From Candidatus Poribacteria bacterium (lineage in GTDB: Bacteria; Poribacteria; WGA-4E; PCPOR2b), in contig JAJECO010000042.1 of NCBI GenBank assembly GCA_022822005.1, forward strand, positions 1 through 64,000: a stretch of 64,000 nucleotides of DNA, written 5' to 3'. The translations under genes were made by a program, and so were the position numbers. Below the pieces are notes generated by a model. The model worked only from the letters and a program-made list of their open reading frames with translations. It searched no databases and was not told where the DNA came from. Positions 1 to 64,000 of the stretch are shown piece after piece; the first letter of the stretch is position 1, and every line of letters starts with the position of its first letter.

Positions 1-198
1 GTATCAACCGTGATTTCTATCACACGGTCATGTTCCTCTTCTGACAGGGAGGGAGACTCACCAGTCGTGCCACAGGGAACGATCCCGTGGGTGCCTCCAT
101 CGATCTGGAATTCGAGTAGTTCTTTAAGTTTGGCTTCATCAAGAGATTCGTCATCTTTGAATGGTGTCACGAGTGCGACAAAGGATCCTTCAAACATT
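1..198 (-). CDS. dapA: Dihydrodipicolinate synthase-family lyase (DapA-type), N-terminal 66 codons
   Basis: The gene runs off the left edge, so only 66 codons are visible. The reverse strand encodes a typical start of the DapA/NanA class I aldolase family. LVTPF is at residues 9-13, and GTTGES at residues 43-48 contributes to the pyruvate-binding pocket. The family condenses or cleaves pyruvate through a Schiff-base lysine that lies beyond the edge. Start choice is firm: AGGAGG at 205-210 sits seven bases from the ATG. It is read in the same direction as the ribokinase and ThDP enzyme, 271 bp downstream of the latter, and may be the third gene of that unit. Substrate cannot be fixed from the N-terminus: 4-hydroxy-tetrahydrodipicolinate synthase, N-acetylneuraminate lyase or a 2-keto-3-deoxy sugar-acid aldolase are all possible. 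Confidence 0.85.
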
Positions 199-469
199 TT
201 TTGCCTCCTTAGAGTCAGGGTGGTGTTTTGGTGAGTGATTTTTACTAATCTCTCGGTTTTTTCAGTATTGACTCTCAAACAACTCAGGGTTCAAATTGGG
301 CTTATTTTAACCCATCTTAGTTAGCGTGTCAATCCCAATGTTAGTTTGATTCCTAGCCTTCCCTCCCTAGAAAAACAGCGTGTAAGAAGAAATCGTCTAC
401 GCATTGTGCACTACGCATTACCGCGTTAGTCCTAATCTGCCTATTTTCAGGATACATCTATCTATTGTC

Positions 470-2137
470 TTACTCTTGCTCCGTATATTGCCCATCAAGA
501 TACCCAATTCCCCCAAGCTCCGTTGGGACATGGATAAAGGTAACTGTATCGGCAGCTAACCCCTGCTCAATCGCTGGCGCAAGTTGAGCGGGATGCTCAA
601 TGTATACTCCTTTCCCACCAAGTGCTTCGGCGACGCGGTCAAAGCGGATTTTGCCGAACACTGTTCCCATGCGACGCTCTGGCGCGCGAGAATCTGCTTC
701 TATACCCCACGCGCTATCGTGTGCAACGACGGCGACATAAGGCGTATTGAACCGTAACGCCGTTTCGATTTCCGTAATCGTAAAGCCCGCTGAACCATCA
801 CCGCTCAAAAGCAGTACCGGTTTGTCAGGTCTTGCTAACTTTGCGGCGACTGCGCCCGGTACACCCCAACCGACAATCCCGCTTGCACCGCAGGTGAACC
901 AGTGCGCTGGATGACGATTCCAGAGGGTCATGTGTGCCCAACGTCCGATGTTTCCACCATCAAGCAGAAAGGTCACATCCTGATCCAGAAATGGCTGAAT
1001 TTCCCGACAGATTCGTATTGAGGGGAGCGGAGTTACGTCCTCATGCCCTCGTGCTGCCCACTTTGCCAGCAATGCTTCACGGCTTCGGCGTACCTTTGCC
1101 AACCATGCCTGATGATTCCACTTATGGCTTTTTCCTGCATCGTTCAGTCCCTCAAGGACAGACCGTGGGTCGCCGACAATTCCGATCTCCGGCTCGATGG
1201 TTTTTGATAACTCATTCGGATCAACGTCAACACGGATAAAGCGAACCGATTCAGAAAAAACGGGCGGACGACCATACCCCACCCGGTAATCAATGCCCGC
1301 TCCCAACACCAGTGCGAGGTCAACCTCCGCGAGGTTGGCAAATGCGCCGTTGGTTTCGCCACCGAAGGTTGTACCGACATACGCATCCAGCGGCGTCTCA
1401 ATGCACCCCCGCGACCACATATTCGAAAAAATCGGGATATGCGTTAGATCAGAAAATTGGGCAAGTGCATCACCAGCATCAGCGTAGAACGCTCCGTTGC
1501 CCACAATGATAGCGGGATGTTCCGCATTACATAACTGTTCTACAGCATCACAGATCAGATTTGGATCACCGGGGGCTTGTGGGTCGACGTAGGTAATAGT
1601 GGATGGAGTCTCCTGCAAACGAGCAATGGCTGAATGCGGCATCTGTGCACTAAATACATCACTGGGTATAGTCAAGTGCACTGGACCCGGACGACCGGCG
1701 AATGATGCCCCCAGTGCATTGGTAAATTCATGCTCCAAGACATCGATGCGATCGACAAACCGAGCATATTTACAAACGGGTGCCGCCATACCCACCTGAT
1801 CCAATTCTTGGAAATGTCCCATACCGCGTGTATCTGTGGTGGCACAGCCGCTGATCAGAAGCATGGGTCCGCCATCCCAGAAGGCGTTCGCGAGTCCGGT
1901 GAGGGTGTTCGTGTGTCCCGGTCCCGCGCTCACGGCGACTACCCCAATCCGCTTGGTCATCCGTCCCCACGTGTCTGCCATATATGCGGCGGATTGTTCG
2001 TTTCGTACGTCAACCACCGGCATTCCTAAATCTACGCATGCGTCGAGGAACGGTTTAAGCCCATTGCCGCAAAGCGCGAAGACGTATTCCACGCCTCGCT
2101 GCTGAAGTGTTTGAACTAACCAGTGTGCACCGTTCAT
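470..2137 (-). CDS. Thiamine-diphosphate-dependent enzyme (acetolactate synthase / glyoxylate carboligase-like)
   Basis: A 555-residue ThDP enzyme with the usual order: N-terminal PYR domain, central domain, C-terminal PP domain. Glu47 (in RNEQSAAYMA) is the expected cofactor-activating glutamate. The metal/diphosphate motif starts with GDGS at 446-449, but the usual Asn-Asn pair about 26 residues later is His473-Asp474 (HDSAWG), so one metal ligand differs from classical acetolactate synthase. The start at 2137 is preferred over an upstream ATG at 2188 because AGGAGG lies seven bases before it. It follows the ribokinase by 47 bp and is probably cotranscribed. Family members act on pyruvate, oxalyl-CoA, benzoylformate or cyclic diketones. 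The specific reaction is not determined; the neighbouring ribokinase and aldolase suggest sugar or sugar-acid breakdown. Confidence 0.85.
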   Translation of the reverse strand: MNGAHWLVQTLQQRGVEYVFALCGNGLKPFLDACVDLGMPVVDVRNEQSAAYMADTWGRMTKRIGVVAVSAGPGHTNTLTGLANAFWDGGPMLLISGCATTDTRGMGHFQELDQVGMAAPVCKYARFVDRIDVLEHEFTNALGASFAGRPGPVHLTIPSDVFSAQMPHSAIARLQETPSTITYVDPQAPGDPNLICDAVEQLCNAEHPAIIVGNGAFYADAGDALAQFSDLTHIPIFSNMWSRGCIETPLDAYVGTTFGGETNGAFANLAEVDLALVLGAGIDYRVGYGRPPVFSESVRFIRVDVDPNELSKTIEPEIGIVGDPRSVLEGLNDAGKSHKWNHQAWLAKVRRSREALLAKWAARGHEDVTPLPSIRICREIQPFLDQDVTFLLDGGNIGRWAHMTLWNRHPAHWFTCGASGIVGWGVPGAVAAKLARPDKPVLLLSGDGSAGFTITEIETALRFNTPYVAVVAHDSAWGIEADSRAPERRMGTVFGKIRFDRVAEALGGKGVYIEHPAQLAPAIEQGLAADTVTFIHVPTELGGIGYLDGQYTEQE

Positions 2138-2184
2138 ATAACGCCTCCTGATGATCCTTCCAGAAAAGTTAGAGTTTGAAAGCT

Positions 2185-3129
2185 TCAATGTTGCGTTTCA
2201 TTGTGGCTGCTACGAAACGCCTCAACCTGCGCTGCAGTTGGTATCGATGGAGCTGCACCGAGCACCGTAGCTGCTAATGCACCTGCGGCATTGGCGAAAG
2301 CAACCGCTTCAACGAAGTTTTCACCCCGTGCAATTCCCGTTGCGAACGCACCACAGAAGGCATCCCCCGCTGCAGTCGTATCTACTACCTTGACAGCGTA
2401 GGCTGGAACCTGTTGCGTCAGATCGGATGTCAACAGTAACGCGCCTCGCTCGCCGAGCGTCAAAATCACGGCAGAGAGCCCTTTGTCTAACAACACTTTG
2501 GCGGCGCGTTCTGCGTCTGCTGACGAGGATACCTTAATACCTGATAGTGATTCAGTTTCCACCTCGTTGGGCGTGAGAATGTCCACCTGCGCCAAAAAGC
2601 TATCCGGCAATTCCTGTGCTGGGGCAGGATTAAGCACCACCATTGCACCGTTGGATTTGGCGATCTCTGCGGCGCGTTGGGAAGCGGTAATCGGGACTTC
2701 CAACTGTAGCAAGAGTACATCCGCAGCAGCGATTGATTCCGAAGCCCGTTCTATATCCGCAATGCTCAGACGCATATTGGCCTGCGGTACAAGTACGATA
2801 CTATTATCGCCATCGGCATCAACCCATATCGACGCAACACCGGTGCCGACCTCCGTATCTCGGATGACATAATCCGTGTGGATTCCCTCCTCGGCGTGGG
2901 CAGCCATTAACGTGTCTCCAAAAAGATCGCTTCCGAGTCTACCGATCATCGTCACATCTGACCCCAAGCGTGCGGCAGCGATCGCCTGATTGCTCCCTTT
3001 TCCCCCGATAAACATGCCAAACTCTTGCCCCATGAGCGTCTCGCCTGTTTCTGGACGCCGTCCCGCTTTGACCACAAGATCCATATTAAAACTTCCCACA
3101 ACCACAACTCTTGGATTCTGTTTGTCCAT
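2185..3129 (-). CDS. rbsK: Ribokinase (PfkB-family sugar kinase)
   Basis: About 314 residues, the normal ribokinase length. The N-terminus has GSFNMDLV followed by the sugar-binding GGKGSNQAIAAARLG, which is characteristic of ribokinases rather than fructokinases. The C-terminal DTTAAGDAFCGAF carries the anion hole and catalytic Asp of the PfkB signature. It phosphorylates a sugar, most likely ribose, at the 5-hydroxyl with ATP in the cytoplasm. ATG codons at 3153, 3135 and 3129 are in frame; 3129 is preferred because GGAAGGG lies six bases upstream. It is the first gene of a minus-strand unit read from a consensus promoter at 3186-3214. No ribose transporter is visible, so specificity remains an inference from the motif. 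Confidence 0.9.
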   Translation of the reverse strand: MDKQNPRVVVVGSFNMDLVVKAGRRPETGETLMGQEFGMFIGGKGSNQAIAAARLGSDVTMIGRLGSDLFGDTLMAAHAEEGIHTDYVIRDTEVGTGVASIWVDADGDNSIVLVPQANMRLSIADIERASESIAAADVLLLQLEVPITASQRAAEIAKSNGAMVVLNPAPAQELPDSFLAQVDILTPNEVETESLSGIKVSSSADAERAAKVLLDKGLSAVILTLGERGALLLTSDLTQQVPAYAVKVVDTTAAGDAFCGAFATGIARGENFVEAVAFANAAGALAATVLGAAPSIPTAAQVEAFRSSHNETQH

Positions 3130-3185
3130 TTCCATCCCTTCCACCGGTGGCATGTTTACACCTATGCAACGACAAAACTGAGTAG

Positions 3186-3214
3186 ATTATAGTCTGACGG
3201 ATTAGGTTTGTCAA
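3186..3214 (-). promoter_or_regulatory. Sigma70-type promoter for the ribokinase unit
   Basis: On the reverse strand TTGACA (complement of 3209-3214), a 17-base spacer and TATAAT (complement of 3186-3191) give a perfect consensus. Transcription would begin near 3179, leaving a short leader of about 50 nt before the ribokinase ATG. Confidence 0.75.
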
Positions 3215-3290
3215 CAGGGGCGATCGGTTTCTGCGAAAACCTGCGAGCGCAATAGGTTACGTCCCTGTGATGCACGTTACGAAAAAACGC

Positions 3291-3319
3291 TTGTCGCATA
3301 CAACCGATTGTGATAGAAT
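3291..3319 (+). promoter_or_regulatory. Sigma70-type promoter for the sulfatase-fold operon
   Basis: TTGTCG (3291-3296), a 17-base spacer and TAGAAT (3314-3319) lie about 50 bases upstream of the start codon at 3369. The site is divergent from the ribokinase promoter, about 80 bp away, so one regulator could act on both. Confidence 0.5.
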
Positions 3320-3368
3320 GAAACCGCAGTTAAACATTGCAGATATGGAACTTGGAGGGCATTATTAT

Positions 3369-4739
3369 ATGAATCTTATCGTTATTGTACTGGATAGTTT
3401 CCGTCAGGACCACGTCAGCACCTACCACAAAGGCACCAGCGTGTTTGAAGGCATCGCGCCGTGTCAAACCCCCAACATCGACCAGTTCGCGGAAGAGTGT
3501 GTCGTTTTCGACAATGCCTACCCGGAAGCCTTACCCACAATCCCAATCCGCACTCAACTGATGACGGGACAGCGGACACTCCCATATCGCCCTTGGCAGC
3601 CATTAACTCCGGAAGATGTGGCAATCGCACAGATCTTGAGTCAAGAGGGATACGTTTCTGGACTTATTTCAGATACTTATCACTACCGTGCGCCGAGAAT
3701 GAACTTCCACCGTGATTTCCATGCCTATCGTTGGATCCGTGGACAGGAATACGACCCGTATGTGTCCGCTCCACTGAAGCGAAATCTCAATGATTATATA
3801 AACGAGAATTTCCCCCAACAGTGGCGCAATCGTATCACTCAGTTTCTGGCGAATACCGACCAGTTCGCAGGTCCCGAGGATTGGTTTCCACATACGGTGG
3901 TGGACGAAGCAGTCGAGTGGCTTGAGGACAACCGTCCACATGAGAAAATCTTCCTCTGGATCGATTCCTTCGACCCGCACGAACCGTGGGATCCACCGGA
4001 TCCGTGGGATACCTATACCGATTCGGATTACAGTGGGCCCCGTATCGTTATGCCGATGGGTGGCATGGCAAGCGATTGGGCGAGCGATGCGGAGATCAAG
4101 CACATCCAGGGGCTTTACGCTGGCGAGGCGGCTTTTGTGGATCATTGTCTTGGTCGACTCTTTGATCAGTTGAAGCAGCTTGGGTATTACGACGATTCGT
4201 TAATCTTTCTGCTCGCAGATCATGGACATCCCCTCGGCGATCACGGGAAGTTCCTCAAAGGTGCTGATCGGATGTATAACGAACTTCTCAAGATTCCCTT
4301 TATGGTACGTTTGCCGAAGGGCGAAGGGGCACGCCAAACGGGTGCAATCATACAGTTCCAAGACTTTCTTCCAACAGTGCTTGAGGCACTCGGATTCGGC
4401 AACAACATCTCGTCAATGCATGGAGACAGTTTCCTCAACGTTCTCAATGGGGATAGCGACTCGCATCGTGACACTATCATCACGGGATACCATGAGGGCG
4501 CAGATCGGTGTATTCGGGATGCGACATGGAGCTACATCCAACGACCCGAAGGCGAGCCTGACGAACTCTATAATCTCATCGAAGACCCACGTGAGCGGAA
4601 CAATCTCATCGATCAGCAGTCGGATGAGGCTATCCGCTTGGCATCGCAGTTCGGGAATTATTTCTGGCGGCACGGAAGTGCAACGGCGATCAAGGGGATT
4701 CAAGGAAAATACGAATTGGCTTCGGGGCGGGTGGAGTAG
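3369..4739 (+). CDS. Sulfatase-fold hydrolase with Thr at the nucleophile position
   Basis: A 456-residue protein of the alkaline-phosphatase/arylsulfatase superfamily. The N-terminal VLDSFRQDH corresponds to the first metal-binding strand, and ADHGHPLGDHG near residue 285 is the second metal-binding segment. The sulfatase signature C/S-x-P-x-R-x4-T-G appears as T57-I-P-I-R61-x4-T66-G67. The residue normally converted to formylglycine is therefore Thr, as in the Thr-nucleophile phosphodiesterase branches of the superfamily. It may hydrolyse a phosphate ester rather than a sulfate ester, or use Thr directly. No signal peptide is seen, so it is probably cytoplasmic. GGAGGG at 3354-3359 fixes the start at 3369; the longer ORF beginning at 3267 is not used. 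First gene of a plus-strand run. Confidence 0.85.
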   Translation: MNLIVIVLDSFRQDHVSTYHKGTSVFEGIAPCQTPNIDQFAEECVVFDNAYPEALPTIPIRTQLMTGQRTLPYRPWQPLTPEDVAIAQILSQEGYVSGLISDTYHYRAPRMNFHRDFHAYRWIRGQEYDPYVSAPLKRNLNDYINENFPQQWRNRITQFLANTDQFAGPEDWFPHTVVDEAVEWLEDNRPHEKIFLWIDSFDPHEPWDPPDPWDTYTDSDYSGPRIVMPMGGMASDWASDAEIKHIQGLYAGEAAFVDHCLGRLFDQLKQLGYYDDSLIFLLADHGHPLGDHGKFLKGADRMYNELLKIPFMVRLPKGEGARQTGAIIQFQDFLPTVLEALGFGNNISSMHGDSFLNVLNGDSDSHRDTIITGYHEGADRCIRDATWSYIQRPEGEPDELYNLIEDPRERNNLIDQQSDEAIRLASQFGNYFWRHGSATAIKGIQGKYELASGRVE

Positions 4740-4782
4740 AAAACGGCTGTTAATCCCTAAAAAGTAAGGAAGGATTCGCACC

Positions 4783-5613
4783 TTGCAGTTCGTTTCTCAA
4801 TTCCCCATTCCGACACCGCCATTCTACGGTGCAAGGGTCGTCACCGATATCTCGCTGGAACAGGTCTACAACTATATCAACCCTGTGGTACTGTTTCGTG
4901 TTCAGTGGGGCTATCGCCGCCAGCAAGGCATGGCACAACATGAGTATGACCGCTTCATTGAACGGGAGATTGTTCCAATATACCAGCACTACAAGCAGCT
5001 CTGCATGGATAACGATTGGTTACGTCCGTTGGTGGTGTACGGTTATTTTCATGCCCAGTCGGATGGCGACGACCTCATCGTCTACCATGCCGATTCCCAA
5101 ACCGAATGGGTCCGTTTTACTTTCCCCCGTCAGACGCATACCGAGGAACGACGCTGCATTACCGATTACTTTGCCAGCGTTGATTCTCTTCAGATGGACG
5201 TTGTGGCATTTCAGCTTGTCACGATTGGATCCGCAATCACAAAGGTTATGCAGCAGGTTATGATTGAAGGCAATGAAGGGAGGCACCTGCATCTGCGTGG
5301 GATGGCCATTGAGACGGCTGAAGCACTGGAAGAGTATGCTCACAGGCAGATTCGCCTTGAACTTGACATTGCTGCAGAAGATAGTCCATATGTCCTCGAT
5401 CTATTTCACGGGAGCTATCAGGGGGCACGTTTTCGGTTTGGAGATGCTGCCTGTCCGGACTTAACAGCACTTGCCGAAGTATGGCGGCTGCTTGAGCCGG
5501 AGCGAATTGGTGTTGACCTTTCTGATGAATTTCAACTGACGCCTGAGAATTCGGTCGCTGCAATTATTGTAACTCATCCGGAGGCGAGAATATTCAACGT
5601 GCAATCATCTTGA
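4783..5613 (+). CDS. Stand-alone MetH reactivation (AdoMet-binding) domain protein
   Basis: The 276-residue protein matches only the C-terminal activation domain of cobalamin-dependent methionine synthase. It shows a TPPFYGARVV linker, ALFR-like LFRVQWGYRR, the HLRGMAIETAEALAE-like helix near residues 170-185, and the C-terminal block ACPDL...ERIGVDLSDEFQL...AIIVTHPEA. In MetH this domain binds AdoMet and remethylates inactive cob(II)alamin with an electron donor. The homocysteine, folate and B12 domains are absent from this gene and from the window, so it should act in trans on a separate corrinoid enzyme. The start is TTG at 4783, with AAGGAAGG ahead of it; no ATG fits the conserved N-terminus. 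It lies 43 bp after the sulfatase-fold gene. Confidence 0.85.
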   Translation: MQFVSQFPIPTPPFYGARVVTDISLEQVYNYINPVVLFRVQWGYRRQQGMAQHEYDRFIEREIVPIYQHYKQLCMDNDWLRPLVVYGYFHAQSDGDDLIVYHADSQTEWVRFTFPRQTHTEERRCITDYFASVDSLQMDVVAFQLVTIGSAITKVMQQVMIEGNEGRHLHLRGMAIETAEALEEYAHRQIRLELDIAAEDSPYVLDLFHGSYQGARFRFGDAACPDLTALAEVWRLLEPERIGVDLSDEFQLTPENSVAAIIVTHPEARIFNVQSS

Positions 5614-5647
5614 CTTCAGGGGTTAGCCCTAAGAGAACAGAGAAGCT

Positions 5648-6538
5648 ATGAGAACATCCCACCGTTACTTAGATCCCACAGCCCTTTCCCGACTCGGCGG
5701 CATGGAGTTAGTCGCTCGCCTTGTTGTGGAGGGTTTTATCACGGGACGACACAAGAGCCCGTATCAGGGCTTCAGCGTTGAGTTCGCAGAGCACCGCCAA
5801 TACATGCCCGGCGACGCGATCCGTTATATCGATTGGAAGGTGTATGGCAAATCCGATCGTTACTACATCAAGAAGTTTGAGGAGGAAACCAATCTCCGCG
5901 CCTATATTCTGCTTGATGCTAGCGGATCAATGAACTACAAATATGATGACAGCGGCATCACCAAATTTGAATACGCCTGTTATCTCGCCGCCTCGCTGAC
6001 GTACCTCATGCTCAAGCAGCGAGACTCCGCAGGTTTAGCGGTCTTTGACACACATATCAGGGAATACATACCCCCGCGCGGTGCAGCGACCCACCTCCAC
6101 GCTATCATGTCTACCTTAGAAAGCATTCAACCGGGCGAGGAAACGAGCATCAGTGCTACTTTTAACGAACTTGCCAAACGGATTATTCGTCGTGGGTTGG
6201 TCATTGTGATCTCCGATCTTCTAGATCAACCGTCAGAAGTTCTCTCTGCCCTCAAGCATTTTCGTCACCGCAAGCACGAGGTCATCGTGTTTCATCTGCT
6301 TGATAAAGCTGAAATGACATTTCCTTTTGAAGGTCCGATTGTTTTTCGTGATGTGGAGACAGATAACACGCTCTCAACGCAGGCAGAGGCACTCAAAGCT
6401 GGTTATCTGGAACAGCTGAACGATTTCATTCAAGCCTATCGCCGGGGGTGCGGTGCCAGTTTAATTGACTATGTGCAAATCGACACAGCAACACCGTTCG
6501 ATTATGCGCTATCGTCTTATCTTTCACGACGGAAGTAA
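5648..6538 (+). CDS. DUF58 / von Willebrand factor A-like protein
   Basis: A 296-residue DUF58 protein. The conserved VEFAEHRQYMPGDAIRYIDWKVYGKSDRYYIKKFEEE-type region (residues about 45-85) precedes a vWA-like fold whose MIDAS motif is D90-A-S-G-S-M. There are no membrane segments, so it is cytoplasmic. Such proteins usually stand beside a MoxR AAA+ ATPase and Bat proteins and take part in protein or metal-cofactor maturation or envelope stress. Here neither partner is nearby, which is unusual. It follows the MetH-type reactivation gene by 34 bp and precedes an SDR-type gene by 4 bp, indicating one transcript. Function beyond the family is not known. Confidence 0.85.
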   Translation: MRTSHRYLDPTALSRLGGMELVARLVVEGFITGRHKSPYQGFSVEFAEHRQYMPGDAIRYIDWKVYGKSDRYYIKKFEEETNLRAYILLDASGSMNYKYDDSGITKFEYACYLAASLTYLMLKQRDSAGLAVFDTHIREYIPPRGAATHLHAIMSTLESIQPGEETSISATFNELAKRIIRRGLVIVISDLLDQPSEVLSALKHFRHRKHEVIVFHLLDKAEMTFPFEGPIVFRDVETDNTLSTQAEALKAGYLEQLNDFIQAYRRGCGASLIDYVQIDTATPFDYALSSYLSRRK

Positions 6539-6542
6539 TAGT

Positions 6543-7595
6543 ATGAGTATAATAAAAACAATATCACAGCCCCAATATATCAAGGATTCAGAGCAGCTTG
6601 AGGAAGTGATGTCTCGACCTACGCCAGCGGTCGTTGAAGCAATGGGAGAAATGACGGGCGATCTCCTTATACTCGGCGTAGGCGGGAAGATGGGACCGAC
6701 GCTGGCAAAGCTGGCAAAACGCGCTATCGACGAATCGGGTTCAAGCAAGAGGGTAATTGGCGTATCCCGCTTCTCAGCACCGGACTTACGGGCAGATCTG
6801 AATCAAGCGGGTATTGAGACCATCGTATGTGATCTGCTCAATGAGGCAGAATTGCAAGCATTGCCAGATGTCCCGAATACGGTTTTCATGGCGGGCAGGA
6901 AATTTGGCTCCACAGGAAATGAGCCTCTGACGTGGGCGATGAATACATATATGCCCGGACGGGTTGCCGAAAAATATCGGAATTCGCGTATCGTTGTCTT
7001 CTCTACAGGAAACGTCTATCCGCTAACACCTATTTCCCACGGCGGCGCAACAGAAACACACCTTGTAGAACCTATCGGCGAATATGCACAGTCCTGTCTC
7101 GGTCGTGAGCGGGTGTTTGAGCACGCTGCAAATCAATTTGGTACACCCCTTGCGATCCTCCGTTTGAACTATGCCATCGATTTGCGGTATGGCATCCTGA
7201 TGGACATTGCAGACAAGGTTTACAGCGAGAAGGTGGTAGATGTAACTATGGGAGTCGTCAACGTGATCTGGCAAGGAGATGCAAACGCGGTTGTACTGCG
7301 TAGTCTCATGCACTGCCAAAACCCACCGATTGTTCTCAATCTCACGGGCCCAGAAATTATCTCGATTCGCTGGCTTGCCACTCGGTTCGGTGAAATTTTC
7401 GGGAAAGTACCTATCTTTGAGGGGACAGAGGCAGATACGGCACTCCTGAACAATGCCGCTCGGTGCCATCAGCTTTTCGGTTATCCGCGAATTTCACTCG
7501 AGCAGATGGTCCAGTGGGTGGGGCACTGGGTAGAAATCGGGGGGATGACCCTTGGAAAACCAACGAAATTTGAAGTGCGGGACGGTAAATTTTAA
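6543..7595 (+). CDS. NAD-dependent epimerase/dehydratase family protein (atypical SDR)
   Basis: About 350 residues. The nucleotide-binding loop is LGVGGKMGPTLA near residues 45-56, preceded by a beta strand (LLI) as in extended SDRs. The STGNVYP strand and a later GEYAQSCLGRER segment match the SDR catalytic region. The YxxxK motif is present only as Tyr-Ala-Gln-Ser-Cys, so the usual Lys is missing, which suggests an altered or non-catalytic role. The start at 6543 (ATGAGTATA) sits four bases after the DUF58 stop with GGAAG upstream; the longer ORF start at 6465 would overlap the previous gene. Substrate unknown, probably a nucleotide sugar or sugar derivative. Fourth gene of the plus-strand run. 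Confidence 0.8.
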   Translation: MSIIKTISQPQYIKDSEQLEEVMSRPTPAVVEAMGEMTGDLLILGVGGKMGPTLAKLAKRAIDESGSSKRVIGVSRFSAPDLRADLNQAGIETIVCDLLNEAELQALPDVPNTVFMAGRKFGSTGNEPLTWAMNTYMPGRVAEKYRNSRIVVFSTGNVYPLTPISHGGATETHLVEPIGEYAQSCLGRERVFEHAANQFGTPLAILRLNYAIDLRYGILMDIADKVYSEKVVDVTMGVVNVIWQGDANAVVLRSLMHCQNPPIVLNLTGPEIISIRWLATRFGEIFGKVPIFEGTEADTALLNNAARCHQLFGYPRISLEQMVQWVGHWVEIGGMTLGKPTKFEVRDGKF

Positions 7596-7656
7596 GTTTT
7601 GGTTGAAGCTGAAACAATAAGTTGTATCCAAATCCAACTGCAAGGAAACCCAAGGT

Positions 7657-9120
7657 ATGAAATTTATATTGATAGTTTTGAGTTTGCTCCTAATCCTTAC
7701 CACCGTGATGCTCAATGCTTTGGCGGTCAATCAGGTGCTGCATCTGGATGGCGGTGGGGATTATGTCGAAATTCCACCCTCGGATAGCCTGGAGATTACA
7801 GGTGCTGTTACCCTTGAAGGATGGGTATTCCACAAAGATGCAGAAACTGTCGACTGGGGACAGGCATGGCTATCTAAATATGAAGATCGTCTATTGTCTT
7901 GGAATATTCGCAGTGATGGGTTCTTCATCGCCCAAGAAGAAATGTGGGAAGAAGATATGCTCCGCTACGGCGCGCCAAAGGATGAATGGTTTCACATCGC
8001 ATGTGTCTATGATAGTCAAGAACAGAAGGTGTATCTCAATGGAGAGCTTGCAGCAGAGCGAGATAGGCCCGGTTTCATTGCCTCAAGCCACTCACCGGTT
8101 AAAATTGGAACGTTCCATAGCCAATATTTCCCCGGTATGCTCGATGAAGTTCGTATCTGGAACCTTGCCCGTACCCACGAAGAGATACGGGCAACGATGA
8201 ATGCGCCTCTCACAGGGAAAGAACCCGGTTTGGTAGGATACTGGAACTTCGACGATGGTACCCCAAAAGATCTGTCCCCAAACAGAAATTACGGTGTCCT
8301 CGAAGGGTCCAGCCAGATTATAGCAGCAGCCTTGCCGGATAGTTTTACACCCGCGAATGCAATCGGTATTGAGAGCAAAGTTGTTAATCCGGGTGATACA
8401 TTCACCACGAAGATCTCCGCTGGCCTCACCAATCCACTTTATCGCTTTACTTTTAATCTGAAGTTTGATCCTGCCATCTTAAAAGTGGTCGGCATTAAAG
8501 AGGGGGATTATTTAAGTCGGAATGGTATTGACGCTACGTCATGGGAAAAACCGCATGTAAATAACGAAAAAGGTGTTATTACAAAGGTACAGTCCCATAG
8601 AGCTGCAAACACCAGTGCTGAAAACAAGAAGGGAACTCTGGCAGTTGTAACTTTTGAGGCGAAACAGGCAGGAAGCAGCAAAATCTATCTGGAAAACGTT
8701 CGTCTTGAGGGGGTTCATGATGCACGGATAACGGCACACACACCAGCCGGTGTCGTAGACGTCTTTCCACACGGGAGGTTGTCCGGAACTATCATCGATG
8801 TTGAGGACAAAACCCCGATCTCAGGAGCACGGATACAGGTCTCAAATAGATGGTATCAGCTGCGGCATATCTTTTCCGATCGGGAAGGAAAATATACTCT
8901 TGATGGGGTCCCTGTCGGGGAAATCAAGATGAAGATAGCAAGGGATAGAGCCTATGCCAGGATAGTGACCCGGACACACGTGAAACCGGGGGAAGTGAGA
9001 ACCGGTTTCGATTTTGAATTAAAGCCACATCCAGACCCAGAAATACCAGCACCCGGCGAAAAACCGACCCGGATTCGGCACGATGAAGACGAGGACGAAG
9101 ACGAGGACGAAGATTTGTAG
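7657..9120 (+). CDS. Secreted LamG - cohesin-like - carboxypeptidase-regulatory-like protein with acidic tail
   Basis: A 487-residue exported protein. Residues 1-23 form a signal peptide. Residues about 25-190 are a LamG/concanavalin-like domain (VLHLDGGGDYVEIP start, KIGTF and LDEVRIWN end), a fold that binds carbohydrates. Residues about 229-370 resemble a cohesin domain (VNPGDTFTTKISAG, FNLKFDPAILKVVGI, GTLAVVTFEAK), and residues 373-470 a carboxypeptidase-regulatory-like beta sandwich (GTIIDVEDKTPISGA, GKYTLDGVPVG). The C-terminus is an Asp/Glu tract from a 12-base repeat. The start at 7657 has AAGGAAA and AAGG upstream. The convergent neighbour carries a dockerin, so a cohesin-dockerin contact at the cell surface is possible. 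The LamG call is firm; the cohesin call is by pattern only. Confidence 0.85.
   Translation: MKFILIVLSLLLILTTVMLNALAVNQVLHLDGGGDYVEIPPSDSLEITGAVTLEGWVFHKDAETVDWGQAWLSKYEDRLLSWNIRSDGFFIAQEEMWEEDMLRYGAPKDEWFHIACVYDSQEQKVYLNGELAAERDRPGFIASSHSPVKIGTFHSQYFPGMLDEVRIWNLARTHEEIRATMNAPLTGKEPGLVGYWNFDDGTPKDLSPNRNYGVLEGSSQIIAAALPDSFTPANAIGIESKVVNPGDTFTTKISAGLTNPLYRFTFNLKFDPAILKVVGIKEGDYLSRNGIDATSWEKPHVNNEKGVITKVQSHRAANTSAENKKGTLAVVTFEAKQAGSSKIYLENVRLEGVHDARITAHTPAGVVDVFPHGRLSGTIIDVEDKTPISGARIQVSNRWYQLRHIFSDREGKYTLDGVPVGEIKMKIARDRAYARIVTRTHVKPGEVRTGFDFELKPHPDPEIPAPGEKPTRIRHDEDEDEDEDEDL
9082..9114 (+). repeat. In-frame GA(A/G)GAC microsatellite encoding an Asp/Glu tail
   Basis: Alternating GAAGAC and GAGGAC hexamers (12-base period, about 2.5 copies) encode the alternating Asp/Glu C-terminus of the LamG-cohesin protein. 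Such a tract can change length by slippage without shifting the frame. Confidence 0.8.
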
Positions 9121-9185
9121 CCGTAGAGTTGCAATCTTCAGAGGGGTTTTCTGAAAGCCTGCTTGTCTCTCCCTAATTTGTTGCG

Positions 9186-11027
9186 CTACTTGACAATCAC
9201 CATCCGCCTTGTAGCGGTATAATCCCCCGCCCGAAGCTGATAAAAATAGATACCACTTGCCACCAATTCGCCGGTTCCGTTGCGTCCATTCCAGTACGCT
9301 GCACGATTCCGAGCGGTATAGAATCCTGCCGGTTGATACCCCAGATCTAATTGACGCACCATCGCTCCTTTTATGTCATAAATGGTAAGTATCACATCAG
9401 AAGCGTTGGCGAGATGATACGGTATCCACGTCTCTGGATTGAACGGATTCGGATAGTTGGGCAATAGTCCTGTCTCTTTTGGTATCAAAGCAGCGAGGAG
9501 CTGCTCAAGAAAGCGAATTCCCCTTCGCAACCTTAGATTCATAAGATCTAATCCCTGTACTTGAGTGAGCCAACCCCGAACTTCCGCTTCCGTAAGGGAC
9601 CCAAGTGTCACGGGGTGTGCAGGAGGGGCCGCCGCAGCCTCCCCAAGCACCCCGGCAACTGTGACGAGATCCAGAATATTGACTACGCCATCTCCATTGA
9701 TATCGGCATCGTTCTGTCCTATCAAACCAAAGTTTGAACTAACATGTGTCAAATCGTGGAAGTTCACCACACCATCGCGGTTGACATCTCCGAATACCGC
9801 TGTGGGTGTAAGATCCCACAGGAGCACCGTGCCATCCCCACTCCCGGTCGCCAGCATCCGTCCATCCGGGCTGAACGCGACGCTATTGATCCAATCTGTG
9901 TGCCCGATGAAGGTTTGCTTGTACCTTCTCGTCACCCCATCCCAAAGATATACCGCACCATTTTCCTCCCCACTTGCCAGGATCTCCCCATTTGGACTGA
10001 ATGCTACACTCCTCACCCCAGACGTATACCCGGTGATTGCCCCCTTCTGTTCACCCGTTGTGACAGCCCACAACCGAATGGTCCCGTCATTACTCTCACT
10101 TACTAGTGTCTCCCCAGCCGGACTGAAGATAACATTTTCGACCAAACCCAGTTGTCCGATTGTCAACCTGTTTTCACCCGTCACAGCATTCCACACCCGC
10201 ACTGTCCCACCCCAACTCCCACTTGCCAGCGTCTCCCCATTCGGGCTGAATGCTACGCTAGTGACCCTGTCCGTATGTCCGGTGAGAGTTCGTTTGCGTT
10301 CACCTGTCGCGGTCTCCCATAGAAGGATGGTCTTGTCCCCACTCACACTCGCCAACATCTCGCCGTCCGGGCTGAATGCGATACTCCAAATCACAATTGG
10401 ATGCCCGTCTGTCCACTTTTGTTCACCCGTGGCAACATCCCACACTCGCAACATACCGGTCGAATGTCCACATGCCAGTGTTTCTCCATCTGGGCTAAAC
10501 GCAACGCTCTGTACCCGGGATCTGGAATCGGTGAAACTCCATTTTTCTTCACCTGTGGCGACATCCCACAAACGGACGGTCTGATCACCGCTTCCACTCG
10601 CCAGCGTGTGTCCATCCGGACTGAACGCCACACTACCGACAGTCCAACTATGACCAGTGAGGGTTCGCTTGTGTTTACCTGTGGCGACATCCCATAGGCG
10701 GATGGTGTTGTCCTGCCAACCGGCACCGCTAGCGAGCGTCCCTCCATCTGGACTATACGCGATGCTAGTGACCCAAGAGGTATGCCCGGTGAATAGGTCA
10801 ATCTCTTGGAGTGTCGCCGTATCGTAGAACCAAATCCCGATAGAGCTAGCCACCGCGAGGCGAGTTCCGTCCGGAGAATACCGCATCTCAACTATGCTTC
10901 CCCTACCGAGGCGCGCCTTGACATTCTCGGGTAAACGCCATTGCGGGGAATCTTGGGCAAAGCTGTCCTGTAGAAATAGAACAGAAAAGAACAACAAGCT
11001 AAACGTGAAAAACAGTTCCTTTTTCAT
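9186..11027 (-). CDS. Secreted WD40 beta-propeller protein with type I dockerin and C-terminal FlgD-like/sorting domain
   Basis: A 613-residue exported protein. Residues 1-24 are a signal peptide. Residues about 40-405 contain eight or nine WD40 repeats, each with the SPDG/SPNG turn and a LWD-type end. Residues about 410-465 hold two dockerin-type calcium loops (GDVNRDGVVNFHDL and ADINGDGVVNILDL). From about residue 525 there is a C-terminal sandwich with NYPNPFNPETWIPYHLA, IYDIKGAMVR, AYWNGRNGTGELVASG and TATRRMVIVK, which resembles FlgD-Ig/T9SS-type sorting tails and is common in Poribacteria secreted proteins. AAGGAG precedes the start. It ends 65 bp from the convergent cohesin-like gene. 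Likely a surface scaffold or receptor; no enzymatic domain is present. Confidence 0.88.
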   Translation of the reverse strand: MKKELFFTFSLLFFSVLFLQDSFAQDSPQWRLPENVKARLGRGSIVEMRYSPDGTRLAVASSIGIWFYDTATLQEIDLFTGHTSWVTSIAYSPDGGTLASGAGWQDNTIRLWDVATGKHKRTLTGHSWTVGSVAFSPDGHTLASGSGDQTVRLWDVATGEEKWSFTDSRSRVQSVAFSPDGETLACGHSTGMLRVWDVATGEQKWTDGHPIVIWSIAFSPDGEMLASVSGDKTILLWETATGERKRTLTGHTDRVTSVAFSPNGETLASGSWGGTVRVWNAVTGENRLTIGQLGLVENVIFSPAGETLVSESNDGTIRLWAVTTGEQKGAITGYTSGVRSVAFSPNGEILASGEENGAVYLWDGVTRRYKQTFIGHTDWINSVAFSPDGRMLATGSGDGTVLLWDLTPTAVFGDVNRDGVVNFHDLTHVSSNFGLIGQNDADINGDGVVNILDLVTVAGVLGEAAAAPPAHPVTLGSLTEAEVRGWLTQVQGLDLMNLRLRRGIRFLEQLLAALIPKETGLLPNYPNPFNPETWIPYHLANASDVILTIYDIKGAMVRQLDLGYQPAGFYTARNRAAYWNGRNGTGELVASGIYFYQLRAGDYTATRRMVIVK

Positions 11028-11085
11028 CGGCTAATTCTCCTTCCTGAAGTGGAAGGGTAATACCTTCTATTCCAGTTGATGGCAG

Positions 11086-12039
11086 TTATTGAGAGACCCG
11101 CTTGAGCCATCCCCACATCATAGGTTTCTTGCCTGCGGGAGCAACGGCAAGAGGAGGACGAAACCACGCAGGAGAGACGTCCTGCTCGAAAAACTTTCCA
11201 GTGAGGTTTTGAGGATTATTCCCGTTGGTGTTTATCACGTAGATATCATTGTTCCCATCCCTATTAGACGTAAAGGCAATGTGTTCACCATCAGGGGACC
11301 ACGAGGGATTCCAGTCAGAACTAGCGTTTTTGGTCAGCCTTCGAGGATTATTCCCATCGGCATCCATCACATAAATATCGAAGTTCGCACCCCTCTCAGA
11401 CGCGAAAGCAATATGCTCACCGTCAGGCGACCATGAGGGATTCCAGTCATCACCGGGGTTTCTGGTGAGCCTTCGAGAATTCCCGCCATCGGTGTCCATC
11501 ACGTAAACTTCAGCGTTCCCATCCCTAGCAGACACGAAGGCAATGCGTTCTCCATCAGGGGACCATGCGGGAGAATTGTCAATCTTGGTATTTGTGAGTT
11601 TTCGAGGATTCCCGCCATCGGCGTCCATTACGTAGATGTCTGTTTCCCACCAGAAGGCACCCCTACTGGAGGAAAAGGTAATGTGTTTACCGTCAGGGGA
11701 CCATGAAGGATGGTTGTCAATCAAGCGATTGTTTGTGAGTTTTTGAAAATTCCCGCCATCGGCATTTATCACATAGATGTCGATATCCCACCCGCTTTCA
11801 CCTTTCTCAGACGAGAAGACAATGCGCTTACCGTCGGGAGACCAAGAGGGGTCCCAGTCAATCGTGGGATTGTCTGTGAGTCTTTGGGGATTCTTTCCAT
11901 CGGTGTCCATCACGTAAATTTCAAAGTTCCCCTCCCTATTAGATGCAAAGGCAATTTGTGCTTGTGCATCAACACCCATCATCAGCAGCGTCAGACCCAA
12001 AGCGAAAATGAAATATGCGAGGTTATGTTTCCGTTGCAT
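11086..12039 (-). CDS. Exported TolB-like WD40-type beta-propeller protein
   Basis: A 317-residue protein with an N-terminal signal peptide (about residues 1-27) and six consecutive PD40/TolB-type repeats, each with a NP(Q/R)(R/K)LT turn, a WSPDG(K/E)(R/H)I motif and a SxR...(D/E)IYVMD strand. These form a six-bladed propeller related to the C-terminal half of TolB. The N-terminal TolB domain is missing, so it is not TolB itself. AGGAGG lies nine bases upstream of the start. It is 58 bp upstream of the WD40-dockerin gene on the same strand, so the two may be cotranscribed. Likely periplasmic or surface located and involved in protein or glycan binding; partner unknown. Confidence 0.85.
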   Translation of the reverse strand: MQRKHNLAYFIFALGLTLLMMGVDAQAQIAFASNREGNFEIYVMDTDGKNPQRLTDNPTIDWDPSWSPDGKRIVFSSEKGESGWDIDIYVINADGGNFQKLTNNRLIDNHPSWSPDGKHITFSSSRGAFWWETDIYVMDADGGNPRKLTNTKIDNSPAWSPDGERIAFVSARDGNAEVYVMDTDGGNSRRLTRNPGDDWNPSWSPDGEHIAFASERGANFDIYVMDADGNNPRRLTKNASSDWNPSWSPDGEHIAFTSNRDGNNDIYVINTNGNNPQNLTGKFFEQDVSPAWFRPPLAVAPAGKKPMMWGWLKRVSQ

Positions 12040-12387
12040 CTACCCTACCTCCTTTGTTTCCTAACAATTGCTGTCAAATGAAAATTACCCGCTCATCAAT
12101 CACACGCGCAATTTAGATGCCACAGTTATCTCGAATTGCCTGAAAAGATAGTATAACAAGCCAAGTTTTTCGGAAAACACTTTCTCCGGGCAACTTTTGC
12201 ATCACTTTTAACACATGCTATGATCTCAAAGGGAATGTCGTGCTAACAAAGAGATTGTCGAAACTGTGCCACACCGTCGTCGCAGAAATGCTACACTCGC
12301 CACGCTCAGTGACTGTCCTTAGATTTTTCTTGAACACTTCACATGTATGTGCTATATTGGAATGCTATCTGGAAAGGAGACCGTCAA
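12040..12387. other. Divergent intergenic region (348 bp)
   Basis: This region separates the TolB-like gene (minus) from the nucleotidyltransferase gene (plus). It contains the plus-strand promoter at 12330-12358. A TATACT sequence on the minus strand (complement of 12150-12155) could be the -10 of the TolB-like gene, but its -35 is poor. No coding potential or RNA gene was recognised. Confidence 0.5.
12330..12358 (+). promoter_or_regulatory. Sigma70-type promoter of the nucleotidyltransferase gene
   Basis: TTGAAC (12330-12335), a 17-base spacer and TATATT (12353-12358) preceded by TGC, an extended -10. The start point would be near 12365, which places the ATG at 12388 inside the transcript and excludes the ATG at 12343. 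Confidence 0.65.
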
Positions 12388-14280
12388 ATGATGGAATCGC
12401 AAGCCGCTGTTGAAAAACGCTATCGTGATGCGTTAGATTCCCTCGTCGCAAAGGTCCAGAAAGATCGAAATATCATCGCTGCCATTCTATGTGGTAGTAT
12501 GTCCTATGACCAAGTCTGGGACAAGTCCGACATCGACCTCCTGCTCATCCAAAGGGAGGGCAAAGGTGACCCCAGAGGTTACACCCTATCAGAAAACGAT
12601 GTCAACATCCATGCGGAACTCGTTCCAAGGGGTCAATTAAGGCAGTGGCAGGAAACAGCCCTACAAGGTTCGTTCGATCACTCCTTCTTCTCTCGAAGCA
12701 CACTCCTTTTCTGTAGCGATGAGTCGGTCAAGACATGGTATCAGAACGCCAACCTACATAACATTGGCGGGAGAGATAGGGCGCTGCAACTTCTCATTGT
12801 CGCGACCGGATTGCTCCCCACACTAAGATATGCTGAAAAGCAGTTTTATGTGAAGGGAGACCTCAACTATAGCTTCTTGTCCATTCTGCGTACGGTGGAA
12901 AGTTTGGCGAGAATTGAAGTTATCCTAAATGATGAGGTGCCATCGCGAGAGGTCATCCAGCCCGCGCTTGAATATAATCCTGATTTCTTCCGCGTCACCT
13001 ACTCAGATCTGATTAACCGTGAGAAAAATGAGGCGGTTATCCAAAATACGCTGGATACCATCAATGCCTACCTCGACGATAAACTATTTATCTTTCAACC
13101 GATCCTGGATTTCTTAGCCGAAGCGGACGGCCCTCGATCTACAACGGAATTGAATAGCTACTTCCAAAAGAAAATTAGTGAAAACCGCCTTGATGCTGCC
13201 TATGAATGGTTAGCAAGAAAGGGAGTCATTCAGCGGGTATCTACTCCTGTTAAACTCACGCTGAAAAGTCAGGTAGAGATAGAAGAAGCCGCCTACTATT
13301 ATGACAAGGAGACAGCTGCCACGTTGGAGGAGGTGCATCCCCCGAGATTGAAGAAAGATGTCCATCCAGAAGTTATGGAGGCAGTGGATACCTTCATTGA
13401 TAAAATCAAAGATGACCGGTACATCATCGCCGCGATTCTCACCAGTAACCTCGCAGAGGATAACGTTTGGGAGCATACCGATATCAACTTCTTCCTCGTT
13501 GGGCGTGACGACGCAAAATTCGATGAACACTACAATTTGGTAGAGAACGGTGTTAATATTAATGTGACGATGCATCCACAGAAACGATACAAGCAGATCC
13601 TCGAAGGTGGGTTGCAGGGAAGTGAGTTGCATTCGATTCTCTCTAAAAGTCAGGTTCTCTTTTCCAGAGATGAAGTTATTGAGGAGTGGCATAGTAACCC
13701 AGAGCAGGTTGGTCAAAGGGACCGAGAAACGCAATTTATGAACGCCGGAAATGGTATTTTCGCGTTATTGACAAAGGCAGAGAAGTGGTTCTACCTGAAA
13801 AAGGATTTCAATTATTGTTTTTTGTACATCATGTTTGTAGTTGAGCAATTGGCGCGGGTTGAGACAATCATGCACGGGGAAGTACCTAAGCGGAAATCCA
13901 TTTATCAAGCTAAGAGGCATAATCCTAATTTCTTTGACGCGGTGTTTACGGATCTAATAGATAAGGAGAAGGATGAGGAGACAGTGCGCGTCGCACTTGA
14001 GACTATTGATCGTTATCTGGAAGATCAGACCTTCTCTCTTTTTCAGCCACTTTTCGATTTCTTAGCGAGTGCAGGCGGTACGCGCACCGCCACCGAATTG
14101 AGTGACCACTTCGGGGTGCGGCAGGCTTGGGTTGGATTTCTCTGCGAATGGCTGGCGCAAAAGGGAGTTATTGAGCAGTTTGCTTCGCCACTGCGGCTGA
14201 CCAAAGAAAGCCAAATCTCTGTTGAGGAGGCTGCCTATTACTACGATGCGGACAATCCCTTCTTGGATGAAATGAGGTGA
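12388..14280 (+). CDS. Internally duplicated nucleotidyltransferase / winged-helix protein, second copy degenerate
   Basis: A 630-residue protein made of two similar halves of about 310 residues. Each has an N-terminal nucleotidyltransferase-like region, a helical region with KAEKWFYLK/KAEKQFYVK and D(F/L)NYxFL motifs, a winged-helix segment, and the closing motif EEAAYYYD. In the first half G36-S37 and D48-I-D50 are the canonical metal-binding residues of the MNT/KNT superfamily. In the second half the equivalents are T352-S353 and D365-I-N367, so it has probably lost activity. The superfamily adds nucleotides to proteins, RNA or small molecules; antitoxin and antibiotic-modifying members are known, but no HEPN toxin gene is adjacent. 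AGGAG at 12375-12379 fixes the start. It appears monocistronic. Confidence 0.8.
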   Translation: MMESQAAVEKRYRDALDSLVAKVQKDRNIIAAILCGSMSYDQVWDKSDIDLLLIQREGKGDPRGYTLSENDVNIHAELVPRGQLRQWQETALQGSFDHSFFSRSTLLFCSDESVKTWYQNANLHNIGGRDRALQLLIVATGLLPTLRYAEKQFYVKGDLNYSFLSILRTVESLARIEVILNDEVPSREVIQPALEYNPDFFRVTYSDLINREKNEAVIQNTLDTINAYLDDKLFIFQPILDFLAEADGPRSTTELNSYFQKKISENRLDAAYEWLARKGVIQRVSTPVKLTLKSQVEIEEAAYYYDKETAATLEEVHPPRLKKDVHPEVMEAVDTFIDKIKDDRYIIAAILTSNLAEDNVWEHTDINFFLVGRDDAKFDEHYNLVENGVNINVTMHPQKRYKQILEGGLQGSELHSILSKSQVLFSRDEVIEEWHSNPEQVGQRDRETQFMNAGNGIFALLTKAEKWFYLKKDFNYCFLYIMFVVEQLARVETIMHGEVPKRKSIYQAKRHNPNFFDAVFTDLIDKEKDEETVRVALETIDRYLEDQTFSLFQPLFDFLASAGGTRTATELSDHFGVRQAWVGFLCEWLAQKGVIEQFASPLRLTKESQISVEEAAYYYDADNPFLDEMR

Positions 14281-14391
14281 TGCAGGCACTATTGCGCTTG
14301 CATTGAGCGAGGGTTAATACAGCTTTCACCCATTGTTCCATATTCAGTTCGAACTTGGTAGTCGCTTTCGATACACACCTGTGCTATAATG

Positions 14392-14400
14392 CCACGATTC
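14392..14400 (+). promoter_or_regulatory. Extended -10 promoter element upstream of the enolase-superfamily gene
   Basis: TGCTATAAT is an extended -10 with a perfect hexamer; no convincing -35 is present. It would give a leader of about 95 nt before the ATG at 14502. Confidence 0.45.
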
Positions 14401-14501
14401 TCTAAGACGGACTAACTAACGGTATCAAGACGGAACAATCTCAGAACATCTGACCTTAATCCAAACATTCTGCTGATCATATATCGTGTTTGAAGGAAAG
14501 T

Positions 14502-15596
14502 ATGAAAATTACTGAAGTTAAAACCTACAATCTCAGTTATCCCTTAATCGAGCCTTTTGCAAACGCCCGGTCGTGGTCAAAGGCACGGCATGCTGGTATC
14601 GTGGAGATTTACACCGATGCTGGCATTACTGGTTGGGGCGAAGGTACAAGTACGCCATCGCAAGCCGCAATTGATGCATGCCTGATTGGAGAAGATCCGT
14701 TTGATATAGAGGTCATCTGGAATACGATGCACCAACGTGGCGGGAGTAATGCCGCTGCCATAAGTGGAGTAGATATCGCGCTGTGGGACATCGTAGGGAA
14801 AGCGTTGAATCAGCCCATTTATCGCCTCCTCGGTGGTGCGTTCAGGAACCAAATTCCTGCCTATGCCACAGGGCTTTTCAAAAAGGATGTACCCGACATC
14901 ACCCAAGCCTTAATGGACGAGGCAAAAGGTTACGTGGATCAAGGGTTCTCTGCCATGAAAATGAAGATCGGATTTGGGGAAGCCTACGATGTCAAAAATG
15001 TTGCCGCTGTACGCAAAGCAATCGGAGATGAGATTATCCTTGCGGTTGATGCCAATTGCGGATATGATGTTGGAACGGCAATTGACGTTGGGCAGAAAAT
15101 CGCCGAAAATGATCTCTTCTGGTACGAAGAACCTATCACGACAAATGATGTGGAAGGTTATGTCGAAATTCGCAGGGCACTCAATATGCGAATTGCAGGC
15201 GGCGAAGGCTTACAAGGACGGTGGGGATTTCGAGACCTGATCCAAAAGCGTGGATATGACATCGTGCAACCCGATATTAGTATCGCAGGCGGATTCACTG
15301 AATGCCGTAAGGTCGCGGCAATGGCGAGCGCTAACCATCTCCGCGTACTCCCGCACATGTGGGGCAGCAGCATCCGTCTCGCCGCCACATTGCACTGGCA
15401 AGCAACGATCCCAGATGCCCCGCAGGCGTTAAACCCTATCCCTTCGCTGTTTGAGTTCGATATGACAGAAAACCGCTTACGTACCGATCTTGCTAAAGTG
15501 CCGATTCAAGCAGTTGAAGGCTATGTGGCTGTCCCGCAGGAACCGGGACTAGGAATTGAGATTGATCGAACCGTGCTAGAGAAGTATGCTTCGTAG
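14502..15596 (+). CDS. Mandelate racemase/muconate lactonizing-family enzyme (enolase superfamily)
   Basis: 364 residues with a complete set of enolase-superfamily residues. The MKMK motif in SAMKMKIGFG supplies the catalytic Lys. The three metal ligands are the Asp in AVDANCGYD, the Glu in WYEEP and the Glu in GGEGLQG. The Asp in VQPDISIAGG and the His in PHMWGSS complete the second-half His-Asp dyad. The family removes a proton alpha to a carboxylate and either racemises or dehydrates acid sugars. The H-D dyad puts it in the mandelate racemase subgroup, but substrate cannot be deduced. The start at 14502 has GAAGGA five bases upstream; the TTG at 14490 is less likely. It is 11 bp before the DUF547 gene. 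Confidence 0.9.
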   Translation: MKITEVKTYNLSYPLIEPFANARSWSKARHAGIVEIYTDAGITGWGEGTSTPSQAAIDACLIGEDPFDIEVIWNTMHQRGGSNAAAISGVDIALWDIVGKALNQPIYRLLGGAFRNQIPAYATGLFKKDVPDITQALMDEAKGYVDQGFSAMKMKIGFGEAYDVKNVAAVRKAIGDEIILAVDANCGYDVGTAIDVGQKIAENDLFWYEEPITTNDVEGYVEIRRALNMRIAGGEGLQGRWGFRDLIQKRGYDIVQPDISIAGGFTECRKVAAMASANHLRVLPHMWGSSIRLAATLHWQATIPDAPQALNPIPSLFEFDMTENRLRTDLAKVPIQAVEGYVAVPQEPGLGIEIDRTVLEKYAS

Positions 15597-15607
15597 GATA
15601 AAATGCG

Positions 15608-16444
15608 ATGAGATGCACGAAATATTGGTTAATTGGCGGGGTTACTGTTTTATGTGTCTTAGGCACGTGGTTTCTGTATCTACCTCGGGTTGAGGGCGAA
15701 GGATGGGGTGGAAAAGAGGTGCAAGCAGCCAAAACCAACAGCGAATTTAGCCACGAACTATTTGACCAAGTTTTGCGAAAATATGTCAATCCACAAGGGC
15801 GGGTCGACTACGCTGGGCTCAAAAGCGATTCAGGAACGTTAGAATCCTATCTGAATCTACTTGCCGTGAACGTGCCCAGCGATAAAGCAACTTTTCAAAC
15901 TGGGCTCGCTTTTTGGATTAACGCCTACAACGCACTGACAATCAAGGGCGTCCTGGACCATTACCCAACAACAAGTGTGCGTAAAATCAAGCTATTCGGT
16001 GGTTTCTTTTCTCGTATTAAGTTCCAAGTTGGTGGGCGTAGCTATACCTTGGACAACATCGAGCATGACATTATTCGATATGAATTTAGTGATCCGCGCA
16101 TCCATTTTGCGCTGGTTTGTGCGTCGCTGGGATGCCCCATCTTGGAAAGTCGAGCGTTCGTCCCAGAAACACTTGAAAAGCGGCTCGACAATGCCACGGC
16201 GAATTTCATCAATAATCCAGCAAAAGTACGTTTAGATCGTGAAAACGGTGTACTGCACCTTTCGCAGATTTTTGAGTGGTACGCGGAAGACTTTGAGGAC
16301 ACCCACGGTAGCGTCATTAGCTTTATTTCGGAATATCTTCCGGAAGTAGATGCAGCATTTCTCAAAGAAGAAGAAGTCAAAATTCAATATTTGGAGTATG
16401 ACTGGAGTCTCAACGCACAGTCAGGCGCGGAAGAGCAAAAGTGA
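15608..16444 (+). CDS. DUF547 domain-containing exported protein
   Basis: A 278-residue protein with a hydrophobic N-terminal segment (residues about 7-25) that is a signal peptide or anchor. The rest is a DUF547 domain: FWINAYNALTI near residue 100, GRSYTLDNIEHDIIR near 145, DPRIHFALVCASLGCP near 163-178 and LSQIFEWYAEDF near 218. The Cys of SLGCP and His of RIHFAL are the invariant positions of the family, which resembles papain/transglutaminase-like folds but has no proven activity in bacteria. The ATG follows the enolase-superfamily stop by 11 bp, so the two are probably cotranscribed; whether they work together is unknown. Confidence 0.85.
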   Translation: MRCTKYWLIGGVTVLCVLGTWFLYLPRVEGEGWGGKEVQAAKTNSEFSHELFDQVLRKYVNPQGRVDYAGLKSDSGTLESYLNLLAVNVPSDKATFQTGLAFWINAYNALTIKGVLDHYPTTSVRKIKLFGGFFSRIKFQVGGRSYTLDNIEHDIIRYEFSDPRIHFALVCASLGCPILESRAFVPETLEKRLDNATANFINNPAKVRLDRENGVLHLSQIFEWYAEDFEDTHGSVISFISEYLPEVDAAFLKEEEVKIQYLEYDWSLNAQSGAEEQK

Positions 16445-16484
16445 GCCGTAGCTGGGTTTAGCACACTACGTCCTATTACTGGGG

Positions 16485-16514
16485 TTGGCTGGTACCCCGG
16501 GGGCGATGTATAAT
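16485..16514 (+). promoter_or_regulatory. Sigma70-type promoter of the coiled-coil protein gene
   Basis: TTGGCT (16485-16490), an 18-base spacer and TATAAT (16509-16514). The predicted leader is about 60 nt. Confidence 0.55.
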
Positions 16515-16581
16515 TGTACACAGTCTTTGCCAAAACAACTAAATTCTTTCCGAAATCAGAATAACGGTTGGAAAGGGAAAA

Positions 16582-17352
16582 ATGGCAACACAATATCACT
16601 TTCTTGTTTCTTGCAAGAAAATAACAGATACGGAATGGACGATGGAAACGCAAGCGGACAACGGCGACGTTCCTATGGCGATCGTTCATCCGGACTCAGA
16701 GACAGCTGGCGTTTTAACAACAGATCCAATTACGCGGACAATTGCGGAGGTGAAGATCATGACACACTACCTTCGTCAATTAAACCGTCACAGTGGCAGG
16801 GGGATCGTCGGACACAACGACTCGGTGATTCGGAACATTAGTCGACGTCTTTCGCAGTTACAACTTGGACAGCAAATTACCGTGAAAATCTCTTTTTTTG
16901 AGCATAAGGGATCAAGGTCAGGATTATACGAGATTAATTCTCTCGGTGTTTCTCCTCCGATTAATCGTGCCCGACCTCTGGTCGCAACGCTCTCACAGGA
17001 ACAGAAGGCACGGATTCCTCAAGTGCTTGTTGATGCTGTTACCAGTTTAGAAAATCACGTTGATACCTTGCAGCGGGAACTTCATGCGGCACAAAGAATC
17101 TTGGACGAATACGGAACGCAATTAGAAGCGCAAGAAAAACAGATCCAGCGATTAGCAGTGGAAAATAACCGGCTAAGAAAAAACCGGGCTTCACAAACAA
17201 CACCCACCCAATTGAGCGATACACACTCACAGGAAGCAGATGCCTCACAACCTTCCTCATCGACCGAGGAGGAAAATGAAGATCAGATGAACACCGAAGC
17301 CCAGAGTCTGTTTCAGCAATTTATGAAAACCTCAAAGTCCTCGAAAACCTAG
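16582..17352 (+). CDS. Hypothetical cytoplasmic protein with C-terminal coiled coil
   Basis: A 256-residue protein I do not recognise. Residues 1-120 are a mixed alpha/beta region beginning with a beta strand (QYHFLVSCKKI). Residues about 150-205 form a clear heptad-patterned coiled coil rich in Leu, Glu and Gln (SLENHVDTLQRELHAAQ). Residues 206-240 are a low-complexity Ser/Thr/Glu linker, and the C-terminus is a short helix. No signal peptide or membrane segment is present. The start has GGAAAGG upstream and its own promoter at 16485-16514. Probably an oligomeric structural or adaptor protein; nothing in the neighbourhood specifies its role. Confidence 0.7.
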   Translation: MATQYHFLVSCKKITDTEWTMETQADNGDVPMAIVHPDSETAGVLTTDPITRTIAEVKIMTHYLRQLNRHSGRGIVGHNDSVIRNISRRLSQLQLGQQITVKISFFEHKGSRSGLYEINSLGVSPPINRARPLVATLSQEQKARIPQVLVDAVTSLENHVDTLQRELHAAQRILDEYGTQLEAQEKQIQRLAVENNRLRKNRASQTTPTQLSDTHSQEADASQPSSSTEEENEDQMNTEAQSLFQQFMKTSKSSKT

Positions 17353-17423
17353 AACAAACTACCTGCCAATTATTCTTCAACAGATCGCAGCACGGGAGAT
17401 GAGTGCTCTATCACTCACGCGAC

Positions 17424-17592
17424 TATGGTGAACGATATAAATATGTAGACGTTTACCAATAGTGCTCCTTATCGAAGCCTCATCAAGTCCCCCTGACAAG
17501 TTTCCCCCTGACAAGGGGGGCTAGGGGGGTTGGGGGATTTAGGGGGTTGGTTGTATATCGAAAGTGTATAAGTAATTATAGAATTCACCATA
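17424..17592. mobile_element. MITE-like element, copy 1 (terminal inverted repeats, TA flanks, internal G-runs)
   Basis: A 169-bp non-coding element that starts TATGGTGAA and ends TTCACCATA. The 7-bp inner inverted ends TGGTGAA/TTCACCA are flanked by TA on both sides, the pattern left by IS630/Tc1-mariner-type insertion. A second copy lies at 49983-50134 and shares almost the whole sequence. Copy 1 contains a short internal duplication of CCCCCTGACAAG that copy 2 lacks. Between 17515 and 17546 are four runs of five or six G. It sits between two convergent genes, so insertion is probably neutral. No transposase is in the window. Confidence 0.75.
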
Positions 17593-17627
17593 AATGGACT
17601 TCTCATCCGTCGCGTGATGATATACCT

Positions 17628-18395
17628 CTATTTCTTTTCTTCGATTAATTTAGTGATAAATGCCACGATGTCAGCGATGTCTGGGTCTGACAATCGATCC
17701 TCGCTGAAGAAGGGCATTATAAAGCCACCCTTGCGGATATAAGCGGCGATTTGATGCTTACGTTTCTCTAAATCTCGCGGCGGTCTCCTTTTGACAAGTT
17801 GGGAACCGATACCCGACTTTTTAGCCGTTGGGTGGCAGACATTGCATGCCTGACCATACAATTTCCAACCTCTCTGTGCATCACCCTCCATCGCAAGAAT
17901 CTTATCCGCGGCTGCGCTCGCAGCATCTTTATCCAGCATTGTAATTTGGAATTGAGGTCCCTTGTTATCTCCGGAGACATGCTCGAAATAAGCCATCAGA
18001 GCTGCTGCTTGGTCCTCTGGTATTGCAGTCGGATCGACTTTATTGGAAGGAACTTTCTGCAGAAAATGTTGATAGCAAAAGCCACCACCGCCGGCAGAAC
18101 GTGCGAAGATATCCGCTGTAATCATCCCACCTTTTGCTGTGCCACGATGCGGCACACCGATAATGCTGTGGCCCGCCCGTATTCGACCGTCGGGGTTTGT
18201 TGCTTCATCAAAATCTGCGTGACAATCCGAGCATGAGAGTCCACTGGCTTTGGCGGGATCAAGCGTTCCACCAAAAGACGGGTCACTGAAGAGTTCCCGT
18301 CCCATCTTTGCTTTTTCAGACATTTCTGCGTCTACTATGGTTGCTAATGAGAGCGTTAAGAGTGCTACTAAGACAAAAACAACAGTTCTGTACAT
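17628..18395 (-). CDS. Exported di-haem c-type cytochrome
   Basis: A 255-residue protein with a signal peptide (residues 1-23, cleavage near VDA-E). It has two haem c attachment motifs, C55-S-D-C-H59 and C184-N-V-C-H188. The segment before the first haem (AKMGRELFSDPSFGGT) resembles the start of MauG/cytochrome-c-peroxidase-like proteins, but the length and spacing fit a simple two-domain electron carrier. Met residues near the C-terminus (FIMPFFSED) could be the axial ligand of the second haem. It acts in the periplasm in electron transfer; partner unknown. The start at 18395 has AAGGAG upstream; the ORF start at 18500 is rejected. A weak promoter (TTGACC-16-TAATAG) lies at 18439-18466 on the same strand. 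Confidence 0.85.
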   Translation of the reverse strand: MYRTVVFVLVALLTLSLATIVDAEMSEKAKMGRELFSDPSFGGTLDPAKASGLSCSDCHADFDEATNPDGRIRAGHSIIGVPHRGTAKGGMITADIFARSAGGGGFCYQHFLQKVPSNKVDPTAIPEDQAAALMAYFEHVSGDNKGPQFQITMLDKDAASAAADKILAMEGDAQRGWKLYGQACNVCHPTAKKSGIGSQLVKRRPPRDLEKRKHQIAAYIRKGGFIMPFFSEDRLSDPDIADIVAFITKLIEEKK

Positions 18396-18654
18396 TCCGA
18401 ATCTCCTTTCGTACGTCGTAAATTGTGTTGAACTAAAACTATTAGATGAGCTTAAGGGATGGTCAACAACTCTTACACATCCATTAAGTTGAGGTTTCAC
18501 GTATGATTTCTTTCGTCACTGCGCCCTTGCATTCAGTGTTTGTCTGTCCTCAATCCCTATAAATTTGCGTGATCTGTGAATATAGGTTTTCCCGTTCCAA
18601 CCCTGATGAGCGAGGAAGAGTGCTACACAACCTACCTGCTTCGATTTTTATGTG

Positions 18655-19644
18655 TTATGCTGCGGCATTCACCGCTTGGATGAGCGCAATGATATAGCCG
18701 AACTGAAACGCCCACGCCTGTCGCACTCGACCTGAAACCCCCGGAGGCGAGGCATCATCCGGATGATGCGGCGCATGGTCGGGCATCAGCATGTAAGGAT
18801 ACCCAACATCTGCAAGCACTTGTGCCACTTTGTGCATGTCTACATCACCTTCGTCGGGCCAAACCTCCTGAAAGTTGTGTAGCCCACCGCGGATGTTGCG
18901 AAAATGGATATTAAACAGCTTCCTGCGTTCTCCGAAGTATCGCACAATTTCGTACAGTTCTTCGCCGGGATTTTCTAATCCTTCCGAAGCTGTTCCACAA
19001 CAGAAGTTGAATCCATGGCAGGGGCTATCGACTAACTCAACGAAACGTTTCAGTCCTTCAAAAACCGGGTAGTTCCACCGTTCTACGCCCTTCAAAACCG
19101 GTGCCGGGGGATCATTGAGGTGACAAGCCATCTGCACGTTGTTCGCCTCTGCTACAGGGAGGACCCGCTCCAGATAATAGGCAACCCGTTCAAACGCTTC
19201 GTCCCGGCTTACCCGACCCGCTTCGGTCAGCGTTTCATTGTCGAACTTTGACATATCAAAGGTGCTATATGTGGTTCCACCCCGTCCGGGTGTGCTATCC
19301 GTCCGTTGATGCTGAACAATGCAGAAGTTATAGTTTAATCCACGGAGTCCAGCTTTGCCTGCATTTTCAATAGTTTCGCAAACTGTATCGAGGTCTCGGT
19401 CACGTTGTGGGTCTTGAGCAAGGGTGATACTCTGCGGTAAGCCGATATGAATCATCTCAAGGCTAACGCCTTCGGCTGCGGCTTCTTCCTTATGGCGGAG
19501 CAGCGTTTCTGCCTCTGTATTCTCAACGGAGGCATCCATGTGTGTCACGCCGTGTCGGACGAGAAATTCCAGCTCTGGCTTTGATGTCCCTATACCTTGA
19601 ACGCCCACGTGCATTTTTGCTTTTCCTTGTGCCGACTGATTCAT
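18655..19644 (-). CDS. Mannonate dehydratase-like protein (UxuA family)
   Basis: 329 residues of a TIM-barrel protein of the UxuA/xylose-isomerase-like group. The family markers are visible: ACHLNDPP (residues about 172-179), GFNFCCGT (about 217-224), FNIHFRNI (about 246-253), a DVDMHKV segment, and PDHAPHH (about 291-297). These supply the metal-binding Cys, His and Asp residues. UxuA dehydrates D-mannonate to 2-keto-3-deoxygluconate in hexuronate catabolism. The protein is shorter than E. coli UxuA (about 394), so true mannonate specificity is uncertain. AAGGAG lies nine bases upstream of the ATG. It is divergent from the PhyH-Gfo/Idh-enolase cluster, in keeping with a sugar-acid locus. Confidence 0.82.
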   Translation of the reverse strand: MNQSAQGKAKMHVGVQGIGTSKPELEFLVRHGVTHMDASVENTEAETLLRHKEEAAAEGVSLEMIHIGLPQSITLAQDPQRDRDLDTVCETIENAGKAGLRGLNYNFCIVQHQRTDSTPGRGGTTYSTFDMSKFDNETLTEAGRVSRDEAFERVAYYLERVLPVAEANNVQMACHLNDPPAPVLKGVERWNYPVFEGLKRFVELVDSPCHGFNFCCGTASEGLENPGEELYEIVRYFGERRKLFNIHFRNIRGGLHNFQEVWPDEGDVDMHKVAQVLADVGYPYMLMPDHAPHHPDDASPPGVSGRVRQAWAFQFGYIIALIQAVNAAA

Positions 19645-19831
19645 GATTAAGTTCTCCTTTTTTGGAGTGGATAGTTTTGGCAGATTGGTCTATACAATGT
19701 TATTTTATTTTTCTAACGGCTGCTTTGCTATTGGGATACACCCTAATTCCTTATTATGAAAAGATGAATTCTGATCATAAATTAATGGGACATTGTAACT
19801 GAGAAGCACAATTGGCGTCAACATAAAAGGA

Positions 19832-19861
19832 TTGACCCCGATTGTGGGTATGTGGTAGACT
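19832..19861 (+). promoter_or_regulatory. Possible sigma70 promoter of the PhyH-Gfo/Idh cluster
   Basis: TTGACC (19832-19837), an 18-base spacer and TAGACT (19856-19861), about 65 bases upstream of the PhyH start. The -10 is off consensus at two positions. Confidence 0.45.
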
Positions 19862-19924
19862 CCTCTCAGGTATCTTATGAAGGGGATCGCAGGCATTAAT
19901 GCCTACAACGGAGAGGAAAAACGT

Positions 19925-20644
19925 ATGGACGTTGAGCAGTTGAAAGTCGAGCTAGAAGAATACGGCTTTGTCATCATACATAACCTGATTTCCACTGATC
20001 AGGCAGCCCTCATGACAAACCGTTTGATGGAAATCATGCGTCAGCAGCCAGATAAGGATATGCCAAATCAGAACCTGCGTGGCGTGTTCAATTACGATGA
20101 CCAGGATACGTTCATCCCACTCGTTACCCATCCGGTGTACTTGGAGTTGGCAGCGCACATGTTGGGTCCCGGATTCCAGATGGCAGAAGTCGGTGCGCGA
20201 TGGATTAAGCCGGGGGCAGAAGCACAAAATCTTCATGCAGATGTACCAATCGGCTGGTTTCCGCAATCTGGCTTGGCGATACCGGATGCCTGCTTTCTCG
20301 TCAACTGTATCTGGATGTTGACTGATTTTACGTTCGAGAACGGTGCTACACAGGTGATGCCTTTCAGCCATCATTCCCGCCGAACCCCACGATCTGGGGT
20401 GGATTACAACCATCTGGTAACCGCCGAAGGTCCTGCGGGTTCCATTATTATCTTTCACGGAGCTATTTGGCATCGAGGGGGAGCCAACATCACTGCGGAC
20501 AAGCACCGCATGGGTGTATCAAGCGGATTTCACGCCTCATGGATGGATCCAGCAGCCGGAGGGTGGTATCTAATGAAGAGAGGTGTGCGGGACCGGATGC
20601 CGCCAGAGGTCCGAGCAATGAACCGACATGTGGTCGAGCGTTAA
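19925..20644 (+). CDS. Phytanoyl-CoA dioxygenase family protein (PhyH), first copy
   Basis: A 239-residue Fe(II)/2-oxoglutarate-type oxygenase. The HxD metal motif is LHADVP (residues about 98-103), the distal His is in IWHRGGAN, and the Arg of KHRMG is the expected 2-oxoglutarate ligand. N-terminal EEYGFVIIHNLI is the typical PhyH opening. Family members hydroxylate small molecules; none in this window resembles true phytanoyl-CoA hydroxylase closely enough to name a substrate. The start at 19925 has GGAGAGG upstream, chosen over an in-frame ATG at 19877. First gene of a five-gene plus-strand run with Gfo/Idh, an enolase-superfamily enzyme, a second PhyH and an inositol-phosphatase-type gene. 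Confidence 0.88.
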   Translation: MDVEQLKVELEEYGFVIIHNLISTDQAALMTNRLMEIMRQQPDKDMPNQNLRGVFNYDDQDTFIPLVTHPVYLELAAHMLGPGFQMAEVGARWIKPGAEAQNLHADVPIGWFPQSGLAIPDACFLVNCIWMLTDFTFENGATQVMPFSHHSRRTPRSGVDYNHLVTAEGPAGSIIIFHGAIWHRGGANITADKHRMGVSSGFHASWMDPAAGGWYLMKRGVRDRMPPEVRAMNRHVVER

Positions 20645-20712
20645 CACCGATTTGTCTCAACAGCCGAATTCTATCCCAATCTTATCGGGGATGGATTAAC
20701 GAGGAGCGGGTC

Positions 20713-21753
20713 ATGGTAGAGAAGCGAGTATGTTGGGGATTGTTAAGCACCGCCCGAATCAATGAACGATTGATCCCCGCCATCCGTGCTTCGGAGCGAA
20801 GCGAACTCTTGGGTGTGGCAAGTCGTAGTAAGGAACGGGCGCAGGCTTATGCCAAACAGTGGGACATTCCTCACGCCTACGGCACCTATCAGCAGATGCT
20901 CGCTGATCCAGCAATCAACGTGATTTACCTCTCTCTCCCCAATTATCTGCACACTGAGTGGGCGGTCAAGTGTGCGGAAGCAGGAAAACATGTCCTATGC
21001 GAAAAACCGCTTGCCATCACGACCGAAGAGGTCGCGCGGATGGCACAGGTAGCTGAGGGAAATGGGATCATCATACAGGAAGCGGCAATGATGCGTTTCC
21101 ATCCGCAGACCCGATATCTGCGCAAGTTGGTTGCCAACAGAGCTATAGGTGATATCCGTCTGATCCGCGGCGTTTTCGCATTCACACTTGAAAATCCGGG
21201 GGATATCCGACTGGATATGAATATGGGTGGAGGTTCATTGTGGGACTTGGGTAGTTATTGTGTGAGCTTTGCGCGCACAGTGCTACAAGCGGAGCCGGTT
21301 GAGGTCAGTGCGTATCAGGTCTGCGGTGACAGCGGTGTCGATCTCAGTTTCTCAGCACAGATGCAATTTCCCACCGGTACACTTGTTCACTTTTTCTCCA
21401 GCTTCCAATCATTTCCTCATATTGAGGCAGACTTTCTCGGCACTGAAGGAAGGATTTATGCAGATATACCATGGGTTAATCATATTGGTGCTTCGGCCAA
21501 TGTGCAGGTGATGCGCAGCGGCAATGTCGAAGGAATGTCAACCTTCAGCGACAGCATGGAGGGGCGGACGACCGATACGAAGACATATGCGAACATCAAC
21601 GCCTATCAATGCGAGGTAGATTCGATGGTGGAGAATGTTCTGGATGGAACCGAACCGGTAGTTTCGCTGGCAGACAGTTGGAAAAATGTAGCAGCGATAG
21701 TCGCTCTACACGAATCAGCACGGACAGGCAAGCCTGCCAAACCCGCAACGTAG
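20713..21753 (+). CDS. Gfo/Idh/MocA-family oxidoreductase
   Basis: 346 residues. The Rossmann fold begins WGLLSTARINERLI, a variant of the usual GxGxxG loop shared by the dimeric dihydrodiol/glucose-fructose oxidoreductase branch. The family motif AGKHVLCEKPLA (residues about 87-98) carries the conserved Lys that helps bind cofactor and substrate. The second domain holds the dimerisation beta sheet, with GGGSLWDLGSY near residue 175. It oxidises or reduces a sugar or cyclitol with NAD(P). GAGGAG at 20701-20706 fixes the start; the long ORF from 20467 overlaps the PhyH gene and is spurious at its N-terminus. It lies 68 bp after PhyH and 99 bp before a RhamD-like gene. Confidence 0.88.
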   Translation: MVEKRVCWGLLSTARINERLIPAIRASERSELLGVASRSKERAQAYAKQWDIPHAYGTYQQMLADPAINVIYLSLPNYLHTEWAVKCAEAGKHVLCEKPLAITTEEVARMAQVAEGNGIIIQEAAMMRFHPQTRYLRKLVANRAIGDIRLIRGVFAFTLENPGDIRLDMNMGGGSLWDLGSYCVSFARTVLQAEPVEVSAYQVCGDSGVDLSFSAQMQFPTGTLVHFFSSFQSFPHIEADFLGTEGRIYADIPWVNHIGASANVQVMRSGNVEGMSTFSDSMEGRTTDTKTYANINAYQCEVDSMVENVLDGTEPVVSLADSWKNVAAIVALHESARTGKPAKPAT

Positions 21754-21852
21754 AATAACTAATTTACCTAACCTCACTATTGAGATATGTTAGTAGGAAA
21801 CAACGACTATTCTTCCGTACCAGCCCATTGATATGGTGTTTAGAGGTTTCTT

Positions 21853-23016
21853 ATGAAAATTAAAGAAATTCGTGCTGTCAATGTAAACATCCCACACACC
21901 CCGCCAAAAACTAAGCCGCGCCGTCCGACGTGGAATCGAAGTGCGCCACGTGCCCTACCTATCAATAAATATCCAGAGTTTTCCCGATTACCGAGCCAAA
22001 TGCCTGGTATGGGCGGTGGACAGGTATGGGTGCGGATCACTGCCGAAGATGGGACGTGGGGCATGGGAGCGTGCAGTTTTGGTGATTCCGTGGCAGTATT
22101 GATCGATCAAACCTTTGCACCGATGTTGGAAGGTCGAGATTGCCTTGCCACTGAATACCTCAACGATCTAATGTGGCGTTCGATGCAGCGACTTGGTGCG
22201 GCGGGTCATGCTGCGGTGGCGCAGAGCGGCATAGATCTAGCATTATGGGATCTCAAGGGAAAACTGCTGGATTTGCCTGTGTATCGACTGCTTGGCGGAC
22301 CGTGCCGGGATAAAATAAAACTCTATGCTACAGGCGATGATCTCGACTGGAGTATGGAACTTGGTTTCAAGGCTTTCAAAGTCACAAACCCGGCGCATTA
22401 CGAGATGGGCATTGAGGGATTGAATCTGGTCGAGGAGAAACTTGCGATGGCTAGAGAAACGATCGGTTCTAACGCCGAATTAATGCTCAATGCGGTTATG
22501 TCATATAACGTGGAGTTCGCCGTACAAATCGCTGAACGGCTGCGCCCTTTCCGGATGCGATGGCTGGAGGAGCCCTTAATCCCAACAGACCTTGAGGGGC
22601 ACATTGAGTTGAAGAAATCAGTGCCTTGGATGCCAATCGCCACCGGCGAAGACCACCACGGGCGGCAGGCGTTTCGGCAGCTCGTAGAGCACCGGTGCGT
22701 GGATGTCGTACAACCTGACCTTAAGTGGTGTGGCGGACTTTCCGAGGCGATCAAGATATACACCATCGCTGAAGCGGCAGGTATCGTATCAATCCCGCAT
22801 GGCGGTGGGAATACGCCTTTTGGTCAGCATTTCGCCATGGCGCTGCCCGAATCGCCGATGGCAGAATACTGGCTCGGTACAGATCCCGGCATACCGCTTT
22901 CCGAGGTGCGATCTATTCCCGGCATGGCGACACCGATAGAGGGCTGCTTAATTCCTTCAGATGCACCGGGATTTGGCATGGAAATCAAGGAAGAGTGGAT
23001 AGAACCGTGGGGATAA
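21853..23016 (+). CDS. Enolase-superfamily sugar-acid dehydratase, L-rhamnonate dehydratase-like
   Basis: 387 residues. The C-terminal barrel follows L-rhamnonate dehydratase closely: WLEEPLIPTDLEGH, ATGEDHHGRQAFRQL, HRCVDVVQPDL and SIPHGGGNTP. The Glu of LEEP, Glu of TGED, Asp of QPDL and His of PHGGG are all present. The first metal ligand is altered: the family LMLD is LMLN here (before AVMSYNVEFA), an Asp-to-Asn change. Rhamnonate dehydratase converts L-rhamnonate and related aldonates to 2-keto-3-deoxy acids. The Asn may still coordinate weakly, or this may be a different reaction. Start GAGG lies upstream of the ATG. The gene lies in the cluster with Gfo/Idh, which could supply the aldonate. 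Confidence 0.85.
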   Translation: MKIKEIRAVNVNIPHTPPKTKPRRPTWNRSAPRALPINKYPEFSRLPSQMPGMGGGQVWVRITAEDGTWGMGACSFGDSVAVLIDQTFAPMLEGRDCLATEYLNDLMWRSMQRLGAAGHAAVAQSGIDLALWDLKGKLLDLPVYRLLGGPCRDKIKLYATGDDLDWSMELGFKAFKVTNPAHYEMGIEGLNLVEEKLAMARETIGSNAELMLNAVMSYNVEFAVQIAERLRPFRMRWLEEPLIPTDLEGHIELKKSVPWMPIATGEDHHGRQAFRQLVEHRCVDVVQPDLKWCGGLSEAIKIYTIAEAAGIVSIPHGGGNTPFGQHFAMALPESPMAEYWLGTDPGIPLSEVRSIPGMATPIEGCLIPSDAPGFGMEIKEEWIEPWG

Positions 23017-23138
23017 GATCTCGTTGACCACATCGGTCAGCCAACCGACAATCTGTGTAAGAATATCAATTACTCATAATTTGTTTGAAGTTCGTAACAA
23101 ATTACAGCGCGCAGGCCGCAGCAAAAGGAAGGATTGTC

Positions 23139-24362
23139 ATGAAAGTAGATCGTAATCAATTTCTTGAGGACGGGTATGTCGTCCTACGCAATGTCATTCC
23201 AGCAGATGAGTTGGATCCGCTGCGCGCCAGCTATGAAATACTGGTTGAACGACAAAAAGCAATCTGGGCGCGGGAACGTAAACCGGACGATCCACCCGGC
23301 GGCGAGTGGGAGAGGTCCGCTCAGCCACGATTGCTCCTCCACCGAAGTCCACTTGCAGATCTGATAGATGAGGATACCGCCAGCGCGGTGGAGATCTGGC
23401 TTCATGAAAACACGCAAGGTGCCAGCAGTGAACTGTTGGGAGTATCTGATGCCGCGGTTACGGAGATGATGTTGATGTGTAACCCAGTCCAGGATCGAGG
23501 TCCCGCCCATTGGCATCGCGATTTATATCCTCCTTACGGCGCCCCGTTGCAAGGCTATGTGGACGATATTATCGAAGGAGGTCCCAGATACGTGCAGTGG
23601 AATCTCTGCCTCTACGATGATGATGTGTTATGGGTGATACCCGGCAGCCACGCACGTCTCAACACAGATCGAGAAAACGAGTTACTACGAACAAGCCGCC
23701 ATATCCCTTTTCCCAGCGGTGTTCAGACGCACCTTAATGCGGGTGATGGGGTAGCTTACATTCTGCCGATTTTACATTGGGGCAGCAATTATAGCACTAA
23801 AATGCGGCGCACGATTCACGGTGGCTTTTCAACTTTCACCCAGTATGAAAATCAAAGTTACATGAAGTATTTGTCAGCTTCTGCCCAAGTGACATTTGAG
23901 CACTGGATACAGCGCAGTGAGCAGATGATAACACACACCGAGTCAATGCTTCGAGCCGCTATTGAAAAGGATGCCGCTGCCTACCACACTACTCTTGAAA
24001 AACTTCATCCGGGGCGAGGAGAAAAGGGGAAAATGCTCTCGACAGTATACTTGAGCAAGATTGCCAAACGCGTGTATGATTGTAAACATCCCGACTTTGA
24101 TAACCTACCACAGGAAACCCGTGACTCGATGATTCGATCACATCCAATAACGCTTCAGTGGGGCTTACCTCTTGCGAACCGATTCACTTTCGAGGAGGCG
24201 CAAATCTTGTGGAATCGGTTCAAGCCGGTTGATGCCCGCATTCAGTCGGAGGTCGAGGATGCTGCTCCCGGATATGAGAACCGTCCGTCGCGGTATCACT
24301 TCAATGAGATGCCTGTCAATTTTAGTATCGAAGACTTCATCGCTGGTTGGATGCAATCATAG
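23139..24362 (+). CDS. Phytanoyl-CoA dioxygenase-like protein, long form
   Basis: A 407-residue PhyH-type protein, longer than typical members (about 250-300). The N-terminal FLEDGYVVLRNVIPADEL is the family opening. The HxD site is AHWHRDLYPP (residues about 126-135), and the distal segment is LHWGSNYSTKMRRTIHGGF, with His and Arg at the expected spacing. After the oxygenase fold, a C-terminal extension of about 130 residues (from about residue 275) has no obvious motif and may form a lid or dimer interface. AAAGGAAGG precedes the start at 23139. The gene lies 122 bp after the RhamD-like gene and 34 bp before the inositol-phosphatase-type gene. Confidence 0.82.
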   Translation: MKVDRNQFLEDGYVVLRNVIPADELDPLRASYEILVERQKAIWARERKPDDPPGGEWERSAQPRLLLHRSPLADLIDEDTASAVEIWLHENTQGASSELLGVSDAAVTEMMLMCNPVQDRGPAHWHRDLYPPYGAPLQGYVDDIIEGGPRYVQWNLCLYDDDVLWVIPGSHARLNTDRENELLRTSRHIPFPSGVQTHLNAGDGVAYILPILHWGSNYSTKMRRTIHGGFSTFTQYENQSYMKYLSASAQVTFEHWIQRSEQMITHTESMLRAAIEKDAAAYHTTLEKLHPGRGEKGKMLSTVYLSKIAKRVYDCKHPDFDNLPQETRDSMIRSHPITLQWGLPLANRFTFEEAQILWNRFKPVDARIQSEVEDAAPGYENRPSRYHFNEMPVNFSIEDFIAGWMQS

Positions 24363-24396
24363 TAACTACACAAATAGGCAGGCAAAGGAAATCGCG

Positions 24397-25188
24397 TTGC
24401 AGAAAGCCCTTGAAATTGCAATACAGGCTGCCAAAGAGGCAGGCAAAGTAGTGATGGGATATTATCAGCGCAGCTACGATATTCGCGAAAAAAGTGCCAA
24501 CAATCCCGTTACAACCGCCGATCTGATGGCGAATCATCAAATTCAAGAGATCATCTGTCATGCTTTTCCCGACGATGGGTGGCTCTCGGAGGAGACAAAG
24601 GATTCTCCAGATCGGTTGGCAAAATCCCGTGTGTGGGTCATCGATCCCATTGACGGAACCGAGGAGTTCATCGCAGGCATCCCCGAATTTGCGATTTCGA
24701 TTGCCCTCGTGGTTGAGGGAATACCAGTCGTCGGTGTGTTGTACAATCCGGCCACAGCGGAACTTTTTTACGCTGATACCGGTGGTGGTGCGTTTTGTAA
24801 CGGTACACCGATTCACTGTTCCCCATGCCGAGACCTCAAACAAGCATCAATGCTTGTTAGCCAAACGGAACACCAAAAAGGGGTGTTAGCGGGACTAATT
24901 CCACTTGTCGCAGAAATTCAATATATCGGTAGTGTCACTTATAAACTCGCAAGGGTTGCAGCAGGGACAGGCGATCTTTATGTTACCGTGCGCCCCAAAA
25001 ATGAGTGGGATTTCTGTGCCGGCGATCTCATCTTGCGTGAAACTGGCGGCGTTCTGTGGGATAAGGCGGGTAGGACAATAAGGTATAACAAAAAAAGAGT
25101 TGGGCAACCAACGGGGCTATTCGCTGGCAACCCAACTCTTGTAAAACAGATAATCGATTTTTACTCAAGCAAGCCGGTCAATGTTTAA
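24397..25188 (+). CDS. Inositol monophosphatase / CysQ-type phosphatase
   Basis: 263 residues with all Li+-sensitive phosphatase motifs: the Glu pair in WLSEETKD (residues about 64-71), WVIDPIDGTEEF (about 81-92) and WDFCAGDLILRETGG (about 206-220), which together bind two or three Mg ions. The family includes inositol-1-phosphatase, 3'(2'),5'-bisphosphate nucleotidase and histidinol phosphatase. The TEEF after DPIDG is more like CysQ/HisN than inositol monophosphatase (TTNF). The start is TTG at 24397 with AAAGGAA eight bases upstream; the ATG at 24172 lies inside the preceding gene in another frame and is rejected. Cytoplasmic. It ends 116 bp from the convergent sigma-factor gene. Confidence 0.85.
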   Translation: MQKALEIAIQAAKEAGKVVMGYYQRSYDIREKSANNPVTTADLMANHQIQEIICHAFPDDGWLSEETKDSPDRLAKSRVWVIDPIDGTEEFIAGIPEFAISIALVVEGIPVVGVLYNPATAELFYADTGGGAFCNGTPIHCSPCRDLKQASMLVSQTEHQKGVLAGLIPLVAEIQYIGSVTYKLARVAAGTGDLYVTVRPKNEWDFCAGDLILRETGGVLWDKAGRTIRYNKKRVGQPTGLFAGNPTLVKQIIDFYSSKPVNV

Positions 25189-25304
25189 CTTTGCCGGTTA
25201 AGGTCAAGAAACGCTTGTGTTACAGGAAATATTTTTTCCTTTTCGGACTTGAAAATGCTCTGTTTTAGTGAGAACCTTTCAAAGGTGGAAAAACCTTCGG
25301 TGAG

Positions 25305-26618
25305 TTAAAGAAGCTCTTGAAGGTATTGCACACGCGTATGATGACGCAATTTCCGAAGCGCTTCGTCTTCAATTTGGCGGACCCTTTCCCGGCTAATGCC
25401 AAGTCGTCGTCCAATCTCGGCAAGGGTATACTCTGTGCCATCGGTCAAACCGTAACGAAGCTTGATCACCAGTGTTTCACGACCCGCTAATGTGCCGAGC
25501 ACCGTTTCCAGTGACTCCTTCTCTGAATTAGAGAGTAATTCTTCTTCAGGGGTTACCTGCGAATCATCAGCCAATAAATCAGAAATTGTTGCGTCGGGTG
25601 AAGATTCACTTAATGGTGAATCCAGCGAAATCGTTCCCTTTGTGCTTTGAAGAATTTCGATTACACGGTTTTCAGGCATCCCTACTGCTTCAGCAATGTC
25701 TTTGATGCCCGGTTCACGTTCGAGATCCCTCGCGAGCTTGTTCTGTGCTTGCTTGATAGATCTCCGAGTTTCCCCAACGTAACAGGGGATTCGAATTGTC
25801 TGGCTCTGCTGATCTAATGCACGCTTAATTGCTTGCATGATCCACCACGTTGCGTAAGTGCTGAAGCGGTACCCTCTTGCGAGATCGAATTTCTCGACCG
25901 CCTTCATCAAGCCAACACTTCCTTCCTGCATCAGGTCGAGGAAGGACAGCGACGATTTGTTGAAGTTATGCTGTTTGGCAATACTTGCAACAAGCAGTAG
26001 GTTTGCTTCAACGATTTGCCGTTTCGCTTTTTGGATGATGTTAACAGCAAGGCGTAAGTCTTTCCGTAGCGTCTCAAGGCGGTCACATTCTTCAAACTGT
26101 TCGCTTGATGTCATGGTAACATCTGCCTCAACCTGCGCTTGATAAGCCTTGATTTCGTTTTGGGTCTGTTCCAGAAGTGTAGCAACGTGCATTGGACTCC
26201 ACCAAATTCCGTGTGCTTCCTTCTGTTTGGCACCGCGTCGTCGACCGGTTTTTGGACGTACTTCCTCCAGAATGCAAGCTGGTAGCTGATTCAACAATGC
26301 CGTTACTTGCTGCTTTCCCTCTTCAAACTGTTGAAACAGTTCAACCTCTTCTTCAGGGGTAAGCAGAGGGGTGCGAGCAATTTCCTGTAGATAAGAAAAA
26401 GCCTCATCTCGGGTGCCATCGGCAACATCACTGCGTTGTCGAAAAGAACGAATCATGTTGTCTTCCGTAGCGTCTTCCGTAATACTGCTTTCTTCATCAT
26501 CAACTTCATTGGTTCTATCGGTGGGTACTGACAGGAACTCATCGTTATCTTCAAATTCCAATTCTTCCGCTTGCTCATCGTCAGTTCCGCTGCGCGTGAA
26601 TTTACGTTCTTTACTCAT
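25305..26618 (-). CDS. RNA polymerase sigma-70 family factor
   Basis: 437 residues. The acidic N-terminus (residues 1-60) is low complexity; region 1.2 is FSYLQEIARTPLLTPEEEVEL (split over residues about 72-92). Region 2 has LVASIAKQHNF, FLDLMQEGSVGLMKAVEKFD and the -10-binding RFSTYATWWIMQAIKRA. Region 3 follows, and region 4 contains the helix-turn-helix LAEIGRRLGISRERVRQIE. The sequence after region 2.4 (RIPCYVGETRRSI) differs from the RIPVHM of housekeeping RpoD, so this may be a group 2 (RpoS/SigA-like) factor; I leave the symbol blank. Region 1.1 is not recognisable. GGAGAT lies about 11 bases before the ATG. Confidence 0.88.
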   Translation of the reverse strand: MSKERKFTRSGTDDEQAEELEFEDNDEFLSVPTDRTNEVDDEESSITEDATEDNMIRSFRQRSDVADGTRDEAFSYLQEIARTPLLTPEEEVELFQQFEEGKQQVTALLNQLPACILEEVRPKTGRRRGAKQKEAHGIWWSPMHVATLLEQTQNEIKAYQAQVEADVTMTSSEQFEECDRLETLRKDLRLAVNIIQKAKRQIVEANLLLVASIAKQHNFNKSSLSFLDLMQEGSVGLMKAVEKFDLARGYRFSTYATWWIMQAIKRALDQQSQTIRIPCYVGETRRSIKQAQNKLARDLEREPGIKDIAEAVGMPENRVIEILQSTKGTISLDSPLSESSPDATISDLLADDSQVTPEEELLSNSEKESLETVLGTLAGRETLVIKLRYGLTDGTEYTLAEIGRRLGISRERVRQIEDEALRKLRHHTRVQYLQELL

Positions 26619-26935
26619 TTCTTGGTCATCTCCATTCTGCGAAGTTCTGTCGAACCTTTAAAAGATCAAAAATATACAAAAAATCCATAAATCTCCTGCT
26701 ATTTATTTCGTCACGTTTATACAATGAACATGATGTATGAAACGTGATATGTTATAATAAGTATCAGAAAAAATTAAGTTAATCATCAAAAATAGTACCA
26801 ACCTATCAGTATTCAACCTTGCAACCTAAGAAATTCTCTTCGCTTTTCACGCAAGCTGCTGATGCCATGGACACGGAATATTAACATAATTTTATTCAAC
26901 GACTTACATAATCATTTATCGACTTGGAGGTTACT
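26619..26935. other. AT-rich divergent intergenic region (317 bp)
   Basis: It lies between the sigma-factor gene (minus) and the pentapeptide-repeat gene (plus). A TATAAT at 26753-26758 on the plus strand could be the -10 of the latter, with a poor -35 and a leader of about 170 nt. No coding potential, RNA gene or clear repeat was recognised. Confidence 0.4.
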
Positions 26936-27472
26936 ATGAATCAACTTACCAAAACTGATGTTCTCAGACGCCTTCAACAGGGCGAATCATTTATTGGCGA
27001 GGACTTGGCGGATATTGATCTGTCAGGGGCTTCCACTGATCTAACGGAAGCAAACTTCAACGCTGCAAATCTGTCCAATGCTAACTTTGAAAAGGCGACG
27101 ATGAAAGGCGTTTTCCTCGTTGGTGCAAATTTAACCAACGCTAACTTTGAAGGGGCAGACCTTGAAGGCGCGTTTCTCAGCGGTGCGGCGCTTTCTGGCA
27201 CAAATTTTCGTGGTGCAAATTTACGCAAAGCCACAATCGGTGCTCCAGATTGGATCGTTTCCGATGCGTTTGGCAGCCTAACAAGTTTTGAAAACGCCAA
27301 CCTCGAAGATGCAACTTTCGGTGAAACCGTAATGAAAGGTGTAATCCTGTTTGGGGCTAATCTCAAGGGTGCCTATTTATACGAGGTGGATCTTTCAGAA
27401 GCCGTGTATAAAACTGCAGACCTCGAAGGTGCAGTTACCAAAAAGGCGTTTCAAGAGTCAATTTGGGACTGA
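26936..27472 (+). CDS. Pentapeptide-repeat protein
   Basis: A 178-residue protein built largely of A(N/D)Lxx pentapeptides (for example ANFNAANLSNANFE and ANLTNANFEGADLE), which fold as a right-handed quadrilateral beta-helix. Two blocks of repeats are interrupted at about residues 100-118 by IGAPDWIVSDAFGS. The family includes DNA mimics such as MfpA/Qnr, but most members have no known function, and the sequence gives no reason to prefer one. No signal peptide. GGAGG lies six bases upstream of the ATG at 26936. Its stop is 50 bp from a perfect 48-bp palindrome that could end transcription. Confidence 0.88.
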   Translation: MNQLTKTDVLRRLQQGESFIGEDLADIDLSGASTDLTEANFNAANLSNANFEKATMKGVFLVGANLTNANFEGADLEGAFLSGAALSGTNFRGANLRKATIGAPDWIVSDAFGSLTSFENANLEDATFGETVMKGVILFGANLKGAYLYEVDLSEAVYKTADLEGAVTKKAFQESIWD

Positions 27473-27522
27473 ACACCGAAAATTTTCCCAAAGAAATATA
27501 TACTATCACAGCTTCCCATACT

Positions 27523-27570
27523 GATGTCAACCCTTAAATCTAAATTAATTTAGATTTAAGGGTTGACATC
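27523..27570. terminator. Perfect 48-bp palindrome between convergent genes
   Basis: The 24-base arm from 27523 is repeated exactly in reverse complement to 27570 with no loop. It lies between the ends of the pentapeptide-repeat gene and the ABC exporter gene. A bidirectional terminator or transcript-blocking hairpin is the simplest reading, although the arms are AT-rich and the U-tract is weak. Each arm carries a TTGACAT sequence near its end. Confidence 0.5.
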
Positions 27571-27630
27571 ATTGAGACGTTGTTTCTTCGATTCAGTTTA
27601 AAAATAATTTACAAGAATCTTTGACACGGT

Positions 27631-29442
27631 TCATCCTCGAAATTGCATCTGGCACAGTTTCTGGTATAAACCTCCATTTTTTAATAATTCTTGGTGTGTA
27701 CCACTTTCAACAATCTGTCCATCGTTCAGGACAAGAATTTTATCCGCGTGAACAACAGTTGAAAGCCGATGAGCGATAACGAAGGTTGTTCTACCTTTCA
27801 TCAGGTTTTCAAGGGAAGCTTGGACAAGCACCTCCGATTGACTATCAAGTGCTGAAGTGGCTTCATCAAGCACAAGGATAGGAGGCCCCTTCAGAATTGC
27901 CCGCGCTATCGAGAGGCGTTGCTGCTGACCGGTAGATAACTTAGTTCCAGATTCACCAATCTGTGTTTGATATCCGTTGGGCATTTGAGTGATGAAATCA
28001 TGTGCGTTTGCTCGTTTTGCAGCTTCAATTGCAGCCTCCTGTGTCGACGCCGGCGCGCCGTATATAATGTTCTCCATCACCGTTGCATCGAAGAGGACGG
28101 TATCTTGCGGCACAATGGCGATTTGACGTCGAAGGTCTTCCAATGCTATCTCAGGGGTAGGAATCCCGTCTATCAGAATTTCACCGGAATCCACCTCGTA
28201 GAAACGCGAGAGCAGATTGAGTAGCGTTGTTTTTCCTCCACCGCTCCGACCCACCAACGCAATAACCTCGCCCGGTTGAGCATGAAAGTTGATATGTTTG
28301 ACGACCGGTTCACGCTCATATCCAAAAGAGACATCCCGAAATTCAACCTCACCGCGAACTGACCCTAGCTTCAACCGGCTCTTGTGCTTGTACGCCTCTT
28401 TCTCAAAATCAAGAACGTAAAAGATTCTGGCGGCGGAAGCGAGACTCTGTTGTAAAATGTTGTTGAAGAGTCCGATGGTTTTAATCGGCTTAAACATTAA
28501 ACTAGCCAACCCAATGTACCAAATAAACCCACCAATTTCGAGTCGCCCTTGAGTAACTTGCCAGCAGCCAAACCCGAACACAGTTGCAACGCCGATTGCA
28601 CTGATAAACTCCACAAGTGGGGGAAGCATCGCTGTGAGTCGCACACGGCGCATAGCGGCGTGATACTGTCCCTGGTTTGTTTTGAAAAAGCGAGTACGTT
28701 CCACCTCTTCCGCAGTGAAACTCTTGATAATTTTAAGTCCGAAGAGGGTCTCTTTCAGTTGCGAGGAAATGTCCCCAGTCTGTTGCTGAATTTCTGAGCT
28801 GGTGCTGCGAATGCGCCGTCCAAAACGGTTGATTAGATGGCCAAGCAGTGGAAAAACGAGCAGCGCAAGTGCTGTCATCTTTACGCTTTGGGACAACATG
28901 ACTAAAACGAATACAGGGATGCATACAGCTGCACGAATGGTGTTTGCTGTCGATCCAACGGCATACTGCAATGTCCGGACATCATCTGTGACGCGTGCCA
29001 TCAAATCCCCCGTCCGATTTGCTTTCAGTACACCCAAGGGCGCGAAGAGGATTCTTTCGTATAACTCGTTCCGAATTCCGGTAACCAGTTGATACCCAAC
29101 GCGCGCCATTAAATAATCGTTACAATAAGTAAATCCTCCTTTTACTACCACGAGTGTGAGTATACTCGCCAAAATCCAACCGATCAGTTTGAAGGTATCA
29201 CTCGCATCTGTGATAGTAATCGTGATACCATCAAGAACCCGTTCAAAATGGAAATATTGGACATGAACCGGACCGTCGTCAAAATCCTGGGCTACAATTT
29301 GCGTGAGTGCGTCAACTGTGTATCCAAAAATATGAGCGTAGCCCGCTTCGCAGAGAGAAATCACAAGTGCACAAATCACCGCCAATACAACTGAACCGAG
29401 ATGCGGCGATAAATACCTTGCGAAACGCGAGGAGGTAGACAT
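27631..29442 (-). CDS. ABC exporter, fused membrane and ATPase domains (MsbA-like)
   Basis: A 603-residue half-transporter. Residues about 1-320 contain six transmembrane helices, and the coupling region near TGDLMARVTDDVRTLQ is the ABC-exporter type I signature. The ATPase domain has Walker A GRSGGGKTT, the signature LSTGQQQRLSIARA (LSTGQ in place of LSGGQ), Walker B ILVLDEATSALD and the H-loop IAHRLST. Works as a homodimer in the inner membrane; lipid A/lipid or drug export are the usual substrates. An in-frame ATG at 29451 overlaps the preceding methyltransferase stop (ATGCTAA), so the two genes are translationally coupled; 29442 is the second possible start. Last gene of the secA operon. 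Confidence 0.9.
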   Translation of the reverse strand: MSTSSRFARYLSPHLGSVVLAVICALVISLCEAGYAHIFGYTVDALTQIVAQDFDDGPVHVQYFHFERVLDGITITITDASDTFKLIGWILASILTLVVVKGGFTYCNDYLMARVGYQLVTGIRNELYERILFAPLGVLKANRTGDLMARVTDDVRTLQYAVGSTANTIRAAVCIPVFVLVMLSQSVKMTALALLVFPLLGHLINRFGRRIRSTSSEIQQQTGDISSQLKETLFGLKIIKSFTAEEVERTRFFKTNQGQYHAAMRRVRLTAMLPPLVEFISAIGVATVFGFGCWQVTQGRLEIGGFIWYIGLASLMFKPIKTIGLFNNILQQSLASAARIFYVLDFEKEAYKHKSRLKLGSVRGEVEFRDVSFGYEREPVVKHINFHAQPGEVIALVGRSGGGKTTLLNLLSRFYEVDSGEILIDGIPTPEIALEDLRRQIAIVPQDTVLFDATVMENIIYGAPASTQEAAIEAAKRANAHDFITQMPNGYQTQIGESGTKLSTGQQQRLSIARAILKGPPILVLDEATSALDSQSEVLVQASLENLMKGRTTFVIAHRLSTVVHADKILVLNDGQIVESGTHQELLKNGGLYQKLCQMQFRG

Positions 29443-29444
29443 TA

Positions 29445-30167
29445 TTAGCATTTTTCCGCAATCGTTATGAGCCGCCTCGACTCTGTCACAAACGGGCTAC
29501 AGTCAAAGTCGCCGTACATCGCACGCACTTTCAAACCTGCTGACGCTAACAGCCCTTCCAATTCGGTTGGGAAGTAGAACCGAATGCGATTGACCGACTC
29601 CTGAGCTGCACCGGTGGAGAGATCTATCACCGTTCGATAGTCGGACAGCTGTCCAGATGCCGGATCGTATTCGACCTCAGCAAGCGCTAACAGCGATTCG
29701 GACATCCACCACCAATTGCGCGCTTGATCTAATTGAAGCACCGCATAAGGATTCCAGTGCTCCAGCAAAAATTTTCCTTTCGGCTTGAGAGCTGCCGCTA
29801 TCGCTGCTATAACCGTTTGATTATCTCTATCTTCAAAGAAACCGAAACTGGTAAAGAGATTAATGACGGCATCACAGGCTGGCTTTAAGGGGATATGGCG
29901 TGTATCACCTTCAATGAGATGCATGTGGTTCTGGCTTAAAGACCCGTTTTTCTGTGCTTCCGTTAAGAGAAAACGGGAGCTATCTAACCCAACAACTTTA
30001 AGCCCCTTGTCTGCCAAAAGTTGACCATGCCGTCCCTGACCGCAGCAGAGATCTAAAACAGTTGCTCCTTCCAGAAGTTCAAGTGATTGACAAATAAATT
30101 CAACCTCTTCTGCTGTTTCTGCCGCCGGAGGGAGTTCGGAAAGGAGATAGGTCTGATCCCACATCAT
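29445..30167 (-). CDS. Class I SAM-dependent methyltransferase
   Basis: 240 residues. The SAM-binding motif I is VLDLCCGQGRHG (residues about 37-48), preceded by the helix SLELLEGAT; the acidic end of strand 2 is VVGLDSSRFLL, and motif II/III follow at DAVINLFTSFGFF. No substrate-recognition domain beyond the Rossmann core can be named. It starts 3 bp after the Clp1-like gene and overlaps the ABC exporter, so it is translated within the same message. A Trm112-like zinc protein lies two genes upstream in the same operon. Substrate unknown. Confidence 0.85.
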   Translation of the reverse strand: MMWDQTYLLSELPPAAETAEEVEFICQSLELLEGATVLDLCCGQGRHGQLLADKGLKVVGLDSSRFLLTEAQKNGSLSQNHMHLIEGDTRHIPLKPACDAVINLFTSFGFFEDRDNQTVIAAIAAALKPKGKFLLEHWNPYAVLQLDQARNWWWMSESLLALAEVEYDPASGQLSDYRTVIDLSTGAAQESVNRIRFYFPTELEGLLASAGLKVRAMYGDFDCSPFVTESRRLITIAEKC

Positions 30168-30170
30168 TCA

Positions 30171-31244
30171 TCACATTCTATACCGCCCAAACTGAATGGT
30201 CTTGGTCTTAGCTGTTGTCCCTGCCTTGCATTGTATGTTCAGCTGTTTGGCGTTGAAGTCCACAGCGTCGATCACTCCAATTGAAATTGTTGTGCCTGAT
30301 GTATCAAGTAACCCGACCAAGCAACGTTCAAAATATTGGGGCGTTTCAGTAACCAAATTCTTCAAACTTAAATGACTTTTTAGTCGTGCTTGGGTTAAAC
30401 TTGGCAGTTTATCCGGTGTAACTAGTGTCAGTGATCGATGCCCCCATTCCGCGTAAAAAACGCGGCCATCAATAAAATTAGAGAGCATTTCTTGTTCTTT
30501 AAGATTCGCTTGTCGCCCATTGAAAAATGGGGTTCTTTGCCCCCGAATCTGATCAAAAGGCAGCATTTCTTGAACGCAATCTGAAAAGTAGCGGGCGAAG
30601 CTCGACTCACGATACTTCCTACGAAATTCATCGCCCTTGGAGCTAACACTCCTATGCGGCAAAAGACGATGTATCTGTATTGTATCGTTACCTTCAAAGG
30701 GGTGGACAATAGCGTCCAACTCGCGTGATCGATGAAGGCAAATCAGGTGCGTTGGCTTGACTAACTCGATTTTATGCTGTTTGAGAACGACCGCAGTGTC
30801 TCCTTCTATGTAGCCTGTTGTATCAACCACAATGAAATCGATGCCCATTTTCAAGGCAGCATCAACCATTAGGCGCGCCCCGGCGACACATTGCAGTAGG
30901 TGCCGTTCTGGTGAAGCCCAGCCAACGAAGTAAAGTGCATCGGGTTCGCCATCAATCTCTGCAAGTTCCGCGAACGGAATGCCCGGAACGGCACTTTCCA
31001 TCGAATCGTCTGGTGCAAAGACCTTCAATCCAATTGTAGTCGGCGGTCCGATCTGCGATTGTCCTACATCCGTATCAACGAAGCCAACTCTCAGTCCGCT
31101 TGTCACACCTCGTTCAATAAGAAATCGGCAGAATGTTGATTTTCCGACATCCGTTGCACCAATAACCAGTACAATCTGTTGAGGTTGCACTACCTTTCGA
31201 GCAAGGTGATCCCAATCACGATTCGGTTGGTAGAGATCTGCCAT
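30171..31244 (-). CDS. Clp1/Grc3-type polynucleotide 5'-kinase
   Basis: 357 residues. The P-loop VIGATDVGKSTF (residues about 26-37) is followed at about residue 58 by DTDVGQSQIGPPTTIGL, the Clp1/Grc3 signature that holds the lid and metal site. The FVGWASPERHLL segment and the VVDTTGYIEG Walker B strand follow. The C-terminal 130 residues are a beta-rich domain. Known members phosphorylate the 5'-hydroxyl of RNA or DNA in archaea and eukaryotes, in tRNA splicing and rRNA processing. Bacterial copies are uncommon. Here it sits in the secA operon, 40 bp after sppA. Kinase activity is a family inference. Confidence 0.8.
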   Translation of the reverse strand: MADLYQPNRDWDHLARKVVQPQQIVLVIGATDVGKSTFCRFLIERGVTSGLRVGFVDTDVGQSQIGPPTTIGLKVFAPDDSMESAVPGIPFAELAEIDGEPDALYFVGWASPERHLLQCVAGARLMVDAALKMGIDFIVVDTTGYIEGDTAVVLKQHKIELVKPTHLICLHRSRELDAIVHPFEGNDTIQIHRLLPHRSVSSKGDEFRRKYRESSFARYFSDCVQEMLPFDQIRGQRTPFFNGRQANLKEQEMLSNFIDGRVFYAEWGHRSLTLVTPDKLPSLTQARLKSHLSLKNLVTETPQYFERCLVGLLDTSGTTISIGVIDAVDFNAKQLNIQCKAGTTAKTKTIQFGRYRM

Positions 31245-31284
31245 TTACTTTATACAACCATTGAGTATTAATCCCACAACAATT

Positions 31285-32151
31285 TCACTGGATATGAAGT
31301 TCATACCGGAAGGTGACACCGGCACTATCAAGCAATTTATCTAAATTTTCTTTTCCTGTAGGACCTAACATCCTCTCAAGCATAGAGGGTTTGCGCTTTG
31401 TACGAACTACTTTCGGCTTCCCCGAAATACCACCAAGCTCCCCAGCGCGGTCAATCGCATCAGCTAAATTACCAAGCTGGTCCACCAACTTATGTTTCAA
31501 CGCTTGCTGTCCCGAAAAGATTCGGCCATCAGCGAGTGCGACAACATCCTCACGCGTCAAATGTTCCTGACGACCCTCAAAGACGGCATCAATGAACTGA
31601 TTATGAACATCATCGAGTGTTGCTTGCAGAAGTGCACGTTCTTCGTCCGTCAAATCGCGCAAAGGCGAACCTGTATCCTTGAACTTACCACTTTTTACAA
31701 CCTGTTGTTCTAAGCCAATCTTTTCGTAGAGCCCTTTTAGCTTGGTAAATTGCATGATTACCCCAATGCTACCTGTCAAGGTGCCGGGATTTGCAAGAAT
31801 TTCGTCAGCAATGGCAGCGATATAATATCCGCCGGACGCAGCGGTGCTGCTCATTGAGGCGACAATCGGTTTTTCCAATTTTTTTAATTCGCTGTGGATT
31901 TCTTGAACAGGAGCGACGCTACCGCCTGGCGAATTAATACGCAAAACGATTGCCTTGACTCCTTGATCATCGCGATATTGGTGGATCTGATCGATAATTG
32001 TTTCTGTGCGCGAAATAGTACCAGTGACATCAATGACCGCAACCTTGTCCCCGATGGGTGCACTCTGCACCAAGGTCCGAGCAATTAACAAAAAGAATAA
32101 CAAACCAACACCAACAATCGAAATGAGGAGTAGTTTTTTTCTGCGCGTCAT
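31285..32151 (-). CDS. sppA: Signal peptide peptidase SppA, short form
   Basis: 288 residues with an N-terminal membrane anchor (residues about 7-30). The catalytic Ser is in SSTAASGGYYIAA (residues about 101-113), and the Lys is in VVKSGKFKDTGSPLR (about 153-167), the Ser-Lys dyad of the S49 family. Short SppA forms (about 300 residues) work as oligomers in the membrane, cutting leftover signal peptides. The start follows a hydrophobic stretch of typical orientation (MTRRKK). It is placed between the Trm112-like and Clp1-like genes in the secA operon, a sensible place for a protein that clears secretion by-products. Confidence 0.9.
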   Translation of the reverse strand: MTRRKKLLLISIVGVGLLFFLLIARTLVQSAPIGDKVAVIDVTGTISRTETIIDQIHQYRDDQGVKAIVLRINSPGGSVAPVQEIHSELKKLEKPIVASMSSTAASGGYYIAAIADEILANPGTLTGSIGVIMQFTKLKGLYEKIGLEQQVVKSGKFKDTGSPLRDLTDEERALLQATLDDVHNQFIDAVFEGRQEHLTREDVVALADGRIFSGQQALKHKLVDQLGNLADAIDRAGELGGISGKPKVVRTKRKPSMLERMLGPTGKENLDKLLDSAGVTFRYELHIQ

Positions 32152-32207
32152 AAGTTGTCTGCTAAATTTCCCATCCTGTTTCTTGACTGTATACAGTTAA
32201 CCAAACA

Positions 32208-32417
32208 TTACGTTTCGTCTGTTGGCGTCTCTGCTTCGCCGATTAGCATAACTGGAATTCCACCACGGATTGGGTAACGCCGCCTGCATTGGCCGATACA
32301 AATCAGCTTCTGATTTTCCTGATTATACTCAATATCGCCCTTGCAAGCCGGGCATGCAAGGATTTCAAGTAATTCATTGCTAATTTCTTGTGCCTGTGTG
32401 CTCAAGGGAACCCCCAT
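32208..32417 (-). CDS. Trm112-family zinc-binding protein
   Basis: 69 residues. The pattern LLEILACPACKGDIEY, then LICIGQC and YPIRGGIPVML, is the Trm112/YcaR fold; the Cys residues of CPAC and the CIGQC stretch could bind zinc. In eukaryotes and archaea Trm112 activates several SAM methyltransferases; bacterial relatives are small proteins of unknown role. Start evidence is weak: no clear ribosome-binding site precedes the ATG at 32417, and an internal TTG at residue 5 is possible. It lies 30 bp after secA and 56 bp before sppA. Confidence 0.82.
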   Translation of the reverse strand: MGVPLSTQAQEISNELLEILACPACKGDIEYNQENQKLICIGQCRRRYPIRGGIPVMLIGEAETPTDET

Positions 32418-32447
32418 GATTATCTAACTCTTCATACGCTTTACGTT

Positions 32448-35372
32448 CTACTGGCCATGACACCTTTTGTATTTTTTGCCGCTTCCGCAGGGACAAGGAG
32501 CATTACGACCAACCTTTGGAAGTTCGCCACTCGCTTGACGAGATGCGAATTCAGCAGTATCGCTCGCTGATTGCCCATTAAGCGTTCCCGCAATGGTGCC
32601 GTGTGTGTTCACGGTGTCTGCCCGACGGGAAGCTCGCCGAGGTCGATCGCTTTGGAGGGAGGTAGTTTCAATACGTGCTTTGAATATGTATTCGCTGACC
32701 TCCTCGTCAATCCGTTGGTGCATCGCTTCAAAAATGCTGAAAGCTTCATTCTTGAAAACAACGATTGGATCTTTGCCAGCGTAACCACGCAGATAAATTC
32801 CCTCTTCGATGTAGTCAATATTGTACAGGTGATCTTTCCAGTGGTGGTCGATGCGGTCGAGCAGGATGAGTCGTTCAAGCGTACGCATCAACTCTGCCCC
32901 CATTTCAGCTTCACGCTGTTCGTAGAGCTGATGCAGTGATTTGAGGAGGTATTCCCGCAGCTCAGATTGTTCCATGTTCAACGGTTGCTGCAAATTTGTC
33001 GCATCAATCGTGAAGGTATTCGCCAGCCAAGTCTTGAAGCCTTCAATAGTGCCGTCATAGACATTTAGCTCGTCTCCCTCTTTTTTGATGACGTATGTGC
33101 TTTGATCCTCATCATCGGAGACTAACCATTCGCTGCCCTTTTTAGATGTTGAGACAGTGACATTTTCGGACAGGGCAAGCCCGTTGCTCCTAAGTTCCTG
33201 CAGCGAAGCCACCGGGATTGATTCACTACTGTCTAACTGATTTTGGAATTCTGGACGCATACTGGAAAGTCTCGCGTCGTTAATATGTTCGGGCAGATAT
33301 TCCTCAAGGTAATCATCCAGCACATTTTCGATCATTTCCCAAATTGTCCCTCTGAGGTCTTCCCCTTCCAAAATACTATCGCGCAAACTGTAGATGCTTT
33401 GACGTTGTGAATTCATCACGTCGTCAAACTTGAGCCGGTTTTTTCGCATTTCGAAGAAGACCTGCTCAACCCGCTTTTGTGCTTTTTCGATCGCGTTGGT
33501 TACAGCTTTATGTTCAATCGGTATATCTTCTTCCATGCCCAACCGATCCATGATGCCAGATAAGCGTTCAGATCCGAACTTCCGCATCAAGTCATCTTCG
33601 AGCGAGAGGTAAAAGCGAGACGATCCTGGATCACCTTGACGTCCCGCACGACCACGCAACTGGTTATCGATCCGACGTGCTTCATGCCGCTCCGTAGCAA
33701 TAATGTGTAAGCCGCCAGCCTTTAATACCTGTTCCCGATTTGGGGCGCAAATAGTCTCAGCTTCAGTGAGAGCCTCCTTCCAATCTGCCGATTCCTCGTC
33801 AACAGTGGACAGATCTTTTTTCTTCTTCCGAAGAAGTTCCCTCGCCAGTCCCTCCGGATTACCACCGAGCAAGATATCCACGCCGCGTCCTGCCATATTC
33901 GTTGCGATTGTCACATTGCCGGGTACACCCGCTTGGGCAATGATTGTTGCTTCATGGGCGTGCTCTTTGGCGTTCAGCACTTGATGTTTGATATCACGCC
34001 GTTTCTTACGGAGCAGTTGACTCAGTTTTTCAGAATTTTCGATTGAAATAGTACCGACAAGCACGGGGCGTCCCTGCTCATGCTGCTCGATAATGTCTTC
34101 CAATACCGCCCGGTATTTTGCGTTTTCTGTTTTATATATTACGTCCGGGTGATCTATCCGAATCATCGGTTCGTTCGTGGGGACAACGACGACATCCAAT
34201 CCGTAAACGTGTGCAAATTCAGCAGCTTCAGTCTCGGCTGTACCGGTCATGCCTGCTAATTTCTCGTACATCCGGAAATAGTTTTGATAAGTAATTGACG
34301 CGCCGGTTTGGTTTTCCTGCTTAATCTGTACGCGCTCTTTCGCTTCGAGGGCTTGATGAAGCCCTTCGTTAAACCGTCTGCCCTCCTGCAATCGTCCGGT
34401 AAATTCATCAACGATGATGACTTCGCCGCCTTGCACGACATAGTCTACGTCACGTTTGTAGAGGGTGTGCGCAATCAAAGCTTGATTGACGTGGTGCACC
34501 AAGTTCATGCTTTCATGACCGTAGAGATCTTCTACCCCTAAAAGACGTTCAATTTCTTCTACCCCTTCCTCAGTGAGGGCAACGGTACCGCGTTTGCTAC
34601 TTTTTTCATCGCGCTCATAATGTCTTTCACTCTGTAATCGTCGCACCGCAGTGTCAATTTTTTTATAGAGTTCGACCGGTTCTCCTTGGGGTTCAGCGAT
34701 AATCAGCGGGGTACGCGCTTCATCGATTAGGATGCTATCGACTTCATCAACGATGGCATAATGGTGACCACGTTGTACCTTTTCCTCAAGCATTTGCCCC
34801 TTATTGTCCCATAGATAGTCGAAGCCGAATTCACTGTGCACACCGTAAGTAATGTCCGATTTATATCCCAATGCCTTCAAATTGTGGGGCAACCCATTGT
34901 AAGTCAGTCCTACACTCAGTCCGAGGAAGGTATAGATCTTGCCCATCCACTCCGCATCGCGTTTAGCAAGATAATCATTGACAGTCACGACGTGGACACC
35001 CTTGCCTGCCAGAGCGTTTAGATAAACGGCGAGCGTTGAAGTTAGCGTTTTCCCCTCACCCGTTTTCATTTCGGCGATTTTGCCTTGATGAAACACGATT
35101 CCGCCCATGAGTTGAACATCATAGTGGCGCTGGTTCAAAGTTCGCACACCGGCTTCGCGCACAACGGCGAACGCTTCGGGCAGAAGATCGTCGAGGGATT
35201 CACCAGCGTCCAACCTTTCTCGGAAGTGTGGCGTTTTTGATTGGAGGGCAGCATCGGATAATTGCTGCATCTCCGGCTCCAGTTGATTGATCTGATTCAC
35301 GATTGGCTGGAGCAACTTCGTATCCCGGTCTTGTTTACTGCCGAAAACCTTGGTTAAAACTTTTTGAAGCAT
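32448..35372 (-). CDS. secA: Preprotein translocase ATPase SecA
   Basis: 974 residues. The first ATPase fold has [11 protein letters not shown] (Walker A) and the [16 protein letters not shown] box. The second has the [12 protein letters not shown] and [12 protein letters not shown] motifs. The C-terminus ends in [14 protein letters not shown], the zinc tail that binds SecB or the ribosome. Length exceeds E. coli SecA (901) because of an extra stretch of about 70 residues (about 703-775) in the helical-wing region that has no counterpart I recognise. SecA drives proteins through SecYEG. It is the second gene of a minus-strand operon begun by a membrane protein and followed by Trm112-like, sppA and others. 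Confidence 0.95.
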
Positions 35373-35461
35373 GAAACATCATCACCCTTTACAGTTTAGA
35401 AAAAATCCAAATTGTCTAATTCTATTCAAGTTTGACGTTTAGCACACGATTTAGTTACATT

Positions 35462-36637
35462 TCACTGAACTTTTTCTTCAGTTTCGATGCCATTGGGGTT
35501 CACAGGTGCCTCAGAGGGTGGTGCTTCCGGAGCAACAGAGTCTAAAACCTCCGCTTCCTCCTCGACCTCTAATAAATTTACCCCGTCAACTCGTTTCCTC
35601 AGTATCGTATAGATGAGGGTATTACCAGTCGAAGCAATCGAAAATAGGTAGGCGATAACCAAACCTGCGATAAATAATAGGGACAACGTCATAAAAATCG
35701 CGGCGATATTAAGCGTAATTGGCAAATTAGCGGGTTCAGAACCAATATCAAATACTCTGAAGTGCTCCATGTATGGTAGCGCATTAAGTTTCTCAATCGA
35801 GCCGCCGAGCCACCGGTCCGTCTGCCACATAATATGCTGTATGTCCGTAGGGACCAGAAAGTAGATCGGCTGCATTGCTAAGGCAAATCCTGCCAAACAA
35901 AAAATCCCCCAAATCGGGATACAGATCGCTTTTACACCAACTAAGAAAATCTCGTAGATCAAAACCCTCCACGGTTGATTCCAAAGCATTGCAAGGTGCT
36001 GGTACGCTGTTTCAAAAGCATCAGAGTCCGCAGCACCAACCACAGAGGGGGCGAAAAACAGACTTATCCCCAAACCAACAAGGAGATAAGCCATCAGTAG
36101 TCCCAGAAAGAAGGCAAAAGGGGTCAAGACCGATGCGAACATCAGGACAACACGGCCCACCATCGGAATCTTTCCCAATAGACCAACGCAAATCGGTATT
36201 AGAGCCAAAAGCACGAGAATGGCAATCAAACCCAGAAGTGTCCCGAAAACCGCCTTCCAGTGTTTCCGCACGAACCTCCAAGATGCTGTTATAGAAAAAA
36301 AGTGATCGCCCCGCAGGTCCTCTATTGTAATTTTCGATACCATCGTGCTCGCTAAAAAAAAGAATACGAACAAGGTGAATGTGCCAAGCCACATTGCACC
36401 GATTGTAATGTCCTCAAAAGCGTAGTCGACAAGAGGACAAACGGGCAGGAGCGCATAGGTATCCCAAAATTGCTTGACTCCGCTCTCACTTGTGATGAGC
36501 AAGCTCGAATATACCAATATTTCGTAGATGAGATAAGCGAGGATAAGCCCGAAAAGATGAACTGAAATCTTCTTTGGGTTGAACCCGTAACGTCCAGCGC
36601 GGAAGATATCTCGAAAATCAAAATGCAATTCAGCCAT
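35462..36637 (-). CDS. Multi-pass membrane protein of unknown function
   Basis: 391 residues with about six to eight hydrophobic segments (residues about 28-50, 85-105, 130-165, 172-195, 235-270 and 310-345) and a charged, Glu/Pro-rich C-terminal tail of about 40 residues. The N-terminus is cytoplasmic and begins MAELHFDFRDIFRAGRYGFNPKK. No catalytic motif is seen and I do not assign a family. Its promoter at 36746-36774 probably drives the whole secA operon; the gene lies 89 bp before secA. The place in the operon suggests an envelope or secretion role, but this is only context. Confidence 0.75.
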   Translation of the reverse strand: MAELHFDFRDIFRAGRYGFNPKKISVHLFGLILAYLIYEILVYSSLLITSESGVKQFWDTYALLPVCPLVDYAFEDITIGAMWLGTFTLFVFFFLASTMVSKITIEDLRGDHFFSITASWRFVRKHWKAVFGTLLGLIAILVLLALIPICVGLLGKIPMVGRVVLMFASVLTPFAFFLGLLMAYLLVGLGISLFFAPSVVGAADSDAFETAYQHLAMLWNQPWRVLIYEIFLVGVKAICIPIWGIFCLAGFALAMQPIYFLVPTDIQHIMWQTDRWLGGSIEKLNALPYMEHFRVFDIGSEPANLPITLNIAAIFMTLSLLFIAGLVIAYLFSIASTGNTLIYTILRKRVDGVNLLEVEEEAEVLDSVAPEAPPSEAPVNPNGIETEEKVQ

Positions 36638-36745
36638 TTTTTTATCCAGTTATTCAGTTGTTGGATAATTTTCCAACACACGGTGCCAGCCAACTGTGCA
36701 TCAGACTCTAACCATCTAAAACTTGTCCGTATAGTGCATCAACAT

Positions 36746-36774
36746 ATAATACATCAACTACGATCTTCTGTCAA
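36746..36774 (-). promoter_or_regulatory. Sigma70-type promoter of the membrane protein-secA operon
   Basis: On the reverse strand TTGACA (complement of 36769-36774), a 17-base spacer and TATTAT (complement of 36746-36751). The leader before the ATG at 36637 is about 100 nt. Confidence 0.7.
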
Positions 36775-36797
36775 CAGCAGAGATCTTGGAATTTTGC

Positions 36798-36826
36798 TTG
36801 ACTTTACGCAGAAATCTCAATACAAT
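36798..36826 (+). promoter_or_regulatory. Sigma70-type promoter of the pterin dehydratase gene
   Basis: TTGACT (36798-36803), a 17-base spacer and TACAAT (36821-36826). It is back to back with the secA operon promoter, 24 bp apart. Confidence 0.7.
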
Positions 36827-36875
36827 GCGATCGGGATGCGAGGATTAAAACAACTCACTTTTAGGAGACCGTGAA

Positions 36876-37160
36876 ATGGCAATCATAAAACTAACGGACA
36901 CAGAAATTAGCACTCAACTTGAGGAAATATCGGGGTGGACAGTCGAAAATGGCAAGCTGCACAAGGAATTTCAATTCGACTCGTTTGTAGAAGCCTTCGG
37001 TTTTATGGCGCGCGTTGCCCTGATTGCAGAATCAATGAATCATCACCCTGAGTGGTTTAACGTCTATAACCGCGTGAAAGTTGATCTCGCAACACACGAC
37101 GTTGGAGGAATTAGCGCGTTGGATTTTGAATTGGCGAAGAAAGTCGATGCGCTTTCGTAA
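36876..37160 (+). CDS. Pterin-4a-carbinolamine dehydratase
   Basis: 94 residues, the family length. The signature ESMNHHPEWFNVYNRV (residues about 50-65) contains the catalytic His-His-Pro and the conserved Trp. The enzyme dehydrates 4a-hydroxytetrahydrobiopterin, recycling the cofactor of aromatic-amino-acid hydroxylases. No such hydroxylase is in the window; in bacteria without one the protein is thought to help with molybdopterin or other pterins. AGGAG sits eight bases before the ATG, and a clean promoter lies upstream. The stop is five bases before the LpxL-like gene start, so they are probably cotranscribed. Confidence 0.93.
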   Translation: MAIIKLTDTEISTQLEEISGWTVENGKLHKEFQFDSFVEAFGFMARVALIAESMNHHPEWFNVYNRVKVDLATHDVGGISALDFELAKKVDALS

Positions 37161-37165
37161 GGATT

Positions 37166-38107
37166 TTGATCGTTCACTGGCTCACTACTTTTATCATTCG
37201 TGTATTTGGCATAACCGTCCGTTGGCTTCCTCAGCGGTATGCCCTAATGCTGGGGAGCGGTCTGGGAGACTTCCTCTACTTTGTTCTAAAGAAACGCCGT
37301 CGCATTGCCTTGAAAAATTTGCAGATTGCGTTTGGCGATGAGATGTCCACCGACGAACGTGCAAAAATTTGTCGTAGAAGTTTCCAACAGGTAGGGAAAA
37401 CCGCAATCGAATTTCTGCGTTTTCCCAAGTTGACTTTCGACAATGTCTGGGAAGAAGTAACCGTTGATGGGAAAGAGCACTTAATACAGGCTTTGGATAA
37501 GGGGAAAGGTGCCATCGTCTTTCTGCCCCACTTTGGGAATTGGGAGCTGCTCGCGATGGTCTATGGGGCACTCATCCCGAATCAGGCAAAGGCAATTGCG
37601 TTTCCGCTTAAAAATAGATACCTTAACGCGCTTGTCTCTCAATATCGAGAACAGCTCAGTTTAAGGTTAATCACCCGCAAGCAAGCAGTTAGGGAAACGC
37701 TCCGTGCACTTAAAGAGAATTATGCTGTCGGGTTTTTTGCGGATCAGAATGCGGGACGGGAAGGGGTCTTTGTCGACTTCTTCGGGCAACAGGCATCCGC
37801 TGTTCGCGGACCTGCAACGCTCGCGCTAAAAACGGGTGCACCGCTGCTCTTGTCGATGGCTATTCGTCTGCCCGGCGACCGGCATCATGTGCTCATCACG
37901 CCAGAGATTGACTTAGAAATATCTGACGATCTTGAACAAGACGTACAGACCAATACCGCGCGTATCCTGAAAATCCTTGAGACATATATTCGCCAATATC
38001 CAGATCAGTGGCTCTGGACACACAATCGGTGGAAAACGCAACCAGATCCACGATGGCAGATGAAGCGACAAAGCCGGAAAATCGGTGAAAGCATAGCACC
38101 TGAATAA
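37166..38107 (+). CDS. LpxL/HtrB-type lysophospholipid acyltransferase
   Basis: 313 residues. One N-terminal membrane segment (residues about 5-45) is followed by the acyltransferase motif PHFGNWE (HX4E, residues about 116-122), then FFADQNAGREGVFVDFFG and a QYPDQWLWTHNRWK end, as in Kdo2-lipid A acyltransferases. The family transfers fatty acyl chains to lipid A or similar lipids on the inner membrane, which argues for a diderm organism. The start is uncertain: TTG at 37166 is only a few bases from AAGGA, but no later start keeps the membrane segment. The gene follows the pterin dehydratase by five bases. Confidence 0.85.
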   Translation: MIVHWLTTFIIRVFGITVRWLPQRYALMLGSGLGDFLYFVLKKRRRIALKNLQIAFGDEMSTDERAKICRRSFQQVGKTAIEFLRFPKLTFDNVWEEVTVDGKEHLIQALDKGKGAIVFLPHFGNWELLAMVYGALIPNQAKAIAFPLKNRYLNALVSQYREQLSLRLITRKQAVRETLRALKENYAVGFFADQNAGREGVFVDFFGQQASAVRGPATLALKTGAPLLLSMAIRLPGDRHHVLITPEIDLEISDDLEQDVQTNTARILKILETYIRQYPDQWLWTHNRWKTQPDPRWQMKRQSRKIGESIAPE

Positions 38108-38114
38108 TCCTATG

Positions 38115-39050
38115 TCACGCCGTCGCAATCAAAAACATCCCAATAACCATCACCACCGCCGCCATAAATCGTAGTTTTGTTTGTGATTCCTTCAGCAGAT
38201 AGCCACCGAGCAATACGGCGAAGATCACAGAGCACTGTCGGAGCGCGACCACATAGCTAACACTTTCGGTCATATACACGTAAAGGATAATCGTGTAAGA
38301 AAGCATTGAAAGAACGCTAGTTGCGAGAACCTTTTTCCATTCTTGGTGCCCTATATCTGTTATTCCCCGCGCCGGGAACCAAAGCATGATGTAGCTGCCA
38401 TACAATACCATCGCAATTATACTCTCCGTCAAAAAGTAGCTTACGGGTTGCCAAGCGTGTCGTTGGGCAGAGTGGGCATAGAATTCGGACATCCCAGCCT
38501 TGTCAATCAGCGAGTATGCGATTACTGTGCCGAGCGTCAATAACGCCCACACGGAAGCCGGGCGCCTGATGTACACCAACAAATCCTTGAATGTCAGCCC
38601 ACCACCCCGCAGCTGAAGCAGATAAATTGAGAATAATATCAGAAAAATGCCAACCAGTCCCTGCGCAGAAAGCCGCTCATCTAAAAATAGGAAGGCAAAA
38701 AAGGGGAGGAATCCGGGGGCAGATCGGGCAATCGGATAGACGTAAGAGATTTCGCCGGACGTATAGGCGCGGCTCAAGCACACCCAGTAGAAAAAATGGA
38801 TAACACCCGATCCAGCGATATAGCTCCAAACCGATTTTGGGGCGATTGGCAGTTGCAGCGCAAAGGCAAGTACCGCCACACCCACTGTAAATATCCCAAT
38901 CCAGAAGAAAAACAGTTGCGGCGAGCGGCTTGCTTTTCCGTAGTAGTTCCACAGCGCATGGCAGAAAGCGGATAATAAAACAAGAACAATGGAAATTGGG
39001 TTCTGCACAGTTTCTGTAGAGCGTGCTGTACGTTCTACTTTCTCCTCCAT
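38115..39050 (-). CDS. EamA/DMT-family transporter
   Basis: About 311 residues from the ATG at 39050 (an in-frame ATG at 39107 would add 19 residues). Ten hydrophobic helices are arranged as two EamA repeats: the first contains IARSAPGFLPFFAFLFLDE, with the conserved Pro and DE, and the second contains ALRQCSVIFAVLLGGYLLKE. These drug/metabolite transporters carry small metabolites through the inner membrane. It is convergent to the LpxL-like gene (stop codons 7 bp apart) and divergent from the MoeB-like gene. Substrate unknown. Confidence 0.85.
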   Translation of the reverse strand: MEEKVERTARSTETVQNPISIVLVLLSAFCHALWNYYGKASRSPQLFFFWIGIFTVGVAVLAFALQLPIAPKSVWSYIAGSGVIHFFYWVCLSRAYTSGEISYVYPIARSAPGFLPFFAFLFLDERLSAQGLVGIFLILFSIYLLQLRGGGLTFKDLLVYIRRPASVWALLTLGTVIAYSLIDKAGMSEFYAHSAQRHAWQPVSYFLTESIIAMVLYGSYIMLWFPARGITDIGHQEWKKVLATSVLSMLSYTIILYVYMTESVSYVVALRQCSVIFAVLLGGYLLKESQTKLRFMAAVVMVIGMFLIATA

Positions 39051-39114
39051 AGATTCCCAGATAAGTGCATCAAACACGGGCATTCGCACAAGTATATCAT
39101 ATCCCAATTTAGTT

Positions 39115-39143
39115 TTGACAGCACCATCCGCTTGTGATATAAT
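39115..39143 (+). promoter_or_regulatory. Perfect sigma70 promoter of the rhodanese-MoeB gene
   Basis: TTGACA (39115-39120), a 17-base spacer and TATAAT (39138-39143) match the consensus at all twelve positions. Transcription should start near 39150, giving a leader of about 75 nt. Confidence 0.8.
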
Positions 39144-39224
39144 GAGAATTGTAAAAAATTAGATTTTCATCACCAATACAATCTGAGAGTGTTACATTCG
39201 ATTGAACAAATGAGGTGAATTGCA

Positions 39225-40421
39225 TTGAAGTCCACAAGTCAAATTATCGAAGAAGTCAAAAAAGAAATCCCAGAAATTTCTGCTGAAGAAGCGCAGAAAG
39301 AGAAAGCGGAAGGCGGAGATAATGTTGTACTGCTTGATGTGCGTGATGAGGACGAATATCGAGCGGGGTATATCCCTGATGCGGTTCATGTCACGCGGGG
39401 AATGCTTGAATTCTCGATCGAAGACGAAGTGCCAGATCGTGACAAAAGAGTAATCGTCTATTGTGCTGCTGGGATGAGATCCTTACTCGCTGCCAAATCC
39501 CTAAAAGAGTTGGGATACGCGGATTCTGTATCCATGGCAGGTGGATATCGAGACTGGTCAGCGGCAGGACTCCCAACAGCCAAAGATAAGGAGATGACAC
39601 CGGATCAGTTGGAACGGTACAGTCGCCACTTTATGCTGACCGAGGTCGGCGAAAGGGGACAATCGAAGCTGCTGGAGGCTAAAGTACTACTCGTCGGAGC
39701 GGGTGGCTTAGGCTCGCCGGCAGGGTTATACCTTGCGGCAACAGGCGTTGGTACGCTCGGCGTGGTTGATTCAGATGTTGTTGAGTTAAGCAACTTGCAG
39801 CGGCAAATCCTCCACCGCACGGAAACTGTTGGCAAACCGAAGGTAGAATCTGCTGCTGAAACAATGACTTTCCTGAACCCTGATGTCAATGTTGTTCCCT
39901 ACAATATGCGACTGTCGGAAGACAACATCATCGACCTCTTTAATGAGTATGACTTGGTCGTTGATGGTTGCGATAATTTCGCGACACGCTATCTGGTCAA
40001 TGATGCGGCGGTGCTGACCAATACACCTATTGTACACGGCAGTATTTTCCAGTTTGAAGGGCAGGCAACCGTCATCAAGCCACATGATGGACCGTGCTAT
40101 CGGTGTATGTATCCGACACCGCCGCCGCCCGGCATGGTGCCCGGCTGAAACGAGGCTGGCGTCCTGGGCGTGCTCCCGGGCATAATTGGTCTTGTGATGG
40201 CAACTGAAGCGGTTAAACTGTTGCTTGATATTGGCGAACCTCTCATCGGTCGCTTGCTGATGTATGATGCACTCAGCATGAAGTTTCGTGAGTTGAAGGT
40301 GGGTCGGGATAAGAACTGCCCGATCTGTGGCGAGGAACCGACGATTACCGAATTAATGAGTGATTATGTCGAGTTTTGCGAATTGGATCATTCCGAACCG
40401 CTTGCAACTGCCGCCGACTAA
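39225..40421 (+). CDS. moeB: Rhodanese-MoeB/ThiF E1-like protein with in-frame TGA (probable selenoprotein)
   Basis: 398 residues if TGA at 40146-40148 (codon 308) is read as selenocysteine. Residues about 20-115 are a rhodanese domain with active-site loop YCAAGMRS. Residues about 125-390 are a MoeB/ThiF E1-like adenylyltransferase: SRHFMLTEVGERGQ, VGAGGLGSPAG (nucleotide loop), the DSDVVELSNLQRQ segment, DGCDNFATRYLVND, and zinc Cys pairs in CYRCMYP and CPICG. In the family the next stretch is usually SCAEAGVLGVLPGI; here it is G-TGA-NEAGVLGVLPGI, so TGA replaces the E1 cysteine codon. Reading continues in frame with full homology for 90 residues. A hairpin follows at 40163-40180. The TTG start has GAGGTG upstream. 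The alternative is a recent nonsense mutation or sequencing error. Confidence 0.8.
40146..40180 (+). promoter_or_regulatory. Candidate bacterial SECIS: in-frame TGA plus downstream hairpin
   Basis: The stem CCTGGG (40163-40168) pairs with CCCGGG (40175-40180), one pair being G-U, around the six-base loop CGTGCT. The loop G lies second and is followed by U, about 22 nt after the TGA, as in bacterial SECIS elements. Stem codons are all GC-ending, unlike the surrounding gene. The structure is by eye and not computed. Confidence 0.55.
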
Positions 40422-40483
40422 AAAGTAATGCGTAAGTAACGTTTTTATGCTCTACAAACCCTGTATTTGAAAGGATTTAATCT

Positions 40484-40726
40484 ATGCTCCCTTGTCCAAG
40501 TTGTAATAATCCACTCACGCAATTCCCGATCGAGCGATCGGATGTGGATCTGATGAGTTGTGATAGTTGCCAAGGTGTTTTTCTTAATCGTCCCGGTGGA
40601 GAACTGGAGAACGTAGATAACGCAACATTTGACGAACTTGTCGAAGCCTATGGCACCGAATATCCAATTGATGTGGATCCAAGTACCGTTACTCTGCCAG
40701 AGGAAGTGGAAGAAGTTCTTGAGTAA
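40484..40726 (+). CDS. Small zinc-ribbon (zf-TFIIB-like) protein
   Basis: 80 residues. Two CxxC pairs, C4-P-S-C7 (LPCPSCNNPL) and CDSCQGVFLNRPG, form a TFIIB-type zinc ribbon. The second half is acidic and unstructured-looking (DVDPSTVTLPEEVEEVLE). No enzymatic domain. AAAGGA sits eight bases before the ATG at 40484. It lies 62 bp after the MoeB-like gene on the same strand, so it may be cotranscribed. Role unknown; these small ribbons are thought to bind nucleic acid or protein. Confidence 0.8.
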   Translation: MLPCPSCNNPLTQFPIERSDVDLMSCDSCQGVFLNRPGGELENVDNATFDELVEAYGTEYPIDVDPSTVTLPEEVEEVLE

Positions 40727-41182
40727 AAAATACCGATGTCCTACGGCATTGGTAATTTGGGTCAATAAGCCTTGCGAAGGTGTCAAACCTGTGTAAGGTT
40801 ATACACAAATGATTCCCTAAATAAACTGTAATAGGTCAATCGCCTTGGATTAAGTACCTACCCCATCCGTAATGGATCTCATATCTAAATTTGTCCAATC
40901 TCTTCGAGAGCGTCCTGATATCCAAGGAACCATTCTTCGTTCTCCTACCCTGTTCTGGTTAATCCACTTTTTTCTCAGTCCTATTAAATCCATTTTTGTT
41001 TATAACTGTATGCAGCGTGGCGTTTATGGTAGCATGTGTGGAGTTTTGATGCTACAAAACCATCATCAATTAATCAACCGCCATATCATAGCAGGTAAAA
41101 CGTAAAAACGTGCCTTCTACGCCTTGCACTCCCGAAATAAGTAGAGAGTTCAAATAATTTGCTGGCGATTTAGGAAGTATGG
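40727..41182. other. Intergenic region (456 bp) with a doubtful 77-codon ORF
   Basis: The region separates the zinc-ribbon gene from uppP. A hairpin lies at its left end. An open frame at 40872-41105 encodes 77 residues with a hydrophobic middle (FWLIHFFLSPIKSIFVYN) and a tail faintly like the end of a family 2 glycosyltransferase. No ribosome-binding site precedes it, so it may be a decayed gene end or chance. No RNA gene recognised. Confidence 0.3.
40729..40755 (+). terminator. Weak hairpin after the zinc-ribbon gene
   Basis: TACCGATG and CATTGGTA pair over eight positions (one G-U) around an eight-base loop immediately after the stop codon. The following sequence is only mildly T-rich, so it may slow or protect the 3' end rather than terminate efficiently. 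Confidence 0.4.
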
Positions 41183-42013
41183 ATGACCATTCTTGAAGCG
41201 ATTGTGCTTGGTATTTTACAAGGCATAACAGAGTTTTTACCGGTGAGTAGTTCTGGGCATTTGGTTTTGATGCAGCATTTCTTGGGGATAAAGGAATCAC
41301 AAATATTTTTTGATGTTATGCTCCATTTTGGGACCTTGGGGGCTGTGATTATTGTTTATTATCAGTTACTTGGGGCTTTAGTGCGAACCGGTTTTTCCAC
41401 GCTCTTTCAGGCAGATTTGTACCGCCATCCCCAGCTTACAATCAGTAGCACGCCGCATCTCAGGATGCTCTGGTATCTCCTGCTCGGCTCGATTCCTACC
41501 GGACTAATTGCTATGCTGTTCAAAAATTCGCTTGAGGCAATCTTTGACAAACCGATGGTGGTTGCCGCTATGTTAATTGTCACGGGGCTAATCTTGCAAC
41601 TGTCTCGCCTCGGACACAGGCGGCTACAAGCAGAAACTCCCTTACAAGCTTGGCACTCATCGCTCATCGGGATTGTTCAGGGACTCGCCATTATTCCCGG
41701 AATTTCTAGATCTGGGTCAACGATTTCCATTTCACTGCTGCTGGGTTTGTCTCCGCAGGCTGCGGCGCAATACTCTTTTCTACTTTCCATCCCCGCAATC
41801 TTGGGGGCAGTTATTCTCAAACTCAAAGATGTGAGGGAGATTACAACTGCCCCAATCGTTATCGTTGCGGGAACATTGACTTCGTTCATTGTGGGTTACA
41901 TTGCATTGCGTTTTCTGCTTGCAATCCTCAATCGCGGGAAGTTTTCTATTTTCTCCTACTATTGCTTTGCATTGGGGATAATTGCAGCAATGTCAATTTG
42001 GTTGGGAGCATAA
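41183..42013 (+). CDS. uppP: Undecaprenyl-diphosphatase UppP (BacA)
   Basis: 276 residues with about eight membrane helices. The two family motifs are GITEFLPVSSSGHL (residues about 14-27) and PGISRSGSTISISL (about 172-185), which carry the Glu, Ser, Arg and His of the active site. UppP recycles undecaprenyl pyrophosphate to the monophosphate for peptidoglycan and surface polysaccharide synthesis, and overproduction gives bacitracin resistance. A shine-dalgarno-like AGGA is upstream of the ATG. The gene is 52 bp before the BMP-type binding protein, which may share its transcript. Confidence 0.95.
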   Translation: MTILEAIVLGILQGITEFLPVSSSGHLVLMQHFLGIKESQIFFDVMLHFGTLGAVIIVYYQLLGALVRTGFSTLFQADLYRHPQLTISSTPHLRMLWYLLLGSIPTGLIAMLFKNSLEAIFDKPMVVAAMLIVTGLILQLSRLGHRRLQAETPLQAWHSSLIGIVQGLAIIPGISRSGSTISISLLLGLSPQAAAQYSFLLSIPAILGAVILKLKDVREITTAPIVIVAGTLTSFIVGYIALRFLLAILNRGKFSIFSYYCFALGIIAAMSIWLGA

Positions 42014-42065
42014 CCTAAACGTAGCAGAATCAATATGAGGGACTAGCTTTTGAGGAATTAACATT

Positions 42066-43055
42066 ATGCAAAAAAACCTGATTAAAACTTTCATTTATAG
42101 TGTTATGCTCATCTCTCTGTGCGTGACACCAAGTGCCGCCAAAACAAAAAAGATTGGATTAATTTACGACACGGGTGGTCGCGGAGATCTTTCGTTCTGT
42201 GATGCTTCCTACGCCGGTGCCAAGAAGGCGGTCGATCAGTGGAAACTTGACCTCAAAGAGATTACGCCTGGACAGAGTACCGACATCGAGTTTGCGTTGA
42301 GGCAGTTGGCTCGATTGAAATATGACCTTATCATTGGTGTCGGTTTTCTCTTTCAAGAGCCGATAGAGCGAGTGGCATCGGAATTTCCAAGCGTCAAGTT
42401 TGCAATCATTGATGCCGAAGCTAAACAAGAGAATGTTGCCTCGTTAATCTTCAAAGCACATGAAGGGACCTACCTTGTAGGGGCAATCGCCGCACTGAAA
42501 ACAGAGACAAATCGGATAGGCTTCATCGGTGGGATGAACGTCCCACTGTTGCACGCTTTTGAAGCAGGCTATTACGCCGGGGCAAAGGCTATCAATCCGG
42601 AGATCGAAGTCCTCATTGATTATGCGGGCGTCACACCGAAAGCCTTCAGCGATCCTGCCAAGGGGAAGGAACTTGCGTTGGCGCAATACAACAAAGGCGT
42701 TGACGTGATCCTCGCGGCGGCGGGCGCAACGAGCCTGGGTATACTCGAAGCCGCCAAGGAAAAACAGAAGCAGCTCATCTGGGTAGATGCGAACGGGAAC
42801 CATCTCGCACCGGGACTCGTCCTAACAAGCATGATCAAGGGAGTCGAACTCGCGGTCTACCAAACAATCCAAGCCGTCGTTGAGAGCAACTTCACCGGTG
42901 GAGTAAAATTATACGGTCTCAAAGAGGGCGGCATCGAATACATCGTCGATGCTAGCAATCAAGACCAACTATCAGCGGAAATGCTGAAACATGTTGAAGC
43001 GCTCAAAAATCAGATTATCGACGGAGAGATTGTTCCTCCGTCGGAGAGAGAATAG
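42066..43055 (+). CDS. BMP-family substrate-binding protein
   Basis: 329 residues. Residues 1-25 are a signal peptide ending in PSAA. The mature protein starts with KKIGLIYDTGGRGDLSFCDASYAGAKKA, split here as IGLIYDTGGRGD and the helix YAGAKKAV, and continues with DLIIGVGF and IGFIGGMNVPL, the pattern of the Med/PnrA basic-membrane-protein family that binds nucleosides. No proper lipobox is seen. Its ABC permease and ATPase genes are not adjacent, so it is an orphan here. GAGGAA lies ten bases before the ATG. Periplasmic; nucleoside uptake is the usual role but is not proven. Confidence 0.85.
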   Translation: MQKNLIKTFIYSVMLISLCVTPSAAKTKKIGLIYDTGGRGDLSFCDASYAGAKKAVDQWKLDLKEITPGQSTDIEFALRQLARLKYDLIIGVGFLFQEPIERVASEFPSVKFAIIDAEAKQENVASLIFKAHEGTYLVGAIAALKTETNRIGFIGGMNVPLLHAFEAGYYAGAKAINPEIEVLIDYAGVTPKAFSDPAKGKELALAQYNKGVDVILAAAGATSLGILEAAKEKQKQLIWVDANGNHLAPGLVLTSMIKGVELAVYQTIQAVVESNFTGGVKLYGLKEGGIEYIVDASNQDQLSAEMLKHVEALKNQIIDGEIVPPSERE

Positions 43056-43157
43056 GGCGAGTGTCCTGTTGAGATGTGACTTGTTCAAACGGTGATTGAT
43101 CAGTAATAGCGAAATGAGCGCACTTAAATCGGTATGGCGTAAAATGTGAGGTATAAT

Positions 43158-44036
43158 ATGAACGAACGTGAAAAATTCCTCTTCGATCTGCGGGGCTACC
43201 TTCGAGTCGAAAACTTCCTGACTTCCGAAGAAGTCCAAGTGCTCAACAAAGCGGTTGATGCTAACCGTGACAAATACACAGAGGACAGCAAAATGTACGG
43301 GCTTGGTATGGACGGTGAGTACCATCGCCGATCTATGATGGGGATGCTGACATGGGAACAACCTTGGTGCCAACCATTCCGAGATCTCATAGCCCACCAA
43401 AAACTCATTCCTTATCTCAATACCCTTTTTGGTCGTGGCTGGAGAATGGACCATGACCCTTTTTTACTGATCTCTCGGAAGGGCACCGGTGGACACGGCT
43501 TACACGGTGCGACCAGCAGACATTTCGACGGCACACAGTATTATACCTATGCAAATGGCGAGATGCGCGCGGGACTAATTGTCTGTCAATTCCAATTGGC
43601 GGACATCAATCCCGGGGATGGCGGCATAGCTGTTATTCCGGGAAGCCACAAAGCGAACTTTCTTTGTCCTGAGGATATCATGCTTTACGATGCCAACCAA
43701 GAAGTTGTGTATAACGTGGCAAGCAAAGCAGGAGATCTCGTCATCTTCATGGAAGCTACCATTCACGGTGCGTTGCCTTGGAATGCTGATCATGAAAGGC
43801 GTTCTCTGCTCTACCGCTATTGTCCAAAGTCTATGCACACCAGCGGCGGTATTTACCAAACCAGCATGCCTACATGGGTTAGCGAGTTGACAGAAACGCA
43901 GCAGGCAGCGCTTGAACCACCTTATATCTATAACCGGCCTCTTATTGAGGACGACGGAGCCAGCTTGGTACAGCCCGGTCAAGAGCCGGAGCCCCACAGA
44001 CCGCGCGGCAAAGCCGAAATGAATTCTGATAAGTAA
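43158..44036 (+). CDS. Phytanoyl-CoA dioxygenase family protein (PhyH), cassette A
   Basis: 292 residues. The metal site is SRHFDGTQYY (HxD, residues about 122-131), the distal His is in ATIHGALPW, and the Arg pair in ERRSLLYRY is in the 2-oxoglutarate position. GGIAVIPGSHKANF is the usual PhyH strand before the distal half. No signal peptide. The start is the ATG at 43158, with GTGAGG eight bases upstream; an in-frame GTG at 43146 is the alternative. It is 153 bp before a DUF6785-like membrane protein gene, and the same pair recurs at 46470/47457. Substrate unknown. Confidence 0.87.
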   Translation: MNEREKFLFDLRGYLRVENFLTSEEVQVLNKAVDANRDKYTEDSKMYGLGMDGEYHRRSMMGMLTWEQPWCQPFRDLIAHQKLIPYLNTLFGRGWRMDHDPFLLISRKGTGGHGLHGATSRHFDGTQYYTYANGEMRAGLIVCQFQLADINPGDGGIAVIPGSHKANFLCPEDIMLYDANQEVVYNVASKAGDLVIFMEATIHGALPWNADHERRSLLYRYCPKSMHTSGGIYQTSMPTWVSELTETQQAALEPPYIYNRPLIEDDGASLVQPGQEPEPHRPRGKAEMNSDK

Positions 44037-44189
44037 GCACCTAGCGAAAACTTTTACATATCCTGTCTTACCTATCTCTAACTCCTCAGCTTTGAGCGGC
44101 GATGGGGATGTCCAGACCAAAAGGGGCCAAAACGGAATCGAAGAAAAGTGACCATAGCAAAGTCTTGAACGGATCGGAGGAATGACTCT

Positions 44190-46154
44190 ATGAAAGATAC
44201 GATGCCAGCCTCTCCCTCTACGCTTCAACCTTCTCAGTCGCGTATTACCCTGCGCGCCGTGATATTGGGTTGCATCCTTATGCCGATTAATGCCTACTGG
44301 ATCGGAATGGAGGAGATGCTCTGGCACGGATTTCATTTTTCTGCAACCTCTATCCCGATGAATGTCATTTTCATCATTTTCGTGCTGGCACTGTTAAACT
44401 ACATTGCCCAACGTTTCTGGCCGACGTATGCGTTGAGCCAAGCTGAGCTCCTCGTCATCTATGTCATGTTGGCATGTGTTACAGCGGTGGTTGCCCACGA
44501 TAACATGGTTGGTCTCATGGGACCCCTCTGCCACGCTTTCTGGTTTGCCACTCCCGAAAACGAATGGAAACAGATTCTCCAGCCCTACCTCCCTAACTGG
44601 CTTGTCATGGGTAATACAACCGTTGCCCGTCCTTTTTATGAGGGGGGAGCTAATTTCTTCACCGAAGGCTATCTGCGCTACTGGATCGTTCCTATCGTGA
44701 GTTGGACGGTCATCTCCTCCCTGATCTTCGCTCTCGTTGCTTTCGTAAATGTCCTGCTCCGCCGCCAATGGATTGAGCATGAAAAGCTGCCGTATCCAAT
44801 TACCCAACTGCCGCTGGACATGACTGCACCCGGAATGGAGCTTTTCCGGAACCGCGGTATGTGGTTGGGATTCTCGATTGCAGCGGGCATCGAGATTATC
44901 AACGGAATCAACTTCCTTTATCCATCCTTCCCAATGATACCAATTCGCGAGGAGAGCGCGGACATCTCGCGGTGGCTTAACGAGGAACCGTGGGATGCGA
45001 TTGGCCCAACCTTCTTTCACCTGCGCCTATTTTTTATCGGTCTATGTTTTCTTTTGCCGCTGGATGTGAGTTTTTCAACAGCGTTTTTCTACTGGGCCCG
45101 CAAAGCGCAATACATTGGAGGAAAGGCGGCTGGATGGTATACAATTCCTTACTATCCTTTTCAACCGAACCAAGCAATGGGCGCGGCACTAGCGATTGTT
45201 GTGATAGCAGTGTGGGCTGGCAGGCAACATTTTCGCGAGATTGGCAAACGGATCATCGGCATGAACACATCTATCGACGATTCGACGGAACCGATGCGCT
45301 ATCGATCAGCAGCCTTAGGGATTATAATCTGTCTCGTTCTCCTCTATCTAATCTGTAATCAAGCAGGGATGTCTCTGTGGGTATTCGTGCTATTTTTTGG
45401 ATTGTACATGATGATCACAACGTCTGTGACTCGTGTCCGTGCTGAACTTGGACCACCAGCCCACGACATGGCTGGTGTCAATCCACAAACCGCCTTAACT
45501 ACAGTGGTCGGGATACGCCCGTTTGGGCGTGGTAACCTTGTGATGTTCTCGCTTTTCTCGTGGTTTAACAGCCAGAATCGCAGCCAACCTATGCCGCATC
45601 AGCTTGAAGGCTTTAAACTGGCGCAACGCACCGGTATGGATCATCGCAAACTATTGTGGGTGATGATCTTTTCGATTGTGATAGGTGTTTTCTCAGCGTT
45701 TCTGATGTACCTTTATGTCCTGTATACGCATGGGGGTAGCAAGGCAGGGATGATCTTGGGCCCCGGCTGGGGGACTTACAACCGATTGGCCGGCTGGCTA
45801 CAGTTTCCACGACCGACGGATATCTACGGATCAGCAGTCATCGGTCTGTCATTTATATTTACGATCTTTCTTGGAGCCATGCGGCTCAAATTTATCTGGT
45901 GGCCCTTCCACCCGGTCGGCTATGTAATAGGCATCAACGGTGGAACGCTGGATCAATTCTGGCTTGTATTAATCCTCTCCTCAATCGCCAAGTTCGTGAT
46001 ACTCAAATATGGTGGGGCGCGTCTGTATCGACGTGTGTTACCTTTCTTCTTAGGGTTGGTCTTGGGCGATGTGGTGAGTGGCAGCTATTGGGCTATCCTA
46101 GGCGTCATTTTAGAGACACCGATGTATGTTGTGTGGTTCTGGACAGTACAGTGA
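44190..46154 (+). CDS. DUF6784/DUF6785-like polytopic membrane protein, cassette A
   Basis: 654 residues with about 12-14 hydrophobic helices. Motifs shared with the second copy at 47457 include LPYPITQLPLD, LPLDVSFST, PHQLEGFKLA, FIWWPFHPVGYVIG and FFLGLVLGD. The family occurs with carbohydrate- and PhyH-rich loci in Poribacteria and Planctomycetes and may be a transporter, but no substrate is established. GGAGG lies nine bases upstream of the start. It directly follows a PhyH gene. The last 100 residues, facing a conserved FIWWPFHP segment, are the best conserved between the copies. Confidence 0.8.
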   Translation: MKDTMPASPSTLQPSQSRITLRAVILGCILMPINAYWIGMEEMLWHGFHFSATSIPMNVIFIIFVLALLNYIAQRFWPTYALSQAELLVIYVMLACVTAVVAHDNMVGLMGPLCHAFWFATPENEWKQILQPYLPNWLVMGNTTVARPFYEGGANFFTEGYLRYWIVPIVSWTVISSLIFALVAFVNVLLRRQWIEHEKLPYPITQLPLDMTAPGMELFRNRGMWLGFSIAAGIEIINGINFLYPSFPMIPIREESADISRWLNEEPWDAIGPTFFHLRLFFIGLCFLLPLDVSFSTAFFYWARKAQYIGGKAAGWYTIPYYPFQPNQAMGAALAIVVIAVWAGRQHFREIGKRIIGMNTSIDDSTEPMRYRSAALGIIICLVLLYLICNQAGMSLWVFVLFFGLYMMITTSVTRVRAELGPPAHDMAGVNPQTALTTVVGIRPFGRGNLVMFSLFSWFNSQNRSQPMPHQLEGFKLAQRTGMDHRKLLWVMIFSIVIGVFSAFLMYLYVLYTHGGSKAGMILGPGWGTYNRLAGWLQFPRPTDIYGSAVIGLSFIFTIFLGAMRLKFIWWPFHPVGYVIGINGGTLDQFWLVLILSSIAKFVILKYGGARLYRRVLPFFLGLVLGDVVSGSYWAILGVILETPMYVVWFWTVQ

Positions 46155-46469
46155 TGCCAGAGCGTTTGTCTAATCAATAATCCTGCGTTTCCGCACCTTG
46201 TTTACCGTCAAATGGCACGTCACGCAAGCCTCACTGGCTAGTATCGAAACGTATCCAATCAGAAAAAACTTGAACTTACAATCCAATTGGATGTACAATA
46301 TTAAGTTGGAAGCGGATTGGAGTTGTCCTAGAACGACTCAGGCTATTAGATTCTACCCCCTAAGCGTGTATATTTTCGGTCACCTGATTGAGCGTTGATT
46401 GGATAGATTCTTAGCTTGCGAATAGATTCGCAGGTTTTTCTAAGCGCTTTATGCGAAAGGAGTTACACT
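46155..46469. other. Intergenic region between the two PhyH-membrane protein cassettes (315 bp)
   Basis: It holds the promoter-like site at 46270-46299 for the second PhyH gene and otherwise no recognisable gene, RNA or repeat. Confidence 0.45.
46270..46299 (+). promoter_or_regulatory. Possible sigma70 promoter for cassette B
   Basis: TTGAAC (46270-46275), an 18-base spacer and TACAAT (46294-46299), giving a leader of about 165 nt before the PhyH start at 46470. Confidence 0.4.
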
Positions 46470-47330
46470 ATGCTAACTCAGCAACAAATCGACTTCTACC
46501 ATGAAAATGGCTACATCGGTGTTGAAAGTGTGCTTTCAGAGCAAGATATCATCGACCTTCGTCGTGTGACAGATGAATTTGTCGAAAAATCCCGCGAAGT
46601 CACCGAACATACTGACGTTTTTGATCTTGAACCCGGTCATTCAGCAGAAACTCCCCGTGTACGTCGGATCAAGAACCCAGCAGCTCAACACATTGTCTAT
46701 GATCAGGTGCGAACTTACGCATCCATTATCGACATCGTTGAGCAGTTAGTTGGACCCGGCGTTCGCTCTATGGGCAGCAAACTGAATATGAAATATCCCG
46801 ACTTCGGTAGCCCTGTTGAATGGCATCAGGATTGGGCGTTCTACCCCCATACGAACGATGACGTGTTGGCAGTTGGTGTTGCCATTGACGATATGTCGAT
46901 CGAAAATGGTGCGCTAATGGTCATTCCCGGCTCCCATAAGGGACCAATCTATGATCATCACCAGGATGGTCGTTTCGCCGGTGCAATCACTGACCCTAAT
47001 TTTACACCGGATGGTGCTGTTCCCATTGAAGTTAAAGCTGGCGGCATCTCGATTCATCATGTCCGCACCCTCCACGGGTCTACGCCCAACAACTCTAGCA
47101 CGCCGCGCCGTTTACTGCTCGCCGCTTACACCGCTGTCGATGCCTGGCCCTTGGGCGGCGGCGACTGGGATGCTTTAAGTGCGGGGGTCCTACGCGGCGA
47201 ACTCACGAATCAGGTGCGTATGATTGATGCTCCGGTTCGCATGGCACTCCCCCGTGCGGAGCGTGGTGGTTCGATTTACGAAACTCAGACTATTCTGAAA
47301 AAACCAATCTACGGTCAGAAAACCGAGTAA
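46470..47330 (+). CDS. Phytanoyl-CoA dioxygenase family protein (PhyH), cassette B
   Basis: 286 residues. HxD is in EWHQDWAFYP (residues about 112-121), the distal His is in VRTLHGSTP and the Arg is in PRRLLLAAY. MVIPGSHKGP is the conserved PhyH turn. The N-terminal QQQIDFYHENGYIGVE is the common opening of the family. Compared with cassette A, the N-terminus and C-terminus differ strongly, so the two PhyH proteins are distant paralogues. The start at 46470 has AAAGGAG eight bases upstream; the frame is also open from 46416. It is 126 bp before a DUF6785-like gene. Confidence 0.88.
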   Translation: MLTQQQIDFYHENGYIGVESVLSEQDIIDLRRVTDEFVEKSREVTEHTDVFDLEPGHSAETPRVRRIKNPAAQHIVYDQVRTYASIIDIVEQLVGPGVRSMGSKLNMKYPDFGSPVEWHQDWAFYPHTNDDVLAVGVAIDDMSIENGALMVIPGSHKGPIYDHHQDGRFAGAITDPNFTPDGAVPIEVKAGGISIHHVRTLHGSTPNNSSTPRRLLLAAYTAVDAWPLGGGDWDALSAGVLRGELTNQVRMIDAPVRMALPRAERGGSIYETQTILKKPIYGQKTE

Positions 47331-47456
47331 CTCTCCAGTTTGTGTGAAAGAGTGATGGGTGACAAATGAGTCACTCGTCACTCCTCATCTCTCACAGGGC
47401 ACGTTTGATGTAGCTGCTGTCACAGTATACCCCAAATATCTAGTGATAGCACAACC

Positions 47457-49448
47457 ATGATAGGAGGCACCCCATCATCCGTGCACCACACACCACACCA
47501 GCCAGCCAAACCGAATCTCACCGCACAAATCTTTAAGCTGCTTTTCATAGGTTTCATAGTTCTGCCGCTCAACAGTTTATGGGTCGTTGACACCGGCATC
47601 ACAGGACATGGCGTGAACTTCACGCGGGTGTCGCTGTTTATGAATGCGATCTTCGTCATCTTCGTCTTGAGTCTCATCAACCCGTGGCTCAAGCGTTATG
47701 TTCCAAGATTCGCACTGGATTCGAGCGACATGGTATTAATCTATGTGATGCTATGTGTGTCCTCTGCTATCGCGGGACACGACATGATCCAGCGACTGTT
47801 CCCGCTCATTGGACACGCATTCTATTTCGCTGCACCGGAGAATGAGTGGCAGGAACTCTTTCATCGCTATGTACCGCGTTGGCTCGTTGTCACAGACAAA
47901 TCGGTGTTGGCTGGTTACTACAAAGACCGCGGCACATTTTATGATAATACCTTTTACATTGCCGAGTACTTCAATGCGTGGCTAGTACCGTGTCTTGCGT
48001 GGTGTACCGTTATTATCGCGCTGTTGGTTTGTATGCTGGGTATCAACCTCCTAGTGCGCAAACACTGGACAACGCATGAGCGCCTTACCTATCCCCTCGC
48101 CCAAATACCATTAGATATTATCAATAACGGTCCTCGCCTATTCAAAACACGCCTAATATGGACTGGGTTTGCCCTATCTGTGGCATTTAATCTTATCAAC
48201 GGCATTCACACCTTATTCCCTGTTGCACCAAGTATCTTTTATGGACGTTACCTGCTGAGTCAGTATTTTACAGCAAAGCCGTGGAACGCGCTCGGTTGGA
48301 TTCCGATCGAGTTTCACCCATTTGCAATTGGCTTGGCGTTCTTTATGCCGCTGGATCTCTCGTTCTCCTGTTGGTTTTTCTACTGGCTTTGGCGGTTGGA
48401 GAGGGTGGTAGGAACCGTCTTCTCCGGTGGCAGCATGTTATCCGGATTCCCCTTTACATGGGAGCAGTCCATCGGCACTTGTGCAGCAATCTTATTTATG
48501 ACGCTGTGGGGGTTGCGGTCTGCCGGACAGGAAATTCTACGAAGCTTTTTTAGAATGTCAATCACAGCGCAAAGCACTGGAGATCAACTACGCAAGCCGC
48601 CGGGGGACAGAGCGGAAATGCGACGCTATCGGTGGGCGGTTTTTAGCATTTTTGCGAGTATGAGTTATCTCATTGGGTTCTGCTACGTTGCTGGGATGTC
48701 TGTGTGGGTTTCGGCTGTCTTTTTCTTAATCTTCTTTGGACTTTCAACGGTTGTAACGCGCATCCGCGTCGAAGCAGGCTACCCGATGCACGATTTTGCG
48801 TTCCGCCCCGAAGACATTGTCGTGACAGGATTCGGCACGCAAGCGGTTGGACCAACGAGTCTCACACTATTCTCCTATCTCCACTTTTTCACGTACGCTC
48901 ATCGTAGCAATCCGCAGCCGCATCAACTGGAAGCATTTCGGCTTGCGGATCGGATGAATCTCTCTATCAATGGGATGCTGATCGCAGGTATCTTGATTGC
49001 CACAGTAGTTGGATCGATCGCTGCTTGCTGGGCTTACTTGCACACCGCCTATCAGTACCAAGGGAGTACGTGGCCCGGTTGGCCCATCTTTAACCGTCTA
49101 CAGAACTGGTTAAGCTACCCACGCGGGACGGATGTTAAATCGTTAATATTCATGGGCGGAGGATTTGGTATCGGACTGGGGTTTCTGATTATGCGGCGGC
49201 TCTTTATTTGGTGGCCCTTTCATCCGGCAGGATACGTGATTGGCGGGACATGGTCGCTTAATCTCTTATGGTTTTCGATCTTCATTAGCTGGTTAGCTAA
49301 GTTAATCGTCCTTCGATTCGGTGGCCTCAAATTGTATCGACAGACGAGCGCGTTTTTTATTGGTCTCGTTTTGGGAGAGTTTGTGACCGCAAGTTTCTGG
49401 GGTGTGATTGGGACAATTCTGGGACAGGCGACCTATCGATTTATCTGA
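47457..49448 (+). CDS. DUF6784/DUF6785-like polytopic membrane protein, cassette B
   Basis: 663 residues, about 12-14 hydrophobic helices; paralogue of the protein at 44190. Shared blocks include LTYPLAQIPLD, MPLDLSFSCWFFYW, PHQLEAFRLADR, FIWWPFHPAGYVIG and FFIGLVLGE, in the same order. The start is uncertain: ATG at 47457 lacks a ribosome-binding site, whereas an in-frame GTG at 47481 has AGGAGG 13 bases upstream. It follows the second PhyH gene by 126 bp. A transport role with the neighbouring oxygenase is inferred from context only. Confidence 0.8.
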   Translation: MIGGTPSSVHHTPHQPAKPNLTAQIFKLLFIGFIVLPLNSLWVVDTGITGHGVNFTRVSLFMNAIFVIFVLSLINPWLKRYVPRFALDSSDMVLIYVMLCVSSAIAGHDMIQRLFPLIGHAFYFAAPENEWQELFHRYVPRWLVVTDKSVLAGYYKDRGTFYDNTFYIAEYFNAWLVPCLAWCTVIIALLVCMLGINLLVRKHWTTHERLTYPLAQIPLDIINNGPRLFKTRLIWTGFALSVAFNLINGIHTLFPVAPSIFYGRYLLSQYFTAKPWNALGWIPIEFHPFAIGLAFFMPLDLSFSCWFFYWLWRLERVVGTVFSGGSMLSGFPFTWEQSIGTCAAILFMTLWGLRSAGQEILRSFFRMSITAQSTGDQLRKPPGDRAEMRRYRWAVFSIFASMSYLIGFCYVAGMSVWVSAVFFLIFFGLSTVVTRIRVEAGYPMHDFAFRPEDIVVTGFGTQAVGPTSLTLFSYLHFFTYAHRSNPQPHQLEAFRLADRMNLSINGMLIAGILIATVVGSIAACWAYLHTAYQYQGSTWPGWPIFNRLQNWLSYPRGTDVKSLIFMGGGFGIGLGFLIMRRLFIWWPFHPAGYVIGGTWSLNLLWFSIFISWLAKLIVLRFGGLKLYRQTSAFFIGLVLGEFVTASFWGVIGTILGQATYRFI

Positions 49449-49481
49449 ACCCTGATTTTTTGCGGCTTGATTTATCGCTAA

Positions 49482-49946
49482 TCACCTGTCAGTAATAATC
49501 CACCCACCATCTATAAGTTCACTAGTGGCGCAGCTCGGGCCACCATCATCGCCGGTTCCCATATATCTCGCCATAAGCACCTTATTCGGATTTTTCGACA
49601 CCTTTTTTATTATCTGCCAAGTTACTTCTTCTTGGTTGAGAGATTTTGGATAGCCCGTTGAAATCCAGATCTTTGCCCTTCGACACCATTCACAATCTGG
49701 TTGACCCGCCAATTCCCCGATGTTGACATAAAAGAACCGTTTCGAGGGAGTTCCTCGCGCAAATGGCCCTGTAAAGTTGGGGGCGCCCGTGTTGCGTTGT
49801 GGTTTTACAACTGCGTGGAAATCAAACATAATATCTTCCCCAGTAGATTGGGTAACCGAAACCAACTCTCCGTTATTTTCCAAAGAGAAATTGACTCCAA
49901 CCGGAGGACTCACAACAACGATGCGCATTGGGATTTTATATTCCAT
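49482..49946 (-). CDS. DUF5990-family protein
   Basis: 154 residues resembling DUF5990: MRIVVVSPPVGVNFSLE at the N-terminus, then TGAPNFTGPFARGTPSKRFFYVN with the conserved NFxGPFAxGxPxxRFxYVN pattern, then CEWCRRAKI and a DGGPSCATSELIDGGW end. Function of the family is unknown. The reading frame is complete and ends at a stop codon at 49482. A MITE-like element begins 36 bp upstream of its start codon, so the element may separate the gene from, or provide, its promoter. Confidence 0.72.
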   Translation of the reverse strand: MEYKIPMRIVVVSPPVGVNFSLENNGELVSVTQSTGEDIMFDFHAVVKPQRNTGAPNFTGPFARGTPSKRFFYVNIGELAGQPDCEWCRRAKIWISTGYPKSLNQEEVTWQIIKKVSKNPNKVLMARYMGTGDDGGPSCATSELIDGGWIITDR

Positions 49947-49982
49947 AATTTTATCCTTGCATTCCCTTTTGACTTTTCAATT

Positions 49983-50134
49983 TATGGTGAACGATATAAA
50001 TATGTAGACGTTCACCAATAGTGCCACTTATCGAAGCCTCATCAAGTCTCCCTGACAAGGGGGGCGAGGGGGGGTGGGGATTTAGGGGTTGGTTGTGTAT
50101 CGAGAGTGTATAAGTAATTATAGAATTCACCATA
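49983..50134. mobile_element. MITE-like element, copy 2
   Basis: A 152-bp second copy of the element at 17424-17592, sharing TATGGTGAACGATATAAATATGTAG-type left and AGAATTCACCATA right ends with inner repeats TGGTGAA/TTCACCA and flanking TA. It lacks the internal 15-bp duplication of copy 1 and carries four G-runs at 50059-50088. It lies just upstream of the DUF5990 gene and 12 bp beyond the 3' end of the MFS gene. Confidence 0.75.
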
Positions 50135-50146
50135 GTTGACGTTGTA

Positions 50147-51361
50147 TCAGCGAACTGTCGCGTTCGTTGTCCTAAGTGGGTATACAGGTTTATCTGCAAT
50201 GGGAAGGTGAACGATACAAGCCAGTACGCCTAGGATAATTGCGATCACCCATACAGGTGTGTACCCCCCCGTTGCGTCGTGGATTCTACCCCCGAGCCAA
50301 ACCCCAAGAAAACTTCCCACTTGGTGGCTGAAAAATACAATTCCGTATAGCGTAGATAGGTAACGGGGACCGAAAATTTGTGCCACCGTGCCACTCGTCA
50401 ACGGGACGGTAGCCAGCCATAAAAAACCGATCGCAGCACCGAAAACCAGTGCTGTCGTTTCGGTTACTGGAAAGAATAGAAACAAACTAATGATGACCGA
50501 TCGACCAAGGTAGAGACCGCTTAGGAGATATTTCTTCCGATAGTGATCACCAAGGTAGCCAAACAGTGTAGAGCCAAATAGATTAAACAGGCCGACCAAC
50601 GAGAGTGCAGTTGCGCCGGCTGCACCTGATAATCCTTTATCAGTAAGATAGGCGGGCAAGTGGGAGGCGACAAATGCAACGTGAAAACCGCAGACAAAAA
50701 AGCCGATAGTCAGCAGCCAATACCCCGAATGATGGCTTGCCTTGGCTAACACCTCTGTCAGCGAATCGGAAAGGACTTCTGTGGGTTCACTTCCCGCAAC
50801 CTGTTGTTTCCGAGTTGGATATCCCACTGCCAGTAGGGCAATTAACCCCACAAACCCCGCACAAATTGCAAAAGTGGTTCGCCAACCAAACGCATTCAGG
50901 ATGCGTTGTGCGATTGGCACGACAATAAACATTCCAATCGAACCGGCGGCTGTGATAAAGCCAAATGTCCTGCTGCGTCGTTCAGGTGGAACTACCTGTG
51001 CCACCGCACCCAATACAACGACATACGACACGCAACTCAGAGACACCCCAGATAACAAACCGAAACCCAGCATCAAACTGGTCCAGTGCGTCGTAACAGA
51101 CATCAGATACATCGATACAGCGAATAGCAACCCACCACCTATCGCCACCCAGCGCGAGCCGTAGCGATCTGCTAGTATACCCGCAAGCGGCACCCCACCA
51201 ATGATACTTTGAATAGCTATCGCCAAGCTAAACAGTTCACGCCCAATGCCAAGTTCTCCGGTAACCGGTTGCAGATAAATGCCAAATGTCTGCCGTGTTC
51301 CCATGCTAATAAGAATAATAAGGATACTATATCCTACGATGTAGTTGTCACGTCGGGCCAC
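50147..51361 (-). CDS. Major facilitator superfamily transporter
   Basis: 404 residues with 12 predicted helices. The first loop motif is GILADRYGSRWVAIGGG (residues about 59-75), the MFS motif A. The second half has a DHYRKKYLLSG loop. A tail of about 25 residues is cytoplasmic. The sequence resembles the oxalate/formate-monocarboxylate (OFA) group, but this is a weak assignment. It moves a small solute across the inner membrane. Start ATG at 51361 is well placed for the first helix. The last 12 bp before the MITE copy hold its stop, so transcription could run into the element. Confidence 0.88.
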   Translation of the reverse strand: MARRDNYIVGYSILIILISMGTRQTFGIYLQPVTGELGIGRELFSLAIAIQSIIGGVPLAGILADRYGSRWVAIGGGLLFAVSMYLMSVTTHWTSLMLGFGLLSGVSLSCVSYVVVLGAVAQVVPPERRSRTFGFITAAGSIGMFIVVPIAQRILNAFGWRTTFAICAGFVGLIALLAVGYPTRKQQVAGSEPTEVLSDSLTEVLAKASHHSGYWLLTIGFFVCGFHVAFVASHLPAYLTDKGLSGAAGATALSLVGLFNLFGSTLFGYLGDHYRKKYLLSGLYLGRSVIISLFLFFPVTETTALVFGAAIGFLWLATVPLTSGTVAQIFGPRYLSTLYGIVFFSHQVGSFLGVWLGGRIHDATGGYTPVWVIAIILGVLACIVHLPIADKPVYPLRTTNATVR

Positions 51362-51413
51362 TAATCATCTCCTATCCGCTTTCCTTGATAGTCTACTTTA
51401 CAGGTCTCATCGT

Positions 51414-52226
51414 TTAGCGACCTGCTTTAATATTACCCCAGGTGGTGGTTAATTTTGATGTGGGATCGACCAACAGGAGTAGATCCTTGGCATCCAATTC
51501 AACCTCCTTTTTGGTTAGAGCGCGGTCATAAAGTTTGAACTCATCCATAACAAAAAAGGCAGCTCGGCTCGTCGTTCCACCAATACGAAGGTGCCCCCTA
51601 CCCTGAACGAAACCGCGCTGAACGTTAAAGTTACCTTTTGCTTTGCCATTAATATATATCGTCAAGTTCGCGGACTTTTTGACACCCGCAATATGATACC
51701 ATTTTTTTTGATCAAAACCGCCTCCTTCGCCTTCGGGATCTATTGCATCGGGACCAATCCTACCAAATTTATACACAAGGGATAGACCGGGGTCGGTGAG
51801 AGAAATGCCCGGGGAATCCCCTTTCTCATCACCAACTAAGATGTTAGCCTTTTTCAAAACACTGTTGGGAGGACGAGGAGGCGGGGCAATCAAGGGCTCA
51901 AGGATATAGAACCAAAAAATATAGGTGTGATCGGCATACTTATCCATTCTGTCAAAGGAGTCAACGCGAAATTGTGCACTGATATTGTTGAAAATTTTTA
52001 ACGCTCCCGTTCCTTTGTAAACCTCCGCGGGTTCATTGGTGATTTTGGCACCAAACCGAAGTTTACCATTGTTACCCCCGCCTGTCATGTCTTCAACCTT
52101 TCTTCCGTCGAGCTGCTCTTCAAACGTGAAATACAGGATCAAATTTGGATCTAGAGCCGCCGAAGCAGAAGGAATCGTCATGACCAGAAACGTGATGACG
52201 AAACTTACCATAATAAGCGTTCTCAT
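51414..52226 (-). CDS. Exported LamG protein, array member 1
   Basis: 270 residues with a signal peptide (about residues 1-23, cleaved near SAA). The whole mature part is one LamG/concanavalin-like domain, opening DPNLILYFTFEEQLDGR and ending with FFVMDEFKLYDRALTKKEVEL. Its C-terminal tail, LLVDPTSKLTTTWGNIKAGR, is shared with the five neighbours. The start at 52226 has GGAAAG upstream; a TTG at 52232 is an alternative. LamG domains bind sugar polymers, lipids or proteins. It is separated from the next paralogue by a REP-like hairpin at 52314-52345. This copy carries a Pro-rich insert (APPPRPPNS) in the central loop. Confidence 0.85.
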   Translation of the reverse strand: MRTLIMVSFVITFLVMTIPSASAALDPNLILYFTFEEQLDGRKVEDMTGGGNNGKLRFGAKITNEPAEVYKGTGALKIFNNISAQFRVDSFDRMDKYADHTYIFWFYILEPLIAPPPRPPNSVLKKANILVGDEKGDSPGISLTDPGLSLVYKFGRIGPDAIDPEGEGGGFDQKKWYHIAGVKKSANLTIYINGKAKGNFNVQRGFVQGRGHLRIGGTTSRAAFFVMDEFKLYDRALTKKEVELDAKDLLLLVDPTSKLTTTWGNIKAGR

Positions 52227-52313
52227 TTTCAATTCTTTCCTTGATATTGAACTTTAGTTAATAAACCCACCGGCTACCTACTAAAGTCAGACTATCCCGC
52301 TCCTCAAATAAGA

Positions 52314-52345
52314 TAGCCCCGATGGATAAAAGTCCATCGGGGCTA
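52314..52345. repeat. REP-like hairpin A in the LamG array
   Basis: Perfect 13-bp arms TAGCCCCGATGGA and TCCATCGGGGCTA around a six-base loop, between LamG members 1 and 2. Related hairpins at 54114-54148 and 55157-55188 share the core TAGCCC...GGGCTA. Confidence 0.7.
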
Positions 52346-52389
52346 AAGTCGGACGCATCCAGCCTGACATATTATCAGAAGTCTATCGG

Positions 52390-53205
52390 TTAACGTCCCG
52401 TTTTGAGACGCCCCCAAGTGACCGTCAATTTGTGATGTGGCTCAACCGACAGGAATACACCTTGTTCCATCAACTCCACCTCTTTTGCGGTTAGAACCCG
52501 ATCGAAAAGCGCGAACTCATCCATCGCGAAATAGGCAGCTCGGGTCCGCGTACCGCCGATACGGAGCCGACCTTCACCCTGAGGGAATTTTTTTGGTACG
52601 TCAAATCTCCCTTCCTCCTCGCCATTGATGTAAATAATCAGGTCTGCCCCCTTTTTGACGCCCGCGATATGATACCATCTCTCCAGCTCAAACTCTGACC
52701 CTTCACCGTCTGGACCAAGTCCATCAATTCCGCCCCCTTCTCCAACCTCATACCAGAGGGCGAAACTGTTTCCGCTAATCTGGACGGAGGGCGATTTTGA
52801 AAAGCCTGCGTTGAGCACTTGCGCTTCATCAGCGTTTTTCTTGAAGATCGATCGCGCCTCACCTTGATGAAATCCCTCGAAGAAATAGATCCAAAAGGCG
52901 ACGGTGTGATCTTGATACCCACTCATACGGTCAAAGGGTTCGACGCGGAATTGCTGGCTGATGTTCCCCGAAATTTTTAAAGCACCGGCACCTTTGTAAA
53001 CCTCCGCGGGTTCGTTGGTGAGTGTGGCCCCCAGTCTAAGCTTACCGTCGTTACCCCCGCCGGTCATGTCTTCGACCTTTCTTCCGTCAAGCTGCTCTTC
53101 AAACGTAAAATACAGAATCAAATTTGGATCTAGAGCCGCCGGGGCAGAGAGAGTCATCATAACGACGAACATGCTGATGCAACTTACTGCAATAAGCGTT
53201 CTCAT
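52390..53205 (-). CDS. Exported LamG protein, array member 2
   Basis: 271 residues with signal peptide (about residues 1-22). Opening DPNLILYFTFEEQLDGR and the C-terminal VEPHHKLTVTWGRLKTGR match the other members; the middle (AFWIYFFEGFHQGEARS) differs. The tail after the LamG fold is LFDRVLTAKEVELMEQG. The start at 53205 is firm: AGGAGG precedes ATG, and the previous gene's stop TAA lies immediately before that AGGAGG, so the two genes are translated from one transcript with 14 bp between them. Confidence 0.87.
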   Translation of the reverse strand: MRTLIAVSCISMFVVMMTLSAPAALDPNLILYFTFEEQLDGRKVEDMTGGGNDGKLRLGATLTNEPAEVYKGAGALKISGNISQQFRVEPFDRMSGYQDHTVAFWIYFFEGFHQGEARSIFKKNADEAQVLNAGFSKSPSVQISGNSFALWYEVGEGGGIDGLGPDGEGSEFELERWYHIAGVKKGADLIIYINGEEEGRFDVPKKFPQGEGRLRIGGTRTRAAYFAMDEFALFDRVLTAKEVELMEQGVFLSVEPHHKLTVTWGRLKTGR

Positions 53206-53219
53206 TTTCAATTCCTCCT

Positions 53220-54017
53220 TTAACGACCAGTTCTGATATGGCTCCAAGTGGTTATCAATTTGTCTTGTGGCTCGACCGACAAGAATATCCCTTTAAAAAC
53301 CGCCGTCACTTCTTTTTCGGTTAAAGGGCGATCATAAAGCTGAAACTCGTCCATCGCAAAGGAGGCAGCTCGGCTCGTCGTTCCGCCGATACGAAGTTGC
53401 CCCTTACCTTGGATAAAGTCTCGTCTGACCTTAAAGTTGCCTTTTTCTTCGCCGTTGATGTAGACGATAAGGTCGCTTGCCTTTTTGACGCCCACGATGT
53501 GATACCACGTCTCCAGGTCAAAACCTTTACCCTTGCCGTCGGGTCCAACTGCATTAGCTCCTTGGTCGCCAAATTTATATTCAAGCGCTAAACCGGGGTG
53601 GGTCAGAAAGATGCCTGGTGCGCTCCCTTTTTCCTCGCCAACTAAAATGTTGGCTTTTTTCAAAATACTTGATCGGGCACCCATGGGGTTGAATATATAG
53701 ATCCAGAAGGCGTAGGTGTTATCTCCATACTTATCCATTCGGTCAAACTCTTCCACGCGGAGTTGTGCACTGACGTTGTTGAAGAGCTTTAGAGCGCCTA
53801 CCCCCTTGTGGACCTCGGCGGGTTCGTTGGTGATTTTGGCACCAAACCGCAGCTTACCGTCGTTACCCCCGCCGGTGAGGTCTTCGACCTTTCTTCCATC
53901 GAGCTGCTCTTCAAATGTGAAGTACAGAATCAAATTTGGATCTAGAGCCGCTTGGGCAGAAAAAATCGTCATGACCAGAAACATGGTAATGAAACTTACC
54001 GCAATAAGCGTTCTCAT
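53220..54017 (-). CDS. Exported LamG protein, array member 3
   Basis: 265 residues with signal peptide. The LamG body has the common TGGGNDGKLRFGAKITNEPAE segment and the WIYIFNPMG centre. C-terminus VEPQDKLITTWSHIRTGR. AAAGGAGG precedes the start at 54017; TTG at 54023 is an alternative. It is the gene immediately upstream of member 2 (14 bp). The insert between the common blocks is the shortest of the array. Confidence 0.87.
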   Translation of the reverse strand: MRTLIAVSFITMFLVMTIFSAQAALDPNLILYFTFEEQLDGRKVEDLTGGGNDGKLRFGAKITNEPAEVHKGVGALKLFNNVSAQLRVEEFDRMDKYGDNTYAFWIYIFNPMGARSSILKKANILVGEEKGSAPGIFLTHPGLALEYKFGDQGANAVGPDGKGKGFDLETWYHIVGVKKASDLIVYINGEEKGNFKVRRDFIQGKGQLRIGGTTSRAASFAMDEFQLYDRPLTEKEVTAVFKGIFLSVEPQDKLITTWSHIRTGR

Positions 54018-54113
54018 TTTCAATTCCTCCTTTGATGTTGGACTTTAGTCAATTAAACACCGAAGATCTACTGTAGGCCTACCAAAGTCAAGGTTATTCT
54101 CATCCTCAAATGA

Positions 54114-54148
54114 TATAGCCCCGACGGCTAAAATCCGTCGGGGCTATA
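54114..54148. repeat. REP-like hairpin B in the LamG array
   Basis: Perfect 14-bp arms TATAGCCCCGACGG and CCGTCGGGGCTATA around a seven-base loop, between LamG members 3 and 4. Confidence 0.75.
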
Positions 54149-54197
54149 GAGTGTCTCTTGCTTAATATGCTATCAGAATCTATCAGGGTTCTGTCGA

Positions 54198-55016
54198 TTA
54201 ACGTCCCGCTTTGAGACTGCCCCAGGTAGTAGTCAATTGTGTCTCAGGTTCGACCGACAGGAATAGACCCTTCGCATCCGCCTCCACCTCTTTTGCAGTT
54301 AAGGCGCGGTTATACAGCCCAAATTCATCCATAGCAAAAGAGGCAGCTCGAATTCGCGCTCCGCCGATACGAAGATGCCCCTTACCTTGGATGAAATCGC
54401 GTTTGACATTATATCTGGCTATTTCTTCACCGTCAATGTAGATTATCAGATCTGATGGCTTTTTGACCCCCGCGATGTGATACCATTTGTTTAGTTCAAA
54501 CTTTTTACCCTTGCCGCCGGGACCAACCCCGTCACCCGGTACAGCCCCTTGGTCGCCAAATTTATATGTCAGTGTTAGCCCCGGATCGGTCAAAAAAATG
54601 GCTGGCGAGTTCCCTTTCACATCACCAACTAAAAGGTGGGCTTTTTGCAGAATAATTTCCTCCGGACAACACGGATCATTTCTGACACCGTAGATGTAGA
54701 GCCAAAAAGTGTAGGTGTTCTCTTTATAGTTATCCATCTCCTTAAAGGACTCGACCAGAAACTGAGCACTGATATTGTTAAAAATTTTTAACGCTCCCGT
54801 GCCCTTGTATATCTCTGCAGGGTCATTTGTGATTTTGGCACCCAACTTGAGTTTTCCATTGTTACCGCCGCCGGTGAGGTCTTCGACCATTTTTCCATCG
54901 AGCTGCTCATCAAATGCAAAATACAAAATCATGTTCGGATCGATAGCCGCCGAGGCAAAGAAAACTGTAATGAACAGAAGCATGGTGACGAAACTTAATG
55001 TAATAAGTGTTCTCAT
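54198..55016 (-). CDS. Exported LamG protein, array member 4
   Basis: 272 residues with signal peptide (about residues 1-23). The common body is present, but the central loop carries GVRNDPCCPEEIILQKAH, with two adjacent Cys that members 1-3 lack and member 5 shares. C-terminal VEPETQLTTTWGSLKAGR. AAGGAGAAATTGAA precedes the ATG at 55016. Members 4 and 5 are therefore the closest pair in the array. Confidence 0.87.
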   Translation of the reverse strand: MRTLITLSFVTMLLFITVFFASAAIDPNMILYFAFDEQLDGKMVEDLTGGGNNGKLKLGAKITNDPAEIYKGTGALKIFNNISAQFLVESFKEMDNYKENTYTFWLYIYGVRNDPCCPEEIILQKAHLLVGDVKGNSPAIFLTDPGLTLTYKFGDQGAVPGDGVGPGGKGKKFELNKWYHIAGVKKPSDLIIYIDGEEIARYNVKRDFIQGKGHLRIGGARIRAASFAMDEFGLYNRALTAKEVEADAKGLFLSVEPETQLTTTWGSLKAGR

Positions 55017-55156
55017 TTCAATTTCTCCTTTTATACCGATTCAGGTTGAGTGATAAGCTAACTGTTATAACATTTTCTGCTCCCCGATAAATCGGAGGAA
55101 TTCCCAAAATCTGCATAGTGGTTGAAATGGCTTAAACCTTGCTGTTCAAAATGATA

Positions 55157-55188
55157 TAGCCCTGATGGACAAAAATCCTTCAGGGCTA
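55157..55188. repeat. REP-like hairpin C in the LamG array
   Basis: Arms TAGCCCTGATGGA and TCCTTCAGGGCTA pair with one mismatch around a six-base loop, between LamG members 4 and 5. Confidence 0.65.
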
Positions 55189-55232
55189 AAATAGGATGGG
55201 TTTCACGTAACTTGCGATCAAAGTTTTGTTGG

Positions 55233-56051
55233 TTAACGACCTGTCTTGAGATAGCCCCAAGTGGTAGTCAATTTTGTTTCAGGTTCAACCGACAGGAATA
55301 CACCTTTGGCATCCAATGCCACCTCTTTTTCGGTTAAGGCACGGTTATAAAGCCCAAACTCATCCATCGCAAAAGAGGCTGCCCGCTGCCGAGTTCCGCC
55401 GATGCGAAGGTGCCCTTTACCCTGAACAAAATCGCGTTGGACCTTATACCTCGCTTCCTCTTTGCCATCAATGTAGATTATCAGGCTGGTTGCCTGTTTG
55501 ACTCCCGCGATGTGATACCATTTTTTTAGTTCAAATTGTAGACCCTTGCCGCCGGGACCGACAGGATCCCCCTCTATCGCCCCTTGGTCTGTAAATTTAT
55601 ATACCAGAGATAGACCTGGATCGGTGAGAAAGACACCCGGTGCGCTCCCCTTGTCAGCAGCGTCTAAAACGTTGGCTTTTTTGAAGATGCTTTCCACTGC
55701 ACAACACGGATCATTTCTGACACCGTATATGTAAATCCAGAAGGTGTAGGTGTTGTCTTTATAAGTCTCCATTTCCTTGAAAGACTCAACGAGCACCTGA
55801 GCACTGATGTTGTTGAAGATTTTTAGCGCTCCCGCTCCTTTGTACACCTCTTCAGGTTCGTTTGTGATCTTGGCACCTAATTTGAGTTTCCCATCGTTAC
55901 CACCACCGGTGAGGTCTTCGACCTTCCTCCCATCCAGCTGCTCATCAAACGAGAAATACAATAGCATCTCCGGATCTATAGCCGCCGGGGCAGAATAAAC
56001 CGTTACGGCAACAAAGGTAATAAGGAAGCTGAACCAAATAAAGGCTTTCAC
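55233..56051 (-). CDS. Exported LamG protein, array member 5
   Basis: 272 residues. GTG start at 56051 with AAAGGAGG upstream, followed by a signal peptide. The central loop has GVRNDPCCAVESIFKK, as in member 4. The C-terminal VEPETKLTTTWGYLKTGR is the clearest consensus of the shared tail. No hairpin separates it from member 6; the two genes are 85 bp apart. Confidence 0.87.
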   Translation of the reverse strand: MKAFIWFSFLITFVAVTVYSAPAAIDPEMLLYFSFDEQLDGRKVEDLTGGGNDGKLKLGAKITNEPEEVYKGAGALKIFNNISAQVLVESFKEMETYKDNTYTFWIYIYGVRNDPCCAVESIFKKANVLDAADKGSAPGVFLTDPGLSLVYKFTDQGAIEGDPVGPGGKGLQFELKKWYHIAGVKQATSLIIYIDGKEEARYKVQRDFVQGKGHLRIGGTRQRAASFAMDEFGLYNRALTEKEVALDAKGVFLSVEPETKLTTTWGYLKTGR

Positions 56052-56136
56052 TTTTAATTCCTCCTTTTATTCCGGTTTAGGTTTAGTAGCACTCAATTTA
56101 AGCGATTTATTGTAGTGTTATCAGAAGTTCCGTCGG

Positions 56137-57003
56137 TTAATGGCTAATTTTAATATCGCCCCAGGTGGTTGTCACTCTCCTTTCAGGTTCAACCGATAGA
56201 AGTATGCCCTTGGCGTCCAACGCTACTTCATCGTCAGTTAAGGGACGATCGTAAAGAGAAAACTCATCCATAATGAAATTGGCAGAGCGTTCCCGTGTGC
56301 CACCAAGACGCAGTAACGCCTCACCCTGAACGAAATCTCTTGGGACATCGTATCTGCCTTGCTTCTTGCCGTTGATGTAGATTATTAACTCGTTTGCCTT
56401 TTTGACACCCGCGACGTGATACCACTTCTTGAACTCAAACACGGTGCCGTTGCCACCGGGACCGACTATGCCCTTGGCGCCTATAGCCCCTTGGACCCCG
56501 CCACCTCCTTTATCTTCAAATTGATAGATAAGGGCTAATGGTTCCTCCTGAAGCAAGATCCCCGGTGCCCAACCTTTCACATTGCCCTCTAGAACTCTCC
56601 CCTTTTCCAGAATGCTTGCTCTACCTTCCCCACAGGTCCCACCACAATGTTCCCAATTCCAAGGCTTAGCGGTGTTACCTAAGATATAGAACCAGAAGGT
56701 GTAGGTGTTATCTTTATACTCATTCATTCTCTTAAAGGGCTCGACACGGACCTGAGCACTGATGTTAGTGAATTTAACCGCGCCTGTTCCCTTGTATACT
56801 TCCTCGGGTTCGTTTGTGATCTTGGCACCTAATTTGAGTTTCCCATTGTTACCGCCGCCGGTCAGGTCTTCTATCTGCTTCCCATCGAGCTGCTCGTCAA
56901 ACGAGAACCATAGAAGCATATTCGGATCTATGGCCGCCGGTGTAGAGAGGATCATTATAAACAGTAACGTGGTGATGAAGCTCGCCCCAATAAACGTTCT
57001 CAT
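56137..57003 (-). CDS. Exported LamG protein, array member 6
   Basis: 288 residues, the longest of the array and the first transcribed. The start at 57003 has GGAAGGG upstream, and a promoter lies at 57070-57099. The LamG body includes a longer central insert, WNWEHCGGTCGEGRASILE, with two Cys, and a Gly-rich loop GGGGVQGAIGAKG. The C-terminal tail VEPERRVTTTWGDIKISH has lost the GR end. Probably an extracellular binding protein like its neighbours; the ligand is unknown. Confidence 0.85.
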   Translation of the reverse strand: MRTFIGASFITTLLFIMILSTPAAIDPNMLLWFSFDEQLDGKQIEDLTGGGNNGKLKLGAKITNEPEEVYKGTGAVKFTNISAQVRVEPFKRMNEYKDNTYTFWFYILGNTAKPWNWEHCGGTCGEGRASILEKGRVLEGNVKGWAPGILLQEEPLALIYQFEDKGGGGVQGAIGAKGIVGPGGNGTVFEFKKWYHVAGVKKANELIIYINGKKQGRYDVPRDFVQGEALLRLGGTRERSANFIMDEFSLYDRPLTDDEVALDAKGILLSVEPERRVTTTWGDIKISH

Positions 57004-57069
57004 TCTCAACCCTTCCTTTCCAAAATCCGACAATCTGCGACAATTGAAACACCTAAAAAAATTAAAATC

Positions 57070-57099
57070 ATCGTATCACATCCATTAAATATATGTCAA
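57070..57099 (-). promoter_or_regulatory. Sigma70-type promoter at the head of the LamG array
   Basis: On the reverse strand TTGACA (complement of 57094-57099), an 18-base spacer and TACGAT (complement of 57070-57075). It is divergent from the promoter at 57120-57148. Confidence 0.6.
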
Positions 57100-57119
57100 G
57101 AGAAAATAGAATTTTTAGT

Positions 57120-57148
57120 TTGACATTATTTTTCGCTAGTATTATAAT
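57120..57148 (+). promoter_or_regulatory. Perfect sigma70 promoter of the divergent LamG gene
   Basis: TTGACA (57120-57125), a 17-base spacer and TATAAT (57143-57148). The predicted leader is about 125 nt before the start codon at 57280. Confidence 0.8.
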
Positions 57149-57279
57149 AGCCTCTTAATGCAACAATCTGCAGAGATTTGCAATGAAATGGGCAGATTCG
57201 CAAGCGGATCGCCATTCGGATGGACAATGTGTCGGCCGATACAAATTTCTGTAATAACTACAAACAGGAGGATATTCAA

Positions 57280-58080
57280 ATGCAAAGGTTGAAGAGATTT
57301 CCAATGAGCACCCTGGTCGCTATCTTTTTGATAGGCCTGTTGCCATCCTTAGGATATAGCCAGATTCAATTGGATGACCCGCTCCTCGTATTCTACTTTC
57401 CTCTCAATGAAGGCAAGGGGGATATAATAAAAGACCTCGGTCCCAATGGACTGGAGGGAGAAACTGAAGGTGCCCCAGCATGGGTAGATTCCGTAGATCC
57501 AAAATTTGGAACCTGCCTTTCATTTATAGACGGAAAAGAACAGTCGGCATTTGTAGCAGATGTGCCAGCTTTGGATCTCGGCGAATCTGATACCACCCTC
57601 GCTGCTTGGGTTAAGACTGGCAAAGAGGTGGGCCAGGGATTTGTTTATATCAAATGGGATGGCGGTGGCTGGTATATCAAGCTAAAAGATAAGTTGCTCT
57701 TCACCCGCTATCACATACCCGCACCCGTCGGCTTTGGTGGTGAGATCGGTAGTAAAACTGAGATTGCCGATGACGTATGGCATCATGTCGCCTCCATGCG
57801 GACAAACAAAGAGACAGTTTCACTCTTCATTGATGGCAAACTAGACCATAAAGATGACGCGGGTTCAGCCCCTGGTTCCGCTAATACCCCTGCCAATTTG
57901 GAAATTGGTCGGTTTAAGGAAGAGCGTTTCTGGGATGGGGAGTTCGATGAACTTTTCCTGATGAAGCGAAATTTGACAAACGCCGAACTTCAACTGTTGA
58001 TGGAAGGACAGTTTTTAGCAGTTGAATCAAAGGGGAAACTTCCCCTCACTTGGGGGAGTCTCAAAGCTTCCAGGAATTGA
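57280..58080 (+). CDS. Exported LamG protein, divergent member
   Basis: 266 residues with signal peptide (about residues 1-27). The LamG body begins LLVFYFPLNEGKGDIIKDLG and contains TLAAWVKTG, VWHHVASMR and LFIDGKLDH, ordinary LamG strands. The C-terminal tail VESKGKLPLTWGSLKASRN resembles the tail of the six-gene array, although the body is more distant. GGAGGA at 57267-57272 fixes the start. It is read from the consensus promoter on the opposite side of the array promoter. The parvulin-like gene follows 182 bp downstream on the same strand. Confidence 0.85.
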   Translation: MQRLKRFPMSTLVAIFLIGLLPSLGYSQIQLDDPLLVFYFPLNEGKGDIIKDLGPNGLEGETEGAPAWVDSVDPKFGTCLSFIDGKEQSAFVADVPALDLGESDTTLAAWVKTGKEVGQGFVYIKWDGGGWYIKLKDKLLFTRYHIPAPVGFGGEIGSKTEIADDVWHHVASMRTNKETVSLFIDGKLDHKDDAGSAPGSANTPANLEIGRFKEERFWDGEFDELFLMKRNLTNAELQLLMEGQFLAVESKGKLPLTWGSLKASRN

Positions 58081-58262
58081 TGAGGCACCATTAGGAAGTT
58101 TGCCATTGTCCAAATTTTGTACTTAAGAAAATATGCAAATAATAGGAAAATGGGCTGAATTTGGGGCGCGTTTTCACAACAAGTTGCGGTGAGGGACCTG
58201 CCGAATTTATTCGTGCGAGTTTCTCGCCGCAATTTTTTATCTGTCAGGGGAGAAATCTGCGG

Positions 58263-60053
58263 ATGAAAAAGACGTTGATTATGTTGACGGGGCTTGTAGC
58301 AATCAACATAGTAAGCTGGCAAATGGCTTGGTCGCAGCAAACAAAATCTGTTACCGAATCTGCCGATGAAAGTCAGATTATCTTGGCTGAATATCAGTGG
58401 AACGGCAGAAAATTCGAGATTTCACTTGCGGATTTCAAGGCGGCGATTGGAGAGTTGTCATTCTTTCAGCAGGAGAACTACGCAAGTAAAGCCGGGAAAA
58501 CAGAATACCTGCCAGAGTTTATTGATAGAAAACTGAAAGTCCTCGCAGCGATAGATAAGGGTTTAGATCAAGATGAAGATATACTCAAAAAGGCGCAGGA
58601 ATACAAACATACACTCTTAATCGAACGCCTGACCCTGATCGAAGTTGATGAAAAAGTCTCTCCCACAGAGGAAGATCGGCGGCAGTATTACGAGGAACAC
58701 AAATCAGAATACGTGGAAGAGGCAGCAGCACGAGTAACCTGCATTAGTGTCTTGGAAAAAGCGCTTGCGCAGGAGACACTGGCACAAATCAAAGCCGGAG
58801 TAGACATCAACGAACTGGCAAAAGAGCTGTCGGAAAAAGAAAAATTGTTTGGTCCCGGGAGCAACAAGCTGGATCCGGGGAACACCGGGCTCTTCACCAA
58901 GGACGAATCCGAGGACTGGCAGGTTTTTGTTGATACCGCCTTTGATATGGAAGTCGGTGAAATCACGGAAGAAATCCTTGAACTTGAGATGGATCACGAA
59001 ATATACTACCTCATTTTCCGCAAGGAGGAGCATATACCGGAGCGTATAGCGGATTTTAAGGAGGTCAGAGACTATATTGAACCCTCTGTTAAGCGTGAAA
59101 AAAAACGGCAGCGAATCATTGAATGGGTGGCAGAAGTTACTTCAGCAAGTGAACTGAAAACCTACCCAGAACGGATTCCTGAAACAGTGCTCGACCAAGA
59201 GGAACCGGTGACAAACACGGAAAATATTGTCATTGCAGAGTTTGATTGCGACGGAAAGCAGCGGATTACACTCGCTGAAATGATACAGGACATTCGCGAA
59301 CTCTCGGAGTATACACCGGAACGTTATAAAGATAAAGCGCGCCTTGAAGAATACGTTACCCTGATGGCTGAAGGTCGCTTAATACTCTGTCTCGCCAAAG
59401 CGCGTAGACTTGAAGAAGAACAAGAAATCCAGAAAAAAAGTCGCAGGTATCTCCACACGCTGCTAGCCGACAGATTGTGGAAGATCGAAGTTGAGCAGAA
59501 ACTCGAGGCGACAGAGGAAGACATACAAGCCAACTATGAAGCGCGTAAAAGCGAGTTTGCCGAAGAGGAACAGGTGCGGCTAACCTGTATCACGCTTAGG
59601 GATAGTGACCGCGCGAAAGCGGTTTTTGAGTCAATTCAGTCGGGCAAAGATATGGTTGAAGTGGCAAAGGAGTTGTCAGATACCGGCGAATTGACCGGTC
59701 CCGGGGCGGATCCTCTCAACCCCGGCGATACCGGTTACTTGACCCGTGACACCTTTCCGAAAGAGCAGCAAGCTTTTACTGATGCGGCCTTTGCGATGGA
59801 AGTAGGACAGACCGTTGATGGTATCATGACTGTCAGCTTTCAAGGCAGACAATACTATACAATATTCCGGAAAGAAGAACATAACTCAGCGCGCCAAAAA
59901 ACACTTGACGACTCGGAGGTCCAGCGAATCGTGACGGCGGACACCCAAACGGAAATGCGCGATGCGCTTACTGCCAAGCTACACACTCAACTTCGTAATA
60001 AAGCAAAAGTCAGAATATACTTCGACCGAATTCCAGAGGGGTCAGATAAGTGA
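58263..60053 (+). CDS. Exported tandem parvulin-like (SurA/PrsA-type) chaperone
   Basis: 596 residues with signal peptide (about residues 1-24). It consists of two similar modules of about 270 residues, each with an N-terminal helical SurA-like part (KAGKTEYLPEFIDRKLK; KARLEEYVTLMAEGRLI), a parvulin-like part (GVDINELAKELSEKEKLFGPGS; GKDMVEVAKELSDTGELTGPGA), and the end YYLIFRKEEH or YYTIFRKEEH. The usual RHIL histidine of active parvulins is replaced (RVTCI, RLTCI), so isomerase activity is doubtful and chaperone function is more likely. Periplasmic. It follows a LamG gene and lies beside the LamG array, so it may help those exported proteins fold. The start has a modest GGGGAG upstream. Confidence 0.8.
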   Translation: MKKTLIMLTGLVAINIVSWQMAWSQQTKSVTESADESQIILAEYQWNGRKFEISLADFKAAIGELSFFQQENYASKAGKTEYLPEFIDRKLKVLAAIDKGLDQDEDILKKAQEYKHTLLIERLTLIEVDEKVSPTEEDRRQYYEEHKSEYVEEAAARVTCISVLEKALAQETLAQIKAGVDINELAKELSEKEKLFGPGSNKLDPGNTGLFTKDESEDWQVFVDTAFDMEVGEITEEILELEMDHEIYYLIFRKEEHIPERIADFKEVRDYIEPSVKREKKRQRIIEWVAEVTSASELKTYPERIPETVLDQEEPVTNTENIVIAEFDCDGKQRITLAEMIQDIRELSEYTPERYKDKARLEEYVTLMAEGRLILCLAKARRLEEEQEIQKKSRRYLHTLLADRLWKIEVEQKLEATEEDIQANYEARKSEFAEEEQVRLTCITLRDSDRAKAVFESIQSGKDMVEVAKELSDTGELTGPGADPLNPGDTGYLTRDTFPKEQQAFTDAAFAMEVGQTVDGIMTVSFQGRQYYTIFRKEEHNSARQKTLDDSEVQRIVTADTQTEMRDALTAKLHTQLRNKAKVRIYFDRIPEGSDK

Positions 60054-60106
60054 TAACAACCATCCACCTTCAGCTTGGAGTACTAACTTCAAGCCAAAGT
60101 CTCAGT

Positions 60107-60120
60107 CCCGATTTATCGGG
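60107..60120. repeat. Short CCCGAT...ATCGGG palindrome
   Basis: Six-base arms with a two-base spacer. A related palindrome (ATCGG core) occurs at about 55082-55096 in reverse orientation; both lie in intergenic sequence and may be traces of a small repeat. Confidence 0.45.
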
Positions 60121-60209
60121 AGGGATTTAGCAATGCACAGCGGACAAAACTATCAAGGCTTGTGTTGTGATGCACGACTTGACAATGCTAAATTTAGGAG
60201 GATTCACAG

Positions 60210-60989
60210 ATGATGCAATCAATCAGTAACAGTCAATGGGAGCAATTCAAGGAGGAAGGCTATCTCCTGCTCGGTAGAGTGATGGACGATGAAGAACTTG
60301 CTACTTTACAGAAGCGCATTGATGACATCATGATGGGTAATGCCAAACTCCCCTACGACCAGCTAATGATGCAACTCGATGGTAAGACCAGCGACTACAG
60401 TAAGATGGAACCAATGACCAAGGGACACAAAGGTCCGTCGTTAAACTATCGTAAGATCACCGAACTGGAGCTTGACCCATTCTTTCTGTCGTATATGCAA
60501 AAACCTGCCTTCCGAGACATTTGCGCCAGAGCCTACGGTCCCTCTACCTCGGTTGCTACCCCACGTGCAATGTTTATGAATAAGCCGGCCGACACAGGAA
60601 CTCACCTGCCTTGGCATCAGGACGTATTTCGGAACCTTGACACACTTTCAGACATTATCATCTGGGCGGCACTGGATCCAGCGACTCTTGATAGTGGTTG
60701 TCTCAGAGTAATTCCCAAATCTCATCACCGCATCTATGAAGGAAATTTCCCAACGGAAGAACAGCTGGAAGCCCTCTTTGCAGTGGCAGATCCCGTCACC
60801 CTTGAATTACAACCGGGCGAGGGGGTATTATTGCACGTCAATCTGATTCACACCTCTGCGGTGAATGATACTGGTCTACCGCGGCGAGCATTCAGCGTCG
60901 CTTATATAGATGCTGCGGCCAGGACCAACGATGGTCTGCCTCTCCCCACTATTTTCGGCGAAGATGCCTTAACCCCACAATTCAACTAA
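60210..60989 (+). CDS. Phytanoyl-CoA dioxygenase family protein (PhyH), fifth copy
   Basis: 259 residues. The metal site is PWHQDVFRNL (HxD, residues about 134-143), the distal His is in LIHTSAVND and the Arg is in PRRAFSVAY. LRVIPKSHHR corresponds to the PhyH strand. The N-terminus QFKEEGYLLLGRVMDDEEL is the typical opening. TAGGAGGA precedes the ATG. It follows the parvulin-like gene by 156 bp and has a hairpin 22 bp after its stop. Substrate unknown. Confidence 0.88.
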   Translation: MMQSISNSQWEQFKEEGYLLLGRVMDDEELATLQKRIDDIMMGNAKLPYDQLMMQLDGKTSDYSKMEPMTKGHKGPSLNYRKITELELDPFFLSYMQKPAFRDICARAYGPSTSVATPRAMFMNKPADTGTHLPWHQDVFRNLDTLSDIIIWAALDPATLDSGCLRVIPKSHHRIYEGNFPTEEQLEALFAVADPVTLELQPGEGVLLHVNLIHTSAVNDTGLPRRAFSVAYIDAAARTNDGLPLPTIFGEDALTPQFN

Positions 60990-61010
60990 CCAAGCAGGTG
61001 TTCAATCCTG

Positions 61011-61047
61011 ATGGCGTAGGTTTTCTAATAATGAAAACTTACGCCAT
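61011..61047 (+). terminator. 15-bp hairpin after the fifth PhyH gene
   Basis: ATGGCGTAGGTTTTC pairs with GAAAACTTACGCCAT (one G-U) around a seven-base loop. No T-tract follows, so it may protect the 3' end rather than terminate by itself. A second, smaller stem TAGGGAG/CTCCCTA lies at 61151-61172. Confidence 0.55.
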
Positions 61048-61283
61048 TGTCACACTATCATTCCGTAAAGGTGGGGAGCTGCTGGCAGTGCCCGCCCGAC
61101 AAAATCAGACTTCATTGCTACCCCTTGGAGTTGTGCTTATCAGTAATCGCTAGGGAGTGCAATTCCTCCCTAACATCATGATGTTTGCTCACCCCCAAGA
61201 ATCGCTCGCTCTTTGTTACATTCAGGGATAGGCTTCACACCTCGACATGCCGGTCAAAACTAATTTCGCAGGAGAACAGTTTA

Positions 61284-62231
61284 ATGCGCGAAGATTCAGG
61301 TAGAAATTCTGCATACAGCATAGGGCTACTTATCATCTTAATTGCTTCACCGTGGCTGGGGTGTGGAAGTGATGATGAGCCAGAAAGCGAAATCCCTCCC
61401 GACAGAATTGTCGGTAACGACATGGCGGAAATGGTGCTGATTCCTGCTGGGGAGTTTAAGATGGGCGACCCCTTCAACGAAGGTACTACCTACGAACGCC
61501 CCGTTCACGCCGTGTTCCTTGACGATTTTTATATTGATGTTTACGAAGTGACCAATGCAATGTACGCTGAGTTCCTCAATGCGATGGGAAGGCATGTGGG
61601 GGATACCGGTCATATCTGGTTGGATATCGGCGACGGTGATGAGATGATCGAATTGGTTGGCGAGCAATACCGACCGAAGGCAGGATTGGAAGAGTATGCC
61701 GTGGTTGAAGTGAGCTGGTACGGTGCCGCCGCGTATGCCCAGTGGGCGGGCAAGCGCCTGCCGACCGAAGCAGAGTGGGAGAAAGCCGCTCGCGGTGGGG
61801 AGGTCAGCGACCGGTATCCGTGGGGAAATGATGAGCCTGATGGGAGTCAATGCAACTACGCCGATAAGAATACAAGCTATTCTTGGTCAGATCAGGATGC
61901 TGATGACGGCTACCAAAAAACTGCTCCTGTGGGTTTATATCCGCCAAATGGCTACGGGTTATACGACATCTCTGGAAACGTATGGGAGTGGTGTGTAGAC
62001 GAATTGGATGTAGAGTTTTATGAAAGCAGTCCAAAAGAGAACCCGGTATCAGGCGGAATGACACTATTGATGCCCGATAACTTCAATAGTATTAAAGAGC
62101 GTCGCATACTTCGCGGGGGGGCGTGGCACAGCACTCCTGAGATCCTGCGCGTGGCGTACCGTTACAGCAGTGAGCCGGCGGTCACGCTTAGTTACTTCGG
62201 TTTCCGTTGTGTAGTCCCTGTTGATCCTTAG
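61284..62231 (+). CDS. SUMF1-fold (FGE-like) lipoprotein lacking the catalytic cysteines
   Basis: 315 residues. A signal sequence ends at the lipobox SPWLGC, so it should be a membrane-anchored lipoprotein. The rest is a formylglycine-generating-enzyme-fold domain: LIPAGEFKMGD, FYIDVYEVTNAMYAEFL, VSWYGAAAYAQWAGKRLPTEAEWEKAARG, GYGLYDISGNVWEW and RILRGGAWHS, quoted in short pieces of the known family. The active FGE cysteine pair in the YCYRYRC-like region is replaced (VAYRYSS), so oxidation of sulfatases is unlikely. FGE-fold proteins without the Cys pair are often binding or structural proteins. GGAGA lies ahead of the start. It lies 53 bp before the oxygenase gene region at 62302. Confidence 0.85.
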   Translation: MREDSGRNSAYSIGLLIILIASPWLGCGSDDEPESEIPPDRIVGNDMAEMVLIPAGEFKMGDPFNEGTTYERPVHAVFLDDFYIDVYEVTNAMYAEFLNAMGRHVGDTGHIWLDIGDGDEMIELVGEQYRPKAGLEEYAVVEVSWYGAAAYAQWAGKRLPTEAEWEKAARGGEVSDRYPWGNDEPDGSQCNYADKNTSYSWSDQDADDGYQKTAPVGLYPPNGYGLYDISGNVWEWCVDELDVEFYESSPKENPVSGGMTLLMPDNFNSIKERRILRGGAWHSTPEILRVAYRYSSEPAVTLSYFGFRCVVPVDP

Positions 62232-62301
62232 TCCTATTTTAATCTTTGAACAACCCGCGTTGTGATATTCTCATGCCATTATTTGAAGGAAGGACCGAGT
62301 A

Positions 62302-63144
62302 ATGACAGCACCCCATGCGTGGACACCTGCTGAAGGCAGTCTACGAGAAATATTACAGAAATATCCAGAGCCTCTCAATGCGTTGGCATCAGGTGAAGTG
62401 CCGGCGATCGTTCTCCGCCGAGCTTTCAATCCGGATCACTGTGTGGGTCTCATAGAAAGGCTCTATGAACGCGGCTTGGTATACGACCCTCGTCCAACTG
62501 AAGACAACGAAAAAAGTAATAGACCTGTATACGTTGGTCCCGCTTTCGTTAGGTACAGTGCTGATCCCGACAAGCTCTTCACCTACGCCGCCGACACCCA
62601 CGAACTTTTCAAAAGTCTGTTCAACGGGTACGACAATCCAGTAAAGATCTTTTACGAGATGTTGTCGTGTCTAGCAGCACCGGACAAGCGGGTAATGACC
62701 GCTCGTGAGCCGGACGGGCGTCTGTATGGTCCCGCTGTTTTTCGCGCCTACTATGCCGATCGAGGACACGGACCTCACTTTGATTCTGTACCTAAACGAC
62801 AGAAATTGTTCAATTATCAGGTTTCGCGATTCGAGCATCAGTTTGCTGGAGTGATGTGCTTCCAAAACTCCGAAAATAAAGGTGAAAATGGAGAGCCCTT
62901 CCTCTACAACTGTCCTTGGACCCCCGCTGTGCAAGAATATATCACCGCAGGCACGTTTAACCAATATGTCGCTGAGCAAGGCATCCCCCGGACTCAAATT
63001 CAACTTGAACCGGGCGACCTGTACTTCTTCTTTTCTGAAAACATCCATGAAGTGCCGCCGGTGGTAGGTGAGAAGCCACGCATTGTGCTTGCTGCCTTCT
63101 TTGGCATGTCCCCGGACGATGACGAAATTTTTGTCTGGTCGTGA
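62302..63144 (+). CDS. 2OG-Fe(II)-type oxygenase
   Basis: 280 residues. The metal site is GHGPHFDSVPK (HxD, residues about 153-163), the distal His is in ENIHEVPPV and the Arg is in KPRIVLAAFFG, the correct order for a 2-oxoglutarate dioxygenase. The protein is not PhyH-like in its N-terminal half, so it belongs to another branch of the cupin-fold oxygenases. GAAGGAAGG precedes the ATG. Its substrate cannot be read; the next gene, 63 bp downstream, is an enolase-superfamily enzyme that may work on a related acid. Confidence 0.82.
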   Translation: MTAPHAWTPAEGSLREILQKYPEPLNALASGEVPAIVLRRAFNPDHCVGLIERLYERGLVYDPRPTEDNEKSNRPVYVGPAFVRYSADPDKLFTYAADTHELFKSLFNGYDNPVKIFYEMLSCLAAPDKRVMTAREPDGRLYGPAVFRAYYADRGHGPHFDSVPKRQKLFNYQVSRFEHQFAGVMCFQNSENKGENGEPFLYNCPWTPAVQEYITAGTFNQYVAEQGIPRTQIQLEPGDLYFFFSENIHEVPPVVGEKPRIVLAAFFGMSPDDDEIFVWS

Positions 63145-63207
63145 TGTTACTACCGTTATCTTGTACCATTATTAGCTACTGATATTAGCTACTGAAAGGA
63201 TAAATCA

Positions 63208-64000
63208 ATGAAAATTACGAAAATCGAAACATTCCAGATTGAAACTCCGCGCTATTATCAGAAATACCCCGTTGACATAGGTGAAGCACCATCAGGTCAC
63301 GTTATCGTGAAACTCCATGTGGCTGACGGACTCGTGGGGCTAGGGGAAGCCTCGGACAGCAAGGCTGATGATCTGGGGGCACTAACAAAGCGCTACAACG
63401 ATTTGCTGGTTGGACGCGACGCTACTCGGATTACCGAGATTAATGAATTGATGCGGGCGCAGGACTTTGGGAGTACAGTCTCCAACTCGCACATAACCGC
63501 TGCCATTGACATCGCGCTGTACGACCTCAACGGCAAGGCGCAGGGTGTGCCAGCCCACAATTTAATGGGCGGAAAAGTGCGAGATAGCATATACTTCTGT
63601 TATCCAATCATCGGGGTGCACCTAGCGGACGGCTTCGAGCGGAATGCTCATTACCTACAGCGGTTAGTGGATTTGGGACATCATCTGTTTCGTTACTACG
63701 TTTCAGGGGACGCCGATCGAGACAACCGATTCATCACCGAGATGAAAGATCGCTTCGGAGAAAAGATTAAACTCAAAGCCTTCGATTTCTCCGGACGTTT
63801 CCCGGATTGGGAGACTGCCTTGCGCTACGCAGACGTGCTACGTCACCATAACCCGTATAATTTTGAACAACCATCAAACAATTTGCGGGTATGTGCCGAG
63901 TTCGTCAAACGGATGGATGTGCCGGTGAGTCTCCATATTAACACATTAGAACAAGGTTACGAAGCGATTGAGCGTGGGGCGTGCACTGTCCTTAACTTGG
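63208..64000 (+). CDS. Divergent enolase-superfamily protein, C-terminus cut by the window
   Basis: At least 264 residues, running off the right edge. The N-terminal cap matches mandelate racemase-type proteins (KITKIETFQIETPRYY, LVGLGEASDS, AAIDIALYDLNGKAQG). The barrel residues are altered: the KxK position reads LFRYYVSG, so the catalytic Lys is absent; KAFDFSGR and NFEQPS could be the first two ligands; the third segment reads VSLHINTLEQ rather than DES. The enzyme either uses a different mechanism or is not catalytic. AAAGGA is eight bases before the start at 63208. It follows the 2OG-Fe(II) oxygenase by 63 bp. The C-terminal dyad is not visible. Confidence 0.75.
   Translation, partial: MKITKIETFQIETPRYYQKYPVDIGEAPSGHVIVKLHVADGLVGLGEASDSKADDLGALTKRYNDLLVGRDATRITEINELMRAQDFGSTVSNSHITAAIDIALYDLNGKAQGVPAHNLMGGKVRDSIYFCYPIIGVHLADGFERNAHYLQRLVDLGHHLFRYYVSGDADRDNRFITEMKDRFGEKIKLKAFDFSGRFPDWETALRYADVLRHHNPYNFEQPSNNLRVCAEFVKRMDVPVSLHINTLEQGYEAIERGACTVLNL

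Follow-up and report, generated by a model that had tools for sequence, protein, structure and literature searches.

The locus

Six enzyme reading frames, all open, lie at 18655-25188 of the 64,000 nt window (the whole stretch of DNA that was analysed). The host is a sponge-associated Candidatus Poribacteria bacterium. The genes, a promoter-like site and two codons that bear on the RHAMD metal site are as follows.

18655..19644, minus strand: UXUA, UxuA/AP_endonuc_2 protein, TIM barrel, 329 aa (PF03786, 135 bits; PF01261, 43.7 bits)
19832..19861, plus strand: promoter-like site upstream of PHYH1, TTGACC, 18 nt, TAGACT (consensus scan)
19925..20644, plus strand: PHYH1, PhyH-type Fe(II)/2-oxoglutarate oxygenase (PF05721, 73 bits)
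20713..21753, plus strand: GFO, Gfo/Idh/MocA dehydrogenase (PF01408, 85.7 bits)
21853..23016, plus strand: RHAMD, MR_MLE protein closest to L-rhamnonate dehydratase (PF13378, 155 bits)
22489..22491, plus strand: N213 codon, Asn replacing the first metal-ligand Asp
22651..22653, plus strand: D267 codon, Asp replacing the His beside the third metal ligand, E266
23139..24362, plus strand: PHYH2, long (407 aa) divergent PhyH-type oxygenase (PF05721, 32.1 bits, residues 9-186)
24397..25188, plus strand: IMP, inositol-monophosphatase family, TTG start (PF00459, 209 bits)

The chosen starts differ from those of the longest ORFs, and the longest Gfo/Idh and phosphatase ORFs run into their upstream neighbours. 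For PHYH1, 19925 was preferred to 19877 because it is preceded by the ribosome-site-like GGAGAGGA, and because congener matches to the longer ORF begin at its residues 8-12, close to codon 17. All six genes are under purifying selection, with dN/dS of 0.03-0.20 relative to five congeners (for PHYH2 of congener G020, calculated over residues 188-407 only).

The gaps between PHYH1, GFO, RHAMD, PHYH2 and IMP are 68, 99, 122 and 34 bp. A promoter-like block is kept in all six genomes of the genus and the rest of the intergenic region is variable; the second element is TACACT in four congeners and TAGACT in the window. The whole consensus scan returned 16 promoter-like sites, compared with a mean of 10.9 (sd 3.4) in shuffles. 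As the site preceding the plus-strand genes is kept in six of six genomes, it is plausible that these five genes form an operon, with UXUA divergent, and they would then be co-regulated.

Family assignments

The enzyme families are those named in the first-pass annotation, and several of them are sugar-acid enzyme families. UXUA scores 135 bits against the Pfam UxuA cut-off of 23.7, and 70.2 bits against the equivalog TIGR00695, for which 199.55 are needed. Compared with UxuA mannonate dehydratases (PDB 1tz9, 3ban and 4eac), it is shorter and falls far under their equivalog cut-offs. Four residues aligned to 1tz9 are kept, His175, Cys215, His247 and Asp289, which we take to be metal ligands. 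UXUA is a candidate sugar-acid dehydratase or isomerase, UxuA-type or xylose-isomerase-like. A literature search of a limited collection found nothing to the point on a poribacterial mannonate dehydratase.

Among PDB matches, GFO is nearest to the dihydrodiol dehydrogenase and glucose-fructose oxidoreductase types, and it contains the motifs EKP (97-99) and DLGSY (178-182). It is below the NCBIfam equivalogs for D-xylose 1-dehydrogenase (122 of 350 bits) and inositol 2-dehydrogenase (95.8 of 355 bits). By its sequence, IMP is a CysQ/HisN-like phosphatase of the inositol-monophosphatase family (PF00459), and it is below every NCBIfam subtype equivalog (CysQ, 163.5 of 228.8 bits; HisN, 162.5 of 275.15; IMPase, 127.2 of 332).

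Both oxygenases exceed the PF05721 cut-off of 22 bits and have the HxD...H motif, formed by H104-x-D106 and the distal H183 in PHYH1, and by H126-x-D128 and H213 in PHYH2, where all 12 sequences aligned share them. A PDB search with the PHYH2 sequence gave no match at E 0.1, and its predicted model, built from three sequences, is poor (pLDDT 41.7). Relatives of PHYH2 (E 1e-30) are present in 60 of the 84 genomes of the phylum. The PHYH2 of G020 lacks about residues 10-187, including HxD, and the neighbouring genes are intact. The G020 genome is a MAG, so misassembly of this gene is possible. According to a passage of PMC3909097, no domain family is more abundant in Poribacteria than PhyH; PHYH1 and PHYH2 are both members of the expansion reported there, though PHYH2 is long and divergent.

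Conservation within and outside the genus

All six genomes of the genus have the six genes in the same order, which may point to a real pathway. However, the flanking genes, which are unrelated (sigma factor, ABC transporter, cytochrome and DUF547), are equally collinear there, and the six-gene cluster was not found in any neighbourhood fetched outside the genus. Joint conservation, which the first-pass annotation had named as a check on its pathway, is thus confined to one genus in which unrelated neighbours are conserved as well.

Orthologues in the other genera of the phylum are mostly dispersed, with partial exceptions. Genomes G013 and G014 have a PHYH1 relative (51 %) and a PHYH2 relative (42 %) approximately 2.4 kb apart, and in G024 and G025 relatives of UXUA and PHYH2 are approximately 2-3 kb apart, which amounts to some linkage beyond the genus. 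Close orthologues of GFO were found only within the genus (best 25 candidates scored per genome).

At 77 RHAMD loci outside the genus, no relative of PHYH2 or of the phosphatase was found at E < 1e-5 in flanks of up to 8 kb (at 47 of the 77, 5 kb or more on both sides). PhyH-type genes are near RHAMD at nine of these loci; all nine were inspected and set aside as weak, the genes being on the opposite strand or >3 kb distant. Neighbour families over 80 loci include no partner common to the phyla, and nine Chloroflexi belonging to one clade have a UxuA-family gene immediately upstream of RHAMD. Twelve genomes bearing RHAMD relatives were searched for GFO, giving matches of 29-40 % identity only, bar one 120-residue fragment at 50 %, and for PHYH2, which has relatives in nine. 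PHYH2 relatives of 55-61 % are approximately 0.5-1.6 Mb from RHAMD in three single-chromosome records compared by eye, and one of 38 % is approximately 80 kb away in G086. Relatives of the cluster genes elsewhere mostly live apart.

Orthologues of RHAMD (≥67 %) were found in 8 of 84 phylum genomes; some match is present in 80 of the 84, those beyond the eight being paralogues of ≤49 %. Because the orthologues are restricted to eight genomes and sit at two separate places in the tree, RHAMD was probably acquired horizontally.

Family abundance and the case for a pathway

The 6.0 Mb genome that contains the locus has at least 150 PhyH, at least 97 enolase-type (MR_MLE) and at least 150 Gfo/Idh genes. 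Co-occurrence was assessed using the best 150 of 248 PhyH candidates, among which the cluster's own PHYH2 is absent, the best 150 of 177 Gfo/Idh candidates and 97 of 100 MR_MLE rows (the three omitted are second halves of split genes), with the ends of most contigs approximated by the last match. A PhyH and a Gfo/Idh gene both lie within 5 kb of 8 of the 97 enolase-type genes, compared with a random mean of 6.4, and co-occurrence of the three families is about at chance level. Among the 150 PhyH genes listed, 53 have a second one within 5 kb; the random sets averaged 37.9 and reached at most 58. Given this density, two PhyH genes in 6.5 kb are unremarkable, and what had been put forward as an uncommon pathway looks ordinary against these base rates.

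The reading we prefer, to which we give an even chance, is of a genus-specific, operon-like unit made up of members of expanded families, most likely serving to break down, by a non-phosphorylative route, sugars or sugar acids supplied by the sponge or by dissolved organic matter, with RHAMD probably still a dehydratase. In such a scheme, GFO would oxidise a sugar, RHAMD and UXUA would each dehydrate sugar acids, and the PhyH enzymes may trim compounds at hydroxyl or O-methyl positions, either alongside these steps or on different substrates.

The abundance of these families and the dispersal of the orthologues in other genera would also be expected if the genes were chance neighbours, each with an independent single-enzyme function and no shared regulation. 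We consider this doubtful, as the plus-strand genes share one strand, short gaps and a single promoter-like block that is kept in six species. A dedicated pathway, in which one or both PhyH enzymes hydroxylate or demethylate a sugar acid or cyclitol before oxidation by GFO and dehydration by RHAMD or UXUA, is unlikely. It would account for the operon-like spacing, the conserved promoter-like block and gene order, and the retention of HxD...H in both oxygenases, and part of PMC12709175 reports that PhyH relatives, one of them poribacterial, demethylate 2'-O-methyl nucleosides. Against this oxygenase-before-dehydration order, as proposed in the first-pass annotation, stand the equally collinear flanks, the restriction of the cluster to one genus among the neighbourhoods fetched, the chance-level co-occurrence and the G020 PHYH2 without HxD (with the caveat of misassembly noted above). 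The operon-like unit drawn from expanded families remains our preferred reading, and RHAMD, not a pathway, is the main find of the locus.

The RHAMD metal site

The predicted model of RHAMD (pLDDT 94.4) has the whole-chain fold of L-rhamnonate dehydratase (RhmD). Its best eight structure matches are all RhmD, with VIA-align Z of 47.4-48.6, rmsd of 2.1-2.3 and 30-33 % aligned identity; VIA-align covers only chains ranked high by Foldseek, and absences from it carry no conclusion. RHAMD is below the NCBIfam RhmD equivalog NF011968 (233.7 bits, cut-off 393). In place of Asp-Glu-Glu, which we take to be the RhmD metal ligands, it has N213-E239-E266; H316 and D289, presumably the catalytic His-Asp pair, are present. 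RHAMD resembles RhmD (PDB 2oz3, 3fxg, 2i5q and 3d46) in its whole fold, in the metal ligands at the second and third positions and in the H-D dyad; it differs in its Asn at the first-ligand position and in an Asp where RhmD has the His next to the third ligand. A further contrast is that no other rhamnose-pathway gene was recognised among the six cluster genes.

The Asp-to-Asn change noted in the first-pass annotation is real. N213 aligns to the Asp of structure-known L-rhamnonate dehydratases (in two alignments, then in five) and is present in all eight proteins of the phylum orthologue set, window included, and in 81 of 81 proteins when the window protein is taken with the best 80 of 318 confirmed relatives. 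Being common to 8 of 8 orthologues and to the best 80 of the 318 relatives, it is not a sequencing error. These relatives span six phyla (Poribacteria, Latescibacterota, Gemmatimonadota, Chloroflexota/SAR202, Thermomicrobiota and Pseudomonadota). Position 267 is Asp in 78 of the same 81 proteins and His in five solved rhamnonate dehydratases. Over 38 paralogue rows, 15 of which entered the alignment and tree, residue 213 is Asp (36) or Glu (2), and residue 267 is His (29), Gly (5), Ser (2) or Arg (2). In the sequences compared N213 is coupled to D267, and the swap, which probably had a single origin, suggests a rewired metal site. Asp at 267 is not strictly required, as 10 of 88 N213 proteins have His there.

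Replacement of the first ligand could mark lost Mg2+ binding in a catalytically dead protein or one with a non-metal role, and one of the 81 proteins, L172 from Candidatus Lucifugimonas marina, has an in-frame stop at codon 266 (in the first copy of a tandem pair of N213-type genes), but this is very improbable for RHAMD given its strong purifying selection (dN/dS 0.03-0.09), the retention of the four other tested residues in 78 to 81 of the 81 proteins (H316 in 81; D289 in 78, with Glu in the other three), the coupling of N213 to Asp at 267, and the finding that, of 48 distinct enolase-type genes covered among about 97 in the same genome, 11 have Glu (9) or Gly (2) at the first-ligand position, which indicates that this position tolerates change. 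RHAMD is instead predicted to be, probably, still an enolase-superfamily dehydratase, in which Mg2+ would be bound by N213, E239 and E266, the H316-D289 pair would abstract the alpha proton, and D267 would restore the carboxylate lost at 213.

Implications for enolase-superfamily paralogues

N213-type relatives are found among the enolase-superfamily paralogues of SAR202 and related Chloroflexota (PMC6946804, PMC10444878), which differ from the poribacterial locus in that no shared neighbourhood was found. The passages of these two papers that deal with the paralogues do not mention the Asn/Asp type, and one passage of PMC10444878 reports that rhamnonate and fuconate raise SAR202 growth. The literature search, in its limited collection, returned nothing to the point on an Asn ligand. 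We tentatively propose, with somewhat less than even confidence, that proteins of the N213/D267 type form a branch of the enolase superfamily that is isofunctional, undescribed and spread over six phyla. In it, one metal-site carboxylate would have shifted from the end of strand 2 to beside the third ligand, and its members would catalyse a dehydration or epimerisation foreign to L-rhamnonate dehydratase.

The coupled Asp-to-Asn and His-to-Asp changes are a natural experiment, across phyla, on the tolerance of the enolase-superfamily metal site. The N213/D267 type also marks a testable subgroup among the numerous unassigned SAR202 and sponge-symbiont paralogues, and bears on the question of which substrates these use in dissolved organic matter.

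Gene content of the cluster

All six reading frames of the cluster at 18655-25188 are open and real, and the genes named in the first-pass annotation are all present, belonging to the following Pfam families.

18655-19644, minus strand: UXUA, UxuA/xylose-isomerase-like TIM barrel
19925-20644, plus strand: PHYH1, PhyH
20713-21753, plus strand: GFO, Gfo/Idh/MocA
21853-23016, plus strand: RHAMD, MR_MLE enolase superfamily
23139-24362, plus strand: PHYH2, PhyH
24397-25188, plus strand: IMP, inositol monophosphatase family

None of the six reached an NCBIfam equivalog cut-off, which leaves the specific labels mannonate dehydratase, rhamnonate dehydratase and inositol phosphatase unjustified. The HxD...H motif is intact in both PHYH1 and PHYH2, and UXUA keeps all four residues aligned with the metal site in mannonate dehydratase 1tz9. 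Some features point to an operon. The plus-strand genes are separated by 68, 99, 122 and 34 bp. Upstream of PHYH1, a TTGACC...TAGACT/TACACT block lies in the best-conserved stretch of the divergent intergenic region (6/6 congeners), much of the remainder of which is variable; the promoter consensus scan taken alone is weak (16 sites versus 10.9 in shuffles, sd 3.4).

Two further features of the window were recorded. A second enolase-superfamily gene (14490-15596), approximately 6 kb upstream of RHAMD and kept in the genus, is arabinonate/galactonate-dehydratase-like, below cut-offs, and has the normal Asp ligand. At 43146-49448 there are two tandem units (43146-46154 and 46416-49448), each made up of a PhyH gene and, after it, a gene for a DUF6785/DUF6784 protein; the pair may be a two-gene module.

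Conservation within and beyond the genus

The order UXUA-PHYH1-GFO-RHAMD-PHYH2-IMP is maintained in all five other genomes of the genus, and dN/dS values of 0.03-0.20 across the six genes indicate purifying selection, strongest for RHAMD, UXUA and PHYH1. Collinearity also extends to unrelated flanking genes, among them DUF547, a cytochrome, the sigma factor and an ABC transporter. PHYH2 of one congener (G020) lacks approximately residues 10-187, including HxD (locus L056, about 10290-10500), with intact neighbours; the reading frame, judged from the bases, changes, and the gap may be a misassembly, the genome being a MAG. Two congeners, G018 and G019, have UXUA in two tandem copies (L057 5708-7936; L058 12803-15048).

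The search for each of the six genes covered 84 genomes of the phylum. At 67 % identity or more, RHAMD has orthologues in 8/84, outside the genus only in G013 and G014, and most of the remainder contain nothing closer than paralogues at or below 49 %. In G013, the neighbours of RHAMD include amidohydrolase and EamA transporter genes; the G014 locus has identical gene lengths. Outside the genus, scoring the 25 best candidates of each genome gave no GFO match better than 39 % at E 1e-50. IMP gave four matches there (59-72 %), and PHYH1 gave an 83 % match in G017, adjoining a TIM-barrel gene; in G013 and G014 its relatives are at 51-53 %. Relatives of UXUA (68-85 %, several near sulfatase-like and laminin-G-like genes) and PHYH2 (about 60 %) are widespread. 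Conservation of the genes together extends through the genus, where the flanks are conserved too, but the cluster was not found in the loci examined beyond it. The exceptions in linkage are as follows: in G024 and G025, approximately 2-3 kb separate relatives of UXUA and PHYH2, and in G013 and G014 the distance between a PHYH2 relative (42 %) and a PHYH1 relative (51 %) is approximately 2.4 kb.

Among 77 RHAMD loci outside the genus (E below 1e-5; flanks up to 8 kb, both at least 5 kb in 47/77), PHYH1-type genes were found in 9/77, GFO-type in 16/77 and UXUA-type in 9/77; relatives of PHYH2 and IMP were found in 0/77. In all nine UXUA-type loci, RHAMD is preceded by a UxuA-family gene; these loci come from a single Chloroflexi clade and make one independent case of this link.

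Background frequency of the gene combination

In this 6.0 Mb genome, the best 150 of 248 PhyH candidates (150/150 listed as matches), the best 150 of 177 Gfo/Idh candidates and 97 MR_MLE genes (100 before split genes were joined) were compared with 200 random placements of the same numbers. Eight MR_MLE genes have both PhyH and Gfo/Idh within 5 kb, versus a random mean of 6.4 (largest 14), and 53/150 PhyH genes (best 150 of 248) have another PhyH within 5 kb, versus 37.9 (largest 58). In Poribacteria, PhyH is the domain family of highest abundance (PMC3909097). PhyH beside sugar-acid-type enzymes is therefore expected background here. The proposed pathway, with a PhyH oxygenase step before acid-sugar dehydration, is possible but unlikely; its novelty rested on this ordinary combination and no conservation of the gene set was found beyond the genus.

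The RHAMD metal site and its history

The RHAMD structure model (pLDDT 94.4) matches L-rhamnonate dehydratases (RhmD) with Z 47.4-48.6 and rmsd 2.1-2.3. The first metal-ligand Asp is replaced by N213, and E239, E266, D289 and H316 are retained. Scanning the genome_contigs collection yielded 318 confirmed relatives. The reported Asp-to-Asn change holds in 81/81 sequences (best 80 of 318 plus the window); the two peptide patterns of the scan do not cover residue 213, but selecting the 80 closest sequences may bias the set towards the N213 type. In the same set, E239 and H316 are each found in 81/81, D289 in 78/81 (Glu in 3) and E266 in 80/81; the exception, the first tandem copy in Candidatus Lucifugimonas marina JH1073 (CP046147.1; L172 8001-9161), has an in-frame stop at this third-ligand Glu. 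Residue 267 is Asp in 78/81; the five RhmD sequences of solved structure that were compared have His here, as do 29/38 phylum paralogues. SAR202 and related Chloroflexi (L160, L166, L169-L172, L174) have tandem N213-type pairs in which residue 267 is Asp in the first copy and His in the second. Adding seven tandem copies gives 88 N213 proteins, 78 with Asp and 10 with His at 267. Among 48 distinct enolase-type genes in the own genome, 36 have Asp as the first ligand, 9 have Glu, 2 have Gly (L193, L194; G000:C95:129000-131000 and G000:C2:23400-25400) and only RHAMD has Asn; hence this position is variable, and Asn is rare.

In a maximum-likelihood tree including 15 aligned paralogues (midpoint root for drawing only), all 14 Asp/His sequences fall on one side of one branch (support 94/97), requiring one change, and His at 267 inside the Asn branch requires two. 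The simplest reading is one origin of a coupled N213/D267 swap with two later reversions at 267. The RHAMD sequences of this genus cluster with those of Latescibacterota and Gemmatimonadota, and those of G013 and G014 lie apart, sister to SAR202-type tandem copies. These two placements, together with the presence in so few genomes of the phylum, point to separate acquisitions, and this also speaks against a long-standing shared pathway with the neighbouring PhyH genes.

Possible function

PMC10444878 describes 80 enolase-superfamily genes in the genomes of cultured SAR202, with growth raised by rhamnonate and fuconate; this fits a sugar-acid dehydratase role but does not identify RHAMD. For PhyH, O-demethylation is a fair guess, no more, because a poribacterial relative complemented a 2'-O-methylcytidine demethylation screen, according to PMC12709175. 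What merits a specialist's attention here is the Asn/Asp group among the rhamnonate-dehydratase-like enzymes.

Follow-up and report, generated by a model that had tools for sequence, protein, structure and literature searches.

A tandem LamG array in Poribacteria and the short C-terminal tail it shares with exported proteins of many folds

Introduction

Six LamG paralogues stand side by side in a stretch of Poribacteria DNA, next to a seventh, divergent LamG gene. What are these proteins for, and what unites them besides their fold? A sequence-only reading of the locus proposed a surface recognition repertoire, built by repeated duplication, with a binding loop that is still diversifying. Here, we weigh this proposal against comparisons within the genome, across the phylum and with known sorting signals. 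The window (the whole stretch analysed, 64,000 nucleotides) is contig C79 of a 97-contig, 6.0-Mb genome; the closest named records that carry the same array are the Poribacteria MAG records OY282444.1 and JAJDUM010000060.1.

Results

Open reading frames, Pfam matches and sequence identities confirm the array as first described: six minus-strand LamG paralogues (m1 to m6) and one divergent plus-strand LamG gene (d7), all with signal peptides (Table 1). Laminin_G_3 (PF13385), the domain of ConA-like lectin proteins, forms the body of all seven and is matched by each at 51-63 bits (curated Pfam cut-off, 27.6). Pairwise identity is 52-73% within m1-m6 and 23-27% to d7. Because seven of the 25 LamG matches in the 6.0-Mb genome sit in one 7-kb stretch, their clustering is not due to chance. 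ConA-like lectin domains of solved structures matched the array proteins weakly in sequence (best E 5.8e-6), and the AlphaFold model of an array LamG protein, built on a shallow alignment, has a mean pLDDT of 47.5. Compared with other Laminin_G_3 proteins, those of the array add paralogue-specific loops and a Poribacteria-specific tail, and their ligand is a presumed one. Together they make up a set of exported LamG proteins (concanavalin A-like, of presumed jelly-roll fold) particular to the lineage, probably binders of glycans or matrix, with loops fixed per paralogue.

The central loops, too, are of the types first reported, that is PPPRPP in m1, a short loop in m2 and m3, NDPCC in m4 and m5, and HCGGTCG in m6. 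The start context said to be common to the members is exact in m2 and m3 only, the others carrying the variants AAGGAAAGAATTGAAAATG, AAGGAGAAATTGAAATG, AAGGAGGAATTAAAAGTG and AAGGAAGGGTTGAGAATG. Gene m3 lies upstream of m2 across a gap of only 14 bp. The open reading frame of d7 is listed from 57220, and 57280 is its most likely start.

Table 1. Features of the window, with positions counted from its first letter
Feature	Position	Strand	Basis or remark
WD40 protein with a C-terminal T9SS type A sorting domain (TIGR04183)	9186..11027	-	adjoins the TWG-tailed PD40 gene
Exported PD40 beta-propeller with the same TWG tail (LAVAPAGKKPMMWGWLKRVSQ)	11086..12039	-	tail outside fold in model
m1, LamG paralogue, Pro-rich loop (PPPRPP)	51414..52226	-	ORF, Laminin_G_3, signal peptide, TWG tail
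m1 TWG tail (LLVDPTSKLTTTWGNIKAGR)	51417..51476	-	profile A1, 39.5 bits
Terminator-like hairpin 3' of m2	52314..52345	-	scan and sequence
m2, LamG paralogue, short loop, extra NADE insertion	52390..53205	-	ORF, Laminin_G_3, signal peptide, TWG tail
m2 TWG tail	52393..52452	-	profile A1, 45.3 bits
m3, LamG paralogue, shortest loop, tail variant TTWSHIR	53220..54017	-	ORF, Laminin_G_3, signal peptide, TWG tail
m3 TWG tail, degenerate	53223..53282	-	profile A1, 25 bits
Related hairpin 3' of m4	near 54116-54150
m4, LamG paralogue, NDPCC loop	54198..55016	-	ORF, Laminin_G_3, signal peptide, TWG tail
m4 TWG tail	54201..54260	-	profile A1, 43 bits
m4 central loop 1, residues 110-120 (GVRNDPCCPEE region)	54657..54689	-
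Related hairpin 3' of m5	near 55150-55190
m5, LamG paralogue, NDPCC loop, GTG start	55233..56051	-	ORF, Laminin_G_3, signal peptide, TWG tail
m5 TWG tail	55236..55295	-	profile A1, 45.1 bits
m6, LamG paralogue, HCGGTCG loop	56137..57003	-	ORF, Laminin_G_3, signal peptide, TWG tail
m6 TWG tail	56140..56199	-	profile A1, 27.1 bits
Promoter-like divergent pair, whole element	57070..57148	.	consensus scan only
Promoter-like TTGACA-18-TACGAT towards m6	57099-57070	-	consensus scan only
Promoter-like TTGACA-17-TATAAT towards d7	57120-57148	+	consensus scan only
d7, divergent LamG gene, same tail as m1-m6	57280..58080	+	Laminin_G_3, signal peptide; syntenic in L105, L106
d7 TWG tail (LAVESKGKLPLTWGSLKASRN)	58015..58077	+	profile A1, 39.2 bits

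Comparison with two relatives (a-series, genes of G021/L106; b-series, genes of G022/L105) resolves the array into the orthologue groups m1=a7, m2=a6, m3=a5, m4=a3=b3, m5=a2=b2 and m6=a1=b1, and a seventh, a4=b4, which both relatives have and which is missing here. The conserved flanks hold an MFS transporter at one end and d7, PPIase and PhyH-like genes at the opposite end. Repeated tandem duplication, with one central loop diverging between paralogues, is supported. A recognition repertoire would also account for the strong loop 1 differences among paralogues, where dN is saturated, and for the differing array size in relatives (6 here, 7 in G021/L106, 4 in G022/L105 and 0, judged at E<=1e-40, in three more genomes of the genus). 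However, each orthologue group keeps its loop between species: loops that differ among paralogues are near-identical among orthologues, without hypervariation. With six orthologue pairs pooled, omega between this genome and G021 is 0.046 for loop 1, 0.133 for loop 2 and 0.061 for the body, the loop counts being small (for loop 1, one nonsynonymous change over 71 codons); against G022, the values are 0.155, 0.208 and 0.080. Of the two signs by which the sequence-only reading could be judged, variable array size is thus present, and fast-evolving loops are not. By these rates, loop divergence is old and under purifying selection, as in specialised rather than hypervariable paralogues, and we regard an ongoing diversifying repertoire as very improbable.

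Upon examination of the C-termini, we found that the tail which the sequence-only reading had listed as common to the members, and whose significance it missed, extends well beyond the array. The pattern [FL][SA]V.P.gKL.TtWG.[IL]K is C-terminal in all seven array proteins, including d7 at only 23-27% identity. A single tail used as query matched 44 places in the genome, and profile A1, built from 38 tails, gave 126 matches at E<=1. Inspected in frame one by one, 123 of these end 0-11 residues before a stop codon, an end position with a chance expectation of about 4% per match; in the other three, exactly 95 residues separate the match from the C-terminus, and a T9SS type A sorting domain follows immediately. 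Each of the 114 complete tail genes encodes a hydrophobic, signal-like stretch at the N-terminus, called by a hydrophobicity heuristic and not by a trained predictor. With the ends excluded, the bodies of 117 tail genes sort into 15 groups that share no BLAST similarity with one another, among them Laminin_G_3, Kelch, PD40, 3-keto-disaccharide-hydrolase-like, CBM9 and DUF3108-like domains. Most of these bodies are beta-rich binding domains. As a tandem array, the LamG locus is ordinary in this genome, where such arrays are the rule for tail proteins (97 of 123 tail-bearing genes stand in tandem runs, some of them of Kelch or PD40 propellers, not LamG).

Four residues of the tail are near-invariant in this genome: V (119/122), K (118/122), W (117/122) and G (109/122). 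The tail lacks hydrophobic character (in the last 32 residues, the best 15-mer has a median hydropathy of 0.44), and hydropathy of the same 32 residues revealed no transmembrane helix near the C-terminus of the tail proteins. In models of two folds, LamG and PD40, both of low confidence, the tail is a coil outside the domain. In one comparison, the tail changed more quickly than the body (omega 0.33 for the tail, 0.06 for the body), and the raised dS that accompanies this high omega is suggestive of tail exchange between paralogues.

The tail profile matches 85 of 85 Poribacteria genomes, with 16 to more than 40 matches per genome at E<=1e-5 among the matches listed, and none of the 109 genomes outside Poribacteria that were included in the relatives search. 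At 20 of 20 places sampled in 19 other Poribacteria genomes, the tail forms the C-terminus of a protein with a signal peptide; these places were high-scoring matches, so that with regard to the W the sample is not free of bias. By computation, the tag exists, sits at the C-terminus, spans many protein types and, among the genomes compared, is restricted to the phylum. Neither Pfam nor NCBIfam holds a family model for it, and the literature search found no description of a Poribacteria C-terminal tag or of LamG arrays. Given the literature and families searched, such a phylum-specific tag looks new.

Among its closest counterparts is the T9SS type A sorting domain (CTD; TIGR04183/PF18962). Like the TWG tail, the CTD is found at the C-terminus of many exported proteins whose folds are unrelated, with about 70 TIGR04183 matches above cut-off in this genome. 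The CTD is an Ig-like domain of 70-90 residues, whereas the TWG tail has about 20 and ends at the stop codon. The CTD models match neither m4 nor d7, and no such Pfam match occurs in any of the seven array proteins. The CTD model does not match the tail. A TWG-like motif lies directly upstream of the CTD in a subset of TIGR04183 proteins (for example SVEPQSKRFTTLGDIKRTSLMQNFPNPFNPETWI and LAVESKGKLLTSFGYVKQTRLLQNYPNPFNPETWI), and a fused query recovered this junction-CTD architecture throughout the phylum. Tandem PD40 paralogues show both architectures, the terminal tail and the tail motif followed by a CTD. At the position of the W, 10 of the 17 distinct junctions have F, the other 7 have L and none has W, in contrast to the terminal tails here (W in 117/122). 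Many junctions contain KRT-A or KRT-S about where terminal tails stop, and because of this coincidence we infer that the terminal tail resembles a processed C-terminus; PorU in Porphyromonas prefers to cleave between T/E/D/N and G/A/S (PMC10202324). A recent truncation of the CTD was considered and rejected, as no relic lies downstream; the single match found belongs to a gene that runs convergently on the other strand.

Machinery that could act on such signals is encoded in the phylum. In this genome, a PorU sortase with a full Peptidase_C25 domain scores 428 bits against NF033707 (cut-off 420), a second PorU-like protein falls just below at 414.5 bits, and a PorV-family gene lies just downstream of porU. 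The PorV family is above cut-off in 81 of 81 genomes, at about 16 copies each. A SprA-like protein of 2170 aa matches TIGR04189 at 148 bits (E 1.5e-43), below the cut-off of 200, and its sequence does not significantly match that of a solved SprA; 82 of 83 genomes contain a SprA-like match. The GldM/PorM search returned no match in 59 genomes and none in its controls, that is, it had no positive control. In the parts of Kamke et al. (2014; PMC3909097) drawn on here, TIGR04183 domains are described in Poribacteria, on the same WD40-type cargo, and the Por secretion structural genes are reported absent. By contrast, we found PorU, PorV-family and SprA-like genes, and the short tail goes unmentioned in those parts. 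Where literature naming both Poribacteria and type IX secretion was consulted, it discusses T9SS for Bacteroidota only.

Discussion

We propose that the array proteins carry a Poribacteria-specific C-terminal sorting tag of about 20 residues, read by an envelope component that is most likely a branch of a divergent T9SS, and we put the probability of this reading at roughly 0.55. Both elements are inferred, the T9SS as reader less firmly than the tail as sorting signal. Tail proteins, which have a Sec-type signal peptide, would first be exported by Sec. A dedicated envelope component would then read the TWG tail, and the protein would be placed or anchored at the outer membrane or cell surface. 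The predicted reader comprises a SprA-like translocon, a PorU sortase and expanded PorV-like shuttles. By analogy, the expanded PorV set is a plausible reader of the tail, since different shuttles in Flavobacterium read different CTD types (PMC12618676).

Short conserved C-terminal tags on dozens of exported, otherwise unrelated proteins are familiar from PEP-CTERM, LPXTG and similar systems. Those tags combine a hydrophobic transmembrane segment with a basic end; the TWG tail, in contrast, has no hydrophobic transmembrane segment, and no cognate sortase is assigned to it. Known T9SS cargo requires the full Ig-like CTD, and its absence from the TWG-tail proteins speaks against a T9SS as reader. 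Also weighing against the proposal are the sub-threshold SprA match, the search for GldM that returned nothing, the higher omega of the tail in one comparison and the low overall confidence of the two structure models. The lack of a CTD would suit a tag that works independently of T9SS, for example in outer-membrane retention on the periplasmic face, in SurA/PPIase-like quality control or in assembly of an extracellular matrix, as would the parvulin-type PPIase gene that is a conserved neighbour of d7 and the beta-rich binding domains that make up most of the bodies. We consider such a tag unlikely, as the sequence link between tail and junction, and through it to T9SS, would need a separate explanation.

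That link could instead be a scar, if ancestors built of body, junction and CTD had repeatedly lost the CTD and left the junction as a non-functional remnant. The likeness of the tail to the pre-CTD junction and the two architectures among tandem PD40 paralogues are what such losses would leave behind. However, none of the 123 tail genes has a CTD relic downstream on the coding strand, the motif is conserved phylum-wide on 15 body types, and drift would not yield the switch between W in the terminal form and F or L in the junction; we therefore hold a scar to be quite improbable. Starting from the sorting tag that we favour, a more specific version can be offered tentatively. The divergent T9SS may serve two cargo classes, classical CTD proteins and a larger CTD-less class in which the 20-residue TWG tail would by itself direct export or anchoring and be recognised by one of the approximately 16 PorV-like shuttles. 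The TWG form would then be a minimal signal either derived from the pre-CTD junction or ancestral to it.

Poribacteria are a major uncultured lineage of sponge symbionts, and a tag on dozens to more than 100 exported proteins per genome would define much of their secretome. The finding bears on an open question stated in the parts of PMC3909097 drawn on here, that of T9SS-type sorting domains in Poribacteria whose machinery was reported missing. The tail offers a simple sequence handle by which the proteins displayed to the sponge host can be predicted and tested.

Possible tail exchange and further tail-bearing genes

Between m1 of the window array and its orthologue a7 in a relative's array (L106), dS was 0.75 in the TWG tail and 0.16 in the body, and between m4 and its L106 orthologue a3 it was 0.58 and 0.15, respectively. 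Because tail dS far exceeds body dS in both orthologue pairs, these comparisons suggest gene conversion that swaps TWG tails among paralogues. The exported peptidyl-prolyl isomerase (PPIase) neighbour of the divergent gene d7 is kept in L106 and in a second relative's locus, L105.

Elsewhere in the host genome, G000, the largest TWG-tail run is a tandem series of ~20 genes, with PD40 propellers nearly throughout. A second LamG array combines seven LamG genes with one unrelated exported protein that has no Pfam match; all eight proteins carry the tail. Two very short tail-ended frames are possibly gene remnants.

Coordinates of features in the window and G000
Feature	Location
m1 tail	window 51417-51476
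m4 tail	window 54201-54260
Exported protein, two parvulin-type PPIase (Rotamase_2) domains, adjoining d7	window 58260-60053
PD40 run	L114/L115 (C41, 15.6-39.6 kb)
LamG array	L026:6361-13892 (C22)
Short tail-ended frames	L121 (C49:9462-9509); L131 (C77:60424-60480)
T9SS component loci	L224:1723-8975 (C93); L225:1538-7876 (C1); L196:3870-10382 (C44)
PorV-family genes (examples)	C44:71386-72366; C93:142864-143709; C76:47225-48271

T9SS components

G000 encodes a PorU scoring above the curated cut-off, which adjoins a PorV-family gene, together with a second PorU-like protein and a divergent SprA-like protein. Judged by these matches, Poribacteria appear to encode type IX secretion system (T9SS) components, which runs counter to a 2014 study that reported finding none in the phylum (PMC3909097). 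The PorV family is expanded phylum-wide to ~16 copies per genome, and its genes occupy 16 places in G000.
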